Assembly: GCA_031835245.1 (NCBI GenBank)
Contig: JAVKOQ010000103.1
Location: forward strand, 110,884 to 174,883
From: Balamuthia mandrillaris
Taxonomy: Eukaryota; Discosea; Longamoebia; Balamuthiidae
Direction of reading: 5' to 3'
DNA length: 64,000 nucleotides
The translations under genes were made by a program, and so were the position numbers. This document shows, one piece after another, positions 1 through 64,000 of the stretch (position 1 is its first letter; each line of letters starts with the position of its first letter). The notes under the pieces were generated by a model. The model had not been told where the DNA came from, did no database searches, and worked only from the letters and a program-made list of their open reading frames with translations.

Positions 1-129
1 TTCAAACTGTACTTTGAGCACAGGTTGGATTCGCCAACAACCTGGACATTTGCAGAGAAGACTTATCTTGTTCGGTGGACGATCCCCTTCTTCCGTCGCG
101 ACCATGAGGACGTGAAAATTGGTTTTTGA
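1..129 (+). CDS. C-terminal end of an unidentified protein (partial)
   Basis: Frame 1 is open from the first base of the window to a TGA at 127-129. It encodes 42 residues with a coding-like mix of aromatic and charged residues, including ...RWTIPFFRRDHEDVKIGF. The DNA turns AT-rich immediately after the stop, as at other 3' ends here. The start and most of the gene lie outside the window, and I do not recognise the family. Confidence 0.5.
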   Translation, partial: FKLYFEHRLDSPTTWTFAEKTYLVRWTIPFFRRDHEDVKIGF

Positions 130-530
130 TTTTTTATTGATTTTTGATAATAATTAAAATATGTTGAAAATTATTTTATTCCCTCAACTCTAATTTTTCC
201 TTTAAGCCACGCTGGGAGATTTAATCACTGCATCTCTGCTCTTGCCATCTCCGTAATGGCGTGGGAGCATAGCACTAGCGCGGAAGCGATGTCCACGCTT
301 TGGAATTAATGCCCATCAAACCTTTACCGGTTAAACGCCTGTTCTTCAAAGCCCCAAATACGGCCAGTACATGCTGGGCCACACGCGTAACGCTTCATCT
401 ACACAATTTTACGGTTCTTCTCATTTTCCCCGTTGTTTCGTTCAGTTTTCATGTTTTCAGAATGCATTCTGTGTACAAAAAAAGAGAATTTGAGCAGATC
501 TCTTTCGTCTCTTTTCATCGGCCAGATGTT
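130..530. other. Intergenic region, nothing recognised
   Basis: AT-rich 3' flank (130-210) followed by mixed-composition DNA up to the 3' end of the CAP-domain gene. No motif, tRNA or convincing exon was seen on either strand. Confidence 0.5.
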
Positions 531-1304
531 TTAAGGTTCATTCACCCTCCACAGCGGGGCTCCATGCTGCTGGGCTCCAGATGAAGTGGCCTTTTCCTGA
601 AAGTTTCTGGCAAAGAGAACGACGGCGATGGTGTTGAGGCTCGAGTTATGCTTCCCAACGGCAAGGCCGACATGCGTCCACTCCTGTTCAAACATGTCAT
701 TGCTGTGCGTTTTTTTTTTTGTTTCGGCAGCTCAGTACGTTTTGCTTGCTTTCTGAACAAAAAGAAGGAAGAGATACCGTTGGGTGCGAAGATCATCTCC
801 ATCGCATATCAACAAGCTGAAGAGCATGCCTTTGGCGTCACGGGCGCCCAAGGCGCAGATCTCAGCGGCGGTGCTGCCAGGTTCCATCCTGCCAAACTCT
901 GAAATAAAAGCGGTGGCATCTATCTCTCTGCTCCCCTCTTGTCCAAACTTGTTGGTTGCCTCTGCAAAGATGTTGCGATGTTTTGAACAAAAATATCATC
1001 AAACAAAGGAATAAAGATGAGAATACCAACTCTTTGCGGCGAGGGTTAAGCCTTTGCTGAGAGTCAAAGCAGGAAGGCCACTGGTGCTGTTCAAAAAACT
1101 GATTGCTTCTTGGCACGCGGCGGCCCCTTCGTGGGTTTCCAATTGAACCCGCCGCTTGGGGTTGAGGGACGGCACGAGTGTAAGCAAACTGCCATCGTAG
1201 TTTGGTAACCGTTCTTCCTTGAGCAATTTAGCTATTGTAGTCGGCTCTGTCCTCGCTAGTTGCACTAAGCGGAACAGTTCCCTCTCATAGTCTACATGGC
1301 TCAT
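531..1304 (-). CDS. CAP/SCP-domain (CRISP/PR-1 superfamily) protein
   Basis: Three exons on the minus strand: 1304-1031, 961-778, 702-531, giving 209 residues. Exon 1 has the N-terminal CAP helix pattern (FRLVQLARTEP...) and the EG...EAISFL...LTLAAKSW stretch. Exon 2 carries FGQEGSRE and the LLICDGDDLRTQR segment equivalent to the L(I/V)(I/V)DDGxxxRGHR region of the family. Exon 3 has HVGLAVGKHNSS...VVLFARNF, the closing strand. Phases agree across both introns; the first donor (GTTGGT) is weak. No signal peptide is visible, unlike most secreted CAP proteins, so it may be intracellular or a leader exon may be missed. The ATG at 1304 is the first in frame. It shares a short divergent promoter with the RecQ4-like gene. 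Confidence 0.75.
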
Positions 1305-1628
1305 AAACAACACCTTTAGAAGATAGAAAGATAAAAAACAAAAAACAACAACAACAACAAACCATTCAGAGGTAAGCCTATTTCCATGGCAAAAGCGTTA
1401 CACAGAGGACCCACCGTGTTCTTGTTGGCTTACTTTCTTCTTCTTTCGGCCTGGGGCGTCAGTTCGAAACCATACCCCGACGAACTTATTATGTCTATTT
1501 TATATGACGTCACTTCCCGCCAAAATGCTTCCCCAAAAAAAAACCCCTCCAGAACTTCTGTTTTTCAAACAGTTGGAACAAAGCGAAGCTGTGTGGTTGG
1601 GTGGTGGTTCGGTCGGCCAAGAAGAAAA

Positions 1629-3403
1629 ATGGAACAGCTGCGGAGAGAGCTCAAGGCTTGGGAGCGGGCGTTTCAAGATAAGAAAGGTCACAGGCCCACC
1701 AAAACGGACATTAAGAGCCAACCCGAGATAGGTTCGTAAAAGGATCGCGTGCCTATTTTTTTTCTCCCCCTGCCAGCCCGTTTGCTGATGATTTGGTTTC
1801 GCCTCCTCTTCTTATCAGCAAAGAAATTCCAGCTCTACCGCCGACTGAAGCATGAGGAAGAACAAAGAGAGAACCATCCACCTTCTCGCTTAAGTGTTAT
1901 TGCTATGGACTCTCCCAACCAGGGTTTCTGCGAAACCACCCACAGCATATGGAAGCCTCCGACAGGAGGCACACGCCTCTTGCGACAGAACTCTGCTCGC
2001 TCTTTTTCCAGTAACTCAAATAGTGAGCAGGTTCGCCGCCGACGCACACAGAAAGCGGAAGAGATCGCAGGCTCACCGCTTGCTCCTACACTGGAGCCGC
2101 TTTCGTTGGTCGCCATATCGTCTCCTGACCTGCAGCAAGCAGAAGAGCAAAGCAAGGAGCAAGGCAAACCCATTTGCATTGACGCCATATTTGACGTGGT
2201 TACTGCAACCACTACGAAACGCGTGGCCACTTCCAAAAGGAGAGCGGCACGCAGTCTGAAGAGCTTTATCTCTCCTCCTTTTGCTCCAAACTCTGCTCTA
2301 TCTTCATCATCGTCTTACATTTCGGCAGACTGGTCCTCCAATGTTTCTTCGTTTGACGCTTCCTCTGCTGCTGCTGCTGCTGATGCTTCTTTTTGTTCTT
2401 CTTCTTCGTCTTCTTGTTCTTCTTCTTCTTCTCACAAGCGAAAGAGAGCAATTGAAGAGGAACAAACAGGCGGCGAGGAGCAGCGAAACACAGAAACAAA
2501 GGATTCGAAGCAGATGGCGGCAACTCCACCAAGAGCATCTCCGCTTCTGAAGCGACAAAGGCCAAATGGCACCTCCCCAATGGTCTCGTCTAGGCTAACC
2601 TCGCTCCTGAGAGAAGAGGAGGAAATGGTACAAGAAGAGGCAAAAGAATCAGAAGATGATAAGCCGTTGTATAGAAGAAAAACTCGACGGAACAAACGAA
2701 CGGCAATAAGTTACCGAAAGTGGAAACGAAAACGACATGTTTTGAGGTCTTATCTCTTTCTCACTCACATACACTCTCTCTAATGTTCCTGGAATTGCTA
2801 ATATTAGCACAACAGCCATCGCAAGTCAAGTAGGCAAAAACAGAAAGCAAAGCAAGAACACGACAAAATCGCCACAAAGAATGAAGAGGAAGAAGATGTG
2901 GATGAGGCGGAATGGATGGAGTTGGCGAGTGCTGCAATTGCAGAGAATGCGTTTCGAGGTGCTAACAGCACTGCACCCGAAGCAGAGCAAAACTCAACAT
3001 CGTCTAGAATTGGAACGAATCCTAGTAGTCGAGACATTGAGGCTTGTCTTTCAACTGATTCTTTGCGTGCATTGTTACGAAGTCACTTCGGCTTTACTTC
3101 TTTTCGGCATGGTATTGTTGCTCTAGATTCCGCTCTTTCTATGCGATTTGTAAATGCTGAATCCACATACAGGGCAGGAAGAGGCGATACGACGATGTGT
3201 AAAGGGCTTCTCAACGGTACCTATTGTCATTTGCTTTTTTTCCAATTTGTACCATGTTAAGTTTGGGGTTTTGTACGCTGGCAAAAGCTGGTGGTGACGC
3301 CTACCGGAAGCGGGAAGTCGCTCATTTTCCAATGTGCTGCTATTCTGTTCAAGCAAATTTACGGTCCATCGTTAGTTCTAGTTATAGTGCCGCTGCTATC
3401 TTT

Positions 3404-3442
<39 letters not shown>

Positions 3443-5969
3443 CACTCTCTGAATGTTGTTTCTTACCTTCAACTCGGATAATAGTCAAGACTTGTTGAAA
3501 AACTTACCTCCTTCATTACGGGGTGGAACGCTCAATAGCCAGCAATCTGAAGAACAAAAGACAGAGGTAATGAAAATGTTACGAGCCGGAGAGATTGACG
3601 TGTTGTTTATCTCTCCAGAGCGACTGCTGAGCAGTTCATTCATCAATGCATGTCCCTACTTTCCTCCCATTCGATTGGCGGCCATCGACGAGAGTCATTG
3701 GTAGGCTATTGTCATTCATCAAGCCAAATATTTCGTTTCAACTAACAAACAACCCACAAACAAAACAGCGTTACAGAGATATCTCACAACTTTAGACCAT
3801 CTTACTTGCGGCTGAAGCCTGTGTTGCGCAACCTATTGAACGTACCGAGTATTCTTGCTCTTACCGGTACATTCACCTTTTTTTGTTCCCTTTCGAACAT
3901 CTAACAGCTTGCTAACTTTTCTTGAACACCAAAGCGACGGCTAACAAAAGCACACAAGAAGCCATCTTGAAAGCACTAGCAATACCTAATAATAGCAATG
4001 ATGGCCATTCCACAGGACTGATACTGGCACCTTCTCCTCTATGCAACAATCTCCGTTGCACTGCGTCAAAAGATATTGAACGGCTCTCTACTCTTGTGTC
4101 ATTACTTCAGAGTCCACGCTTTTCATCCGCTACCAGCATCATTGTGTATTGTCCCACACAGAAACAGACCGACCAAGTGGCTACCTATCTATCGTATGTT
4201 GCCTACTTCTGTTTTTGTAATGTTATCTCGTTTTTGTTTGTTCGTTTTTGTCTTTCCTTCTCGTTATGGCGGTGTTTGCTTTGCTCATCAGTTGCTGTTA
4301 CCTGACAGCTCACATGGACTGATTGCAGCCTCATACCACGCTGGAAAGTCAACAGGTTAGTTTGTAGTTTATTCTGCATGGCTTCCATTTCTTACTCGTA
4401 TTTCTTTTCGCAACTTTGCAGCGGAGCGTTCGCGCCTGCAATCTCGCTTCCTTAACAACAAGCTTAAGATAATGGTGGCCACAGTGGCATTTGGAATGGG
4501 CATAAACAAGCCTGATGTAGACGGTACGTTTAAAACAAACAAATATTTGCATTCTCTAGGGTTGTCTTACCTTATACTTGTTTTTTTCAGCGGTGATTCA
4601 CTTTGGGCTGCCTGCTAGTTTAGAGCACTACATTCAAGAAATAGGTAGAGCAGGCAGGGATGGAAGACAAGCTGAATGTCATGTCTTTTTTGGTGCAGAG
4701 GACTATGCTCGGTTATGCTCTCTTTCGCACACAGACTCGGTGGACGAAAGCACGGGTTCAGTCCCTTCTTCTCCTTCTCGCTCTCTCCTTAAACTGTTCG
4801 GCTGATACGTTTGCAAAACCAGTGAAAGCATTGTTAAAGCGACTATTTGGAACTGAGGGACCTTCTATAAGCGGAAAGCTATTGGCAGTAGGAATGGAGG
4901 ATTGTGCAACGCAGCTCGACATCAAAGCAGAGGTTATTGGTACGCTGCTTGCTCACGTAGAAACGGAAGGTTATCTCCAAATGCTTCCGGCAGGCAACGC
5001 CATATGCAACCTCAGTTTTTACAAGCGAGAGCCCAAAGAGCTGGCCAAACACAACCGCCTCATCGCAGCAATACTGCAAGACAACAACACCAAACATAAG
5101 GGAGGTTCTTACAGGGTCGACCTCGCTTCCGTCTTGAACAGCAGCCAAGAGCTGGTGGAGGCAGGAATAGACATTAGCATGGTCTTCCAGGAGCTGTGGC
5201 GCCTCCATATGGAAAAGGAAATAACGTACACTCTCGAAGACAAGTCTTTCTTTGTGCGGATATTAGGTTTGTAGTTTGTGTCTCCCGTTTGTTGTGTGGT
5301 GGCAATACTCGCTAACAAGAGGCGTTTGGGCAGATGTACCAATGGACATTGATGCTCTTAGCCAGCGATGCTTTGAGAAAACCGAAAGACTGGAGCAATG
5401 CAAACTGCGCAAGCTCAGTAGCATTTACAAGGTGATGGAATCAGTTGCATTCAGCTCGTTTGAGTCAGCTGCTTCTCTTTCGGAGGAAGTTACAAGCAAA
5501 AGTATGTTTTATGTTACTTCCATCTTTCCATGAGTGACCTTAACTAATGTTGTTGTAGGTGGACTGCTGCACGAACTCATCAGTGAATACTTTACCTCTT
5601 TGCAAACCAATGGAGCAGAAACTGAAGAAGCGGAGGTTGTGGGCTCTGAGAAGCAAATGCCGTTGCTACGAAGTGACATCAAAGTGTTCTTGCGTTCTCA
5701 CGATGGTCAAGTTAAGACTGGAAGGCAAGTGGCCAAAGTATTCCACGGTTCGTTTCCTTTCTTTCAAAGACACGCGGTATTATCCTTTACTTAGCTGTGT
5801 CACTTCATGTTGCACAGGCCTTGCTTCTCCGCAGCTACCACAAAGTGAATGGGAACAGAACTACTTTTGGGGAAAGTATCGCGATGTATCTTTCAACCAC
5901 ATCCGCAAGATGGCCAACGAGGAGCTGGTCTCGCGTCGTCAATCTGCTCGCCTAACTGAACATTACTAA
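1629..5969 (+). CDS. RECQL4: RecQ4-like DNA helicase with Sld2-type N-terminus
   Basis: Fifteen exons: 1629-1731, 1819-2746, 2816-3111, 3173-3216, 3288-3406, 3485-3700, 3769-3866, 3935-4193, 4309-4355, 4422-4523, 4591-4755, 4823-5266, 5334-5501, 5559-5747, 5818-5969; all phases agree (1109 residues). The N-terminus (LRRELKAWERAFQDKKGHRP...DIKSQPEIA...LYRRLK) matches the Sld2-like region that RecQ4 uses in replication initiation. Residues about 50-360 are basic, Ser-rich and probably disordered. The superfamily-2 core follows: FRHGQEEAI, Walker A TPTGSGKS (461-468), motif II DESHC (DEAH in most RecQ), SHNFRPSYLRL, YHAGKS, VATVAFGMGINKPDV and the arginine-finger motif QEIGRAGRDG (about 753). 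There is no RQC domain; the C-terminus ends in the RecQ4-type HGLASPQLP...FWGKY block. The role is replication and repair in the nucleus. The ATG at 1629 has a good context (AAAATGG). The stop lies 37 bp from the stop of the convergent transporter gene. Confidence 0.9.
3410..3438. repeat. (CT)n microsatellite in RecQ4 intron 5
   Basis: About 14 CT units inside intron 3407-3484. They lie on the coding strand and form most of the intron's pyrimidine tract. Confidence 0.9.
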
Positions 5970-6006
5970 ACAAAAAACACGGAAAGAAACGTTTCTTCTC
6001 GTATTT

Positions 6007-8194
6007 TTATTCTTTATAACGAGAAGAGGCTGGTATTGCCGACCACAATGATCCCAACAGTAACAAAGACAATATAGCAACAGCAAATAGCACCCAGAAA
6101 AAAGCAGACCAGCCGAAGCCTAACACTATGCTGCCCGCTGGCAACCCTGCCAAAGTGGTTCCTAATCCTGACCACATTCCACATACCCTTTTTGAAGAAA
6201 AAGATTTGTGAGCAGACGCTTGCAAAGCAGTACATTGACAACAGAAGGTACCCTTGGGCAGTGGCGCGGGCACGAGAATCGGCTAGTTCCACTGCATGTA
6301 GACCTACCAACTGAGAGAGAGAGAGAGAGAGATTACAACAGAGTTTCCGCTATTATAAGGAGAGAAGATAAAGGGTACCGTTTTGGGGCCATAAATAAAG
6401 AACCCAAAGATGAAGAGAGAAACGGATGTCATGGTGGCGCTGTCGGAATGCTGCATGGTGGAGATAAGAAATAGGATAAGAGGGATACAGAAAATAGCAG
6501 TTGGTGGCAATTCAGCCATATTACCCACAACATCCAAAAAGAAAATAGAGCTCCAAGCATGAAGATCACGTTGGTTGGACCTCGCTTTCCTTTGGTAACG
6601 GCATCAGAGAACATGCCAGATCCTGATGCACCAAAGATGCCTCCAATCTCCAGCCAAAATAAACAGCCACCTGCCAATACTATGCTAAATCCCTTTTGCT
6701 CTACTAGAAACAGCGTCATCCTGTTGAGATTCTTAGACCTATCCATTTTCCAAAAGAGAGAGCGCGCGAGAGCCTACGCACCAATCAGCGATACTTGATC
6801 GCACAACATTGACGAGGCAGCATGCCACACCCAAACGCAATAATTGAGGTTCCAAAGCACCCAGACGAACGCCATCCACGAATGAAAGAGCATCCCTTGC
6901 TGATTTCTTTTTATATACATTATATGAATCTGCATTGTGTAAATGCTCAAAACGACGTCACTTTAAAGATGAAAAACAACAGAACTTACCAATGGGGGCA
7001 TCCACTGGAGGAAGGCCCACTGCTCTAGGCGAGTCCTTCAAAGTCAACCATAAGCCCACTGCCACCGCAAATGAAATAACACTAGGCACTACCATTGCCA
7101 TTCGCCAGCCATAGCTTGTGTGCAACAACGACAGTTAACAATACGCGGAATCAATAGCAAACAAATAATTCGCAAGGCGAAGGAACAAACTGTTGGGCAC
7201 AGAAGCTGGCAATTAGTGCGATAATGGCAGCACCTGCGCTCTGGCTTGTGCTAGCCAGTCCATATACACTCCCTCTGTTCTGTAACAATCACCGCACCGC
7301 GCCAAAAGGTAAGCTTAGGAAAACGCAAACCAAATAAATCAAACTCGAATAGTACCGTTGCGGGAAACCATTCCGTCAACAAAAGTGTGATTGGCGCCTG
7401 TTACAAGAAGAGTTTTGGTAAAGAACATTATTAAGGTGGGAGGGGGGCTCGTTACCCAACCACCGCTCTGGATAAGCCCATTAAAAGACCACACTATCAC
7501 AAATACCGGAACCGAATAGGCAGCAGCCATCCCCACATTCGACAGCCTAAACGGGTCACGTGTGGATTCTTAGCCCCAAATAAAGAAAGAAAAAATGGAA
7601 AGAAACAAAAAGGAAAAGAGAATGAAGGTGCTTTGGTGTGGTACCAACCCACAAAGGCAGAGACCATAGACCAAGGCCACAGTGGGAGAGACCCTGTCAG
7701 CAAAGTAGCCAACAAAAATCTTGCCGAGAGCATAGCTGAGTCCCATTCCGCTGTTGATCACTCCTATCTGGTTTCATGGCAAGACAAAGGCTGCAGTTAA
7801 CAACACTTCCCCTGTGTCCCCTACAACAACCAATAAGAAGGAACAGACAAACCTCGGCTTTGGTGATGTTGGGCAGGTTTGGATCTTCAATGACGCTGGG
7901 TATCACAAACGTGAAGCTTTTCCTGGTGAAATAGTAGCAAGTGTACCTGTTGTTGCAGTTGTTTCAACCAACCCTCTTCAGTTTAACTTCTACGTCCTTC
8001 TGCTGCAGATCCAAACAGGAAAAATAAAAGGAGAGAATGAACAAGGCTAACCCTACGTAAAGGCCCAAGAAAATGCAAAGCTGCCATCGCCGCATTCTCG
8101 TGGCGGTGGCGCCGTTCGACTCGAGAAGCGTAGGAGGAGAGGAAAAGCCTCCATGGTGTCCAGTGCCACCAACGCCCGGCAAAGGGTGGAGCAT
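6007..8194 (-). CDS. SLC37/GlpT-type organophosphate transporter (MFS)
   Basis: Twelve minus-strand exons: 8194-8052, 7946-7853, 7767-7649, 7546-7456, 7397-7356, 7279-7191, 7114-6990, 6899-6782, 6720-6525, 6450-6379, 6310-6252, 6187-6007; phases agree (442 residues). The fold has about 12 hydrophobic segments. Family landmarks: the first membrane helix (CIFLGLYVGYTCYYFTRKSF), FVIPSVIEDP, INSGMGLSYALGK followed by GYFADRVSP, WSFNGLIQSGGWAPI, RGSVYGLASTSQSAGAA, VNVVRSSIADW and FIYGPKTLVGLHAVELA. These match the glycerol-3-phosphate/sugar-phosphate antiporters that swap organophosphates for phosphate, usually in ER or organelle membranes of eukaryotes. The exact substrate cannot be told from the sequence. 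One intron has a (CT)n tract on the sense strand. The polyadenylation hexamer overlaps the stop codon. A CAG-rich, Pro/Ser-rich leader precedes the first helix. Confidence 0.88.
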
Positions 8195-8555
8195 GGCCGA
8201 GGAGGAAGAGGGGGAGGAGGCGGCGGTGATGGTGGTGATGGTGGTGGTGGTGCTTGGAGGAAAAGAGGCAAGGCTGCCTCTAGCTTGTCTTCTTTGTCAT
8301 TCCAAAGGGAATTTGTCCACCCTTGGTGCACAAATTGTGCAGGGGCCGAAGGGCGTCGGCATAAAATAAGCACGAGGGGTACATCCGGAAAGAGAACGGA
8401 AAACACACCGATACACCGGCCGAAAATTATCGATATTTTCTTTTTTTTTATTTCCTTTTCTTTTACGTAGCGAAAAGCGAAGAGCAGCTCCCTCCTCCTC
8501 CTTCTTTCCTCTTCTTTTTTTTTCCCCCCCTTTACGTCCCCCCTCTGATCACCAA
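8195..8555. promoter_or_regulatory. Divergent promoter region, transporter / SNU13
   Basis: 361 bp between the two start codons. It contains GAT/GGT-rich repeats near the transporter and a 70-bp pyrimidine-rich stretch (8484-8550) directly before the SNU13 start, as in leaders of translation and splicing genes. No TATA box was recognised. Confidence 0.45.
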
Positions 8556-9057
8556 ATGGCTGAGGAATCTACGCCCAACCCAAAGGCCTTCCCGATGGCC
8601 GACTCCCAGCTCACAGTGGGTTTGCTGGACCTGGTGCAACAGGCAGCAAATTACAAGCAGCTGAAGAAGGGCGCCAATGAGGCCACCAAGACCCTTAACC
8701 GCGGCATTGCGGAGCTCATCATCATGGCTGGAGATACCGAGCCTTTGGAAATCCTCCTCCACTTGCCTCTTCTTTGCGAAGACAAGGTACCTCCCTTTTT
8801 TTTGTTTGTTTGTTTGTTAGTGTGTACCGGCACTCTCGGAGTTGTTGAGACTAACGGCTTTCTTCCTTTTTGTCGGTTCTTTCTTTCCACTCCGACCACA
8901 GAACGTGCCCTACGTGTTTGTTCCTTCCAAGGCAGCTTTGGGAAGGGCGGCTGGTGTGTCCAGGCCGGTCATTGCCATCTCCATCACCAGCAATGAGGGC
9001 TCCCAATTGAAGAACCAAATCTTGAAGATGAAGGACGCCGTGGAGACGCTGATCTAA
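8556..9057 (+). CDS. SNU13: SNU13/15.5K RNA-binding protein (L7Ae family)
   Basis: Two exons, 8556-8786 and 8902-9057, encode 128 residues, the same length as the human and yeast proteins. Landmarks are [28 protein letters not shown], which holds the kink-turn RNA-contact helix (KGANEATK), then the LLCEDKNVPYVFV core and [13 protein letters not shown]. In U4 snRNP and box C/D snoRNPs this protein binds the kink-turn and nucleates assembly; the site of action is nucleus and nucleolus. A pyrimidine-rich leader precedes the ATG. The stop codon overlaps a canonical AATAAA (9056-9061), so the 3' UTR is very short. Confidence 0.95.
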
Positions 9058-9359
9058 TAAAAAACGATCTTTGTCTGTCTATCCCTCTGTATTTTTTTTT
9101 CCTCTCCCCACTTCAGCAGCGCTGGTTTTGTCCAACAAATATTGCTCCTTCGGTCACCGTCACCACCAGTGGTGTGCTCATTTGAGCCTTCCCCCCGTCG
9201 CCGCTATCAATAGCTGGCCGATAAATTGTGACTGTGGGGGGGGGGGGGGTCTTCTCCGCTGGCCTGCCTGGGCTTCTCCTCTATCCAATAATTATCGCGG
9301 AGCGTTTGATAGCTCTCTCTCTGCTACACAAAGCAAGCAAGAAAGCCAAGCAAGAGCAT
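9058..9359. other. Intergenic region / leader of GRAM gene
   Basis: 302 bp with a (G)13 run at 9237-9249 and a pyrimidine-rich stretch. An in-frame ATG at 9228 is upstream of the preferred start at 9360, but the intervening residues look like translated leader. Confidence 0.4.
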
Positions 9360-10160
9360 ATGGAACAACAGAGTCAAGCCAAGTACCACGCGGCTGCTGC
9401 TCCTTCCTCCTCCCAGCAACAGCCCTTGCCACCGCTGCCTCAGGGGGCTGCTGCTGGCTACCAACAGCAGCCCCTGCCGCCACTGCCACAAGGGGGTTAC
9501 TACTACGCAGCACCGCCCCCGCAACAAGGAGGCCAGCCCGTCTATTATTACACCCCAGCACCAGCAGGAAGCGGAGGAGCCCCCCCTCCACAAGCCTACT
9601 ATTACGCCGCTGCTGGCCAACAGCAGCAGCCTGTTTACTATGCCGCCCCTCCGCAGCAGCAACAGCGTCAGCAGCCACAACAACAAAGAGGACGAACGGT
9701 AGCTGCTGAGGACTACTCCACCTCAGAGGAAGAGGAGGACGGGAGTGAAAGGGCTCCCTTGTATTATGGTCAAGAGGGAGCTGCAAGTGGAAGTGGCATA
9801 CCTCCTGCTGGTGCTTATGGTGGAGGCCCTGCTGCTGGTGGTGCTGGCCTAAGCGGATCGGGCCACCATGGAGTGCGTGATGGTGCTTCTAGGGTCAAGC
9901 ATAAGATCACAGGCTCTCTGGAGGTGTTTGACTTGCCGCCAGAGGAACAGCTGGTTCGTTCGTTTAAGTGCAGGAAAGGCATCAAAGTGGGTCATCTCTA
10001 CGTTACCACCAGCCATCTCTGTTGGGACACCCTTGTTTCTGGATTTGGCACTCGCCTTGTAATTCGGGTTCGTTCCTGCCACTTGTTTAAAACCCTCGCC
10101 TTCGCCTTGTCATTCTCTTCTTTCTTGTTCCTCTTTTTCTTTCTTCTTCTTCTCTTTGTT

Positions 10161-10217
<57 letters not shown>

Positions 10218-10578
10218 ATATGGGGAGAAGGCTGACTCGCTATGTTTGGTAGATGAGCAGCATTGGTTCAATCAAGATGAAGAACGACATCGAAATCAAA
10301 GTAAAACTTCCTATGGACCCCTCCAAGAAGAAACAGGTAATCTTTTCTGTGAGTCTCTTTGTGTGTTCATGTGCGTGTTCATTCTCACCATGAGTTTTGT
10401 GGTTTTTTTTTTTAAAAAAAAACAGAAACAAAAGTACAAGACATTCACGTTCAGCACCTTCAAGAATCAAGGCAGACGCCGGGAGGCATACGACCTTATC
10501 CTTGAGCAAGCCAAGAAGAACGGACTTGACTTCCCTCACCACCCACCTCAAGGCACCAGCTCTGGCGAACGTTACTAA
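9360..10578 (+). CDS. GRAM-domain protein with Pro/Gln/Tyr-rich N-terminus
   Basis: Three exons: 9360-10067, 10253-10336, 10426-10578 (314 residues). Residues 1 to about 165 are low-complexity, rich in Q, P, A, Y and G with repeated PLPPLPQG and YYYAA units, so probably disordered. An acidic patch (STSEEEEDG) follows. The C-terminal half is a GRAM/PH-like domain: EVFDLPPEEQLVRSFKC, KVGHLYVTTSHLCWDTL, IKMKNDIEIKVKLP and a final KTFTFSTFKNQGRRREAYDLI helix. GRAM domains bind membrane phosphoinositides or protein partners; no other domain is present here to suggest a specific job. The start at 9360 (CATATGG) is preferred to 9228. Confidence 0.8.
10163..10209. repeat. (CT)n microsatellite in GRAM-gene intron 1
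   Basis: About 23 CT units on the sense strand between exon 1 and the acceptor at 10252. Confidence 0.9.
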
Positions 10579-10796
10579 CAAGCAAGCAAGTAAGCAACCT
10601 TTGGTACCCCCTTATTTTTCCAGTTTGTGCACTTAACAACAGGATGGACCAACAATCATCATCAGTAGCACTTCTTTAACTGTTCTTTTATGTATTCAGA
10701 AGTTGTAAATGGCCTGGAAGTAGCTTAAACTATTATGCTCTCATCTTTCTTTTCTTCTTTTACAACATGGCCATCTTGTCTTCTTTCCAAGGAAGC

Positions 10797-11407
10797 TCAC
10801 CTGACTACCAACACAGGTCTATCCGCATTGTTGACGAGGTAATTGCTTACGGAGCCCAGCAGCATCCGTTTGATGGCGTTGAGGCCCCTGGACCCCACCA
10901 CTATGCTATCCACGTTCTCTCTCGCGGCAGCCTCCAGTATGCCCACCCTCACGTCCTCCGTCACCTCCTCCTTCAGTTCGAGTTGCTTTGCACTCAACTT
11001 CACCAGCGAAACGCGTTAGAAGACAATCGAAGAGAAGAGAGCAAACAAGTTCGAAAACGAAGAAGAAAAAGAAGAAGAAGAAGACGAACCCCAAGAGCCT
11101 CCAGTCGGATCTTGCTCTCAAAGAGAAGGTTCTGGACGTAGTTTTTTCTGTGCATGATCTCCTGTTTGGTGAGGTCATTGCTGATGGCTGTTAAGCTGCC
11201 TTCCTCTTCCCCTTCCTTGGTAGTGGAAGGGGTGGTTGGGGTGGAGGGAGCCGCAGTGGTGGTGCCGCGCACCGAGATGAACTCGGAGGGAAGGGTCCAC
11301 AAGGACATGACCAAGATGTGGTCCTCCCCTTTCTTGGCCATTCTTGCCAGGAACTCCAGCGCCTTGAAGCTTGGCTCTGAGCCATCCACACATAACATGT
11401 ACTTCAT
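10797..11407 (-). CDS. Universal stress protein (UspA family)
   Basis: Two minus-strand exons, 11407-11090 and 10997-10797, encode 172 residues. The N-terminus (KYMLCVDGSEPSFKALEFL) is the first beta strand and Ser/Asp nucleotide-binding turn of the Usp fold. The C-terminus has VDSIVVGSRGLNAIKRMLLGSVSNYLVNNADRPVLVV, the classic G-x2-G-x9-G-(S/T) ATP-binding signature. The middle has a Thr/Pro/Ser-rich insert (TTTAAPSTPTTPSTT) that is not part of the fold. The intron is GAA/CTT-rich. Usp proteins are small soluble stress-linked nucleotide-binding proteins; the cellular role is unknown here. Confidence 0.9.
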
Positions 11408-11648
11408 CTTTTTTTTTTTTTTGGAGTTGTTGTGGTTTGTTTCTTGTTTTTACTCTCTTCGAAGGGCAATAACAGAGAACGGAGCGCTTTCACTTAGGGG
11501 GGAACCGCCACAACCCGAGAAGGCGTGTGGCAGAGCTAGAGGTGCCTCAAATCGATAGAAACTAGACAGAAACAACAACTAAAGGTCCGTTCATTGATCA
11601 GCAGATGTGATTGGTGGTTCTCTCTCTCTCTCTCTCTCTCTTGCTCTC

Positions 11649-12727
11649 TTATGCGGAGGAGCAGGGAGCCATGTCCGAGACGTCAAAGGTAGCTGGGTCA
11701 ATGCCAACGCCCCACTCCTCATCGTCCTCCCAGCTCAGGAATGTGAACCCCTTTCGACCAGGATATCCCAACCACAACGGCGGTGGCTTTTGTTTTGGTT
11801 GTTCGGGAGGGGCCTCCGCTCTCCCCACCGCGTCCGCTGCGGTTTTCTCCTCCTTGTGCAGCTTTTCGGTGAGGTAGTGCAGGGGGAGCTTGTCCAACTC
11901 TTCGTCAAACCCTTTGGTCAGAGAGAAGAACATGCTGAACACGACGCCATCCCAGCGACCTCCTTTGCTGCGACGGCTCCACCGCTCCGCCCGCTTGCAG
12001 TTGAAGTGCTCGAAGGAGGCTTGGCGGCCATCCGGGTGTGTGTCGTGAGGCCGGACGGGCCGCATGCTGCGCATCCAGTCCGGAGGCGGCACGCTGTTCG
12101 GGCGATGTAACTTTATGCATTGCAACTGGCTCCATCCATTTGTTTCCTTTGGAAAGAGAACGTAGAGGTGGTCCTGTGCGTGGTGAATGCACCTTCAGCA
12201 GGGTTCAGATAATAAAAAACAGAAGTGTGTGAGGAGAGCGGAGACAGTTGTCAGCGTAGCATTCAAACCTTCTTCCAAATCAAGCTAGTAAAGACGGGTT
12301 GAGTGAGAGGGTGAGCTTCAGACTCGCCAGCACTGGTGCGGGAAGGCTTCCAGTAGGACGGTGGCCAGGACAACAAGCTATCCCTCCTCATCATGCGGTT
12401 CGGCCAGTCATAGTAGATAATGCTACTGCCGTTCCAATCATCAGCATATCCCATGGCGATGAAACTGGAGGGCCACATGGGTGGTTGTTCTGCTTCCTCG
12501 TCGTCCTCACCCTCCTCCTCCTTGGCTGTGTGCCTAAACCGCAGTTCTGGCTCTACCTCCAGTTCTCCATCCTCTCGGTACTCATACTCCAACCATATGT
12601 ACTCCGCATCGTCTTGCGCAACTGCCTCGCTCAAAGGGCACAGTGGACAAAGACAAAGGTATGACAGTGCCAGCGCAACCACAAACCATGGTGCACAGCC
12701 ACCTGTCCACCGGCTCTCCCTCCCCAT
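11649..12727 (-). CDS. Unidentified protein with signal peptide
   Basis: Two minus-strand exons, 12727-12269 and 12173-11649 (327 residues). The preferred start gives MGRESRWTGG followed by a hydrophobic stretch (WFVVALALSYLCLCPLC) and an AVAQ-type cleavage site, so a secreted or ER-lumenal protein is likely. The mature part is Trp- and acid-rich: EYIWLEYEYREDGELEVEPEL, MGYADDWNGSSIIYYDWPN, HLYVLFPKETNGWSQ, GRWDGVVFSMFFSLTKGFDEEL, LHYLTEKL, then a Pro-rich tail. The acceptor at 12173 keeps the frame that continues these residues; an acceptor 24 bp upstream breaks it. I recognise no family. Confidence 0.65.
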
Positions 12728-13149
12728 TTTTCTCCTGTTGTCCAGCCACCACCTTCCAAGTGAATTCCCCGTTCGTTCAAAAACCTTCCCCACATGCAAA
12801 CAAAAGGTTCGCGACGGGAACTATTGAAGGGTATATCTCCCTTTTGGACATACACCCTCCGCCGCTCTTCGTCCTGCAATTCAAAGGAGGGAAGAGGCGC
12901 AGCTAAAATCTTAATAGGGGGGTGACGTCACCGCCAATGCGCTAATATACCGCTATATTAGTATTATCATATTAAGAAACAGGGGGAAAGGGAGGCACCG
13001 TAACGTAACTGCTGTCACCGCTACACCGCCTCCGAGGATAATTACGCTAAGCCTTCTTCCGCACACAAGAGAGAGAGAGAGAGAGAGAGAGGCAGTGGGC
13101 TCTGGGCGGTGGTGTGCAACGCGTGAACGACGTCGGAAGAGGAACAAGA
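12728..13149. promoter_or_regulatory. Divergent promoter with TGACGTCA and an AT-rich palindrome
   Basis: 422 bp between a secreted-protein gene and the sterol desaturase gene. It contains a perfect CRE-type octamer TGACGTCA at 12923-12930. CTAATATA (12942-12949) faces its exact complement TATATTAG (12954-12961) across CCGC. A (GA)n tract at 13068-13091 lies in the presumed desaturase leader. Confidence 0.5.
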
Positions 13150-14079
13150 ATGGACATAGTGAGGGCGTACGTGGACGATGAAATAGTGGACAAGCACTTG
13201 TTGGGAGAGGGAGCCCCGCCGGAATGGTTCCAGAAGGGCGGCTACCTTCGGGACTTTGTGGTGCTGTTCTGGATCCAGATCGTGGGCGCCTACCTTCTCT
13301 ACTTCTTCTTCACGACCACCAGCTACTACATCTTCTTCGTGTGGTTCAAGGACACGTTCAACCCCACCTATAAATACAACGGCAAGGAGATCCGCAACGA
13401 AATCGTTACGTCCTGCAAGGCCGTGCCTTGGTTGGCCATCATGACCGCCCCTCTCTGGGTACCCATTACTCTTCCTTTTTTAAAAAAAACTCAAGTGCTG
13501 AACAACGACTCACTAAACAAACGACCGATGAAGATGATAGACGAAAAGCTGACCTACAAGAACGTGGCGGACTATGGGGTGGGATACCTGCTGTTCAGCG
13601 TGGTGTGGTTCCTGGTGTTTACCGACTTTTTGATCTACTGGTTTCATCGGTGGCTGCACTACCCGCCGCTGTACCGGGTGCTTCACGCCACGCACCACAG
13701 CTTTGTTTCCATCACCCCGTTCGCCAGCCACGCCTTCCACCCGGTGGATGGCTACATACAGGCGCTGCCCTACCACCTCTTTGTGCTGTTCTTCCCCATG
13801 CACAACATCACGCAGTTCTGCCTCTTTATCTTTGTCAACTTTTGGACCATCTCCATCCACGACCGAGTGCGCATGGAGCGCGGCGGCGTCATCAACGGAG
13901 CTGCTCACCATACCCTCCACCACCGCTACTTTAAGTGCAACTACGGCCAGTACTTTACCCTTTGGGACAGGGTAGGCAACACCTACCTTGAGCCTGGCGA
14001 TAAGCCCTCTTGGTCCTACAAGACCCTGAAAGAGGAGGCCCATCGCCGCAATGGCTTTGCCCAGGACAAACAAGATTGA
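13150..14079 (+). CDS. ERG3: C-5 sterol desaturase (fatty acid hydroxylase superfamily)
   Basis: Open from the ATG at 13150 to 14079 (309 residues if unspliced). Three diiron-binding histidine boxes are present: HRWLH, HATHH and HHTLHH. They are set between hydrophobic helices (FVVLFWIQIVGAYLLYFFF; LLFSVVWFLVFTDFLIYWF), with the ending FTLWDRVGNTY typical of ERG3/SC5D. The enzyme introduces the C5-C6 double bond in delta-7 sterols at the ER. Residues 104-128 (13459-13533) are a lysine/asparagine-rich insert bounded by GT and AG with an ACTAAAC-like branch site, exactly 75 nt. It may be an intron whose retention keeps the frame; removal gives 284 residues. Confidence 0.88.
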   Translation: MDIVRAYVDDEIVDKHLLGEGAPPEWFQKGGYLRDFVVLFWIQIVGAYLLYFFFTTTSYYIFFVWFKDTFNPTYKYNGKEIRNEIVTSCKAVPWLAIMTAPLWVPITLPFLKKTQVLNNDSLNKRPMKMIDEKLTYKNVADYGVGYLLFSVVWFLVFTDFLIYWFHRWLHYPPLYRVLHATHHSFVSITPFASHAFHPVDGYIQALPYHLFVLFFPMHNITQFCLFIFVNFWTISIHDRVRMERGGVINGAAHHTLHHRYFKCNYGQYFTLWDRVGNTYLEPGDKPSWSYKTLKEEAHRRNGFAQDKQD

Positions 14080-14287
14080 GGTTGCCCATCGCCGCCCCAT
14101 TGCTTTGTCCCTCCCCTTTTCTGTTATACTCCGAGTAACACCACCGAAGAAGACCCTTTTTCGTGAGAACATTTACAGCAGATATGTAATATGCTTGTGC
14201 TATTGAAGGGATTGTGGTTGTGCTTGGTTGGCGTTATTATCATTCGAACTTATCTTGATAAGAGAGAGCGAGAGAGCAAAGAAGAGT

Positions 14288-16224
<1,937 letters not shown>

Positions 16225-16537
16225 CCTTCCTCCTCCTCTTCCCTCTGTGGCTCTCTGCTTTCTTGGTCCAACAGCAGCAAAGAGGGGCAGCAGCACTACC
16301 CAGGCCAAATGGTGCAGAAATTGTGCTGTGTCGAAAACTCCGCTAAACTCCGGATCGAGGGTTCAGATCTTAAAGAGACAGAGGAAGGCCACCCCCCAAT
16401 CCTCCCCTCCCAGCCCGCACCCTTGCTTTCTCTTTCCCATTCTTGCCGACTGCACCATCAGTCAACCCTTATCGAGCAACTCGAGACGAGCAAACCGCCG
16501 CCAGAGCACCAAGACCCACCAACACACCCATCAAACA
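16225..16537. promoter_or_regulatory. Divergent promoter ACAT / ribosomal protein S16
   Basis: 313 bp between start codons. The S16 side is C/T-rich (16390-16450), as in leaders of ribosomal-protein mRNAs. No other element was recognised. Confidence 0.4.
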
Positions 16538-17097
16538 ATGGAGGCCCAACGAAAGAAGTCCGTACAAACCTTTGGCAGAAAGAAGACTGCCGTCGCTGTC
16601 GCCTTTTGCAAGCAAGGCCGTGGTTTGGTCAAGGTGAACGGCTGCCCTGTGGAGTTGGTGGAGCCCGAGATTCTGAGGTACAAAGTGTTTGAGCCCATCT
16701 TGCTCTTGGGTTCCGACAAGTTCGCGGATGTGGATATCAGAATCAGGGTGAAGGGAGGAGGTTACGTGAGCCAGATCTATGGTACGCGAAACTCACCACT
16801 CAATTGTTGTTATGATTCCGCTTCTCACGCTTTTCGCTACAGCCATTCGTCAGGCTCTCGCCAAGGCCATCATTGCCTACTACCAGAAGTGTACTGTCTT
16901 CCTACCTTCTTGCTGGCACCGCTACCTTTGCTTACCTCTATTTCCTCACAGATGTTGATGAGGCTCAAAAGAAGGAGATCAAGGACATTTTGTTGTCGTA
17001 CGACAGAAGCTTGCTTGTCGCCGATCCCAGGCGCTGCGAGCCCAAGAAGTTCGGAGGACCTGCTGCCAGGGCCAGGTACCAGAAGTCTTACCGTTAA
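16538..17097 (+). CDS. RPS16: 40S ribosomal protein S16 (uS9)
   Basis: Three exons: 16538-16781, 16843-16890, 16952-17097 (145 residues, normal for eukaryotic S16). Landmarks are [65 protein letters not shown], the activity-linked [29 protein letters not shown] tail with its extreme C-terminal Arg that contacts P-site tRNA. The second exon is only 48 nt. Confidence 0.96.
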
Positions 17098-17686
17098 ATC
17101 CTCTCGCTTCTCCTTTTTCAACCGATTCCATCTTGTTTGTCTTGTTCTGCTCGAAATACATACCCTTGCTTGGTATCCCTCGGTTCTTCTCTTTTGTTCT
17201 ATTATCCTACTCTGCCCTTTGTTTTTTGCCCTCCTTGCTTCCCTCGCCCTCCTCCCTGCCCAATGCAACCGGACTTCTTCCTCCACCCTTTGTATCCATT
17301 CTCTCTTTCTCCAAGTTGGTTGACTGGCGAGGCTGGAGGTTGGGTTGGGCGCGTTGCTTGTGCATTGGTGGGTTAGCACCGGTTGGCAGAATGAGGATTA
17401 CCACCAAGGGTAATGTTGCGCGTGGTCCTCTTGCTGTTTGTTTTTGGGAAGTTTTTGGTCACTTACAAGGCCACCACGCTTCTTAACATGTGCAACTTCG
17501 GAGAAGAGGGCGGGGCCAACAACCCAACCACGAAAATGCGTCGTGGGCCGAAGTAAAATAAAAAGGAAAAAAGCAAACAAAAAACACTTCTATTCTATTC
17601 AAAAGAGAGGACTTAGCAGCAACCAGAGAGAGAGAGAGAAGGAGAAAACGGCAACTCCTGTAGCAACGAGGTGAGGAGCATAATAA
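17098..17686. other. Intergenic region, nothing recognised
   Basis: 589 bp between S16 and the SNARE gene. It is pyrimidine-rich early, GC-richer in the middle, and has a short (GA)n at 17625-17638. A frame at 17133-17486 lacks any family resemblance. No tRNA or snoRNA box pair was seen. Confidence 0.4.
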
Positions 17687-19819
17687 ATGGAGGTGGACAA
17701 GAAGGCCAAGAAGCTGGCAGAAAAGACGGAGGAGGCGCGCCGCCTCTTCAACCTCCCAAACTCGGAGGAAGTTATACAGGATTACACCTGCACCATGTCT
17801 CGCACTATACGGGTTGGCGGCCGCCTTTACATTACCCAGAACTACGTCTGTTGGACGGCTGTCGTCTCTCTCACCAGCGCCACCGTAAGCTACCCTTTTA
17901 CCTGCCTACCCCTTGGGACAAAGAACTTAATAGTTCATTGTTTGATATAAACACAAACAGGAAAAAATCCCCTTTCGTGAGATTAAGAAGATAACACCAC
18001 AAAAGACTTTGTTGGTACCCAGCGCTATTGAGATACAAACCGCAAAGGCTCAGGTGCGTTTTTCTTCTTGTTCTCTACGCGCTGCTCACTTAATAAGCTA
18101 ATCTCTCTCTGCCTCCTCCCCAGTACTTCTTCTCTGCGTTCATGCACAGAGATGAAGCGCTGAACCTTATGCTCTACCTCTGGCAAAACCCACCCAGCGT
18201 TGTCTCTTTGTCCGCCGCCGCCTCTTCCTCTTCCTCCTCCTCTTCCTCCTCGGCGGTCAGCGGTACCTCTCGCTCCGGCTCGTTTTCGACCACAGGCACC
18301 GCTGGGTTCGGTGCTCGTCCTTCTTCAAGCCCTTCCCTTGCCGCTTCGGACGGTGGCGCCTCATCACGACCCACCTCCACTCCTCACCCCTTGAACCGCG
18401 CCCCCTTGAAGTGGGGGAGCAGCGCTGACATTCAACAAATATCTTCCTCCCCTTCCTTGGGACATCAACAGCAAGCTCAAATTACGAATAGGAACTTGGT
18501 GGACACTGCAGCCTCCAAACGCGCACTCAAGGCCGCTCTTGAAGCCAGAGACCTTGGCCAAGATACCCTCCAGGAACTCAGCATACAAGCCGGTATCTCT
18601 CCCTCTCTCTCTTGGCTTTTGGTGACTTCTTAGACTCAAATTCATTGCAAATGCTCCACAACCATATCTCCACCACCATTCTCTACATTCAACCACAGAG
18701 CAAATCGATAGGATTGAGAACGATATAGAGAAAGTGCATGGCAATTTGGACAAAGGAGAGCGGTTGATGCGGGGCATTGAATCATTGGGCGGCTATGTGC
18801 TCAACAACGTAACGAACCCGGTCTCTAGCGCAAAAGGAACTAATTTCACCGACAGAACGGTGTGTATGACTTCGGCGTCTATTTCATTATGTATGATCCC
18901 TTTCTTTCGCTTCGCTGACACTTTCTTTCACTCGTTCATTGTGATTCCCTGGTCAGCTTCATGTGGCCAAGCGCACCAAAGTGGTAACTCTGGAGATACT
19001 GATAAAGCACAAAAATGATCACCGTATCCTTTTCTTATTATATTTTTTGCGTGTTGATGCGTTTGTCGTTTTACAGTGGCCATTCCTTGATTCCAACACA
19101 GTTGCACCAGCTACTCTTCAGTTTGAGGAAGACATATTTAGATGCCTTGAAAATGGAGAGCAGATAAGGGGAATGCAGTGGCGTTACGATTCTGTAGATC
19201 GTGTGGTTGTGAGGAGCAGGCCTCTGCATTTGGATATCAGGTATCTCTTCCTCTCACTTTTTTTCATTGTGCCGTTTTGGGAGTGAGCCGAACTAATCCC
19301 CACAAAACAGATTCCTGAAGCAGGACCGCTTTCGTATATGCTCCTCATACTTGCAGGCTATTGTGAACGAGATGTATCTTCGAGTGGCAACCTGCCAAGT
19401 TGTCTTTGAGGCCGGGGCCAAGTCGTTTGACTACGGGGACCCCTCTCTCGTTATCGCCACCAAGAAAAGCAGGGATGACGGCGGAGGAGGAAGCGCCTTC
19501 TTCGGCGTACGCAAGCAGGCTCCTGACTTGGTAAGTGACAACGTTTCCCAGGAAGTGAAGCAGGCCTTGCAAGAGCAGCAAGATGATTTGGACCAAATAG
19601 AAATGTTGGTTGGCGAGATGGGAGGCATGGGCGTCACCATATCTACTGAACTTGACAGGTCTCTCTCTCTGTCTCTTTTTTGTACTCTTTCGCTTACTGA
19701 CATTGTCCCTACTTTCTTGCGATAGGCAAAACCAACAACTGGATCGCGTCACAGGAAGAGTGATTTCAGCCAACGAGAGATTGCACAACAATACCAACAG
19801 GATCGAAAAGATGTTGTAA
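17687..19819 (+). CDS. SNAP47: SNAP47-like Qbc-SNARE with GRAM/PH domain
   Basis: Eight exons: 17687-17884, 17961-18053, 18124-18592, 18699-18859, 18957-19023, 19102-19240, 19311-19658, 19726-19819; phases agree (522 residues). Residues about 17-130 are a GRAM/PH-like domain (FNLPNSEEVIQDYTC, GGRLYITQNYVCW, EKIPFREIKKITP, YFFSAFMHRDEAL). A Ser/Pro-rich linker includes a poly-Ser run. A first SNARE helix (about 228-290) contains LQELSIQAEQIDRIENDIEKV, then a second folded block (VVTLEILIKHK...RYDSVDRVVVRSRPLHLDIR...), and a Qc SNARE helix (about 450-522) ending NNTNRIEKML. This order, PH-like/Qb/PH-like/Qc with no membrane anchor or palmitoylated Cys cluster, is that of animal SNAP-47 rather than SNAP-25. 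The role is membrane fusion in the secretory or endolysosomal system. Confidence 0.85.
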
Positions 19820-19961
19820 ACTTAAGCAGAATAGAACACCCTAAAGAGGCAGGCACACGCCTTCCGCTGTTAATTTACTGTAGTCTGAATGGGTGACGAA
19901 TGAGGGAGGGTCATTATGTTCAATCTTTACAAAAAAGGTTGGCGAATGGAGGAGTGGCCAA

Positions 19962-21272
19962 TCACGCTGAGTCAAAGCACAGCAAGCCTGACCGTACTCG
20001 GAAGGAGTTGCTTGAGGGGGACTGTGAAAACGGAGAAGATGGCGCTGCTTTAGGCAAACTGATCCAAGCTTTAAAACGGCAGTGGTTGCGCTGTTCAACG
20101 TCACTGGTGGGTTCATCCTCCTGGCTTTGCTGAGAAGAGGTAGCAGTCTTTTTGAGTGAAAAGGAATCTTCCTTGCGTAGTGTGACTCTGTACTTGACAA
20201 GGTTGGCCCAAGCGTTGCCCATATACTCTGCATGAAGGGGGATTGGGAGGGAGGAGGAGATTGAGGAGGAGTGATGGCAGAAAGGCCTATGTGTTTGCAG
20301 TTGTTGCGGCGAATGTTGATAAGATTCAGCAGAGTTGTTGGTTGGAGCAGAGCCAAAGCTAGAACGTGTTTTGGAGTAGAGGGCAGCTTTCGTGGCCACC
20401 AATATGAGGTTGTAGGTCAGCACATAATGCCTCAGCAGGTTGACCACTTGTCCGTGTTGTCGTTGCTTTTTATCCGTATATTTGTCCAAGTCGTGGAAGG
20501 CCGATATGCTGTCCACTACCAACAGCCTTATTCTATTTTGGTCGCTCTTGTTGAGGTCGCCGCTACCACTGCCACCATCAGTCCCAGCAGCAGAGTCAGA
20601 GCCACCCATCCTTTCTTTGTGCTTCTGTCGTTGCGTTTGCTGTTGCTGTTGCTGTTGCAGCGAAGAACGAGTGGGTTGGGAATAGCCTCCAGCCGCAAGT
20701 AAGGGCTCCAAGTTTCGAAGTGTAGCAAAGAAGTGCAGCGTGTTGAAGCAACGAACTATGTGCAGCCGCTGTAGGCTGCTTCCAATGATTTGCTGTAGGT
20801 TTGGTTGCTCAAGTAGATCAGGCCTATTTTGTTGTTGAAGAATGATGGTGAGACGGCTTTCCAGCATCGTCACCAACTTTAACAGGTTGAACTTATGCCG
20901 GTTGTCAAACATGAGCACTCCCGCTTCTTCACCAGCCAGCAGCACGCCGTCCCACTCTTTTGGAAGCACTGCGTTGACTATCATCTGTAAGAGGAAGGTC
21001 GACTTGCAGGTACCCTCGCCGCCGTATACCTCCACTACATCGCCCGGTCGCAGCAGTCCTTCTCCGTCTGGTGCTTGTGGCTGACCCGAATTCCCCCTCC
21101 AACCCTTGTTGTTGTTGTCAAAGCCCTGCTGCTGTTGATCTAAGAGGCAGATCCCGGTGGTGAACGGAGGTTGTCTGCCTCGCATGAATAGCTCAGCTGC
21201 GTTCTCACTTGATTGCAGTAGCGAAGAGAAATTGAGGCAAGGCTGCCGCTGCTGCTGCTGCCGCACCTTCAT
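19962..21272 (-). CDS. XRCC2: XRCC2-like RAD51 paralog
   Basis: Single exon, 436 residues from the ATG at 21272. RecA-fold landmarks are GDVVEVYGGEGTCKSTFLLQMIVNAVLPKEWDG (Walker A region), VLMFDNRHKFNLLKLVTMLE, and Walker B-like RIRLLVVDSISAFHDLD, closest to XRCC2 among RAD51 paralogs (ILPK after Walker A; SAF after Walker B). The partner set in homologous recombination would be the BCDX2 complex. Walker A is irregular: GGEGTCKS has Cys where the P-loop has Gly. Long Q/S-rich insertions (for example about 300-345 and a Q7 run) and a CAG/CTG-derived leader inflate the length against about 280 in animals. An upstream in-frame stretch is rejected as leader. It is tail-to-tail with the SNARE gene, 142 bp apart. 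Confidence 0.78.
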   Translation of the reverse strand: MKVRQQQQRQPCLNFSSLLQSSENAAELFMRGRQPPFTTGICLLDQQQQGFDNNNKGWRGNSGQPQAPDGEGLLRPGDVVEVYGGEGTCKSTFLLQMIVNAVLPKEWDGVLLAGEEAGVLMFDNRHKFNLLKLVTMLESRLTIILQQQNRPDLLEQPNLQQIIGSSLQRLHIVRCFNTLHFFATLRNLEPLLAAGGYSQPTRSSLQQQQQQQTQRQKHKERMGGSDSAAGTDGGSGSGDLNKSDQNRIRLLVVDSISAFHDLDKYTDKKQRQHGQVVNLLRHYVLTYNLILVATKAALYSKTRSSFGSAPTNNSAESYQHSPQQLQTHRPFCHHSSSISSSLPIPLHAEYMGNAWANLVKYRVTLRKEDSFSLKKTATSSQQSQEDEPTSDVEQRNHCRFKAWISLPKAAPSSPFSQSPSSNSFRVRSGLLCFDSA

Positions 21273-21277
21273 ACTTG

Positions 21278-21308
<31 letters not shown>

Positions 21309-21558
21309 TCCCACCTTTTTTGTTTTTTGCTGTTGCCCACCATTTTTTGGTTTTCTTGGAAAAAAATTATCCACCAAAAATAAAAAAAAGAGAACAGCGT
21401 GAGGAGCAGGCAAGCTGCTGTTTACACGACAAATACAAGAGGAGGGGGGGAAGGAGGGAGGGAGGGGTTGGGGTGGGACCAAAGCAGACGATGATTTACT
21501 TGATTTTTCTTCTCTGTAAAAAAAAAAAAAAAGACAAAGCGCCCACAACATGTGGCAT

Positions 21559-22503
21559 TTAAAGACGGGCAGCATGTGCGGGACAGGAACCGGAGGAGGA
21601 AGGGCGGGTGATGGTGCCCTTGATGAGGCCTTGCGGCTCGGAAACGGGGGTCAGGATTTCATTGCTCCACTCGTGCTGCAAGCCAAAGCGGGTGAGGTCC
21701 ACCGTCCAGTTGTGGATGTTGGGCAAGGTGAAGGAAATGGACTGCACGTGCACAAAGTCCTTCAAGACTGCGTCCCCAATGGCGTACACGGTCTCTTGCA
21801 CGGAGCGGCTGTATCGCTCGGCAAAGAGACGGCAGGTGTTGCGAACCACTCCATTCCATACGGCAGTAAAGTCTATTTGGTGGGGAGGGGCGTTGTAGGT
21901 CCACGTGGCCTCCACCTGGGTGCGGAGCAGGCGGTCTTTGACCTCAGGCAAGGTGGTGTAGCGGTCCTTGTGGAAGCCAACGAAGCCAGAGCCGCTCGTC
22001 TTGAGGAGCTCCAGGTTCCTGAGGCCAGAGACCACCTGGATGGGGCGAGGGCCAGCGTCGAGGCCAGCAGCGCCCTTGCTGCTGGAGATCAGAGCGGTGC
22101 GCACCTCCCTACGAGGGGCAAAGGAGTGGGAGTGGGGCTGTCCAGCCACCACCAGCCGCTCCCACAGCTGCTCCTCTATGTAGGCCTCTACGGTGTGTAT
22201 GTGGGAGTACTCCTCCAAAAAGTGTTGCACCAGGCGCACTCCGAACGTCTCTATGTGGGTGATGGGGTCTTTCTTGGCCAGAACGTAGATGGTGTTCTTG
22301 ACCGTGTCTGTGGGTACCACAGCCGAGTTATCACCGGTGAGGTAAGAGGCGTCCAGACCCTCTCCTTGCAGCAGGACGCGCACGTTGAGGTCCCTGACCT
22401 GCTCCTCTCCGCCACCCTCCTTCCTCGTCACCTTCAACAAGCGCACATGTCGCTTGCCGTACTCGTTACCCGATAAATAAGCTGCGGTACTGCTGCTTGC
22501 CAT
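21559..22503 (-). CDS. UOX: Urate oxidase (uricase), peroxisomal
   Basis: Single exon, 314 residues, normal length. Landmarks are EYGKRHVRLLKV with the catalytic Lys near the N-terminus, VVPTDTVKNTIYVLAK carrying the catalytic Thr-Asp, SGFVGFHKDRYTTLPEVKDRLLRT, YSRSVQETVYAIGDAVL with the conserved Gln that binds the purine, and LPNIHNWTVDL with the catalytic Asn. The protein oxidises urate with O2 to 5-hydroxyisourate. The last three residues are ARL, an acceptable type-1 peroxisomal targeting signal, so a peroxisomal site is likely. Confidence 0.95.
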   Translation of the reverse strand: MASSSTAAYLSGNEYGKRHVRLLKVTRKEGGGEEQVRDLNVRVLLQGEGLDASYLTGDNSAVVPTDTVKNTIYVLAKKDPITHIETFGVRLVQHFLEEYSHIHTVEAYIEEQLWERLVVAGQPHSHSFAPRREVRTALISSSKGAAGLDAGPRPIQVVSGLRNLELLKTSGSGFVGFHKDRYTTLPEVKDRLLRTQVEATWTYNAPPHQIDFTAVWNGVVRNTCRLFAERYSRSVQETVYAIGDAVLKDFVHVQSISFTLPNIHNWTVDLTRFGLQHEWSNEILTPVSEPQGLIKGTITRPSSSGSCPAHAARL

Positions 22504-22918
22504 CGTGGTGCTAATAACAACAATGTTGTGGTGTTGTGGGAGGAAGAAAAGAAAGAAGAAGAAGAAGAAGAAAGGCTTTCAAAACCCTTTTTTCTCTCTC
22601 TCTCTCTCTTTTTTTTTGATAAAAAGAGGGCGACTTGAAGTCGCTGGGAGGACTCTTAAAAGTCGTTACAAAGATGGCTAAGGGTTAGGGTTCAGGCCAC
22701 AAGGGGGGTTACTAGGGCTACATGTGTCCTCTTCCTTCCACCCCGTGTCGACGGAGGTTTTAAGGCGAACCCTCTTTAGGCCCTCCGGCAATTAAAAAAT
22801 AAGGAGAAAAGAGAGAAAGGAGGAGGAGGAGCTGCGATACACTAGCTAGCTGCGGGCGACGAGCAGCTTTCCTTCGCCACTCATTTCGTCAGCAGTCAGG
22901 ATAAGGCCGATCTCTGCC
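22504..22918. promoter_or_regulatory. Divergent promoter uricase / BipA with TTAGGG pair
   Basis: 415 bp. Contains a GAA repeat (22555-22571), a CT tract (22593-22608) and CTAAGGGTTAGGGTT at 22678-22692, a two-unit telomere-like motif (telo-box on the other strand). Nothing else was recognised. Confidence 0.4.
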
Positions 22919-25900
22919 ATGTGGTCTCACAGCATCCGCAACGGGAACTGGCGTTCCTTGCCCAGTTTGTCAAGTCCGCGTTCTTTTTTGGGGAGTTGCA
23001 CCAGCGGGCTGCTGGGGCGGAGCTGCGGCCCAAACCTCGGCCCAAGCCTTCCTGCGGAAACTCGCCGACATGCTTCCTCATGCACACCATTTTCCGTCTC
23101 GCGGGGTGCACCGCCCTCCGCAACACCAACAACAAAGCCAGTGGGAGGACTGCCCACACTGGGCCGCAACGGCCGGTTTGATGGTCTCCACGCTCTTCGC
23201 ACGTTCAGTACTCACTACAAAACGTGCGGTAGGCTAGACCCCATGAAGCGGACCGGCTGGCAGACAGGTGGCAACCTTCGCTTTGTTCGTTTTTTCTGCA
23301 CCAGTGGCACCGGCGGAATTAGCCGCCTCCGCAACGTGGCCATCATCGCTCACGTCGATCACGGAAAGGTACGCACTCACGGACAGCACTCCCATCTGTT
23401 GCAACACTTGCTCATCACCACCCCTCCTACCAAACAACAAACTACCACATAGACAAGCTTGGTTGACACCTTATTGAAACACAGTGGTAGTAACTTTGCT
23501 GATGGAGAACGTGTCATGGTTAGTTTGCCAACCCCTCCTTATTCGTGAGCGAGGGCGATGCTAAGTTTTGTCTTGGCTGCTCTTGAAATTCTAACAGGAT
23601 TCCAACGAGCTGGAGAAAGAGCGAGGAATCACTATCCTATCCAAACAAACTAGCGTTTATTACAAAGACTACAAAATCAACATTGTTGATACCCCCGGTG
23701 AGTTCTTGTTCTTTCTGCTTTCTTTGTTGTTGTCTTATCTTCTTCTTGTTCTTCTTCTTCTTGTTCTTCTTCTTGTTCTTCTTCGTTCTTCTTCGTTCTT
23801 CGTTCTTCGTTCTTCGTTCTTCGTTCTTCGTTCTTCGTTCTTCGTTCTTCGTTCTTCGTTCTTCGTTCTTCGTTCTTGTTCTTGTTCTTGTTCTTGTTCT
23901 TGTTCTTGTTCTTGTTCTTGTTCTTGTTCTTGTTCTTGTTCTTCTTGTCCGTATTTTGTTAAACCATCGTCTCCAGCGGAGTATACTAACCTCTAAGGTG
24001 TCACCGCTTTAGGGCACGGCGATTTTGGAGGGGAGGTAGAACGGGTGCTCGGAATGGTAGATGGTGTACTTCTGTTGGTAGACGCTTCCGAGGTTTGCAT
24101 TCACGTCAATGCTCTTCATGAAGACTGCGACTAACCAGTATCACAGGGACCCATGACCCAAACTAAATACGTGCTTTCAAAGGCTCTACAAAGGAACCTG
24201 CGACCCATTGTGGTTCTCAACAAAATGGACCGTGAGACTGCTCGACCAGAGGACGTAGAAACAGAAGTACGTTCTTGCCTCTCTCCAGACAGCACTGCAT
24301 TTTTTTTGATAATCCACAACGTTTGAGTGTTGTGATGCTACTCTGACATGTTGCGGTTGCCATTAGATTTTTGATCTTTTTGTGAACTTGAGTGCATCTG
24401 ATGAACAGTTGAGCTATCCTACTTTATATGCCTCGGCCAGAGAGAGTAAGGATACACCTCCTACCAGTCGTCAATCATTATTAACACATTTTCCCCCTCT
24501 CCCTTGCCCTCCATCCCTGAAGGCTGGGCTGTGGCGAACAAGGAAGACGAAAGAGTAGATATGACACCTGTCTTTGAGGCGATCATAAACAACGGTACGT
24601 CTGTGAGCTCAATCTTAATTTATCATGTCCATCACTGATCGGTTATTGTTTATGATGATTGCAGTCCCGCCGCCAAATGTTGATCCTAGTAAACCGTTTT
24701 CAATGCTGATTACCACTTTGGAGTATGATCCTCACTTAGGCAGACTATTAATTGGTCGCGTGGAAGGCGGGCGAGTTGTGGCTGGCTCACCCTTGCGCTC
24801 CCTTTCCTTGGAAGGAAAGGAGCTGGAATCAGGTATGCCTCTTCTTTTGTTGTTTTCCTCTATGTCTTTTCTAATTTTGCTTGCCAACCCTCACAATCGG
24901 AAAACAAACATGAAACAGGAAAGGCGTTGAAGGTGTTGGGTAGGCAGGGCCTGCAGCGCAAACCACTAGACGTTGGCGAATGCGGAGATATCATTGCTGT
25001 CGCAGGTTTTGCAAATACTTCGGTGACAGACACTCTTTGTGACCCTTCTGTCACAGAGCCTATCAAAGCAGTTCCGATTGATCCTCCTGTTCTCTCCATG
25101 GTATTTGGAGTCAACGACTCCCCTATGGCTGGCAAAGATGGAACCAAAGTAACATCGACAGCCCTAAAAGCTCGCATCCTCCGAGAGCTTGAAAGCAATG
25201 TGACCATTGAAATGGAGGAATTGCCAGAGGAAGGCAAGATGGAAATCAAAGGAAGAGGAGAATTGCAGCTTGCGATTCTCATCGAGAACCTTAGGAGAGA
25301 AGGCTTTGAGCTCTCAGTCTCTCCGCCCAAAGTACTTTTCCAGTACGATGAAGATGGCACCAAGCTTGAACCACAGGAAGAACTTACAATTGATGTGGAT
25401 GGTGAATTCAGTGGACCAATTATTGAAAAACTTTGTATGTACACCCCCAATTGTAGTTCTCTTGGTGCCTTTTGCTTACCTCTGTTTGTTCCTCTTAGCT
25501 AATCGCAAGGCTGAACTGTTGGAGATGAAAAATGAAGGAAAGAAGGCCCGCATGACATTTTTGTGTCCCTCCAGAGCTCTCATTGGCTTTAGGGTAAGGC
25601 ATCAACTGCTGGAGTTTACTTGTAGCTGAACTCACCACGATGTCCTGGAACTACCAACAGGCAGAGATGACCAGACTATGCAGAGGTTCCCTGGTCTTAC
25701 ACCATACATTTCATTCGTGGGTTCCTTACAAAGGGCCAATTGATAACATGCGAAAGGGGGCTCTTGTTTCCAATGCGACAGGCGTGGCAACAACCTACGC
25801 TCTTAACCTTCTTGAGCCTCGCGGAACTCTTTTTATCCATCCTCAAACCCAAGTTTATATGGGTGAGTGCTAACAACTTCATCTCAATATCTGTTACTGA

Positions 25901-26280
25901 TGCAGACAAATACCTTCTTCCAGGTATGATTGTGGGAGAAAGTGCCAAAAAGGGGGACCTCGATGTAAATCCCGTCAAAGCGAAGCAACTCTCTAACGTG
26001 CGATCGGTGCAGAAAGAGGAGAATGTGCGCCTAACTCCTCCTCGCATTCTCAGCTTAGAGGAAGCCATAACCTATGTGCAAGGTACTTGCCCAGTGACAT
26101 CGGCATGCCGTTTTTTTATTTTGCCAAAATGGTCTATTTTTCCCTCCCTAACCACTTCAATCCACATTTCCAGAGGACGAACTTGTGGAAATAACGCCAA
26201 AGCACGTAAGAATGAGGAAAGAAGTCTTGGATACTTCTCTCAGAGAACAGGCTGCCCGAAGGAAGAAAAAAGCGAACTGA
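22919..26280 (+). CDS. BipA/TypA-family translational GTPase, organelle-targeted
   Basis: Thirteen exons: 22919-23368, 23453-23518, 23598-23697, 24013-24092, 24147-24266, 24367-24445, 24523-24594, 24665-24832, 24919-25434, 25499-25593, 25661-25862, 25924-26082, 26174-26280; phases agree (737 residues). About 130 N-terminal residues are Arg/Ser-rich without acidic residues, fitting a mitochondrial presequence. G motifs are AHVDHGKTSLVD (G1, split by intron 1), ERGITI (G2), DTPGHGDF (G3), NKMD (G4) and SARES (G5). Domain II, the EF-G-like domain III ([23 protein letters not shown]) and the BipA-specific C-terminus ([55 protein letters not shown]) follow. The family binds ribosomes and aids assembly or stress translation. 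No chloroplast is implied. Confidence 0.93.
23740..23943. repeat. Minisatellite block in BipA intron 3
   Basis: Within intron 23698-24012: CTT-rich lead, then a heptamer GTTCTTC array (about 23790-23873), then a hexamer GTTCTT array (about 23874-23941). The pyrimidine-rich strand is the coding strand. Confidence 0.9.
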
Positions 26281-26519
26281 AGAGGGTGCATCCAAGACCT
26301 CCACGCTTTGCCTACCCGAATAAACCACTGCCACAAAACAAGAATTACATCACTTTGCCCAGCCATCTCTCTGCAGGGGTGATAGATTAGGGGCTGTTGA
26401 TCGTTTGCTTGTTGTTGTTTCGCTTTGTTGTAGTTCGGGAGTTTTTGGACTCGAATTGCAAATAACCAAAAAATCCGGTTGGTGGGCTGGTTGACCCGCA
26501 AGCCGAACACAAAATCTTT

Positions 26520-29500
26520 ATGAACTTACCCAAATTGAGGTGTGCTCTATATAACCCAGAAGAAGAAGAAGAAGAACAAAGCTCCAAAGCAGTGAAGCAG
26601 GAAGGAATGAGCGGTCGCTCGGTGCGAAATGGTAGTGGTGGTAGCTGCTGCGGGGAGAGCTTCTGCGCCAAAACTACGGCTACCACCGTAAACCAACTAC
26701 TATGGCAGGCGGTGAGGCGGTTCGGCGAACGCCCGGCGTTGGCTTGGGAACAACAAGGCAAGTCCTGCAGAATGACCTATTCGGAGTTAGGGGAGGAGGT
26801 GCTGCGACTAGCCAAACAGCTACAGAGACAGGGCGTTACAAGGAACAGTCGGGTGGCCATCCTAGCAGAACGGCGCGCCGAACTTATTTTGGCAGAAGCT
26901 GCTGTTATATGCGCAGGAGGAGCCTTTTGTTGTTTAGACCCGGAAGCTCCTCCCCAACGCAACCAATTGATTCTTGCAGACCTTCAACCCTCCGTCTTCC
27001 TCTGTCAGCAGCATCTGCTGAACAAACTTAGTCCTGGTGCAGCCCAATGGAAGACCGTGGTCCTTCCCTTGGAGACCTTCTGTTGCAAACAAACGAGCAG
27101 CCAAAGAACCGAGGTAACCATTCACAACAACAACAACAACGTAGATAAGGAGCTACTAGAAGAAGAGAAAGAAGAAGACATTCAAGTAAACAACCGGCCG
27201 GAGGACTTGGCTTATCTGGTGTATACCTCCGGGACGACCGGCAAACCGAAAGGAGTTATGGTAACGCACCAGAATCTGGTCAACTTTGTGGAGAGCAGCA
27301 TGAGAAGGACGTGCCACCACCGGAAGCAACTCCATCGGACTACCAGTATCGCTAGGCGAACGGAGGAAGAGGCAGATAAGCATGAAGGAGAGCAGGAGGA
27401 GCACCATTGGTACTATGAAGAGGGGGATCGTACGCTGCCCACTGCAGCAGTGCAATTTGATATTCATGTGATGGAGGTGTGGTGTGCGCTTTCGGCTGGC
27501 GCTTCCTTATTTCTTATAGCCAAGTGGGAGGTGCTGGACAGCAGCTTTCTTGCGCAATATCTCGGCAAGCACAACGTCAACAAGATGTTTATGGCAACGG
27601 GCTTGTTTCATCGGTACGCCAACACGAGGCCAGATATTCTCGGTCAACTGGAGGCATTGTGTGTAGGAGGGGACTCCCTTTCGGCCTCCTTGGCTATGGC
27701 TGTAGCCAACAGCTATCCCGGATTGCGGCTGCTAAATGCCTACGGCCCTTCGGAGACCACGCTTTGGGCGTCCTACTTCCGCGTGCGCCCTGGACGTCAC
27801 TATGAGAGGATTCCTATTGGCTTCCCTTTGCACAACTACGTGATCTACGTCCTCGACGAAGAGATGCGGCCCCTCTCCTCGCACCACCAATACCGGGAGA
27901 AGGAGAAAGAAGAGAGACAAACGCAGCGGCAGCAGGTTGGCGAGATTGTGATAGGCGGGCTTGGAGTGGCGACCGGCTATTTCAACCTTCCAGAGCTGAC
28001 TGCCACCAAGTTCCTTCCGGATCCGTTTGCGGCAACAGCAGGCCGTGAACCACAACGTATGTATCGCACCGGTGACCTTGGCTACTGGTTGCCAGATGGA
28101 TGTCTAGCCTTCGCAGGAAGGGCCGATGATCAGTTAAAAATCCGGGGCAACCGTATCGAGCTCGGCGAGATCGAAACTCAACTCAATCAGCATGCCGGTG
28201 TGGCGGCAGCCTGCGTCTGCGTACAGCAGACGATAACACTTGCGGCTACAGCAACCGGTACAACCCACGGCAACGAAGGTGAAGAGAAACGCTTGATAGC
28301 CTGTGTGGTGCCACAGAAGAGCAACCATGCACGGGAAGAGCAGGTTTCGAAGGAGGAGCTGTTGCGCCACATGAAAGAAAGACTTCCAGAGTATATGCTG
28401 CCGAAGCACATCTTTTTTGCAGAGCATTTGCCTACTAATTTAAACGGTAAAGTGGACAGAAACCAGGTCCTCAGCATGTGGGAGGAAAACCAGGAAGAGG
28501 AGGATCTCCGAACGAGCTGCACACCGTTGCAGCTGGATGATGGCGTAGAGGCAAGACGTGACCAGTCATCTGTGGGGTGCATGTTGCGAGACTTGTGGCA
28601 AAGCTGCCTCCATGATACAGCTGGTACGATCGGCATGGATGCTAACTTCTTCCAAATGGGCGGAGACTCGTTTGCATGCATGGCACTTGCCGCCAAAGCC
28701 AACGAAAAGGGGCTTCCCCTTACCCCACTCCTCATCAATGAGCATCCAACACTAAGAGCTCAGCTGCAGTACTTGCTTTCCTTGCCTGCTCAAGTATCAA
28801 CGACTGGTACAACGCGCGAAGACTACTTGCTGAAAGTTCGACTCACGCCTGCACAACAACGACTGGCAGACATAGTGTTGAAATCTCACGATAGTGTGGA
28901 ATACCTTGTACCGGCAGCTCCTTCCCAACGAGCTCTACTTATGATGTCACTACGGCAGCCAAGCAGCGGCCTCATGCAGCTTGTTGCCTCCACTGTTTCT
29001 TCTTCTTCTTCTTCTTCTTCTTCTTCTTCTTCGTCTGGAGTGGTATTCGATATTCATGCCTTCCACAGGGCCTGGGAGATAACCTGCGCGACCCATCCTG
29101 CCCTCCGTGCAAGCTTTCACTGGACTGGCGACATGGCAACTGTTCTCCAAGCCGTTCATAACAAAGTGAAACTTCCAAGTTTTCCTGTGTTTGAGGTTGG
29201 CTCTGAAGAGAAACTCGAAGAGCGGGTGCAACGCTATATCGCTGTGGATAGGAAACGAGGAATGGACTTCAAGGTAGCTCCATTGCTCCGCATGGCTATA
29301 TTCAAGAGAGGCCCTCGTTGCACATTCGTTTGGACCTACCACCACGTTTCACTTGATGGCACATCAACTTCCATCGTCTTCCAAGACTTTGTTTCGTTGT
29401 ACACCACCTTGGTCAGATCATCACCACCATCAACATCACCTTCAAATGACCCGAAACGACTGGAAACGCAAACCTCCCTCATCGAAGAGACAGCCCTCAT

Positions 29501-32500
29501 TTCCCCCAGCAACTTACAAGGCCAACAATTCAGCGCGGAACAGGAAACAAGAGCAGAGCAGTTTTGGAAGGAGAGAATGGCTGGTGCCCCGACTGAACCA
29601 TTGATACCGCTAGACTGCACCAGCAGCACCCCTCCAATAGCGGAGCAGCTGGTCGTCCATCACCCACTCCGACCAGAACTGGTGATACGATTGAAGCAGT
29701 GGTGCAACAGGAATGCAATGACTCTTGCTACCGTAACCTTTGGTGCTTGGCTGTTGCTTGGCTTCGTAGAAGATTGCCTTAGTGGAAAGAGGCGCAAGGC
29801 TCTGGGATCTCTCATCAACTTTGCAGGACGGCCTTCAGAAAGTCTGTCGGCCGCCGCACCCAAAGCTGTGAGCATGCTAGTTAATCCTCTCCCTGTTCAT
29901 TTGTCGGTGGACGAGGAGGATCGCCTTCTTCGTTGGCTGAGGCAGCTCCGCACCGCGGTGGTGCAGGCCCAGGAGTATGAGTTGTTTTCTCTCGCTAAGG
30001 CACTCTCCTTCGCCAACAAGCAAACCTTAGGTCTCGTGCGACATTGCTTCAATTGGGACGGCTCACCATTAGAGTACCGAACGGTGGAGTGCTTTTCTAC
30101 TCCTTCTTCTTCTACTGCTGCCTCTTGCGCTTTCCGAGTCGAACGTATAGAAGAGCGTACAGGATTCGGGCTGGCCATGAATGTAGCGGACCATGGAGGC
30201 TCCACCCTCACTGTCACAGTGGAGTGGAATAACGGAATGTACCATCAGCAGACCATTCATAAACAGCTAGTACGGTTTGAATGGTTGTTGGAAGGTGTTG
30301 TTGCTGTAGACAAAGATGATGATCCTTCATTGAGACGTCTCATCGATAACATAAGTGCTGCATCTGCACATTTACCCATTCGGCTTCCGCTTGGACTCAC
30401 TCCTTCTGAGCTAGCTGTACTTCGTTACCGGCGAGGGCCAAAGAGGGCGAGGGTTGCTTCATATTTAGAAGAGAGTATGTGGAAGCTTCAAGTTGCCAAA
30501 GTCAAGGGTACTTTGAAGCCTTCTGCTCTGCATCGGTGTCTACACGAGCTGGCTCGTCGCCATCCAATACTTCGCACTGTCTTCTACCATTGCGAAGACA
30601 ACGAGGAAGAGCTGTTGCGTCGCACCATTCCTCAGGAAGACGTCGACGTATCATTTCAAGCGCAAGATCTTTCCTATCTGAGCAAGGGACAACAAGCAGC
30701 TAAATTTGAAGAGGCGCGGGCCTCGGCCAAACAGCTCCTTCAGCTTGGGCAAGGCGACAACCATAACATGTTCGGCATCATTGCTTTGCGTCTTGGCAAG
30801 TTACGGCATTGCTTGCTTCTATGTTATCACGAGCTTCTCCTCGACCAAAAATCTACAGTGCTCTTCTGGCAACAGCTTTCTTTGTTGCTGAACGGCAAAG
30901 ATGGCAACCTCCAAGGCGAACCTAAAAAAGATGCCTCTTCTTCTTTTTTCTCCATTCATCAAGAGAGAGGGATATCAGCCGTTTTACTGTTGCCATTATT
31001 CAACAGAACACGTTTAAGAGGAAATTATGAGAAGATATGCAATCCGCAAACGAGTTTGAGGAAGCCTCCACTCCCTGCGCAACTACCTTATAGTGTACCA
31101 CCTTCTTCATTATCAGAGAGTGAAGCAGTGACGAGACGGCCTACTGCTACTGTTGTGCGCACTCTTCTTGTCCCCAATATAAATGCTGAAGAGGGAGCAC
31201 AACAGCTGTTAGCGGCTCTGCTCATACTCCTCCATAGATACAACACAGAAACCGATTGTGTGGCAGCCACGCTTGTTCCTTCCGGGCTCGTGCCTCGTGG
31301 GACCGATAGCCATACTGCAGCTGTTTTGGGATGCTTTGCTGCTCCTCGTATCCTAGCAGCAAATATCCCATCAGCCAACTGCCGTGCGGAGGACGTTATA
31401 CGACAGGTGCAGAGGGCTCTTTTGAATTCCGGTGCTGAAGATGACGAATACGATGACCAATTGCAGCAGCACTCATGCGACTATTCATCCGGGATTCAAC
31501 ATTGCCGTGGCAATAACGTGGAGTTGCTATTCCACCCATACGTTGAGATCCCGAGGGAGGAATGCGCCCCTCTACGCCTTTCACTCCTGCCTTCCCGTTC
31601 CATGACGCTTCTCTCTGGATCCACTGAGGTTGCCTTCCATATCTCAGAAGAAAGACGCGGCGGCTCTCCTGTGGGAACGCTGGAGCTTGCTCTACACTAC
31701 GATACGCGTCTGTTTTCCAGCAGAGCGGCTGCATTCATGACCGACCACTACGCCAATGTTCTGAGCAGCATTTTGGCTGACCCAGCAGTACTGCTGGGCG
31801 ACATACCGCTGCTCTCCGCTGAGGAAAACCAACTCTTGGATAGCTTTAGTACCTGCAATGAGGACCACAAGATGCAAAACGCTGCAGCTGCCGTGCTGGT
31901 GCAGCACCTCTTTGAAAAAAACGTTGCTTCTCTACCCGACAGAACCGCAGCATACGTTGCAGAAGGAGATATCTCAGTCTCATACGACCAACTCAACTAC
32001 AAAGCAGAAGCGATCAAGGAGATGCTATGGGATGTGTGCGGAAGACAGAAGCGAGTGGTTGCACTTTTTTTCAGGCGGTCTGTTGGTTTGTTGGCCTCAC
32101 AGCTGGCTGTACTCAAGGCTGGCTTTGTGGTTCTTACTCTGGACCCCGAAGCACCGCTGCAACGCAATGCTGGCATCCTAGAAGACGCCAACTGCCAAGT
32201 AATCCTCCACATGGATGGACTGAAGAACAGTTTGCCATCGCCTACTGTCAACGGTAGCGATGATCCTCCTCTTGTGCAGCTGTGCATTGATTGCCTGGGG
32301 GAACCTGTTGTAGCCGAGTCTTCTGGCAAAGGGCGGCATCTCTGTAAGCCTACTGCTGCTGCCGCTCTTCATCATGAAGTCGCCATGCTGGTATTCACCT
32401 CTGGAACCACGGGGCGACCAAAAGGCATTCAGGTCACTCATCAAAACATGGTGAGCATGTTTAGCAACAAGTTTCAATTCCATGTGGAGGAAGGGGATAG

Positions 32501-35500
32501 AGTGCTGGCCACCACTGCTGTGCAGTTTGACATGAGCGTGCTGGAGGGGCTGGGCACTCTATGCGGAGGAGGCAGCGTAGTTTTGGTGGACAAAGAGTCT
32601 ATTCTGGATTCTCGCTCTATGGCGAAGGTTATCAAGCAGCACAAGATAACCAAGATGGTTTTTGTCAGTGCACTGTTCAACCACCATGCACGAGAGAGAC
32701 CCGAAATGTTTGCAGGACTGAAGCAAATCATACTTGGCGGAGACGAGGTGCTGCCCAAGCCTGTACTGCGGGTGCTGGAGACCAACCCAAGCCTGGTCAT
32801 CACTCCTGGTTATGGACCCACCGAGTGCACAATGGTCTCTACCTATTACTCGATGGACCCTGCCTTGTTGAGCAGCATGCAGACTTCAGTGCCTATCGGC
32901 AGACCCATTGACAACGCAGTGGCCTACGTAGTGGACAGCTATTTCAACCGCGTGCCCGTTGGTGTTTGCGGGGAATTGCTCATAGGCGGCAGAGGTGTTA
33001 CCAGAGGCTACCTTGGCAATGAGGAGCTGACTGTCCGCAAGTTCGTTCCCAACCCATTTGCCTCCTCGGCTGTTGGAGGAGCAACGGGAGGGAGTGCCAT
33101 GGCTCCGGTGTTGTACCGCACTGGGGACAAGGTGAAATGGCTGTCTGATGGCAATATCCTCTTTGTTGGCAGAAATGATGGGCAACTCAAGATAAGAGGA
33201 AACCGTGTGGAATTGGGAGAGATCGTCCGCGCTCTGCAAGACCACCCACTTGTTGGGGACGTTGCTGTGGTAGCCTGCGACGGGGAAGGTCCTGCACCTA
33301 CAGCAGAAAAGCATTTGGTAGCCTTTGTAGTCAGGAAAGGAAAGATTGCCACGGGCAGCGGTATCACTGCTCCGCTAGAAGCTGCCATGCAAGAAGACTT
33401 CAGGACGTTTTTAAGAGGACGCCTTCCCAGCTACATGACGCCACGCAATTTCTTCTCTATCGACCGTATCCCAATGACCCTTAACCAGAAGGTGGATGCT
33501 GCCAAGCTGAGAGATATTGCTCACATCAAGCTGCGTGAAGAGATGGAGGAAAACGATATCGGGTCGCTTCATCCGCACGGATTAGAGAATGGTGGTGAAG
33601 CCTGCAAGAATCCCTGCGTGAATGGAGCCCCAAAAGATTGGATCACCTCTATCTCGGGAGGTCGTCCGGAGCGCCACATCGCGGTGCGAAAGAAGCTGCA
33701 CTCACTGTGGAAAGGGGTCATTGGCCATCCAGTGGGTCCGGAGGACAAATTTTTTGAGGTTGGTGGTGAGTCCCTCATGGTATCAAGGCTCTGCCAACAG
33801 ATCGCCAACGCTTTCGGGCTTGATGAAGACGAGGACCTCATGGGTGTTTTCTTTGAGCGGCCGACTATTGCCGGCATGGAGAAGCACGTATTACAACGTT
33901 TTGAAGCTAAAACAGCAACAGGAGAAACGCATCAGCTATTGCAACCATCCAACGCTGGTAGTATGACACAAACAATCAGCAAAATGCAACCTGAGTCGAC
34001 GCCTACAGCCAGCTTTCCACCAGCGACTCACTCTGTTGATAACAAGGAAGGAAAGGAGAAAAAAGAAAAGAAGCAAGCAATGGGCAATGTAGAATCCACA
34101 CACATAGCAATAGTGGGTATGGGATTTAGAGGTCCCAAGGCTAGCAATTACCAAGAGTTGTGGGAGAACCTCAAGAATGGGCAGGATTGCATTACTAGGT
34201 TTACCACAGCTGAACTGAAGGGGCATGTCTCAGATGAGGCCCTCTCTCATCCCTCCTATGTAAAGGCAAGGGGGTGGGTCGAGGATGCTCTTCAGTTTGA
34301 CCCACAGTTCTTCAACATTCCGGAGGAGGAAGCTTGCGCCATGAGTCCCCAACACTGGATGTTTTTGGAAATGGCTGCGACTGCCCTGAACGACGCTGGC
34401 CACCCCAATCCATCCCTTCTCAGGACGGAGAAGAAGCTTACTGGAGTATTTGTTGGAGCTGCGGACAGCCACAGTGATGACAGTGGGTATAGCAACGGTG
34501 AGGACGAAAAAGAGGAGGAAGAGGAGGGAACTGGTACCTGCCGGAAGAACGAGACGAAGAGGAGGACTCCAGCAGAGGAAACCAAGCAAAGCATGCTACG
34601 CTCTAACCACTTTATAGCCTCCCGTGTGGCATACCACCTGGACTTGGATGGACCAGCAGTAAGCGTGCAGGCGGCCTGTGCCTCAGCTTTGGTGGCTGTG
34701 CATCAGGCTTGTTCCGCTCTGAACAACGGTGAATGTGACATAGCAGTAGCTGGCGGAGTGGAAGCTGCCCACAAGGAAAAGGAGGGCTACTTTGTGGCAA
34801 CTACGAGCCTTTCCAAGGATGGGGTGTGCCGGCCCTTTGACACCCAGGCAGGCGGCTGTGTGCCTGGTAATGGCTGCGGTGCTGTGGTACTTCGACGACT
34901 GCAGGACGCTCTTGCTGATGAGAATCACATCTATGCTGTGATAAGGGGCTCTGCCACCAAGAATGATGGGGCAGCAGGAAAGATGGGCTATTATTGTCCT
35001 GGCGTGCAGGGCATCGCCTCCACTATTGAACACGCCATTCGTGTTGCTGGCCTGCGCCCTCAAGACATTTCTTTTGTGGAGACAAATGGTACAGCTGTAC
35101 CTTTAAGTGATTCCATTGAGATTCAAGCCCTTCGCAAAGTATTTGTTGAGGGCACTGCCACCAAGGACGGACAGACTAAATACCAGATGGAGCCCCTTCA
35201 TCAGCACCGTTCTCAATATTGTGGTAGAGAAGACAGCAGGCAGCATCCTCATGGCCATATCGCCTTGGGAGCTATCAAATCCAACATTGGTCATCTTGGA
35301 GCAGCTTCAGGTATTGCTGCCCTCATCAAAACTGTTTTATGCCTCTACCATGATACAATTGTCCCAACGGTAAACCATTCTTCTTCTCATGCCAATCTCC
35401 GCTTGGAGAGCTCTCCATTCTTTGTGCCTACAAAATGCGAGGCCTGGCCTCTTCCTACTGTTCATTCTCACTTGGGTAAGGCAGCTGGAGACGAAACAAG

Positions 35501-35768
35501 AACACTTTTTGCAGGAGTAACTGCAATTGGTAGTGGAGGCACTAATGTCCATGTTGTACTGCAAAATACCCCTTTTCTACCAAGAAGAGGAGTTTCTCTG
35601 AGTGCTGACTCCTCCTTACAAGAAAGGAGACCCAACATCCCTCCCCTTTGCTTCAACAGGGTATCAATGTCCTCTTTATTGTGTAAACATCAGATTGCTA
35701 TTAAGGCATCAGACATATTTGGTATATCACAAAAGGAGGAAATTGCAGCCTTTGAACTTTATGAGTAA
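26520..35768 (+). CDS. Hybrid NRPS-ketosynthase, A-T-C-C*-A-T-KS, intronless
   Basis: One uninterrupted frame of 3082 residues. Adenylation 1 (about 58-690): VYTSGTTGKPKGV (from about 234), NAYGPSETT, YRTGDLG, RGNRIELGEIE and LNGKVDR. Carrier 1: MGGDSF, Ser717. Condensation 1 (about 770-1270): HHVSLDG at about 941, intact HHxxxDG. Condensation-like 2 (about 1293-1780): YHELLLDQ at the same place, so probably inactive. Adenylation 2 (about 1790-2350): VFTSGTTGRPKG, PGYGPTECT, YRTGDK, RGNRVELGEI and LNQKVD. Carrier 2: VGGESL, Ser2418. Ketosynthase (about 2521-3015): Cys2720 in AACASA, Asn2856 in ETNGTAV where the catalytic His is expected, His2925 in SNIGH. No acyltransferase, reductase, release domain or phosphopantetheinyl transferase follows. 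Low-complexity inserts lie in A1 and before C1 (Ser12 from a CTT repeat). The likely product is a short lipo- or acyl-peptide precursor, substrates unknown. Absence of introns suggests horizontal transfer. The last 70 or so residues resemble no domain. Confidence 0.9.
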   Translation: MNLPKLRCALYNPEEEEEEQSSKAVKQEGMSGRSVRNGSGGSCCGESFCAKTTATTVNQLLWQAVRRFGERPALAWEQQGKSCRMTYSELGEEVLRLAKQLQRQGVTRNSRVAILAERRAELILAEAAVICAGGAFCCLDPEAPPQRNQLILADLQPSVFLCQQHLLNKLSPGAAQWKTVVLPLETFCCKQTSSQRTEVTIHNNNNNVDKELLEEEKEEDIQVNNRPEDLAYLVYTSGTTGKPKGVMVTHQNLVNFVESSMRRTCHHRKQLHRTTSIARRTEEEADKHEGEQEEHHWYYEEGDRTLPTAAVQFDIHVMEVWCALSAGASLFLIAKWEVLDSSFLAQYLGKHNVNKMFMATGLFHRYANTRPDILGQLEALCVGGDSLSASLAMAVANSYPGLRLLNAYGPSETTLWASYFRVRPGRHYERIPIGFPLHNYVIYVLDEEMRPLSSHHQYREKEKEERQTQRQQVGEIVIGGLGVATGYFNLPELTATKFLPDPFAATAGREPQRMYRTGDLGYWLPDGCLAFAGRADDQLKIRGNRIELGEIETQLNQHAGVAAACVCVQQTITLAATATGTTHGNEGEEKRLIACVVPQKSNHAREEQVSKEELLRHMKERLPEYMLPKHIFFAEHLPTNLNGKVDRNQVLSMWEENQEEEDLRTSCTPLQLDDGVEARRDQSSVGCMLRDLWQSCLHDTAGTIGMDANFFQMGGDSFACMALAAKANEKGLPLTPLLINEHPTLRAQLQYLLSLPAQVSTTGTTREDYLLKVRLTPAQQRLADIVLKSHDSVEYLVPAAPSQRALLMMSLRQPSSGLMQLVASTVSSSSSSSSSSSSSGVVFDIHAFHRAWEITCATHPALRASFHWTGDMATVLQAVHNKVKLPSFPVFEVGSEEKLEERVQRYIAVDRKRGMDFKVAPLLRMAIFKRGPRCTFVWTYHHVSLDGTSTSIVFQDFVSLYTTLVRSSPPSTSPSNDPKRLETQTSLIEETALISPSNLQGQQFSAEQETRAEQFWKERMAGAPTEPLIPLDCTSSTPPIAEQLVVHHPLRPELVIRLKQWCNRNAMTLATVTFGAWLLLGFVEDCLSGKRRKALGSLINFAGRPSESLSAAAPKAVSMLVNPLPVHLSVDEEDRLLRWLRQLRTAVVQAQEYELFSLAKALSFANKQTLGLVRHCFNWDGSPLEYRTVECFSTPSSSTAASCAFRVERIEERTGFGLAMNVADHGGSTLTVTVEWNNGMYHQQTIHKQLVRFEWLLEGVVAVDKDDDPSLRRLIDNISAASAHLPIRLPLGLTPSELAVLRYRRGPKRARVASYLEESMWKLQVAKVKGTLKPSALHRCLHELARRHPILRTVFYHCEDNEEELLRRTIPQEDVDVSFQAQDLSYLSKGQQAAKFEEARASAKQLLQLGQGDNHNMFGIIALRLGKLRHCLLLCYHELLLDQKSTVLFWQQLSLLLNGKDGNLQGEPKKDASSSFFSIHQERGISAVLLLPLFNRTRLRGNYEKICNPQTSLRKPPLPAQLPYSVPPSSLSESEAVTRRPTATVVRTLLVPNINAEEGAQQLLAALLILLHRYNTETDCVAATLVPSGLVPRGTDSHTAAVLGCFAAPRILAANIPSANCRAEDVIRQVQRALLNSGAEDDEYDDQLQQHSCDYSSGIQHCRGNNVELLFHPYVEIPREECAPLRLSLLPSRSMTLLSGSTEVAFHISEERRGGSPVGTLELALHYDTRLFSSRAAAFMTDHYANVLSSILADPAVLLGDIPLLSAEENQLLDSFSTCNEDHKMQNAAAAVLVQHLFEKNVASLPDRTAAYVAEGDISVSYDQLNYKAEAIKEMLWDVCGRQKRVVALFFRRSVGLLASQLAVLKAGFVVLTLDPEAPLQRNAGILEDANCQVILHMDGLKNSLPSPTVNGSDDPPLVQLCIDCLGEPVVAESSGKGRHLCKPTAAAALHHEVAMLVFTSGTTGRPKGIQVTHQNMVSMFSNKFQFHVEEGDRVLATTAVQFDMSVLEGLGTLCGGGSVVLVDKESILDSRSMAKVIKQHKITKMVFVSALFNHHARERPEMFAGLKQIILGGDEVLPKPVLRVLETNPSLVITPGYGPTECTMVSTYYSMDPALLSSMQTSVPIGRPIDNAVAYVVDSYFNRVPVGVCGELLIGGRGVTRGYLGNEELTVRKFVPNPFASSAVGGATGGSAMAPVLYRTGDKVKWLSDGNILFVGRNDGQLKIRGNRVELGEIVRALQDHPLVGDVAVVACDGEGPAPTAEKHLVAFVVRKGKIATGSGITAPLEAAMQEDFRTFLRGRLPSYMTPRNFFSIDRIPMTLNQKVDAAKLRDIAHIKLREEMEENDIGSLHPHGLENGGEACKNPCVNGAPKDWITSISGGRPERHIAVRKKLHSLWKGVIGHPVGPEDKFFEVGGESLMVSRLCQQIANAFGLDEDEDLMGVFFERPTIAGMEKHVLQRFEAKTATGETHQLLQPSNAGSMTQTISKMQPESTPTASFPPATHSVDNKEGKEKKEKKQAMGNVESTHIAIVGMGFRGPKASNYQELWENLKNGQDCITRFTTAELKGHVSDEALSHPSYVKARGWVEDALQFDPQFFNIPEEEACAMSPQHWMFLEMAATALNDAGHPNPSLLRTEKKLTGVFVGAADSHSDDSGYSNGEDEKEEEEEGTGTCRKNETKRRTPAEETKQSMLRSNHFIASRVAYHLDLDGPAVSVQAACASALVAVHQACSALNNGECDIAVAGGVEAAHKEKEGYFVATTSLSKDGVCRPFDTQAGGCVPGNGCGAVVLRRLQDALADENHIYAVIRGSATKNDGAAGKMGYYCPGVQGIASTIEHAIRVAGLRPQDISFVETNGTAVPLSDSIEIQALRKVFVEGTATKDGQTKYQMEPLHQHRSQYCGREDSRQHPHGHIALGAIKSNIGHLGAASGIAALIKTVLCLYHDTIVPTVNHSSSHANLRLESSPFFVPTKCEAWPLPTVHSHLGKAAGDETRTLFAGVTAIGSGGTNVHVVLQNTPFLPRRGVSLSADSSLQERRPNIPPLCFNRVSMSSLLCKHQIAIKASDIFGISQKEEIAAFELYE
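28998..29034. repeat. (TTC)n run inside the NRPS coding sequence
   Basis: About 12 TTC units, read in frame as poly-Ser between carrier 1 and condensation 1. The insertion is of the same simple-sequence kind as in host genes nearby. Confidence 0.9.
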
Positions 35769-36922
35769 AGACATAAAAAACCTTATACCTTGTTGTAAAC
35801 ATTTATTTCTCTTTTTTTGCATTGTTAAGAGATGATTATTGAGAATAAGAATAGAGTTGAGGAAATAAAAAAAATTAAGGTTAATTAGGGATATTATTTT
35901 TTAAGGGGAAAAACAAATATGTTGCAAAAAAAAAAGACAATAAGAAGAAACAAGTCAAATATTTTAGCCAAATTTGCCCTAATAATTGCCCAAACCCAAC
36001 ATCGAAAAGTATTTAGTGTACATTTACAAAAGGAACATATAACTTCTTCAATAGAATAAACCTTTATAAAATAAAAGGTCCAAAGTTGTTGAAAAAGGCG
36101 AAAAACATGAACAGATGAGGCCAAAACGTATTATTCAAACGGAACAAGGGAACAAAGAATGTTAAGAGGGAAAGGTGTGATGTGAATGAAAACAAAATTA
36201 ACTAACTAAAAGAAAGAGAGAAGGAAGCAATGGAATAAAAGGAAGAAGCCTAGTAACGACAGGAAGAAAGGGAAGGAAAAGGGGCAATGGAGCTAGTATG
36301 TTGAGAGTATTTCTCAACAAAGTTAATACTTTACTTGCAATGGTCTTTTAAAGGTATGTATTATCAACTACGTCCATGATAAAAGAGGAGTTTCCAAGGA
36401 CACACCAAAGTAGGCACACCAACTATGAGCTGTAACAATAAATAAGTGTCTCAGCATGTTGGACTTCCTGTCAACACTTTCCTTGGATACCCCAAGTTTT
36501 CTTGCTTTTTTTTATTTTTCCTTTTTCCTTACAACATATTCAAAGCACACTTTCGTCCAACAGAAACACTAGACCAAAGTGTGTTAGACATGCAAGATGA
36601 ATATAACACAGAATAGAGGAAATAAGAAAAAAAATATGAAGGAAAGAAAGATATAGAAAATAATACAAAGCTGGAGCCAATAAACTCTCCATTTTGCTCA
36701 GCCCATCTGTGTAAGCAATGTCTTCTAGTGTATTAGTATATTTAATAGCTATGTTGTCACTGATGAATACAATGCATTAATGGAGTTGCCTTTTTCAGCA
36801 TTTGCTTTTTGTAGATAAAATGACAAGGTCTTATGGATCACTGTTTATAAGCTACTATGTGTAAGTTTTCTAACATTTTTAAGGCATAGCCATTGCCAGG
36901 CAGCCAAAATAATTAACAAACA
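35769..36922. other. AT-rich, CpG-poor DNA after the NRPS gene
   Basis: No convincing gene. A stretch at about 36503-36555 (TTATTTTTCC...TTCAAAGCACAC) recurs at about 52076-52128, so it is a dispersed repeat. Composition matches the rest of the repeat island. Confidence 0.45.
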
Positions 36923-36935
36923 TATATATATTCTT

Positions 36936-37069
36936 GAATAACAATTGGGAAGGCATTGAGGATGAGGGAGTAAGAGAAGTAAGAGTACACTATGTATGTA
37001 CAATGCTTACTTTTTATGTATAGATTGGTGTTGCTCTCAGAGCAAATAAACTTCTTATTACTACTACAC
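36936..37069 (+). mobile_element. LINE copy E: 5'-truncated 3' end fragment
   Basis: 134 bp identical in type to the last part of the full-length LINE at 38911-43809: AACAATTGGGAAGGCATTGA ... CTCAGAGCAAATAAAC, then TTATTACTACTAC. It is flanked by a perfect 13-bp target-site duplication TATATATATTCTT at 36923-36935 and 37070-37082, which proves retrotransposition of a truncated copy. Confidence 0.9.
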
Positions 37070-37082
37070 TATATATATTCTT

Positions 37083-38900
37083 TCCATCAAAATTAATAAA
37101 CAAACATCAATTTGCAGAAAAAGCTGAGTTAAACAAAAAGTGTGTGAAGTGAACAGATTAGGTCTTCAACAATCATCCACTTTAGTAACCATAATGATAT
37201 CTTGAGAAGTTGCTAGTGAGGGATTGTTGAAAACACATTGTGAAACCAAAGATGTAAAATAGCAGAGAATCATCAGAATAAAGTTGTTGTATTAGGTGAA
37301 TCAGAAATGGAACTGCAAATAGACTCATCTTGAATGGAAGTTGCAGCTCTAAAGGAGATATATATTCAAGGAATCAAAGTTCTAATATTATCATGAGTAA
37401 AGTGCTTTATCTCAAATACTATTGGTCCTGGTATTATAGAGGTTACTTTTTCCTTAATGTCTGCAATGGTATTGGTTCATGCCAACAGTGCTTGATCACA
37501 AAGGAATGCTGCTTTTTTCTTTTTTGTTACCTCCCTAATCTGTTTTATCATGAAGAACCCCACGTAAAAGTGATTTCTACTTGTGATTACTTTTTCTAAC
37601 AGTTGCAGAATCCTTCATTCCACACCCTTTCTGAGCAAGCTGACTACCTCAAAGCATCTTAATACAGGCTTGTTCATCAAGAAAGTGGATTTCTGATGTG
37701 TGTTGAATCCAACCTTAGGAATAAAAGAGTCAATGATGAGTGCATTCAAGAGAATAGAGGAAGGACAACGAGAGTGAATCTCTGATGTTGCTTCAAAGTA
37801 CACCAAGAGAAAGGGAAAAGAGGAAAAAGGAAGGATGGAGGGATATAAAAGAAAGAAGAGCCAAGGGTCTGGGATGGATCCAACATGAGGAGTCTTAAGA
37901 TAAGTGTTGGTGATTTTGCCAATGTATGTAACTTGAATTCTGGTTTAGGCAAGTGTGAAAAAATGGCCTGCTTCTTCATGACCAGCAGCAGTATCAAAAG
38001 CGCCAAAGTAGGAATCTGCTCGTTTCACAAAGCTTCTTCCTGTAGGAAGGTAGGTGGCCATTCATAATAATGTTGCTATTGTTGTCTCTGATTTCACCTC
38101 CTCTTCTTCTCTTTGTTGTTTCATGGAACATGCTGCATAATGAAACTTTGAACTATCCACCAAGCTCCAAAGCTTGACTCCAACTGGTCATGGCTTTTGT
38201 TTAATAACCAACCACTTTATGTCGACATCTAGCTTTGGTTGCAACTAATGATTCATCTACAACAACATTTTTGAAGGGCTCTCAATAATGCTGAAAGCAG
38301 TCGTTAAGGTGGTTGATGAAGTCATCAATGTCGACTCATAATGACGACTTGAGCTGGTACTGATCATAGCCAATCGTCCTTCAGATAAATTTGTTTCCCC
38401 AAAAAGCATGTCCTTTTTTCCAATAGTTGGATTCCTGTCGGGCAGGTGCAAAGCTCATAACGAGGACAACAGAAAGAAAGCAAAGGAAGGAGTGGCAGGT
38501 GAAGGCAGGAAGCTTGTGGTGGCTTCAAGCACTTGCCTGGGGTCGTTGTTTGGCCTGTGCTCGCAACACTGCTTTTTCTTGAGAGGGGAAGATTGTGCTG
38601 CTCAAGAAAATCTGAGAAGAACAGCATAAAGATACCCTTGCGTGTTTTTGTAGCATCAGGTAGAATGTTTTTGGGTCCTGAAATGGTTGTTTGACAGGGA
38701 AAAGAGGGCAACGCTTTCTCTTCTATTGACCAGCCATGTTTTTCTCTCCATTTGCTGTCTTCTTTAGCAATGCGTTGCCTTTTGAGGGCTGCTTTTTGTT
38801 GGTGATCTTCTGTCCCTTTTTCTTTTTCATTCTCTTTCTGCTTCTCTTTTTCGAGTTGTTGGGTGTGTTTTTTTTTGTGTTTTCATGACACAAGGAGATT
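37083..38900. other. Repeat-island DNA with possible decayed transposase
   Basis: AT-rich. On the minus strand between about 38350 and 37610 there are broken open frames. One reads FINHLNDCFQHY, then a stop, then EPFKNVVVDESLVATKARC, vaguely like the DES...K.R core of piggyBac-type DDE transposases. No frame is intact, no terminal repeats were found, and the assignment is weak. Confidence 0.25.
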
Positions 38901-38910
38901 TATTGCAGGT
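38901..38910. repeat. Target-site duplication, LINE copy A (3' side)
   Basis: TATTGCAGGT, repeated exactly at 43810-43819. It directly abuts the trinucleotide-tailed 3' end of the element. Confidence 0.9.
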
Positions 38911-39144
38911 AGTAGTAGTAGTAGTAATAAGAAGTTTATTTGCTCTGAGAGCAACACCAATCTATATATAAAAAGTAAGCATTGTACATAGTGTACTCTT
39001 ACTTCTCTTACTCCCTCATCCTCCAATGCCTTCCCAATTGTTACTCAATTCACAAGTGAAAGGTGTTGAATGAGATTTCAGACCAACTTTGTATCATCTA
39101 GCTATCCTTTTCTTTCCCTTTCCTTTCTTCTCTTTTCCTTGCTA

Positions 39145-42100
39145 TTACATTACTTCCAAAGATTGATAAAGTGCAGAAGAACTTCCATGCTTCCAACTTG
39201 CTCTTGCTGCCCATAATCTCCAGACTCGTTTACAACTTTGCTTACATTGTTCCATCTCTTGAGCTCTGTTACATTTCTTTCCACTTGACAGGAGGTTTGT
39301 TGTACAGTCTTCAATAATCAGCTTTCTGACTTGTTCTTCATTTCCATTGTCCACACTCCAGATTCTAAAGCGATCTTCCCAAAGGTTAGGACACCTTAAC
39401 AGGAAGTGTTCCGCTGTTTCTTCCTCAGCATCACATGCAGGGCACTTGCTATCCTCCTCAGACTGCTGAATGGCTCCCCACTTTTTTCCAATGGGCAGTC
39501 CACCACAACAAATAGCATTCATCAAACATTCTTTCCTTGGGTTGGTAATCACTAAGCTCCGTTGTTGTCCAACCAAACATCTTCCATTTGTCAAGAAGTT
39601 ATGCCATAGCCATGCTCTTGTTCCTCTTTCTCCTTCAGCTGCATACTCCACCTTGGCTACTCGAGTTAAGGTCCTCATCCTCTTGGCTTTCTTTTCAACA
39701 ACAGTCGTCCTGTCACCTCCCTCACCTTCATTCTTCTCCCCTTCCTCTTCACTTGCTTGGCTTACCTCTTCAAGTAGCTCAAAGTGGCCATCTTGTCTCT
39801 CAGCATGATGAATTACTGCTTGTCTTTCCAACTCACAGTAGGCCTTGATGGTCAACCAGCCCAATTCTGCTCTACAAACCCCTGCCACAGTCCTTCAATG
39901 AACTTGCAATACGCTTCTTGCTGTCTCATTCCACACAGCTTCGATCTTCTTCCACCATGATTTGGAAAGCTCTGTCATACATAGTCCATATGACAAGGTA
40001 GACTTGACAATAGCCTCTGCAGCAATCTGGGCAGTGCGTGTACCAAGGCCTTGGGCAATGGCTCCCCGCTGCCTAAGGCTGTAGAGGGCTTGCTTGGCCT
40101 TGGTGATCCTCTCCTTGGCATGAGTTGTCCATTCCCCACTTTCTTCAAACCACAGTCCCAGGTACTTGGCCTCCTTCACACGTTTCACAGCCTCCCCCTT
40201 CAGTCTCTACTCTTGAAAATGAGCCTTCTTTCCTTGTACTAGCACTACTGATTTCTTTGCATTGAACTGAAGTCCCAGAGCATTCACTGCCTCCACTGCT
40301 ACATTCAATCTTCTCTGAAGCTCAAATGGATCGCTGGCCACCACTGCCAAGTCATCAGCAAACAGCAAGCAAACATTCCTTGCTTTATCTCCTCTTTCTT
40401 TCTCCTCTGCTGCTTGTAGCTTTCTTGCCACCACATCAATGTATACATTGAACAAGAATGGAGACAAAACTCCTCCTTGCTTAACTCCTCTTTCCACCAG
40501 AAATTCCTCCGAGAGCTGCCCATTCATGCGAATAACACTCGTCATACCACGGTACCACTCTGTAATGATACCCACTGCTGCCTCTTCAGCTCCTCTTTTG
40601 CGTAAGGTCCTTGCCAGTATGTCATGGTCGAGCATGTCATATGCCTTGCTGATATCCAACAGAGCAATATAGGTGCGTTCTTTGCTTCTCTTCATCAGGC
40701 ATTTCTTCAACCGCCACACCTGATCCATGACCCCCCTTCCTTTTCTAAATCCACCCTGGCAATTACTTATCCACCCTTGCTCTCTTGCTTGTATGTTCAA
40801 TTGTACCAAGATAGCTCCTTCAAACACCTTGGCTGCATTGCATAGGAGAGTAATACCTCTATAGTTTGCTGGATTCTGGGAATCTCCTGCCTTATGCAAG
40901 GGAATAACCACCCCCTGTTTCCACTCCTTGGGGAATATGCCTTGGTTCTCAATGGCCTTGATCAGCGTCCAAGTTGCATCTTGCACATGTTTACCTCCAT
41001 ACTTCATCATTTCCCCATCAATATTGTCCACCCCAGCTGCTTTGCCCACCCTCAATCTTTTCCTCCATGCAAGATTAAAACTCTCCTTCTTAAGCCAGTT
41101 ACTACCAGACCAAGGTAGTCCTTCTGGACCTGCTTCCTCTCGATGCAAGCTCCTAATGGAAGAATCCTTCCTTCCCAGCTTTGCCCAATGTTCCTTGAAG
41201 GCTGCCGTGCTACCATGGTGCTCCCTAACTGCTTTGGGCTCTGCTCTACGCTTTGCCACTATCCTCCACATGTTGCCGATCCATTTCTGCATTTCCTTGA
41301 TGTTCTCTTGTCTTTTCCACTTCATCCAGTCCCATTTGTTGGCTCTCCACAGCTTCACAAACCTTTTCCTGAGTTCCACAAATTCCTCTCTGGCCTTTCC
41401 ATCATTCTTTCCTTCTCTTAGCCACTGAGCATGGGCTGTCGCTACCTGCTTGTTCAAGGATGTTAACTCTGCTGTCCACCATGGCTTCCTTGCCCTGCTC
41501 GTTGTTGCTCCTATCAGTCTCCTTTCTCTACCAAACCATCTCATTGCACAATCCCACAATCCTTTTTTCCACTTGCTCCAAAGATCTTCAACAGTAGCTG
41601 CTCCCTCCCGTGTTTTCTTGACCATGGCCTTCCATTCCTCTCCTTTGAAGAAACGCTTGCACCCGCGTTTGTACTCCCTCCACCTCCTCTTGCGATCTTC
41701 CTCTGAGTAGGACTTCCACTTCCATCGTTCCATCCAAACCCCGCCGCAATTATCTGCTGAGTCCTTCAACTCGACTACCAGTGGTCGATGATCAGTCCAA
41801 GCTTGCCATCTGTCACCAACTACCTTGCCCGTCCATCCCCATGCTACCACATAGTCCACAATGCTCTTTCGTTTTCCAGCTCTCCATGTAAATACTGGCG
41901 CTTCCTCTTCGAGCTGAGGCAACGAGAGGGCCAGCCTTTTGAAAGCCTCCACCAACACCTTTCCTCTCGCGTTGTAAGTAGATTCACCTCTACCATTCCA
42001 TCCCTTTCCAACCCTGGCGTTCCAATCACCTCCAATAATCAGGGGTCTTCCTTCCTTGACCACGTCCAGGATTCTTTTCTCAATCGCAGCCAAGGTGACC

Positions 42101-42450
42101 TTAAAGTTGTCCACGGTACCTCCTGGGGGGAGATACACTATACCGATTATAAAGATGCAACTCTGTCCCGCCAGTTCCACCCAAGTGGAGTTGGGTGTTC
42201 GCCACTCTTTCCTTTCTCTGATGTTCCCCTTGAAGCCCTCTCGAACAAAGAAACCTGCGCCACCCCTTCCATAGCCACTCCTCCCTGGAGCAGCCCCTCC
42301 ACCCATCCACCGATACCCCTCCAATCGAGGAGCAACCATCCTCCTATGTTCGCACACTCCAATAATGTCAAATTGCTTACTGTCAGCCCAGCAGCTGACC
42401 AATTCCTCTTGTCCCCAGCCCCTAGTGTTGACAAACGCTACTGAAGTCAT
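39145..42450 (-). pseudogene. LINE ORF2: AP-endonuclease/reverse transcriptase, two nonsense codons
   Basis: One frame of about 1101 codons interrupted only by TAG at 40207-40209 and TGA at 39895-39897, with no frameshift. The endonuclease half has IIGGDWNARVG and the catalytic WTDHRPLVVE. The reverse transcriptase half has NYRGITLL, GGFRKGRGVMDQV, ALLDISKAYDMLDHD, VKQGGVLSPFLFNVYI and the catalytic LLFADDLAVVA. The C-terminus has CPACDAEEETAEHFLLRCP, the Cys-Cys-His-Cys motif usual after LINE reverse transcriptases. Copy B reads Trp (TGG) at the position of the TAG, so this stop is a mutation in copy A. Confidence 0.9.
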
Positions 42451-43802
42451 TGGGTCTCCTCTCCTTCCTCCTCCACAATGTCAGACCAGTTGGCAGCACC
42501 GTGATACTCCTCCTCAGCCAGCGCGATGCCTGAGAGTTCCAATGAGCTGTCCAAGGCCACTGTTCCAACATTCTCCTCCTTTTCCTTCCTCTTCTCCATC
42601 TTTCTTTGCTCTTTAGGCTTCCACAGCGGTTTACCTTCATTCTTGGCTTCTTCAATTCGGGCTTTGCCCACCCACCAGCGGGTAAAGGCATACAGCCTGG
42701 CTCTTTCCGCAATAATGTCTTTGGCAGCCTGGGCCGTCTCCAAAGTAACTCCCCAATGCTGCGTGCCATTCTTCTCTCCTACTTTCCACACTCCAACGTG
42801 CTTGAGCCCCAGCTCGAAGATCCTCTCGCATACTTTTTCCTTCTTAAGGTCCTTACCGCTCACCACAATCGATCTGCCCTCCACAGCCCCTACCTTGGAG
42901 TAGGGACTGGCAAAGCCATACTTTGGTTTTACTGTAGACCAATAGTTCAGGTCGGTTACTGTATCTTTGGTCCACGTCCTCCTGTATATGTTGAAGTTAT
43001 CCTGCCAACATATCCCTTGTTCCTTTGCCATTTCTTCCTTCCAGTATTCCAAGCTTGGTGCGCTAACTGTAGTTGCCGTTGGAGGGAAATTCCTTTCCGC
43101 AGTAATCATATCACACCGCGGAGCTGATCCGACCACCTCCGCGTAAGACCGTTGGGAACCCAGAGTAAGGCCGCCTTTGGTACTATTTGCACTTCCTTTT
43201 TCCACCATAAGATTATTGATCTCCTTGTCGAGGGATTCAATCAGGTCCCTGAATCGTACAATCACTGCGAGTGAGAGTACGCCTGCCTCGGAGAGCTTAC
43301 CACACTCGCGAGAAACACGGCTAATACAATCAAACAGCAGCGCCACTTGACTGTTGGTTCGCTCCTTAACGCCGTCTGCACTGACTGAGTCCGAATCAAT
43401 CTTCCCCTTGGGCACAACACTGGTCCCTTCCTCTCGGCGGGGCGAATCCGCTACCGAGTTACACTGATCCTCTGCCCCTCTGTCGTCCTCCTCCTTTTGG
43501 TTCACCCTGGGAGAAGGAATCTTGACTGTGGTAGTGTTCAGGTGCCCATACTTTTCCCCCGCCAACTTGAACGCTTCCTCCAGAAACTGATTTAGCTTGT
43601 CCCCTTTGACAAAACACTCGGGGATCTTTGCCTCTTTTTGCACAGCTTGCAAAGCGGGCTTCCACGAACGATTACCGTTTAGGGTCCCCAGTCTAAGACG
43701 TTCCTTCATGGCCAGATCCACCCATCGACGTAGGACCTGTTCCCTCTCCTGACTGTCAATCAATTCAGTGCTCTTGCATGGCAGAGTCCTATTTTTCCGC
43801 AT
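42447..43802 (-). CDS. LINE ORF1 protein
   Basis: Open, 451 residues, starting 7 nt from the 5' end of the element and ending in TGA that overlaps the ORF2 ATG (ATGA). No CCHC zinc knuckle is present. The N-terminal third is basic (VLRRWVDLAMKERLRLGTLNG) and the middle is Ser/Lys-rich. The C-terminal part (YGFASPYSKVGAVEGRSIV ... HVGVWKVGEKNGTQHWGV) has an alpha/beta pattern that could be an RNA-binding fold. ORF1 proteins package LINE RNA; the family of this one is not recognised. Confidence 0.8.
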   Translation of the reverse strand: MRKNRTLPCKSTELIDSQEREQVLRRWVDLAMKERLRLGTLNGNRSWKPALQAVQKEAKIPECFVKGDKLNQFLEEAFKLAGEKYGHLNTTTVKIPSPRVNQKEEDDRGAEDQCNSVADSPRREEGTSVVPKGKIDSDSVSADGVKERTNSQVALLFDCISRVSRECGKLSEAGVLSLAVIVRFRDLIESLDKEINNLMVEKGSANSTKGGLTLGSQRSYAEVVGSAPRCDMITAERNFPPTATTVSAPSLEYWKEEMAKEQGICWQDNFNIYRRTWTKDTVTDLNYWSTVKPKYGFASPYSKVGAVEGRSIVVSGKDLKKEKVCERIFELGLKHVGVWKVGEKNGTQHWGVTLETAQAAKDIIAERARLYAFTRWWVGKARIEEAKNEGKPLWKPKEQRKMEKRKEKEENVGTVALDSSLELSGIALAEEEYHGAANWSDIVEEEGEETQ

Positions 43803-43809
43803 TTTTTTC

Positions 43810-43819
43810 TATTGCAGGT
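43810..43819. repeat. Target-site duplication, LINE copy A (5' side)
   Basis: TATTGCAGGT, identical to 38901-38910. Confidence 0.9.
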
Positions 43820-45283
43820 AACTTATGGCTGATGACATGCAGCACAGTTTCTAGGCTTCTTTGTTGATGTTTCTTTCTTCATCTCCATCTTTTTTGTTTG
43901 TCTTCTTTGTTTACTTCTTTTCGAATTGCTATGGGCAACAGTCATTTTCCTTCATGATGACACAAATTAACCTTGTTATCTTGAAATTCCTTAGAAAATC
44001 CGAGCTTTGAAAATTCGAATTTGGAGTGAGGGGTAGCCCAAAATTACGACATATTGGATTCCCTGCACACTCAGCATTTTTGTCTGTCAGCAGTCTACAT
44101 TGGACATACTGCCGATTTCCACCTCTGCTATTTAAAAAGGGCACTTTTTGGAGGATTTTGGCAACTTTACATGTCATCACACTTTTTTATATAAGTAGTT
44201 TTTGATAGCCAGTCTGCTGGCGGTCTGTATTGAATTTACTAAACACTGCAACTATAATTTTGTTTTACATTGTATAGAAAGCTCATTCCCTGCACAGAGT
44301 ACTTGACATCAGCTACATTATCTCTTGATATGCTTGTCTGCCTTTTGCAGAGAGTGTATACAAAGGTCCTTTATCAAGATGCTATGATGGGGCCACAATG
44401 GGCCAGGTGCTTGGATGGCAGGCATTGGGAGTGCTGGGAATGCTTGAGGGTTTGGAAGTCTGCTGGTTTAGTTGAGAGAAAGAGGAAAGGTAGGCAGGAG
44501 GAGGCAGAACAAGAGGGATAAAAGAGAATGTACCAGTGAAATAAACCATAACAACAGCCAGCCATCAAATGGTGCCTGCTGAAGCTACTGAATGCCTTAT
44601 TAGTGGGAAAGAGGGAGAGAGGGAGAGAGGGAATGTACCAATAATAGGAAAAGAGAGAGAACTTAGTGATACTATCCTATTGCTGCTTAAATAGGCCACA
44701 ATGGACAATGAGTTCTCATGAACAGTCCATAAGCAATGTGTGTTGATAGATAATTACAAGTTATGATACTACTGGATTGATTCAGTTACAAGCAGAACAC
44801 ATAACATAGTGAGAGAAAGAAAGAGAGAGAAAGAAAGAGGAGAGGGGGAAGGAAAGAGAGAGAGAGAGAGAGAAAGAGAAAAAGATAATGAGAGAGAAAG
44901 AACTCCTACCATAGCAATGGAAGATGGTAAGTAAAGCAGGAGCCACCGTTCTGCCTTTGCACTTTTCCAACTTCTTCCAACAAAATGTGAACAAGGTGCA
45001 TCGAGGAAAAGCAAGATGGCAGCCCCTCTGAACCACTTCACTCCGGTTCATTTTGCCCCACCTGTTGTGTACCAGGAGAACAAAAGGAGGGAGGAAGTGG
45101 CAGATGACCACACTCTCTTGAGTCTTTCTTTTGACTGAGTGTTTAACAATATGCAAACACCCCCACTGTCTCACCTTTCCCTCTCACTGTTGCTCAGGAT
45201 AAAGAACCATGGTCACCTTGACCAAGGAGATAAAGGAGTAGATTTATATGACGGAAATCAATAGTTTTTCCGCCAGCTAGATT
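43820..45283. other. Repeat-island DNA with GA-rich tracts
   Basis: AT-rich, CpG-poor. GA-rich simple sequence at 44606-44630 and 44811-44905. A minus-strand open stretch at 44782-45174 has no family resemblance. It may be the continuation of the chromovirus relic, but no motif supports that. Confidence 0.35.
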
Positions 45284-45297
45284 TATATAGGCATTTT

Positions 45298-45734
45298 GTG
45301 GACAATGGAAATGAAGAACAAGTCAGAAAGCTGATTATAGAAGACTGTACAACAAAGCTCCTGTCAAGTGGAAAGAAATGTAACAGAGCTCAAGAGATGG
45401 AACAATGTAAGCAAAGTTGTAAACGAGTCTGGAGATTATGGGCAGCAAGAGCAAGTTGGAAGCATGGAAGTTCTTCTGCATTTTACCAATCTTTGGAAGT
45501 AATGTAATAGCAAGGAAAAGAGAAGAAAGGAAAGGGAAAGAAAAGGATAGCTAGATGATACAAAGTTGGTCTGAAATCTCATTCAACACCTTTCACTTGT
45601 AAATTGAGTAACAATTGGGAAGGCATTGAGGATGAGGGAGTAAGAGAAGTAAGAGTACACTATGTATGTACAATGCTTACTTTTTATGTATAGATTGGTG
45701 TTGCTCTCAGAGCAAATAAACTTTTTATTACTAC
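45298..45734 (+). mobile_element. LINE copy D: 5'-truncated, with target-site duplication
   Basis: 437 bp. Corresponds to the ORF2 C-terminus (GNEEQVRKLIIEDCTT...) plus 3' region and TTATTACTAC end. It is flanked by a perfect 14-bp duplication TATATAGGCATTTT at 45284-45297 and 45735-45748. Confidence 0.92.
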
Positions 45735-45748
45735 TATATAGGCATTTT

Positions 45749-46904
45749 TTCCACTGTGACAGAAGATACAACAAAAACCGCCATTATGGAAATTCATATA
45801 TATATATCCTTTGCCATTTTTTCTTTCCTATATTGTAATAAACTTGGAATATTACAATGCAATAAACTTGGAATATTACAAATAAGTCACTGAGAGCTGA
45901 AGTCCCAGGGTACAACCCAGGAGTTATCTGAATCAGGGTATCCTTTTTACTTCACAAGATAGAAGCAGTCAGAAGGTGGGCCATCATAGTTGAGGACCTG
46001 TTTGACTTCAAGTCGATTTGCAAGGGACCAGTTAGATAGATGGTAATATGCTCAAAAGGAAAAGTAGCATTTATGGACTTGAAAAGGTGGAAGCCAGGTT
46101 ATGTGACATTGAAACAAAGGCATTCCTTGTAATGGCATGCTGTATCATTGCAGTCATTGCAAATGTTGGACCAAAAGTAACTTTCCTTGAGAACTTTGCA
46201 AAGAAGGCTTTCAACCGTCCTTGATGAGTCATTTAACTTGTGTGAGGAAGCTGAGAGTTGGCTGACATCGATTTTGTGGGCTTTGGGGCCAGAGTTTTGG
46301 TGTTTTAAGGAATATTCTGCAGTGCATTGCTGAGGATAGAAGAGGTGTACAATCATGAAATGGAGTCGTCTAAGAAATGATGAATATCAGGCTGGTGAAA
46401 AACCTCAAAGTCGTAGTGAAGGATCACAAGAGCCCAGTGTATGAGCATACTTTTGTGTTGAAAAGATGCATAAGAGGTCTGTGGTCTGGTAGTATAAGAA
46501 ACGTTGACTGATGAGGTATTGGAACTTGTGGTAAGCAAAAATGATAGCAAGCAGCTTTCTTTTGATGGAAAGACAATTGATTTGAGTAGCCTTGTTGACA
46601 AAGCAGATGTAGGTATAGTAAAAGTAGAGATTTTCTCTAGATAAGACATTACCAAGGAGTCATACTTAACTAAATCCAAACTGGCATTTCTCTGATGGAA
46701 ACCTGCAACAGTGAGAGCATCAATGACTTTGACAATGTCACTGGTGTGCTGGGCCAGTGGAAGGAGGATCTGGTGAAAACCAAGATGTTGTCCATGAGAA
46801 ATCAATCAGAAGGCAAAGGATGGCTGTTATGAAATGGAACATGACAGCCTGAATGTGCTTCACTCTGACAGGTGGGCCCACAAACTTAAGTCATACATTT
46901 ATAA
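45749..46904 (-). mobile_element. Ty3/gypsy chromovirus relic, 3' part (RT end, RNase H, integrase, chromodomain)
   Basis: Decayed, multiply frameshifted pol on the minus strand. About 46772-46800 reads MDNILVFTR, the reverse transcriptase catalytic box with one Asp changed. About 46450-46560 reads LSIKRKLLAIIFAYHKFQ then YQTTDLLCIF, the RNase H stretch usually seen as EKELLAI...TDH. About 46360-46450 reads LIHWALVILHYDFEVFHQP...DDSIS, the RNase H end. About 46105-46190 reads ESYFWSNICND...CHYKEC, like the integrase zinc finger. About 45893-46012 reads LEVKQVLNYD...YLVK, stop, KGYPDSDNSW, a chromodomain. The integrase core is missing. It is continuous with the relic at 51109-51433 before LINE insertion. 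Confidence 0.8.
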
Positions 46905-46914
46905 TATGAAGGTA
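46905..46914. repeat. Target-site duplication around LINE pair B+C (left)
   Basis: TATGAAGGTA, repeated exactly at 51099-51108. On both sides it belongs to the chromovirus reverse transcriptase. Confidence 0.8.
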
Positions 46915-46924
46915 GAGGAAAAAA

Positions 46925-48275
46925 ATGCGAAAAAATAGGACACTGCCACACAAGAGTACTGAATTGATTGACAGTCTGGAGAGGGAACAGGTCCTACATC
47001 AATGGGTGGATCTGGCCATGAAGGAACGTCTTAGACTGGGGACCTTAAACAGTAATCGTTTGTGAAAGCTCACTTTGCAAGCTGTGCAAAAAGAGGCAAA
47101 GATCCCCAAGTGTTTTGTCAAAAAGGACAAGCTAAATCAGTTTTTGGAGGAAGTGTTCAAGTTGGTGGTGGAAAAGTATGGGCACCTGAACACTACCATA
47201 GTCAAGATTCCCTCTCCCAGGGTTAACCAAAAGGAGGAGAACGACAGAGGGGCAGAAATCAGTGTAACTTGGTAGTGGATTTGCTCCACCAAGAGGAAGG
47301 GACCAGTGTTGTGCCCAAGGGGAAGATTGATTGGGACTCAGTCAGTGCAAACAGCATTAAGGAGCAAACAGTCAAGTGGCGCTGCTGTTTGATTGTATTT
47401 GCTGTGTTTCTCACAAGTGTGTGATAAGCTCTCCAAGGCAGGCGTACTCTCACTCGCAGTGATTGTATGATTCAGGGAGCTGATTGAATCCCTCAACAAG
47501 GAGATCAATAATCATATGGGGGAAAAAGGAAGTGCAAATAGTACCAAAGGCGGCCTTACTCTGGGTTCCCAACGGTCTTACATGGAGGTGGTTGGATCAG
47601 CTCCACAGTGTGATATGATTACTGTGGAAAGGAATTTCCCTCCAATGGCAACTACAGTTAGCGCACCAAGCTTGGAATACTGGAAGGAAGAAATGGCAAA
47701 GGAACAAGGGATATGTTGACAGGATAACTTCAACATATACAGGAGGACATGGACCAAAGATACGGTAACCGACCCGAACTATTGGTCTACAGTAAAACCA
47801 AAGTATGGCTTTGCCAGTCCCTACTCCAAGGTAGGGGCTGTGGAGGGCAGATCGATTGTGGTAAGTGGTAAGGACCTTAAAAAGGAAAAGGTATGCAAGA
47901 GGATCTTCGAGCTGGGGCTCAAGCACGTCGGAGTGTGGAAAGTAGGAGAGAAGAATGGCACGCAGCATTGGGGAGTTACTTTGGAGATGGCCCAGGCTGC
48001 TGAAGACATTATTGTGGAAAGAGCCAGGCTGTATGCTTTTACTCGCTAGTGGGTGGGCAAAGCCCGAATTGAAGAAGCCAAGAATGAAGGAAACCACTGT
48101 GGAAGCTTAAAGAGCAAAGAAAGATGGAGAAGAGGAAGGAAAAGGAGGAGAATGTTGGATCAGTGGCCTTGGACAGCTCATTGGAACTCTCAGGCATCGC
48201 GCTGGCTGAAGAGGAGTATCATAGTGCTGCCAACTGGTCTGACATTGTGGAGGAGGAAGGAGAGGAGACCCAATG
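46925..48275 (+). pseudogene. LINE copy B ORF1 remnant
   Basis: Same ATG position as copy A (7 nt from the element end) but broken by TGA near 47064, a frameshift near 47256 and further stops (for example TGA at 47718). Conserved stretches such as KEAKIPKCFVKKDKLNQFLEE and HVGVWKVGEKNGTQHWGVTL identify it. The ATGA junction with ORF2 is preserved at 48273-48276. Confidence 0.88.
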
Positions 48276-50494
48276 ACTTCAGTAGTGTTTGTCAACTCTA
48301 GGGGCTGGGGACAAGAGGAATTGGTCAGCTGTTGGACTGACAGTAAGCAACTCCACTTGGGTGGAACTGGTGGGACAGAGTTGCATCTTTATAATTGGTA
48401 TAGTGTATCTCCCTCCAGGAGGTACCATGGACAACTTTAAGGTCACCTTGGCTGCAATTGAGAAAAGAATCCTGGACGTGGTCAAGGAAGGAAGACCCCT
48501 GATTATTGGAGGTGATTGGAATGTCAGGGTTGGAAAGGGATGGAATGGTAGAGGCGAATCTACTTACAACGTGAGAGGAAAGGTGTTGGTGGAGTCTTTC
48601 AAAAGGCTGGCCCTCTTGTTGCCTCAGCTCGAAGAGGAAGCGCCAGTATTTACATGGAGAGCTGGAAAACGAAAGAGCATTGTGGACTATGTGGTAGCAT
48701 GGAGATGGACGGGCAAGGTAGTTGGTGACAGATGGCAAGCTTGGACCGATCATCGACCACTGGTAGTCGAGTTGAAGGACCCAGCAGATAATTGTGGCGG
48801 GGTTTGGATGGAACGATGGAAGTGGAAGTCCTACTCAGAGGAAGATCGCAAGAGGAGGTGGAGGGAGTACAAACGCGGGTGCAAGCGTTTCTTCAAAGGA
48901 GAGGAATGGAAGGCCATGGTCAAGAAAACACGGGAGGGAGCAGCTACTGTTGAAGATCTTTGGAGCAAGTGGAAAAAAGGATTGTGGGATTGTGCAATGA
49001 GATGGTTTGGTAGAGAAAGGAGACTGATAGGAGCAACAACGAGCAGGGCAAGGAAGCCATGGTGGACAGCAGAGTTAACATCCTTGAACAAGCAGGTAGC
49101 GACAGCCCATGCTCAGTGGCTAAGAGAAGGAAAGAATGATGGAAAGGCCAGAGAGGAAATTGTGAAACTCAGGAAAAGGTTTGTGAAGTTGTGGAGAGCC
49201 AACAAATGGGACTGAATAAAGTGGAAAAGACAAGAGAACATCAAGGAAATGCAGAAATGGATCAACAACATGTGGAGGATAGTGGCAAAGTGTAGAGCAG
49301 AGCCCAAAGCAGTTATTGAGTACCACAGTAGCACGGCAGCCTTCAAGGAACATTGGGCAAAGCTGGGAAGGAAGGATTCTTCCATTGGGAGCTTGCATTG
49401 AGAGGAAGCAGGTCCAGAAGGACTGCCTTGGTCTGGCAGTAACTGGCTTAAGAAGGAGAGTTTTAATCTTGCATGGAGGAAAAGATTGAAGGTGGGCGAA
49501 GCAGCTGGGGTGGACAATATTGATGGGGAAATGATGAAGTATGGAGGTAAACATGTGCAAGATGCAACTTGGACGCTGATCAAGGCCATTGAGAACCAAG
49601 GCATATTCTCCAAGGAGTGGAAACAGGAGGTGGTTATCCCCTTGCATAAGGCAGGAGATCCCCAGAATCCAGCAAACTATAGAGGTATTACTCTCCTATG
49701 CAATGCAGCCAAGGTGTTTGAAGGAGCTATCTTGGTACAATTGAACATACAAGCAAGAGAGCAAGGGTGGATAAGTAATTGCCAGGGTGGATTTAGAAAA
49801 GGAAGGGGAGTCATGGATCAGGTGTGGCGGTTGAAGAAATGCCTGATGAAGAGAAGCAAAGAACGTACCTATAGTGCTCTGTTGGATATCAGCAAGGCAT
49901 ATGACATGCTCGACCATGACATACTGGCAAGGACATTACGCAAAAGAGGAGCAGAAGAGGCAGCAGTTGGTATCATTACAGAGTGGTACCGTGGTATGAC
50001 GAGTGTTATTCACATGAATGGGCAGCTCTCGGAGGAATTTCTGGTGGAAAGAGGAGTGAAGCAAGGAGGAGTTTTGTCTCCATTCTTGTTCAATGTATAC
50101 ATCGATGTGGTGGCAAGAAAGCTACAAGCAGCAGAGGAGAAGGAAAGAGGAAATAAAGCAAGGAATGTTTGCTTGTTGTTTGCAAATGACTTGGCAGTGG
50201 TGGCCAGCAATCCGTTTGAGCTTCAGAGAAGATTGAATGTAGCAGTGAAGGCAGTGAATGCTCTGGGACTTCAGTTCAATGCAAAGAAATCAGTGGTGCT
50301 AGTACAAGGAAAGAAGGCTCATTTTCAAGAGTGGAGACTCAAGGGGGAGGCTGTGAAACGTGTGAAGGAGGCCAAGTACCTGGGACTGTGGTTTGAAGAA
50401 AGTGGGGAATGGACAACTCATGCCAAGGAGAGGATCACCAAGGCCAAGCAAGCCCTCTACAGCCTTAGGCAGCGGGGAGCCATTGCCCAAGGGA
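48273..50494 (+). pseudogene. LINE copy B ORF2 remnant
   Basis: Endonuclease part has lost about 180 bp after WTDSKQ. Reverse transcriptase retains NYRGITLLCNAAKVFEGAIL, GGFRKGRGVMDQV, ALLDISKAYDMLDHD and GGVLSPFLFNVYI. The catalytic box is FAND instead of FADD (GAT to AAT). A TGA interrupts near 49215 and another near 49400. The C-terminal Cys/His region is deleted. It cannot encode an active enzyme. Confidence 0.88.
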
Positions 50495-50588
50495 GTAAGA
50501 GAAGTAAGAGTACACTATGTATATACAATGCTTACTTTTTATGTATAGATTGGTGTTGCTCTCAGAGCAAATAAACTTTTATTACTAC

Positions 50589-51093
50589 TAAGCATTGTAC
50601 ATACATAGTGTACTCTTACTTCTCTTACTCCCTCATCCTCAATGCCTTCCCAATTGTTATTCAAATTCACAAGTGAAAGGTGTTGAATGAGATTTCGGAC
50701 TTACTTTGTATCATCTAGCTATCCTATTTTTTCCCTTTCCTTTCTTCTCTATTCCTTGCTATTACATTACTTCCAAAGATTGATATAATGCAGAAGAACT
50801 TCCATGCTTCCAACTTGCTCTTGCTGCCCATAATCTCCAGACTCGTTTACAACTTTGCTTACATTGTTCCATCTCTTGAGCTCTATTGCATTTCTTTCCA
50901 CTTGACAGGAGCTTTGTTGTACAATCTTCTATAATCAGCTTTCTGACTTGTTCTTCATTTCCATTGTCCACACTCCAGATTCTAAAGTGATCTTCCCAAA
51001 GATTTGGACGCCTTAACAGAAAGTGTTCTGCTGTCTCTTCCTCAGTATCACATGCAGGGCACTTGCTATCCTCCTCAGACTGCTGAATGGCTC
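50589..51093 (-). mobile_element. LINE copy C: minus-strand 3' fragment joined to copy B
   Basis: About 505 bp matching copy A from about 38970 to 39476, that is the end of ORF2 (GNEEQVRKLIIEDCTTKLL ... YQSLEVM) and the 3' region. The terminal 60 bp with the TAC repeats are missing at the junction with copy B. Confidence 0.88.
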
Positions 51094-51098
51094 AACTT

Positions 51099-51108
51099 TA
51101 TGAAGGTA
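51099..51108. repeat. Target-site duplication around LINE pair B+C (right)
   Basis: TATGAAGGTA, identical to 46905-46914. Confidence 0.8.
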
Positions 51109-51433
51109 AGTTTTTCTTGGTGAGGTGGATGAACCAGGATTTGGTTGTAGAACCAGATGAGGCCCAAACATGTAGCCCATTCAAGAACCTTGGTGTCCTT
51201 GATAGAGTACTTATCAACAGTGAGGAGAGGGTTAATGCTGCCAGAGTCAATACAGATCCTGACTTTTGACCATTTCCTATGTTCAGCCTTTTTGAGGACT
51301 GGAAAGACAGGAGAATTTCACTGGCAATTGAACAGTGCAATGATGCTATATCAAGCCACTTCATGAGATGCCTAAAAACCAAGTTGTGATACACCTGGGA
51401 AATGATGTACTCTTTGTGAAAAACAGGCATCAA
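51109..51433 (-). mobile_element. Ty3/gypsy chromovirus relic, 5' part of reverse transcriptase
   Basis: Minus-strand frames read HLMKWLDIA, then PVFPVLKKAEHRKW, VRICIDSGSINPLLTVDKYSI, and WFYNQILVHPP...KLTFIK. These are the Ty3-type sequence order WLDxG...PVxxVKK.DGxWRxCVDYRxLN...D.xPxP...SGYHQIxV...KTAF, with frameshifts. The frame continues after the LINE pair at 46904, so the LINE pair inserted into this gene. Confidence 0.78.
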
Positions 51434-52905
51434 TGGTATTCAAGTAAATTATGCTGTCTAGAAGGAAGCTACTAGGGCCATGGGACACTTGCTGGTTGCA
51501 TTGATGCATGTCATAGATGACTTAAGCAATCTTTTAAGCAGTGGAAACCCAACATAATGAGCTTTACTAGAGATATTCAAGTCATCTTTTCATTTGCTAG
51601 AAAGAAAATAATGCATGCTGCCGAAACTGTGATATCTGTGCCTAGTTGGAGTTGAGTGCTGCATGCTGGTTTATATCAATAACCAGGATGCCAAGGCGCT
51701 AAGCACTTACAAGGTCTGCTTGTTGGAGGATGGAGAATGTCCTGACACATACAAGGCTCATACTTTGGTTTCTAACCCCTTTTTCCTGTGAATATACCCA
51801 GAGTCACTTATGTGCCATTCCTTTCTTGATTTGACACCTTTTCAATGAAAAATTATCCAAAAAATTTGGCTCTCAATCTCACCCAAAATTTACTCTCCCA
51901 ATTTTTGGACAATTTTCCCCATCTCATACCCCTTGTCATTGGAAAATTGTCATTTGCAGGATTTATCTCTTATCAATAGAATGAGCTAGGCTGTACAGCA
52001 CCATACAGTACAACCATCGTTAGCTACTGAGTAAAAGGCAAGGGAAAGTGTTGAAAATACTTAGTTACTTTACGCCTTTTATTTTCCCTTTTTTCCTCAT
52101 GACACATTCAAAGCACACACTTTGGTCCACACCTCTTTTCCTGTTAATGAACCCGGAGTCACTTACATGCCATCCCTTTCTTGATCCACAGGGTTAATCC
52201 CCCATCAACAATCTCCACAACTTAGGTCTGCTGCTGAAAGACTTCCACAGAGGGCGTGACCCAGCTGGTGGAAATGGAGCACGTGCTGGGGTTTGTCTTC
52301 CAAGAGACCTCAAAGGTGCTGGACATGAGACCCACCACAGTGGACCTTGGTCACGTCAAGCCAACAACAAGGACTGGGGATGGACCAGCTACCCTCTGGG
52401 ACAACAACAGGGTGGCCACTGTGACCCTGGACTCTTAGCAACACAAGGAGCAGCTCTTCCTTAAGCAAAAAGTGCAAAAGGGTGAGGTCATCACACCTCA
52501 ACTGAAGGAAGAGCATACCAAGCAAAGAAAGTGCTGGAGGAAGAGAAAGCCAAGAGGCTGAGACATACTATGGAGGAGGGCAACCAATGCTAGACTTTTG
52601 GCAAGTTTGCCCACTACTGTGGTCTCCAAGAAGTTGGGATAAGAGAGCGTATAGGAGATAAAACCGAGTGGATAAGAGAGTAGATAAGCGAGAGAGCAAG
52701 ACCTATCAACGACGAATAATCCTGCAACCACTACGGTTTTATCTCTTTTACACTCTCGCATTAAAAATCTCTTTGTGTCCCATAATATAAAGATGTTAAC
52801 AATTGAATTGCTCAGTTTCCGCACAACCCCAACTCGCTTCGCTCTCTTTGTCTCTTGATCTTGCACCACTCATACCCTTCACATCCTTCCCCCAGAGAGA
52901 GGAAG
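51434..52905. other. End of repeat island and CDC73 upstream region
   Basis: Contains a degenerate direct repeat of about 57 bp (about 51781-51836 and 52131-52186, both with CAGAGTCACTTA-like cores) and the dispersed repeat at 52076-52128. A GC-richer open stretch at 52200-52560 is of unknown origin. Near CDC73 there are several GATAAG motifs (52637-52690) and a 12-bp inverted repeat GAGATAAAACCG / CGGTTTTATCTC at 52655-52666 and 52734-52745. Confidence 0.4.
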
Positions 52906-55483
52906 ATGGCGGACCCTTTGACCCTCCTTAGAGAATTTACCATTGCCAAAAAGCCTGTTATCCTCTCCGGGGATGACCTGGTGTTCGATGGGGTGCGATT
53001 TCCTCGCTCGGTGGACACGAATTTCAACTCTCTGCGAGGGCGAGGACCACCCTATCCTTTGGATGCCTGTTGGTTCATGCTACTCAACCAGGACAAGAAA
53101 CACGCTGACTACTTGATGGAAGCCAACAAGCGTAAGTTCAGCAAGATCTCGCTGGTTGATAAAAAGGACCTGGTGGACTACTTGACGGGTCGCATCCAAA
53201 CTTGCCCCTCCATCAACACAGACCTTGCTTTTGGGCCAGCTGCAGTGGCGGCACCTTCCTCTGCCTCTGATGAGGCTGCTTCCAGCTCTTCTTTTTCAAC
53301 GGCTAAAGGGGAACTGAAGAGGGACGCTTCGGTCCTCCTCCCCTCCACGGACGCTCCTCACGGCGCCCTCACTGCAAACAAAGCGGCAAAAAGAATGAAA
53401 CTGGAGGTTCTGCCTCCTCAAGACCTTCAACTAGATGAAGAACTTCAAAGGTCCAAGCGTTTGGTGGCTCGACATCTGGAGCAGCCTAAAGTTAGGGCCA
53501 GTGCTATTTCTGCCATTTCTGAACCTTCTCCGTACGACCTCACTGTCTTGCTCTTGCTCTTGCTCTTGCTCTTGCTCTTGCTCTTGCTCTTGCTCTTGCT
53601 CTTGCTCTTGCTCTTGCTCTTGCTCTTGCTCTTGCTCTTGCTCTTGCTCTTGCTCTTGCTCTTGCTCTTGCTCTTGCTCTTGCTCTTGCTCTTGCTTTGC
53701 TCTTGCTCTTGCTCCACATCCTTCCTTCCAATGACAGGCACTGTTTTGGAGGTTCTGCTTATTGATGGTTCGTTCGTGCGCATTTTAACATGATAAAACA
53801 GGGAACTGTTAGGGTCCGGCATGACTACCGACAAGCTTATGGAAATCAAGACCAAGCTGCTCAAAAACAGGCGCACAAAAATAGAAGGCGATGAAGAGGA
53901 CATTGAGGAAAAAATTAAACAGGTTCCTCTCCCTCTCCTTCCCACTCTTCTTCGTGTTCACTCTCATGCCTATCTTCTCCATTTTCCTTTGCAGGACAAA
54001 CCAAGTTATGTGGAAGCAGATGCTTCTGTTACCCAGTCAATTGTGAACAGGGAGCGGATCATTCGCAATCGTTCCACTATTCTGCAGAGTGACACCAAGG
54101 TTTGTATTGCCGCTTTTCTTATCACCGCTCGGCCACAAGCTAACATTCATATCCTTGTTTAGCGTTTTACAGATCTTATTCAGTTCGCGACCGAGTTTTT
54201 CCAGAAAGAACGAGAACGCAAGAAGGCAAAACAACACAGAAAGGTACAACAGATTAAGACCTCCACTCATGACCGCTACAATATCAACGAGTCACAGTTT
54301 TGGAAGGCTAAGCTTGGGCCTGAAAATGGTCCGTAGTCACTCAGCACAAACACTCCCTATTACTGATGCTCACACATTTTATTGCCTTATTTAGCAGCGG
54401 ATTGGAACATCAACACAACTGGAAGCTTTACAGGTCCTACAGGTGGACTTTCGATGGAAGCTCTTCGCCTTAAAGGAGCAGAGGAAATAGAAAAGGGTAA
54501 AGAAGCAGAGGGAAGCAAAGAAAAAGCAAACGAGCAAGAGAAACATAAAGGGATTGCTAAACCTGCAGAACACGAGCGTAGAGGAAAGCTAGTCGCTGCT
54601 CAAGATCAAGAAAGGGCGGTTTCCGTGCCAAGCGGTACTGAAAGCGGGCTTACTACACACTCTACATCTACGCCCCACAAACGTGAGTATCGAGAATTTA
54701 GTCCCACAGACCGTCTGACATTACTAACCTCCATTGTTTTTTTTAACACCAAAAGGAGCACCCATCATCATCATACCCTCTGCCCTTACTTCTCTCTTGA
54801 CTGTGTACAATGTGCGTGAGTTTTTGGAACAAGGTGTTTTCGTGCCCTCTGTGGATAAGAAGCAGCAAGGAGAATCTCGTGAATGCCCCAAGATTGTGCA
54901 CAGGCCAAAATCAGCAACAAGATACGACCTGCCAACAGTGTTTCACGTCACAGATAATCCCTCCAAGCTCTCCACCAGTGACTGGTACAATTTCCCAACT
55001 TCTTTCTTTATTTATTTATTTATTTATCATGTCCTTGAATTTAACGGGATGTGCCCTTATAGGAATAGAGTAGTTGCTGTGTTTGCGCTTGGCCCTGCCT
55101 GGCAGTTCAAAAGCTGGAAGTGGTCGGATCCTGTGGAATTGTTTGCAAATGGTATTCTTGTAGCGCCCCTGTTCTTTCATTTCCTCCTCCCCGGATGGAC
55201 TACTCACATGCTGCTGCTTTACACTATGATTCCTCCTCGCAGTGCGTGGCTTTTACCTGGGCTTTGAGGATAGCCAAGTGCCTCCCAGTGTTAAGTCTTG
55301 GAATGTAAAAATCCTGAAAGTCTGTATTGTGTTTCCTATTGTCTCTCCTCCATGGCTGACCTCGCTTTTATTTGGCAGATATCCAAGCACAAAAGGCACC
55401 TTGACAGCACTGCCTATCTATCCTTTTGGAACGAGCTTGAGACTTGGCTGCAAAGCAAAAAGGCCCGACAATTGTCCCATTAA
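52906..55483 (+). CDS. CDC73: CDC73/parafibromin, Paf1 complex subunit
   Basis: Nine exons: 52906-53531, 53802-53922, 53995-54099, 54163-54328, 54398-54682, 54756-54984, 55063-55151, 55243-55319, 55379-55483; phases agree (600 residues). The N-terminus MADPLTLLREFTIAKKPVILSGDDLVFDGVRFPRS matches parafibromin closely. The middle has IKTKLLKNRRTKI...DASVTQSIVNRERIIRNRSTILQS, and the C-terminal Ras-like domain has APIIIIPSALTSLLTVYNVREFL, NRVVAVFALGPAWQFKSWKW, VRGFYLGFED and ISKHKRHLDSTAYLSFWNELE. It works in the nucleus in RNA polymerase II elongation and histone modification. Intron 1 holds a large hexanucleotide repeat. Confidence 0.95.
53545..53715. repeat. (CTCTTG)n hexanucleotide array in CDC73 intron 1
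   Basis: About 28 tandem hexamers, nearly perfect, inside intron 53532-53801, pyrimidine-rich on the coding strand. Any reading frame through it is spurious poly-Leu or Ser-Cys. Confidence 0.95.
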
Positions 55484-55667
55484 CTTTTCACCTTCTTATG
55501 CAGAGAGGGAGAGAGAGAGTGAGAGAGAACGAATCTGGGAGGAATGTTCTAAACTCCGTGCATATTCAAATTTTTATTAAAAATTATAATAATACTAATA
55601 AATAAAAATAAATAATCAACAAAGATCGCAGAGACAAAGGGGGAAAATGTTGTTATCTTGGTTTTGT

Positions 55668-57044
55668 CTACTCCTGCGGGCTTTCACTAGAAGTGCCGCT
55701 ACTGTGGGTGGAGAAGGGAAAGGAGGAAGAGAAAGAGGGAGAGAAGCCTGATGGTGCACCATCACCAGTAGTAGAGGAGGTGTTGTACTCTAAAAATCCA
55801 AGGTCCGAAGCCACAAAGTCTTTGTAGAAGGCATCAATCCGCTGTAATTCCAGTCGATGGGGACAGTAGGAGCAAGAGCATCCACCGTCATTCCCACTGC
55901 TACCGGCAAGCAAACTTCCTTCTTTGCTGTGCTTGAGAGAGCGCTTAGCTCCACCGCAGCCACTTGTATGGTGAGACTTGGGGGTAGAGCAGAGGCCCCG
56001 GAAGAGCTCGGACAGTTGCTCCGTCTCCTTGGCGGAGCATGTTTTAGCAACCCGGTGTATCTTGGCGGGCTTGTCTTCGGGGTGTAAGCTTTGAAAGGCG
56101 GAGAGGAATTGGACAAAGGCAGAAAGGAATTGATCTTGCGGGGTGGGGCTGCTCCTTGCGGGGGGCCGCCGTTGAGTTGCTGTTGTGTCCAAACTCGAAC
56201 GGGCCGTTGTGGAGGAGGACGAAGAGGAGGATTGTATGAGCTCCATAGAAACGGGGCACTTGGCGAAAACTTTTTGTCGTTTGAGGGGGCGGTCCAAGGG
56301 AAGGCTTGGGATCTGTGCGGCAGCCAAGTCTCGTCGAGCAAGCAGGGCCTCTATTTGTTGGTGTTGTGCCTTCTGTTGGGCTTCAATTCTCTGTGCCGTT
56401 TCGACAAGGAGGTCGTTTAGGCTGCGCTTCTTCACGGGTTTTCGTTTTTTGAGCTGTTTGGGCTTGGAAATGACCTTAATGGGTTCGGAGAGAACCTCGA
56501 GCGGAGGAAGAAGAGGTCGCTTAGTCTTCGGATCTAGGACCCGCATGCGCACGCGGAAGAACATATCCTCGTGCTGACTGGTGAGCACTTTGATCTTGGT
56601 GTTCAACCAGAGCTGGTTGCCCTGCTCGTTGACAGTGGGCTTGCAGTCCACAGGCTTGGTCTTGATAAAACTTACTGGCTTGAACGTGTCGTTGTCATAG
56701 AGGAGAGTCACGTCCAAGGGAAGGTGGTGGAAGTCAAGGTACTGCCCGTTTACGGCCAGAGGGCTCGTCAGACCCAACTGCAGCACGAAAGGAGTGTTCT
56801 TGACGACCACATAGACGTTCTTGAGGAGACCGTTCTTTGAGATTTGCTCTTGGCTCTGCGAGGTTTGCCGTAGGAGGTTGAGCTGCAACGCAGCAGAGGC
56901 TGCGCCAGTTGTTGAGTGGCTGTGTAGGGGAGAGGAGGAGGTCTCCGCTGCCGTGGGAAGCACTGGGGAGAGCGGGAAAAATGTGCTCAGCTGTGCCAGG
57001 GGCATTTGTGTGGCGGTCATGCCAGCTGCTGCTAAGGGGTCCAT
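55668..57044 (-). CDS. Unidentified protein, possible DNA-binding beta-sandwich
   Basis: Single exon, 458 residues. Residues about 70-205 look folded and conserved in character: NGLLKNVYVVVKNTPFVLQLGL, DVTLLYDNDTFKPVSFI, NQLWLNTKIKVLTSQHEDMFFRVRMRVLDPKTKRPL, EVLSEPIKVISKPKQLKKRK. The strand-rich pattern followed by a basic KKRKPVKKR segment resembles immunoglobulin-like DNA-binding domains of Rel, STAT or CudA-type amoebozoan factors, but I cannot place it. The rest is Ser/Thr/Pro-rich with a Cys-rich patch (GGCSCSYCPHR). The basic segment is a likely nuclear signal. It diverges from the leucine-rich-repeat gene. Confidence 0.7.
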   Translation of the reverse strand: MDPLAAAGMTATQMPLAQLSTFFPLSPVLPTAAETSSSPLHSHSTTGAASAALQLNLLRQTSQSQEQISKNGLLKNVYVVVKNTPFVLQLGLTSPLAVNGQYLDFHHLPLDVTLLYDNDTFKPVSFIKTKPVDCKPTVNEQGNQLWLNTKIKVLTSQHEDMFFRVRMRVLDPKTKRPLLPPLEVLSEPIKVISKPKQLKKRKPVKKRSLNDLLVETAQRIEAQQKAQHQQIEALLARRDLAAAQIPSLPLDRPLKRQKVFAKCPVSMELIQSSSSSSSTTARSSLDTTATQRRPPARSSPTPQDQFLSAFVQFLSAFQSLHPEDKPAKIHRVAKTCSAKETEQLSELFRGLCSTPKSHHTSGCGGAKRSLKHSKEGSLLAGSSGNDGGCSCSYCPHRLELQRIDAFYKDFVASDLGFLEYNTSSTTGDGAPSGFSPSFSSSFPFSTHSSGTSSESPQE

Positions 57045-57692
57045 GGTCTTAGTTGGGGCGTGTTAACTTGCTCGAGTCAAGGAGGGAAACCAGGAAGGAA
57101 GCGAAAATGCAAGGAAAGACCTCCCTGCTGCTGTTGCCGTGCCTGTTGTGAGGGGGAAATTTTGAGTGGTTGGTTTTTTGTGGCCCACCACCCAACGAAA
57201 AGAAAGAAAGAAAGAGAAAGAAAGGACACACTTGACACACAATAGAGCAGGCGAAACACCCTCCACAGAACCAATGGGGGGAATCTACGGGGAATTAAAA
57301 AGTGGAAAACGCTTGCGGCTTTTCTAAGTCGACAAAAATTTATCGCTTCGCGAGATGTTTTCCTTTCGTGCTGCCTCTGACGTCATATGCCGATCGCGAA
57401 AATTCGGGCATTTGCGAGAAGAGGAAAAGGAAAAGTAAGGGGCAGGCAGGCAGGCAGGCAGAGGGGGGCGGTTGACCGAAAACAGGCACGTGGTCTCCAT
57501 AGGCACAGAGGAAAAGGAGGAGGAAGAAGTTGCCAACAACAACTCTGCCCCCCTGTCAGCAAGCCCCTTGCCCTGCTATTTGCCCTATTCCCTCTTTTAT
57601 TATTTCCTCACCTTCGAAGAAGAAGTAGAAAAGCATTAAGAGAGAGAAAGAAGAACAAGAGGAGAAGGAGCAGCAGCAAAACAAAAAGATAA
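57045..57692. promoter_or_regulatory. Divergent promoter with TGACGTCA
   Basis: 648 bp between the two start codons. Perfect TGACGTCA at 57378-57385 followed by ATATG; CGCGAAAATTCG-like sequence at 57396-57408 and TCGCTTCGCGA at 57342-57352. Small (GAAA) and (GGCA) repeats. No TATA box recognised. Confidence 0.45.
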
Positions 57693-60600
57693 ATGCTGGG
57701 TAATTACGGTTCTTCTTCGGACGGCAGATTGGCTTTTGTGGCGGCCTCGCACGACCCGCTACTTAATCCTGAGCAAGCGGAGCACTCCCGGCGTGAAGAT
57801 CTTCCCCAAAGACAAACACGCAGGGCCCTAATAACCGAAGAGGAGGAAGAAGAGGAAGAGGAGGGAGATGGAAGACCTCGCAATGCCTCCGAGGAAGGAG
57901 CAGGAGTGTCCCTCCTCAGAGAATTCACTCTGAGCGAGTTCTGGGATGCGGAGGACCAACACCAGCTTCAAGAAAAAAGGGGGATTGATATGAGTTGTTC
58001 CGGCACACAGAAAAGTAGCACCCCCCTCACCATCGGAGGCAAACCCAAACCCAAGCACTACGACTCTACCCAAAGATTGCTCGCCAAGATAAAGGGCTGG
58101 AAGGACGAGCTCATGGAAAGCGTGCGCAAGATTGACAAAGATCTGAACGAAGAAGCTCACGAACGATCCCGCGAACTTTCTGATGGTTCTGCAGAACTGC
58201 TAAACCAATTCAAGGACCAATTCCTCTCCACCAAAGAAGTATGCGAAGTGGTGTTGGACCCAAAGTATCAAGGCAACTGCCTAGGCGCCGATATGAACAA
58301 GCTCGCTTGTGACACGCTTCTCTCTCGGGCTCCCGACGCTTGGAAGAGTGCTGTCATCGACAGCGTACCACAAAATATGGAGCAGGTCATCAGTTTGTCG
58401 AACAACATGCTGGAGGAATGCTTCGAGGAAGAGGAGGAAGACGAACTCTCCAGAGAACCATCTGCGGACGGCGTTGACCCTGCCATGTTCGCGCCCTCAC
58501 GTGGCGGTGAATCGGTCCAGCTTCATAAGTTTTTCGAGGTGAGGCCTATCACATTTCATCTACTTGTGTTATTGTCGAGCCGATATCTAATGCTATCCCT
58601 TGTTTCTTTCTTGTGTCGTTTATTGTGGTGTTGAAACATAGATGTACAAATCCTCCAGGGAGAGAATGTTGCGCTCGCGCATGGAGAGCCTGAAGAAAAA
58701 AATCGAGGCCCACACTTCGGAACTTGTAGAAGATGCCTGCAAGACAGCCCTCACAAGTCAGGTTCTCAGCCAAGCAAATCGCATCAGTGGAAACACGCAA
58801 ACATACCACAAGTTCGTGGAGGGGACGCTGCCCCAGGTTCCCTTAGAGGCTGCCAAGAATATCAGGAAACGCTTCTCCGAGTTGGTGGGCCAAGCCATGG
58901 GTGAAATCGATGAGATGCAATCTGAAGTTCTCAACCAGAAAGAAAACTATTCCAATCTGGTCAATAAGTTACGGGATATGCTCATCCAAGAGCCTCAAGC
59001 AAAACGGTATAGAGCATCCACGCTGGATGATGGGTGCTCTTCTTCTTCTGGCGGGCGGAGCTCGGACACGGCGGCCTCTCCTCCAGACTCTTCTCTCAGC
59101 TTGGGAAATCACAGGCGGCGATCAAAGGGTCCTGCCCCTTCCGCCGTTCTGCGCCGTGCTTCGTTTGCGGCTCCCCAACTGCGACGAGTGTGCCCTGTGC
59201 CTAAGCTCGCTCACCTTTGTGTAGCGACATGCGCCACCTATGCGGACTACCTTCCGGACATTCCGGAGGGGTGCCTCCCAGAGGAGTTGACCCAAAATCT
59301 GTTAGATCTTCTCATCCTTCAAAACAGATTGAACGATGAGATACTTCAAAAGCTGCTGAACCCCTGCATATTGTCGCTAAGCTTGAAACGGTGGGACGCA
59401 TTGGATATCTCCTCCTGCCAACTGATACTCTCCCAGTGTCCGCGACTGCGCTGCCTGGACCTCTCTCACTCCAATGGGCTTACGGATGATTGCGTACGAG
59501 CCATTGCAAAGAACGCTAGTCATCTACAAAGCGTTAACTTTTCCTCTTGCCCCAAGATTACCGACCGCTCTGTCTGCGAGCTACTCTTTCGCTGCTCCCG
59601 CAATTTGCGAGAAATATCGTTCCACAAGTGCCATCAGCTGACCGACGCCGCTTTTCAGCATATTTCTGACTGTTGGAAGCTGAGCAGCGTTGACCTCAGC
59701 AAATGCCCTCGCATTACCGACAAGACCCTCAGTGGATTGGGACGTTGCCACCAACTGCGGAGACTTTATATGTGCGGCAAAGGCATAACCGATAATGGCA
59801 TATTCTCCTTGGTAGTGCCCCTCGCTTATCAACAGCAACAGTCAACAAACCAAGGAGCCCATACCCCCACCTCCTCTCTCTTTTCCAGCCCTCCTCACCT
59901 CTCTTCTTCTCCCTCTTCTACTGTTGGTGTCTCGCCCTTCGTATTCTCTCCTCCTCTGGCCTCTCCCAATTCTCTCTTCAGCAACACCCGATTTAAGCTG
60001 CAAAATGCCTCGAGAGGTCTGGAGCATCTCTCCCTGATCAACGCGGAGATTACCGATAAAAGCGTGCATGCTCTCATCTTCTATTGTCCTTCCTTGCGCC
60101 ATCTGGACCTTACGCATTGCAAGCATCTCACTGACTCTGCCTTCCTCCTCAACGACTGTTTCAACTCGGAGGATATCCAAGCGCTGTTTGGCAGCGATGA
60201 AAATTCTCTTTTTGCGCCGAGGAATACCACATCCTCCTCTACCACTTCCTCCTTCGTTGTGCCTTTTGGAGGACGAGCACACGATAACACCAGCTGTAGT
60301 TCTCCTCCTACCCACTTCTCGCCAATCGGACATCGTTCCCTCCACAAGCACCGCCATTGCGTTTCTGCCTCCCCAGCCACCACTTCTACTTCCACATCAT
60401 CCTCATGTTCCCCAATAGGGGGCGAGACTTCCTACAATGGCAGCGCGCCCGCCTATAGGCTCTACAAGCTTGAATCCTTGAACCTAACCCACTGCCTCAA
60501 CATCGGCAACTCTACGGTACGACAGATCGCCAAATACTCGCCGAATGTACATAGTCTAGATCTGAGCACCTGCGAAGAGATAACGGACAGTGCCCTGCTG

Positions 60601-61404
60601 TTTCTGGGCAACCGGTGCAAGAACCTTCGCAAGCTATCCCTCTCTCGGTGTAGACGAGTAACGGACAAGGCCCTTGTGCAAATCCTGAAAAGCACGGGAC
60701 AAACCTTGCAGTCCCTCAGCTTGCAAGGCTGTCCGCTTATCACCCAGCAAACCATTATGGCCATCGCCGAGCATTGCCCCAACCTGCTCAAGCTGGACTT
60801 GAGCTGGTGCAAATGTATCACGGACGAAGCGCTCGTTGAGTTGGTACAGGGCTGCCCAAGGTTAGAAGTGTTTATGGCAGAAGAGGCCTCCCTTTCGGAG
60901 CGTGGCGTGATGGAGCTTTGCCACCTGCCTCGCCTTCGCCGCCTTAATCTGGCCTACTGCTCCCAGCTGAGCGATGCTTGCCTCGTTGCCCTCTCTCGCG
61001 GCTGCCCCGCCCTCCTCAAAGCCGATTTCTCCTACTGCAACAACGCTATGATAACATTCGAGGGTCTCCAGGAGGCGATCTCCTCTTGGGACTTGCTCTC
61101 CACCCTTACTCTCCGCGGCTGCAACTTCATCACTCTCCATTCTATCCATCACCCCAATCTGAAGACCTTAAACCTTTCCTGGTGCAAGAACCTGCAAGAC
61201 AGTGCTTTGGAAGGATTGCCCAGAGGATGCCCTCAACTGCGTTCCATCGACTTGGCCTGGTGCAGCAAGATCGGTGGCACTGCTGTGCATCAGCTGGCCC
61301 GCCATGCCCCTAACCTTCATACCTTCAACCTCAGAAAGTGCAGCAACATCCCTTCCCTCACCATCAAATTCCTTGCCAAAGCTGGCAAAACCGTTTATCG
61401 ATAA
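57693..61404 (+). CDS. Large leucine-rich-repeat (AMN1/FBXL type) protein with coiled-coil N-terminus
   Basis: Two exons, 57693-58538 and 58642-61404 (1202 residues). Residues 1-80 are acidic and disordered (a run of 11 Glu). Residues about 115-450 are helical with heptad-like stretches (LLAKIKGWKDELMESVRKIDKDLNEE; RSRMESLKKKIEAHTSEL). From about 525 to the end are cysteine-containing leucine-rich repeats, for example LRCLDLSHSNGLTDDCVRAIAKN, LSSVDLSKCPRITDKTLSGL, LLKLDLSWCKCITDEALVELVQGCPRLE. Two Ser/Pro/Thr-rich inserts interrupt them (59820-59990, 60195-60445). No F-box is clear, but LPEELTQNLLDLLIL before the repeats resembles the start of ZYG11/AMN1-type substrate receptors. An adaptor role in ubiquitin ligation is possible but inferred. 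The stop overlaps AATAAA. Confidence 0.85.
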
Positions 61405-61847
61405 TAAAAACAGGGTTTTTTTTTATTACATAAAACACGGGCGCAAATTCGAACAATGTCCTCCCTTGCTCTTTTCTATGCTCTCACAGCTTCTTCCCTC
61501 TCCCTCCCTGTCCTCTTCTACCCTCTCTGGCCCTGCCGGCTTCTTCCTACCCTCCCTCCTCGCGTTTCTCCCCTCCTCCTGCTCTCCCCTTCCCAGGAGA
61601 AAGGCGAGGAGGGAGGGTGGAAGAACGGAGGGAGCGGCCCCATTGACGTCAGCATTCGGGGGCCCCCCCCCAGGCAAATTTAGTGTATATCACCTATGAG
61701 GTTGGACAACCTAGCCCAAAAGGCTAATAGCCGTTAATTAAATAAAAAAGAAAGAAAGAAAGCAAGCAAGCACGGAAGCAAAGGCTGCAGCCAACCTTGC
61801 TCAGTTGTTGCTACAGTTGTCGCCTGACTGCCACCTTTGGAACGCGG
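61405..61847. promoter_or_regulatory. Intergenic region with TGACGTCA, upstream of GCN2-like gene
   Basis: 443 bp. C/T-rich stretch at 61470-61600, TGACGTCA at 61644-61651, (G)5(C)9 at 61659-61672, and (GAAA)n/(GCAA)n at 61750-61770. No other element was seen. Confidence 0.45.
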
Positions 61848-63932
61848 ATGGAACCCACTTGCGAGGAAATGCAGAGCGAAGAGCTAGAAGCTCTCGCTGC
61901 CATATTAGGGGTCACCACTATTTTTTGTCGCTTTTTTTGTTTTGGCTCTTCTGCAACACTGCTAACTTTTTTCTGCGTCGCGCCTTCACTTTATAGGACG
62001 ACTTTGTGCTTCTTCCTGGCACATGGAAGAACCAACCCGCGCAATTCCAAATGAAAGTGCTTCCACCAACGGGACAAGTAGAAGAGACATACGCCAGCGT
62101 CTACATTATCATGCGGTTCTCTGCTCCTCTGCTCCTCTGCTCTCTCCTCTCTCCTCTCTCCCTTGGTTGTTCAGTCCGGTGCTTACCAGAGAGGGGGATG
62201 GCAACAGGTACACAAAGAATTATCCAAAGACGGCGCCGGTTGTTGAAGTGCAGAAGAAAGCAGGCCTTTCAGCAGAAGAGTTGAAATCTCTTGAGAAATT
62301 GTTGCAGACCAAGGCGAGAGAGCTCGTTGGAGAGGTTATGGCGTGGGAGTTGATCGACACGGCAAAGGAGTACCTAGCAAAGCACAACAACAAGCCACCT
62401 GTATCATTCTACGAGGAGATGGTCATGAACAGACAGAAGGGACAGCAAGAGTCTTGGCAACAGTCCAAAGAAGATAACCAGTCGCTAGCACCAGAGGCAA
62501 CCAGAAGGAAGGAGTTGATGACGAGCAATGCGGCTGGCAGAAGTGAAGCTCACCATGCCGACGACCTATTCGGCAACAAGCAGAGAGTATCCCCACGCGG
62601 CAGCAGCACAGAGGATTGGTTGATGCCTTTTTGGGATGACCCCATCACAGCTGACCCCTATCTTTCTGACTTTTACGGTGACGGTGCCGACACTTCGGCC
62701 TCTAACGACGTTAGAGGAGACGAAGGCGAAGGATTGGACAAGGGAGAGGAACATGGGGCCAAGAGACGTCTTTCTAAGAACAAAACAATGGATGCACACC
62801 CCTCTCATTATCCTTTTCACAACAACCTTCTTCAAGGGAAGGGTCGTGGCGTGGATGCGCACAACTTGGCGGGATGGTTGCAGCAACCAGCTATCCAGTG
62901 GAAGCGGAGGAATACCCTTGGCAAAGGCACTTTTGGAGAGGTCATTCTTGGTATGAATTTGACAACCCATAAGCTCATGGCTGTAAAAGAAATTGACTTT
63001 GGTGGCGTCGCCAACCCTTCTCAAACGGTTGGTACTCATTGATCAGCCTATTCTTTCTCTCCTCTCACATCTTACGCTTTTAGATGGAGTTTGTGGAACA
63101 GGAGATCGATTCTTTACGAGACTTGCATCACCAGCACATTGTCAGCTACTTGGGAACTGAGCGAGAGGGCAACACTCTCCGTATATTTTTGGAGTGCGTC
63201 TTTGAACTTCTTAACGTATTGTCACCAGAATTACTAATCCCCGCTTTATCATTTTTTGAAATATTATTTGTACTTGCCTTTTCTTTTGGTCCTTCTTCTG
63301 TTCTTTAGATTTGTGGCAGGGGCCTCAACCATAGATGCCTTATTACGTGAAAACGGAGGCTTTGAGGAAACGATGTTGCGCAAGTACACACGGCAGATTC
63401 TTGAAGGGCTCAAGTATCTGCACGACCGGGCTATAGTGCATGGCGACATCAAATGTCCCAACATGTTGTTGGATCACAAAGGCAACATCAAGCTCTCTGA
63501 CTACGGCTGTTCCAATCAAAAGATCAAGAGTAGATTTCCATCTCTCCCTCCCTCCCTCTCCCCTTCTCTCCCTGTCTTTCTATCCATTCGTTCTGTTCAA
63601 TGCCAACAAATCCTCTCCCCACAACAAAAAAACAAACAAACAAAAACAAAAACATCCGACCAGGTTTGCTATCTGGAAAAGGACAAACTAAGGATCATCC
63701 TTCCGATCTTATGAGTGGCAAGTATGTGAACCGGTGACAAAAGTTGTTCACATTTTTAAAACGTTAACTAATGACATTTTATAAAACACCAAAGGCAAGA
63801 AGATATTTATGACCTTGGTTTAGCGGTTTTGCAGATGGTGGATGGCGTTTCTCGGAATCGCGATAAACCTCCTGTTCTTCCTTCAACTCTTCCTACTCAT
63901 GCTAAGGATTTCTTGGTATCTTGTTTCAAAAA
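61848..63932 (+). CDS. GCN2: GCN2-type eIF2-alpha kinase, N-terminal part (runs off window)
   Basis: Seven exons so far: 61848-61910, 61997-62115, 62208-63027, 63084-63193, 63309-63529, 63664-63721, 63795-63932, then a GTAAGG donor; about 509 residues. Residues 1-115 are an RWD domain (EEMQSEELEALAAILGDD, YASVYIIMRYTKNYPKTAPVVEV), followed by the GCN2-like link KHNNKPPVSFYEEM. An acidic linker runs to about 290. A kinase-like domain then follows: GKGTFGEV, MAVKEIDF, HHQHIVSYLGTE, YTRQILEGLKYLHDRAIVHGDIKCPNMLL, LSDYGCS, and DIYDLGLAVLQMVDG with no APE motif. This order fits the first, kinase-like domain of GCN2; the true kinase and HisRS-like parts would lie beyond the window. GCN2 senses uncharged tRNA and phosphorylates eIF2-alpha. 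Confidence 0.85.
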
Positions 63933-64000
63933 GTAAGGCGCTATCATATTTCACGTTACTAGTATTCCTCTCGTTCCTTCTAATTTTTGTTTTCTCTTTT

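Follow-up and report, generated by a model that had tools for sequence, protein, structure and literature searches.

The NRPS-ketosynthase open frame and its domains

The window, a stretch of 64,000 nucleotides of Balamuthia mandrillaris DNA analysed here at full length, lies on contig C102 of an assembly of 64.8 Mb in 775 contigs. Between the BipA and CDC73 genes it carries an open frame of 3082 codons without an internal stop, in which Pfam recognised two AMP-binding domains, each with its C-terminal part, as well as two carriers, condensation matches and one ketosynthase (KS). The scores were far beyond chance (467 bits for AMP-binding, 212 for ketoacyl-synt and 172 for Condensation). A first-pass annotation, made from the letters of the window alone, had described a 3082-codon ORF with A, T, C and KS domains, and its coordinates, strand and domains are all borne out by the ORF and the Pfam matches. 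The architecture is A1-T1-C1-C2*-A2-T2-KS, where C2* is a degenerate condensation-like domain (Table 1). The Pfam search found no domain downstream of the KS, and neither AT nor ACP follows it. The likely start codon is Met30, because the first 29 codons are out of frame in the allele on contig C115, with which the alignment begins at Met30; in a partial copy on contig C197, as in the window itself, these 29 codons are read in frame.

Table 1. Features of the NRPS-KS gene and its surroundings (positions in the window; residues of the open frame)
Feature	Position	Strand	Basis
NRPS-KS open frame, 3082 codons; Met30 at 26607 is the likely start	26520..35768	+	
A1 adenylation domain with C-terminal part, residues 62-644, core motifs present	26703..28451	+	Pfam, motifs
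Low-complexity insert within A1: Asn run, Glu/Lys-rich	27105..27197	+	Base composition
Charged insert within A1; allelic length differences are multiples of three	27303..27419	+	Allele alignment
T1 carrier domain, residues 689-752, Ser717 in GGDS present	28584..28775	+	Pfam, motif
Poly-Ser run from TCT/TTC repeat; C115 allele 12 bases shorter	28998..29039	+	
C1 condensation domain, residues 841-1261, HHVSLDG present	29040..30302	+	Pfam, motif
C2* degenerate condensation-like, about residues 1286-1795, without HHxxxDG	30375..31904	+	
A2 adenylation domain, about residues 1796-2333, core motifs present	31905..33518	+	
T2 carrier domain, about residues 2370-2440, Ser2418 in GGES present	33627..33839	+	Pfam, motif
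Terminal KS, residues 2528-3018; Cys2720, Asn2856 in place of the first catalytic His, His2925	34101..35573	+	
Acid-rich stretch inside KS, partly of low predicted confidence	34482..34604	+	Model, composition
64-residue tail behind KS, then stop; stop identical in C115 allele	35574..35768	+	
Block of BipA region and NRPS 5' part, also on contig C197 at 99.4% identity	22838..27860	.	

The five core motifs tested are present in both A1 and A2, and the carrier serine is present in T1 and T2. By their core catalytic motifs, A1, A2, T1, T2 and C1 belong to the NRPS domains, but C2* does not: the HHxxxDG motif was looked for in C2* and not found, and Pfam recognises only the N-terminal third of it (E 4.9e-8). 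C2* also matches PDB entry 4tx2 ('Peptide synthetase, module 7') at E 7.4e-7. Protein P0310, considered as a relative with tandem C domains, covers the C1-C2* stretch at 23%, yet its arrangement differs and it was set aside; its C domains look active, because HHxxxDG-type motifs occur at 1218, 1702 and 2157. As regards the idea that C1 is an epimerisation domain, its 19 PDB matches look to us like C-domain proteins. The nine code positions of the two A domains read DIMFCGALW and DMLVIGGMV when set against a reference, with the lysine placed by motif.

Inserts, introns and codon usage

The first-pass annotation had described host-type simple-sequence inserts in the gene, and such inserts are indeed present and vary between the alleles. 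The poly-Ser run, attributed there to TTC repeats, does come from a simple repeat, which is however TCT/TTC. From Met30 to the stop, 16 of the 17 length differences between the window and C115 alleles are multiples of three, the exception lying in A1 of C115, and three low-complexity inserts contain 10-12% T, compared with 23-43% in six roughly bounded BipA introns. Because of the length differences in threes and the low T content, in-frame introns hidden in the inserts are unlikely. BipA had been called intron-rich, and introns were seen in it. The same neighbourhood holds an LRR ORF of 920 codons (window 58642-61404) that is also a single frame, as is a phosphopantetheinyl transferase (PPTase)-like locus elsewhere in the genome (423 codons). 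Since these two loci are single frames as well, the lack of introns adds little and is a weak argument for a bacterial origin of the NRPS-KS gene. GC3 is 0.525 in the NRPS-KS gene versus 0.632 in pooled host ORFs, with an RSCU correlation of 0.72.

Chromosomal location on two haplotypes

The NRPS-KS gene is integrated in the host chromosome: both assembled haplotypes have it in the same place, with BipA on one side and CDC73 on the other. Contig C115 is collinear with the window contig: identity is 91-96.5% in the matching upstream blocks before 16.2 kb, rises to ~100% between 16.3 and 26.5 kb except for a difference near 22.5-22.84 kb, and is ~97% in the NRPS gene itself; synteny resumes at 52.9 kb with CDC73 and the genes beyond. 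This collinearity along the window identifies C115 as the other haplotype and rules out its copy as a paralogue. The jump at the gene start, from a ~100% flank to a ~97% gene, was considered as a sign of insertion or of a bad join, and was rejected because the blocks further upstream are themselves divergent, which makes the 16.3-26.5 kb tract the exception.

Bacterial contamination or a misassembled junction would explain the bacterial look of the domains, and nothing further was found that speaks for it. We regard either as very unlikely, to the point of giving them next to no weight, because the two haplotypes share the junction and the genes on both sides of it. Simple repeats inside the gene and the presence of the BipA-NRPS junction on C197 as well also argue against contamination. 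The possibility that the junction with BipA is an assembly join, raised in the first-pass annotation, is likewise not supported by the assembled contigs, in which the junction is identical on two haplotypes.

The best protein match to the gene is P0002, 'Non-ribosomal peptide synthetase MassC [Balamuthia mandrillaris]' at NCBI, which over its full length is identical to what follows the frameshift in the C115 copy. This identity settles Balamuthia mandrillaris as the host; a search for light-harvesting proteins was negative. GenBank thus already contains a portion of the gene, under a name that, as we read it, was borrowed from a bacterial synthetase.

As a separate observation, two tracts of the window, 16300-26460 (~100%) and 52898-61410 (99.3%), resemble loss of heterozygosity when set beside the 91-96.5% of the upstream blocks.

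Selection between the alleles

The window and C115 alleles differ by 136 synonymous and 130 nonsynonymous changes over 2144 and 6967 sites, respectively, giving a dN/dS of 0.285 when computed in two pieces, with the C115 frameshift left unmended and 44 gapped codons excluded. By part, the values were 0.14 in T1, 0.164 in A2, 0.165 in A1, 0.21 in the KS, 0.29 in C1, 0.36 in the tail and 0.53 in the linker preceding the KS; C2* (0.43) and T2 (0.44) are weakly constrained. A binomial test against neutrality gave p ~2e-22 for the whole ORF, whereas the tail alone was not significant (p 0.10). Judged from these codon differences, the gene is evidently kept by purifying selection, despite the frameshift in one allele; this frameshift, located in A1 of C115, may be real or an assembly error.

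Decay of a formerly active line that is losing function would accommodate the C115 frameshift, the truncated C197 copy, the lost KS histidine and the degenerate C2*. We consider it improbable, given that dN/dS is low overall and lower still in A1, A2 and KS, that the frame of the window allele is intact, that the motifs are present and that the frameshift itself may not be real. The first-pass annotation mentions none of these four features (the loss of the KS histidine, the degenerate C2*, the C115 frameshift and the truncated third copy).

Origin of the gene

The KS and A domains best resemble bacterial NRPS/PKS proteins, at only ~30-42% identity; best-match identities were ~30-36% for the A domains and ~22-27% for C1 and C2*. 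Among the 120 matches listed in each of three protein searches, many of which are nameless, the names are bacterial except for Balamuthia and Mortierella alpina. Of 581 KS candidates confirmed in the GTDB collection, the best 80 are 34-40% identical and spread across many phyla, and all 80 of these loci are prokaryotic because the collection contains prokaryotes only.

Among the 57 PDB matches to the KS, the best bacterial single KS scores 282 bits; the fungal TAS1 ranks 24th with 199 bits and 'Probable polyketide synthase 16' ranks 50th with 166 bits. We take the latter, which has a Dictyostelium-style name, to be eukaryotic, and it and TAS1 are the only two of the 57 that we recognise as such. 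None of the PDB matches to A2 (n=38) or A1 (n=47) is one that we recognise as eukaryotic, the source being unfamiliar to us for a few. The fungal hybrid synthetase psoA is among the matches of the whole-protein PDB search (239 bits).

In a KS tree of 91 rows, the Balamuthia KS has a branch of 1.7 changes per site and is grouped in a seven-row set with Bacillus and Paenibacillus proteins; in a tree of 38 rows the branch is 2.25 changes per site, and the path-nearest proteins are two from the same Bacillus/Paenibacillus set. Both trees were built with no named eukaryotic KS, TAS1 being absent, and the placement in them is untrustworthy because the branch is very long.

The gene was likely acquired from bacteria long ago, as far as its sequence can tell. 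The acquisition from bacteria put forward in the first-pass annotation is therefore upheld insofar as KS and A resemble bacterial proteins best; the trees provide no supported nesting in a bacterial clade, and no donor emerged. Descent from an old NRPS family of eukaryotes or amoebozoans, retained here and lost elsewhere, would fit the long KS branch, the low identity to bacterial proteins and the sparse sampling of eukaryotes. It seems quite unlikely to us, since Mortierella alpina is the sole eukaryotic name besides Balamuthia among the listed relatives, and TAS1 and 'Probable polyketide synthase 16' score well below the best bacterial single KS in the PDB. Transfers of NRPS or hybrid genes from bacteria to eukaryotes, reported for bdelloid rotifers (PMC11258130) and for Ascomycota (PMC3226686), likewise involve a bacterial-type megasynthase in a eukaryote; in contrast to these cases, the Balamuthia host is an amoebozoan and the domain order is different.

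The terminal ketosynthase

When the Balamuthia KS is aligned with 174 KS domains, the position of the active Cys2720 is C in 168/174 and that of the second His, His2925, is H in 167/174. The position of Asn2856, which corresponds to the first His, is H in 155 of these domains, N in four and another residue in 15. Both alleles carry Cys2720 and Asn2856. The domain thus combines the two marks of a KS0, a lost HGTGT histidine and a retained active cysteine; according to passages of PMC5772238, KS0 domains are recognisable by the absence of HGTGT. Because the first catalytic His is replaced by Asn2856, the KS is predicted to be a non-elongating release or hand-over domain.

A model of the KS made from an 18-sequence alignment has the ketosynthase fold (mean pLDDT 80.5, pTM 0.85), with low confidence in an acid-rich loop (model residues 135-162). 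The bacterial hybrid-line domains ClbC, ClbI, OzmN KS2, OzmQ KS1 and SalC are nearest to it, both by predicted fold and by sequence (~35-40% identity), and nearer in sequence than TAS1. In the aligned OzmN KS2, ClbC and ClbI the first catalytic His is H, whereas in the Balamuthia KS it is Asn.

TAS1-type fungal NRPS-KS proteins resemble the Balamuthia protein in having a lone terminal KS after the NRPS part, with no AT or ACP behind it, as described in parts of PMC4640141 and PMC7698770; a non-elongating KS is known for TAS1 and predicted for Balamuthia. The same passages give the TAS1 KS triad as Cys-His-Asn, with H322 as the proposed base, as opposed to Cys-Asn-His (Cys2720, Asn2856, His2925) here, and the idea that the TAS1 KS has the same Asn was rejected on these grounds. 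In CalA3, parts of PMC10006239 describe a KS that releases the chain by forming an amide or by hydrolysis, H332 being the proposed base. Since the His used by both enzymes, the release KSs whose mechanism has been studied, is lost in Balamuthia, release by the TAS1/CalA3 route is not expected. An active TAS1-like cyclase, in which a Dieckmann-type ring closure would release a tetramic-acid-like product, is in our view unlikely: the base H322 of TAS1 is the very residue replaced here, TAS1 is described as C-A-PCP-KS taking acetoacetyl-CoA while the Balamuthia line (A-T-C-C*-A-T-KS) begins with A1, and bacterial hybrid KSs outscore TAS1.

The first His of HGTGT is missing from the Balamuthia KS just as it is from KS0 domains of trans-AT PKSs and some algal PKSs (passages of PMC5772238 and PMC4661987). 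For the terminal KS0s of green algal PKSs, in which His is replaced by Ser, release or transfer has been suggested, and these domains are also C-terminal in their proteins (PMC4661987, in part). Unlike these KS0s, the Balamuthia KS sits behind an NRPS module, and its active Cys is in the usual place, whereas it is shifted in the algal clade (same passages).

Partners elsewhere in the genome

Profile scans of the Balamuthia genome yielded three PPTase-like matches, among them the 423-codon frame mentioned above. In these scans, which work exon by exon so that split thioesterase or PKS genes can escape, no PF00975 thioesterase was found (10/14 control genomes were positive), acyltransferase was represented by one sub-cut-off fragment only (10/14 controls positive), and there was no strong full-length KS beyond the two alleles. 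The exon-wise scans thus revealed no machinery for release or elongation apart from this gene, which favours release or parking at the terminal KS. The KS might instead serve as a platform from which the dipeptide is passed to a separate trans-acting enzyme encoded outside the gene. This would be in line with the KS0s of bacterial lines, which according to passages of PMC7698770 mostly hand chains on, as in FR901464; we consider it somewhat unlikely in view of the thioesterase, acyltransferase and KS results of the exon-wise genome scan.

Shorter KS matches were seen on contigs C161/C275 and C81/C146/C217. On the latter three (L009-L011), a 3159-base stretch with the KS-like match is 100% identical among the contigs. 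A further A-domain-like gene, with a T-like match behind it, lies in a 1045-codon frame at C100:140806-141765 (L051).

Proposed working of the assembly line

The reading that we lean towards, with somewhat more confidence than doubt, is that of a single-exon, bacterial-type hybrid NRPS-KS gene, probably acquired from bacteria and maintained by selection, encoding a dipeptide line that ends in a non-elongating release or hand-over KS. A host phosphopantetheinyl transferase would arm T1 and T2, after which A1 would charge T1 with the first amino acid and A2 would charge T2 with the second. C1 would join the two amino acids, C2* having a structural part, and the dipeptide would move from T2 to Cys2720 of the terminal KS. 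In the absence of decarboxylative elongation, the chain would then be released, by hydrolysis or ring closure, or handed on. We infer the dipeptide logic, the role of the KS and the order of events. Points that weigh against this reading are the C115 frameshift and the truncated C197 copy, the weak constraint on C2* and T2 and the non-significant tail, the very long KS branch in the trees, and a GC3 lower than in pooled host ORFs.

More tentatively, and with doubt prevailing, we suggest that Balamuthia has a nonribosomal product of its own, made on a line ended by a Cys-Asn-His KS that would release without the His base proposed for TAS1 and CalA3. The gene would be old and strongly divergent between haplotypes, and the product possibly a weapon against microbes or a signal. 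A constrained bacterial-type synthetase would give the amoeba a small molecule of its own, which bears on how amoebae and bacteria compete and on the biology of this rare and dangerous pathogen. With Asn replacing the catalytic His, the terminal KS also allows the residue needs of a release KS to be tested directly.

The literature searched, which had subscription papers and preprints outside its scope, yielded no paper about an NRPS of Balamuthia. The main text of a 2023 functional annotation of Balamuthia does not contain 'peptide synthetase', 'polyketide' or 'secondary metabol' (PMC10471605). Both PMC7285305 and PMC12081367 mention Balamuthia and nonribosomal peptides; passages of the former concern Willaertia, and the latter is the one paper that also contains 'peptide synthetase'.

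A third, partial copy and repeats around the gene

The third copy occupies C197:78134-83147, matches the window from 22838 to 27860 and departs from the NRPS within A1. The surroundings of this block match contig C123 at 88-89%, and its two sides adjoin each other there: C123:133500-133850 (351 bases) represents the site without the block, with ~4 bases in place of the 5-kb block of C197. A target-site duplication was not observed at the C197/C123 block site. We read the block as probably a copied segment that was inserted at the DNA level on one haplotype.

A stretch of ~2.5 kb is unique to C115 (C115:33169-35684, corresponding to window 22781-22840), and it ends at the same point as the left end of the block copied to C197. 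On both contigs, the space from the NRPS stop to CDC73 is occupied by multi-copy sequence that includes an L1-like retrotransposon (window 36000-52000; C115:48700-61400). The L1-like element includes a reverse transcriptase and endonuclease ORF (40207-42480, minus strand), and its matches elsewhere in the genome look clustered.
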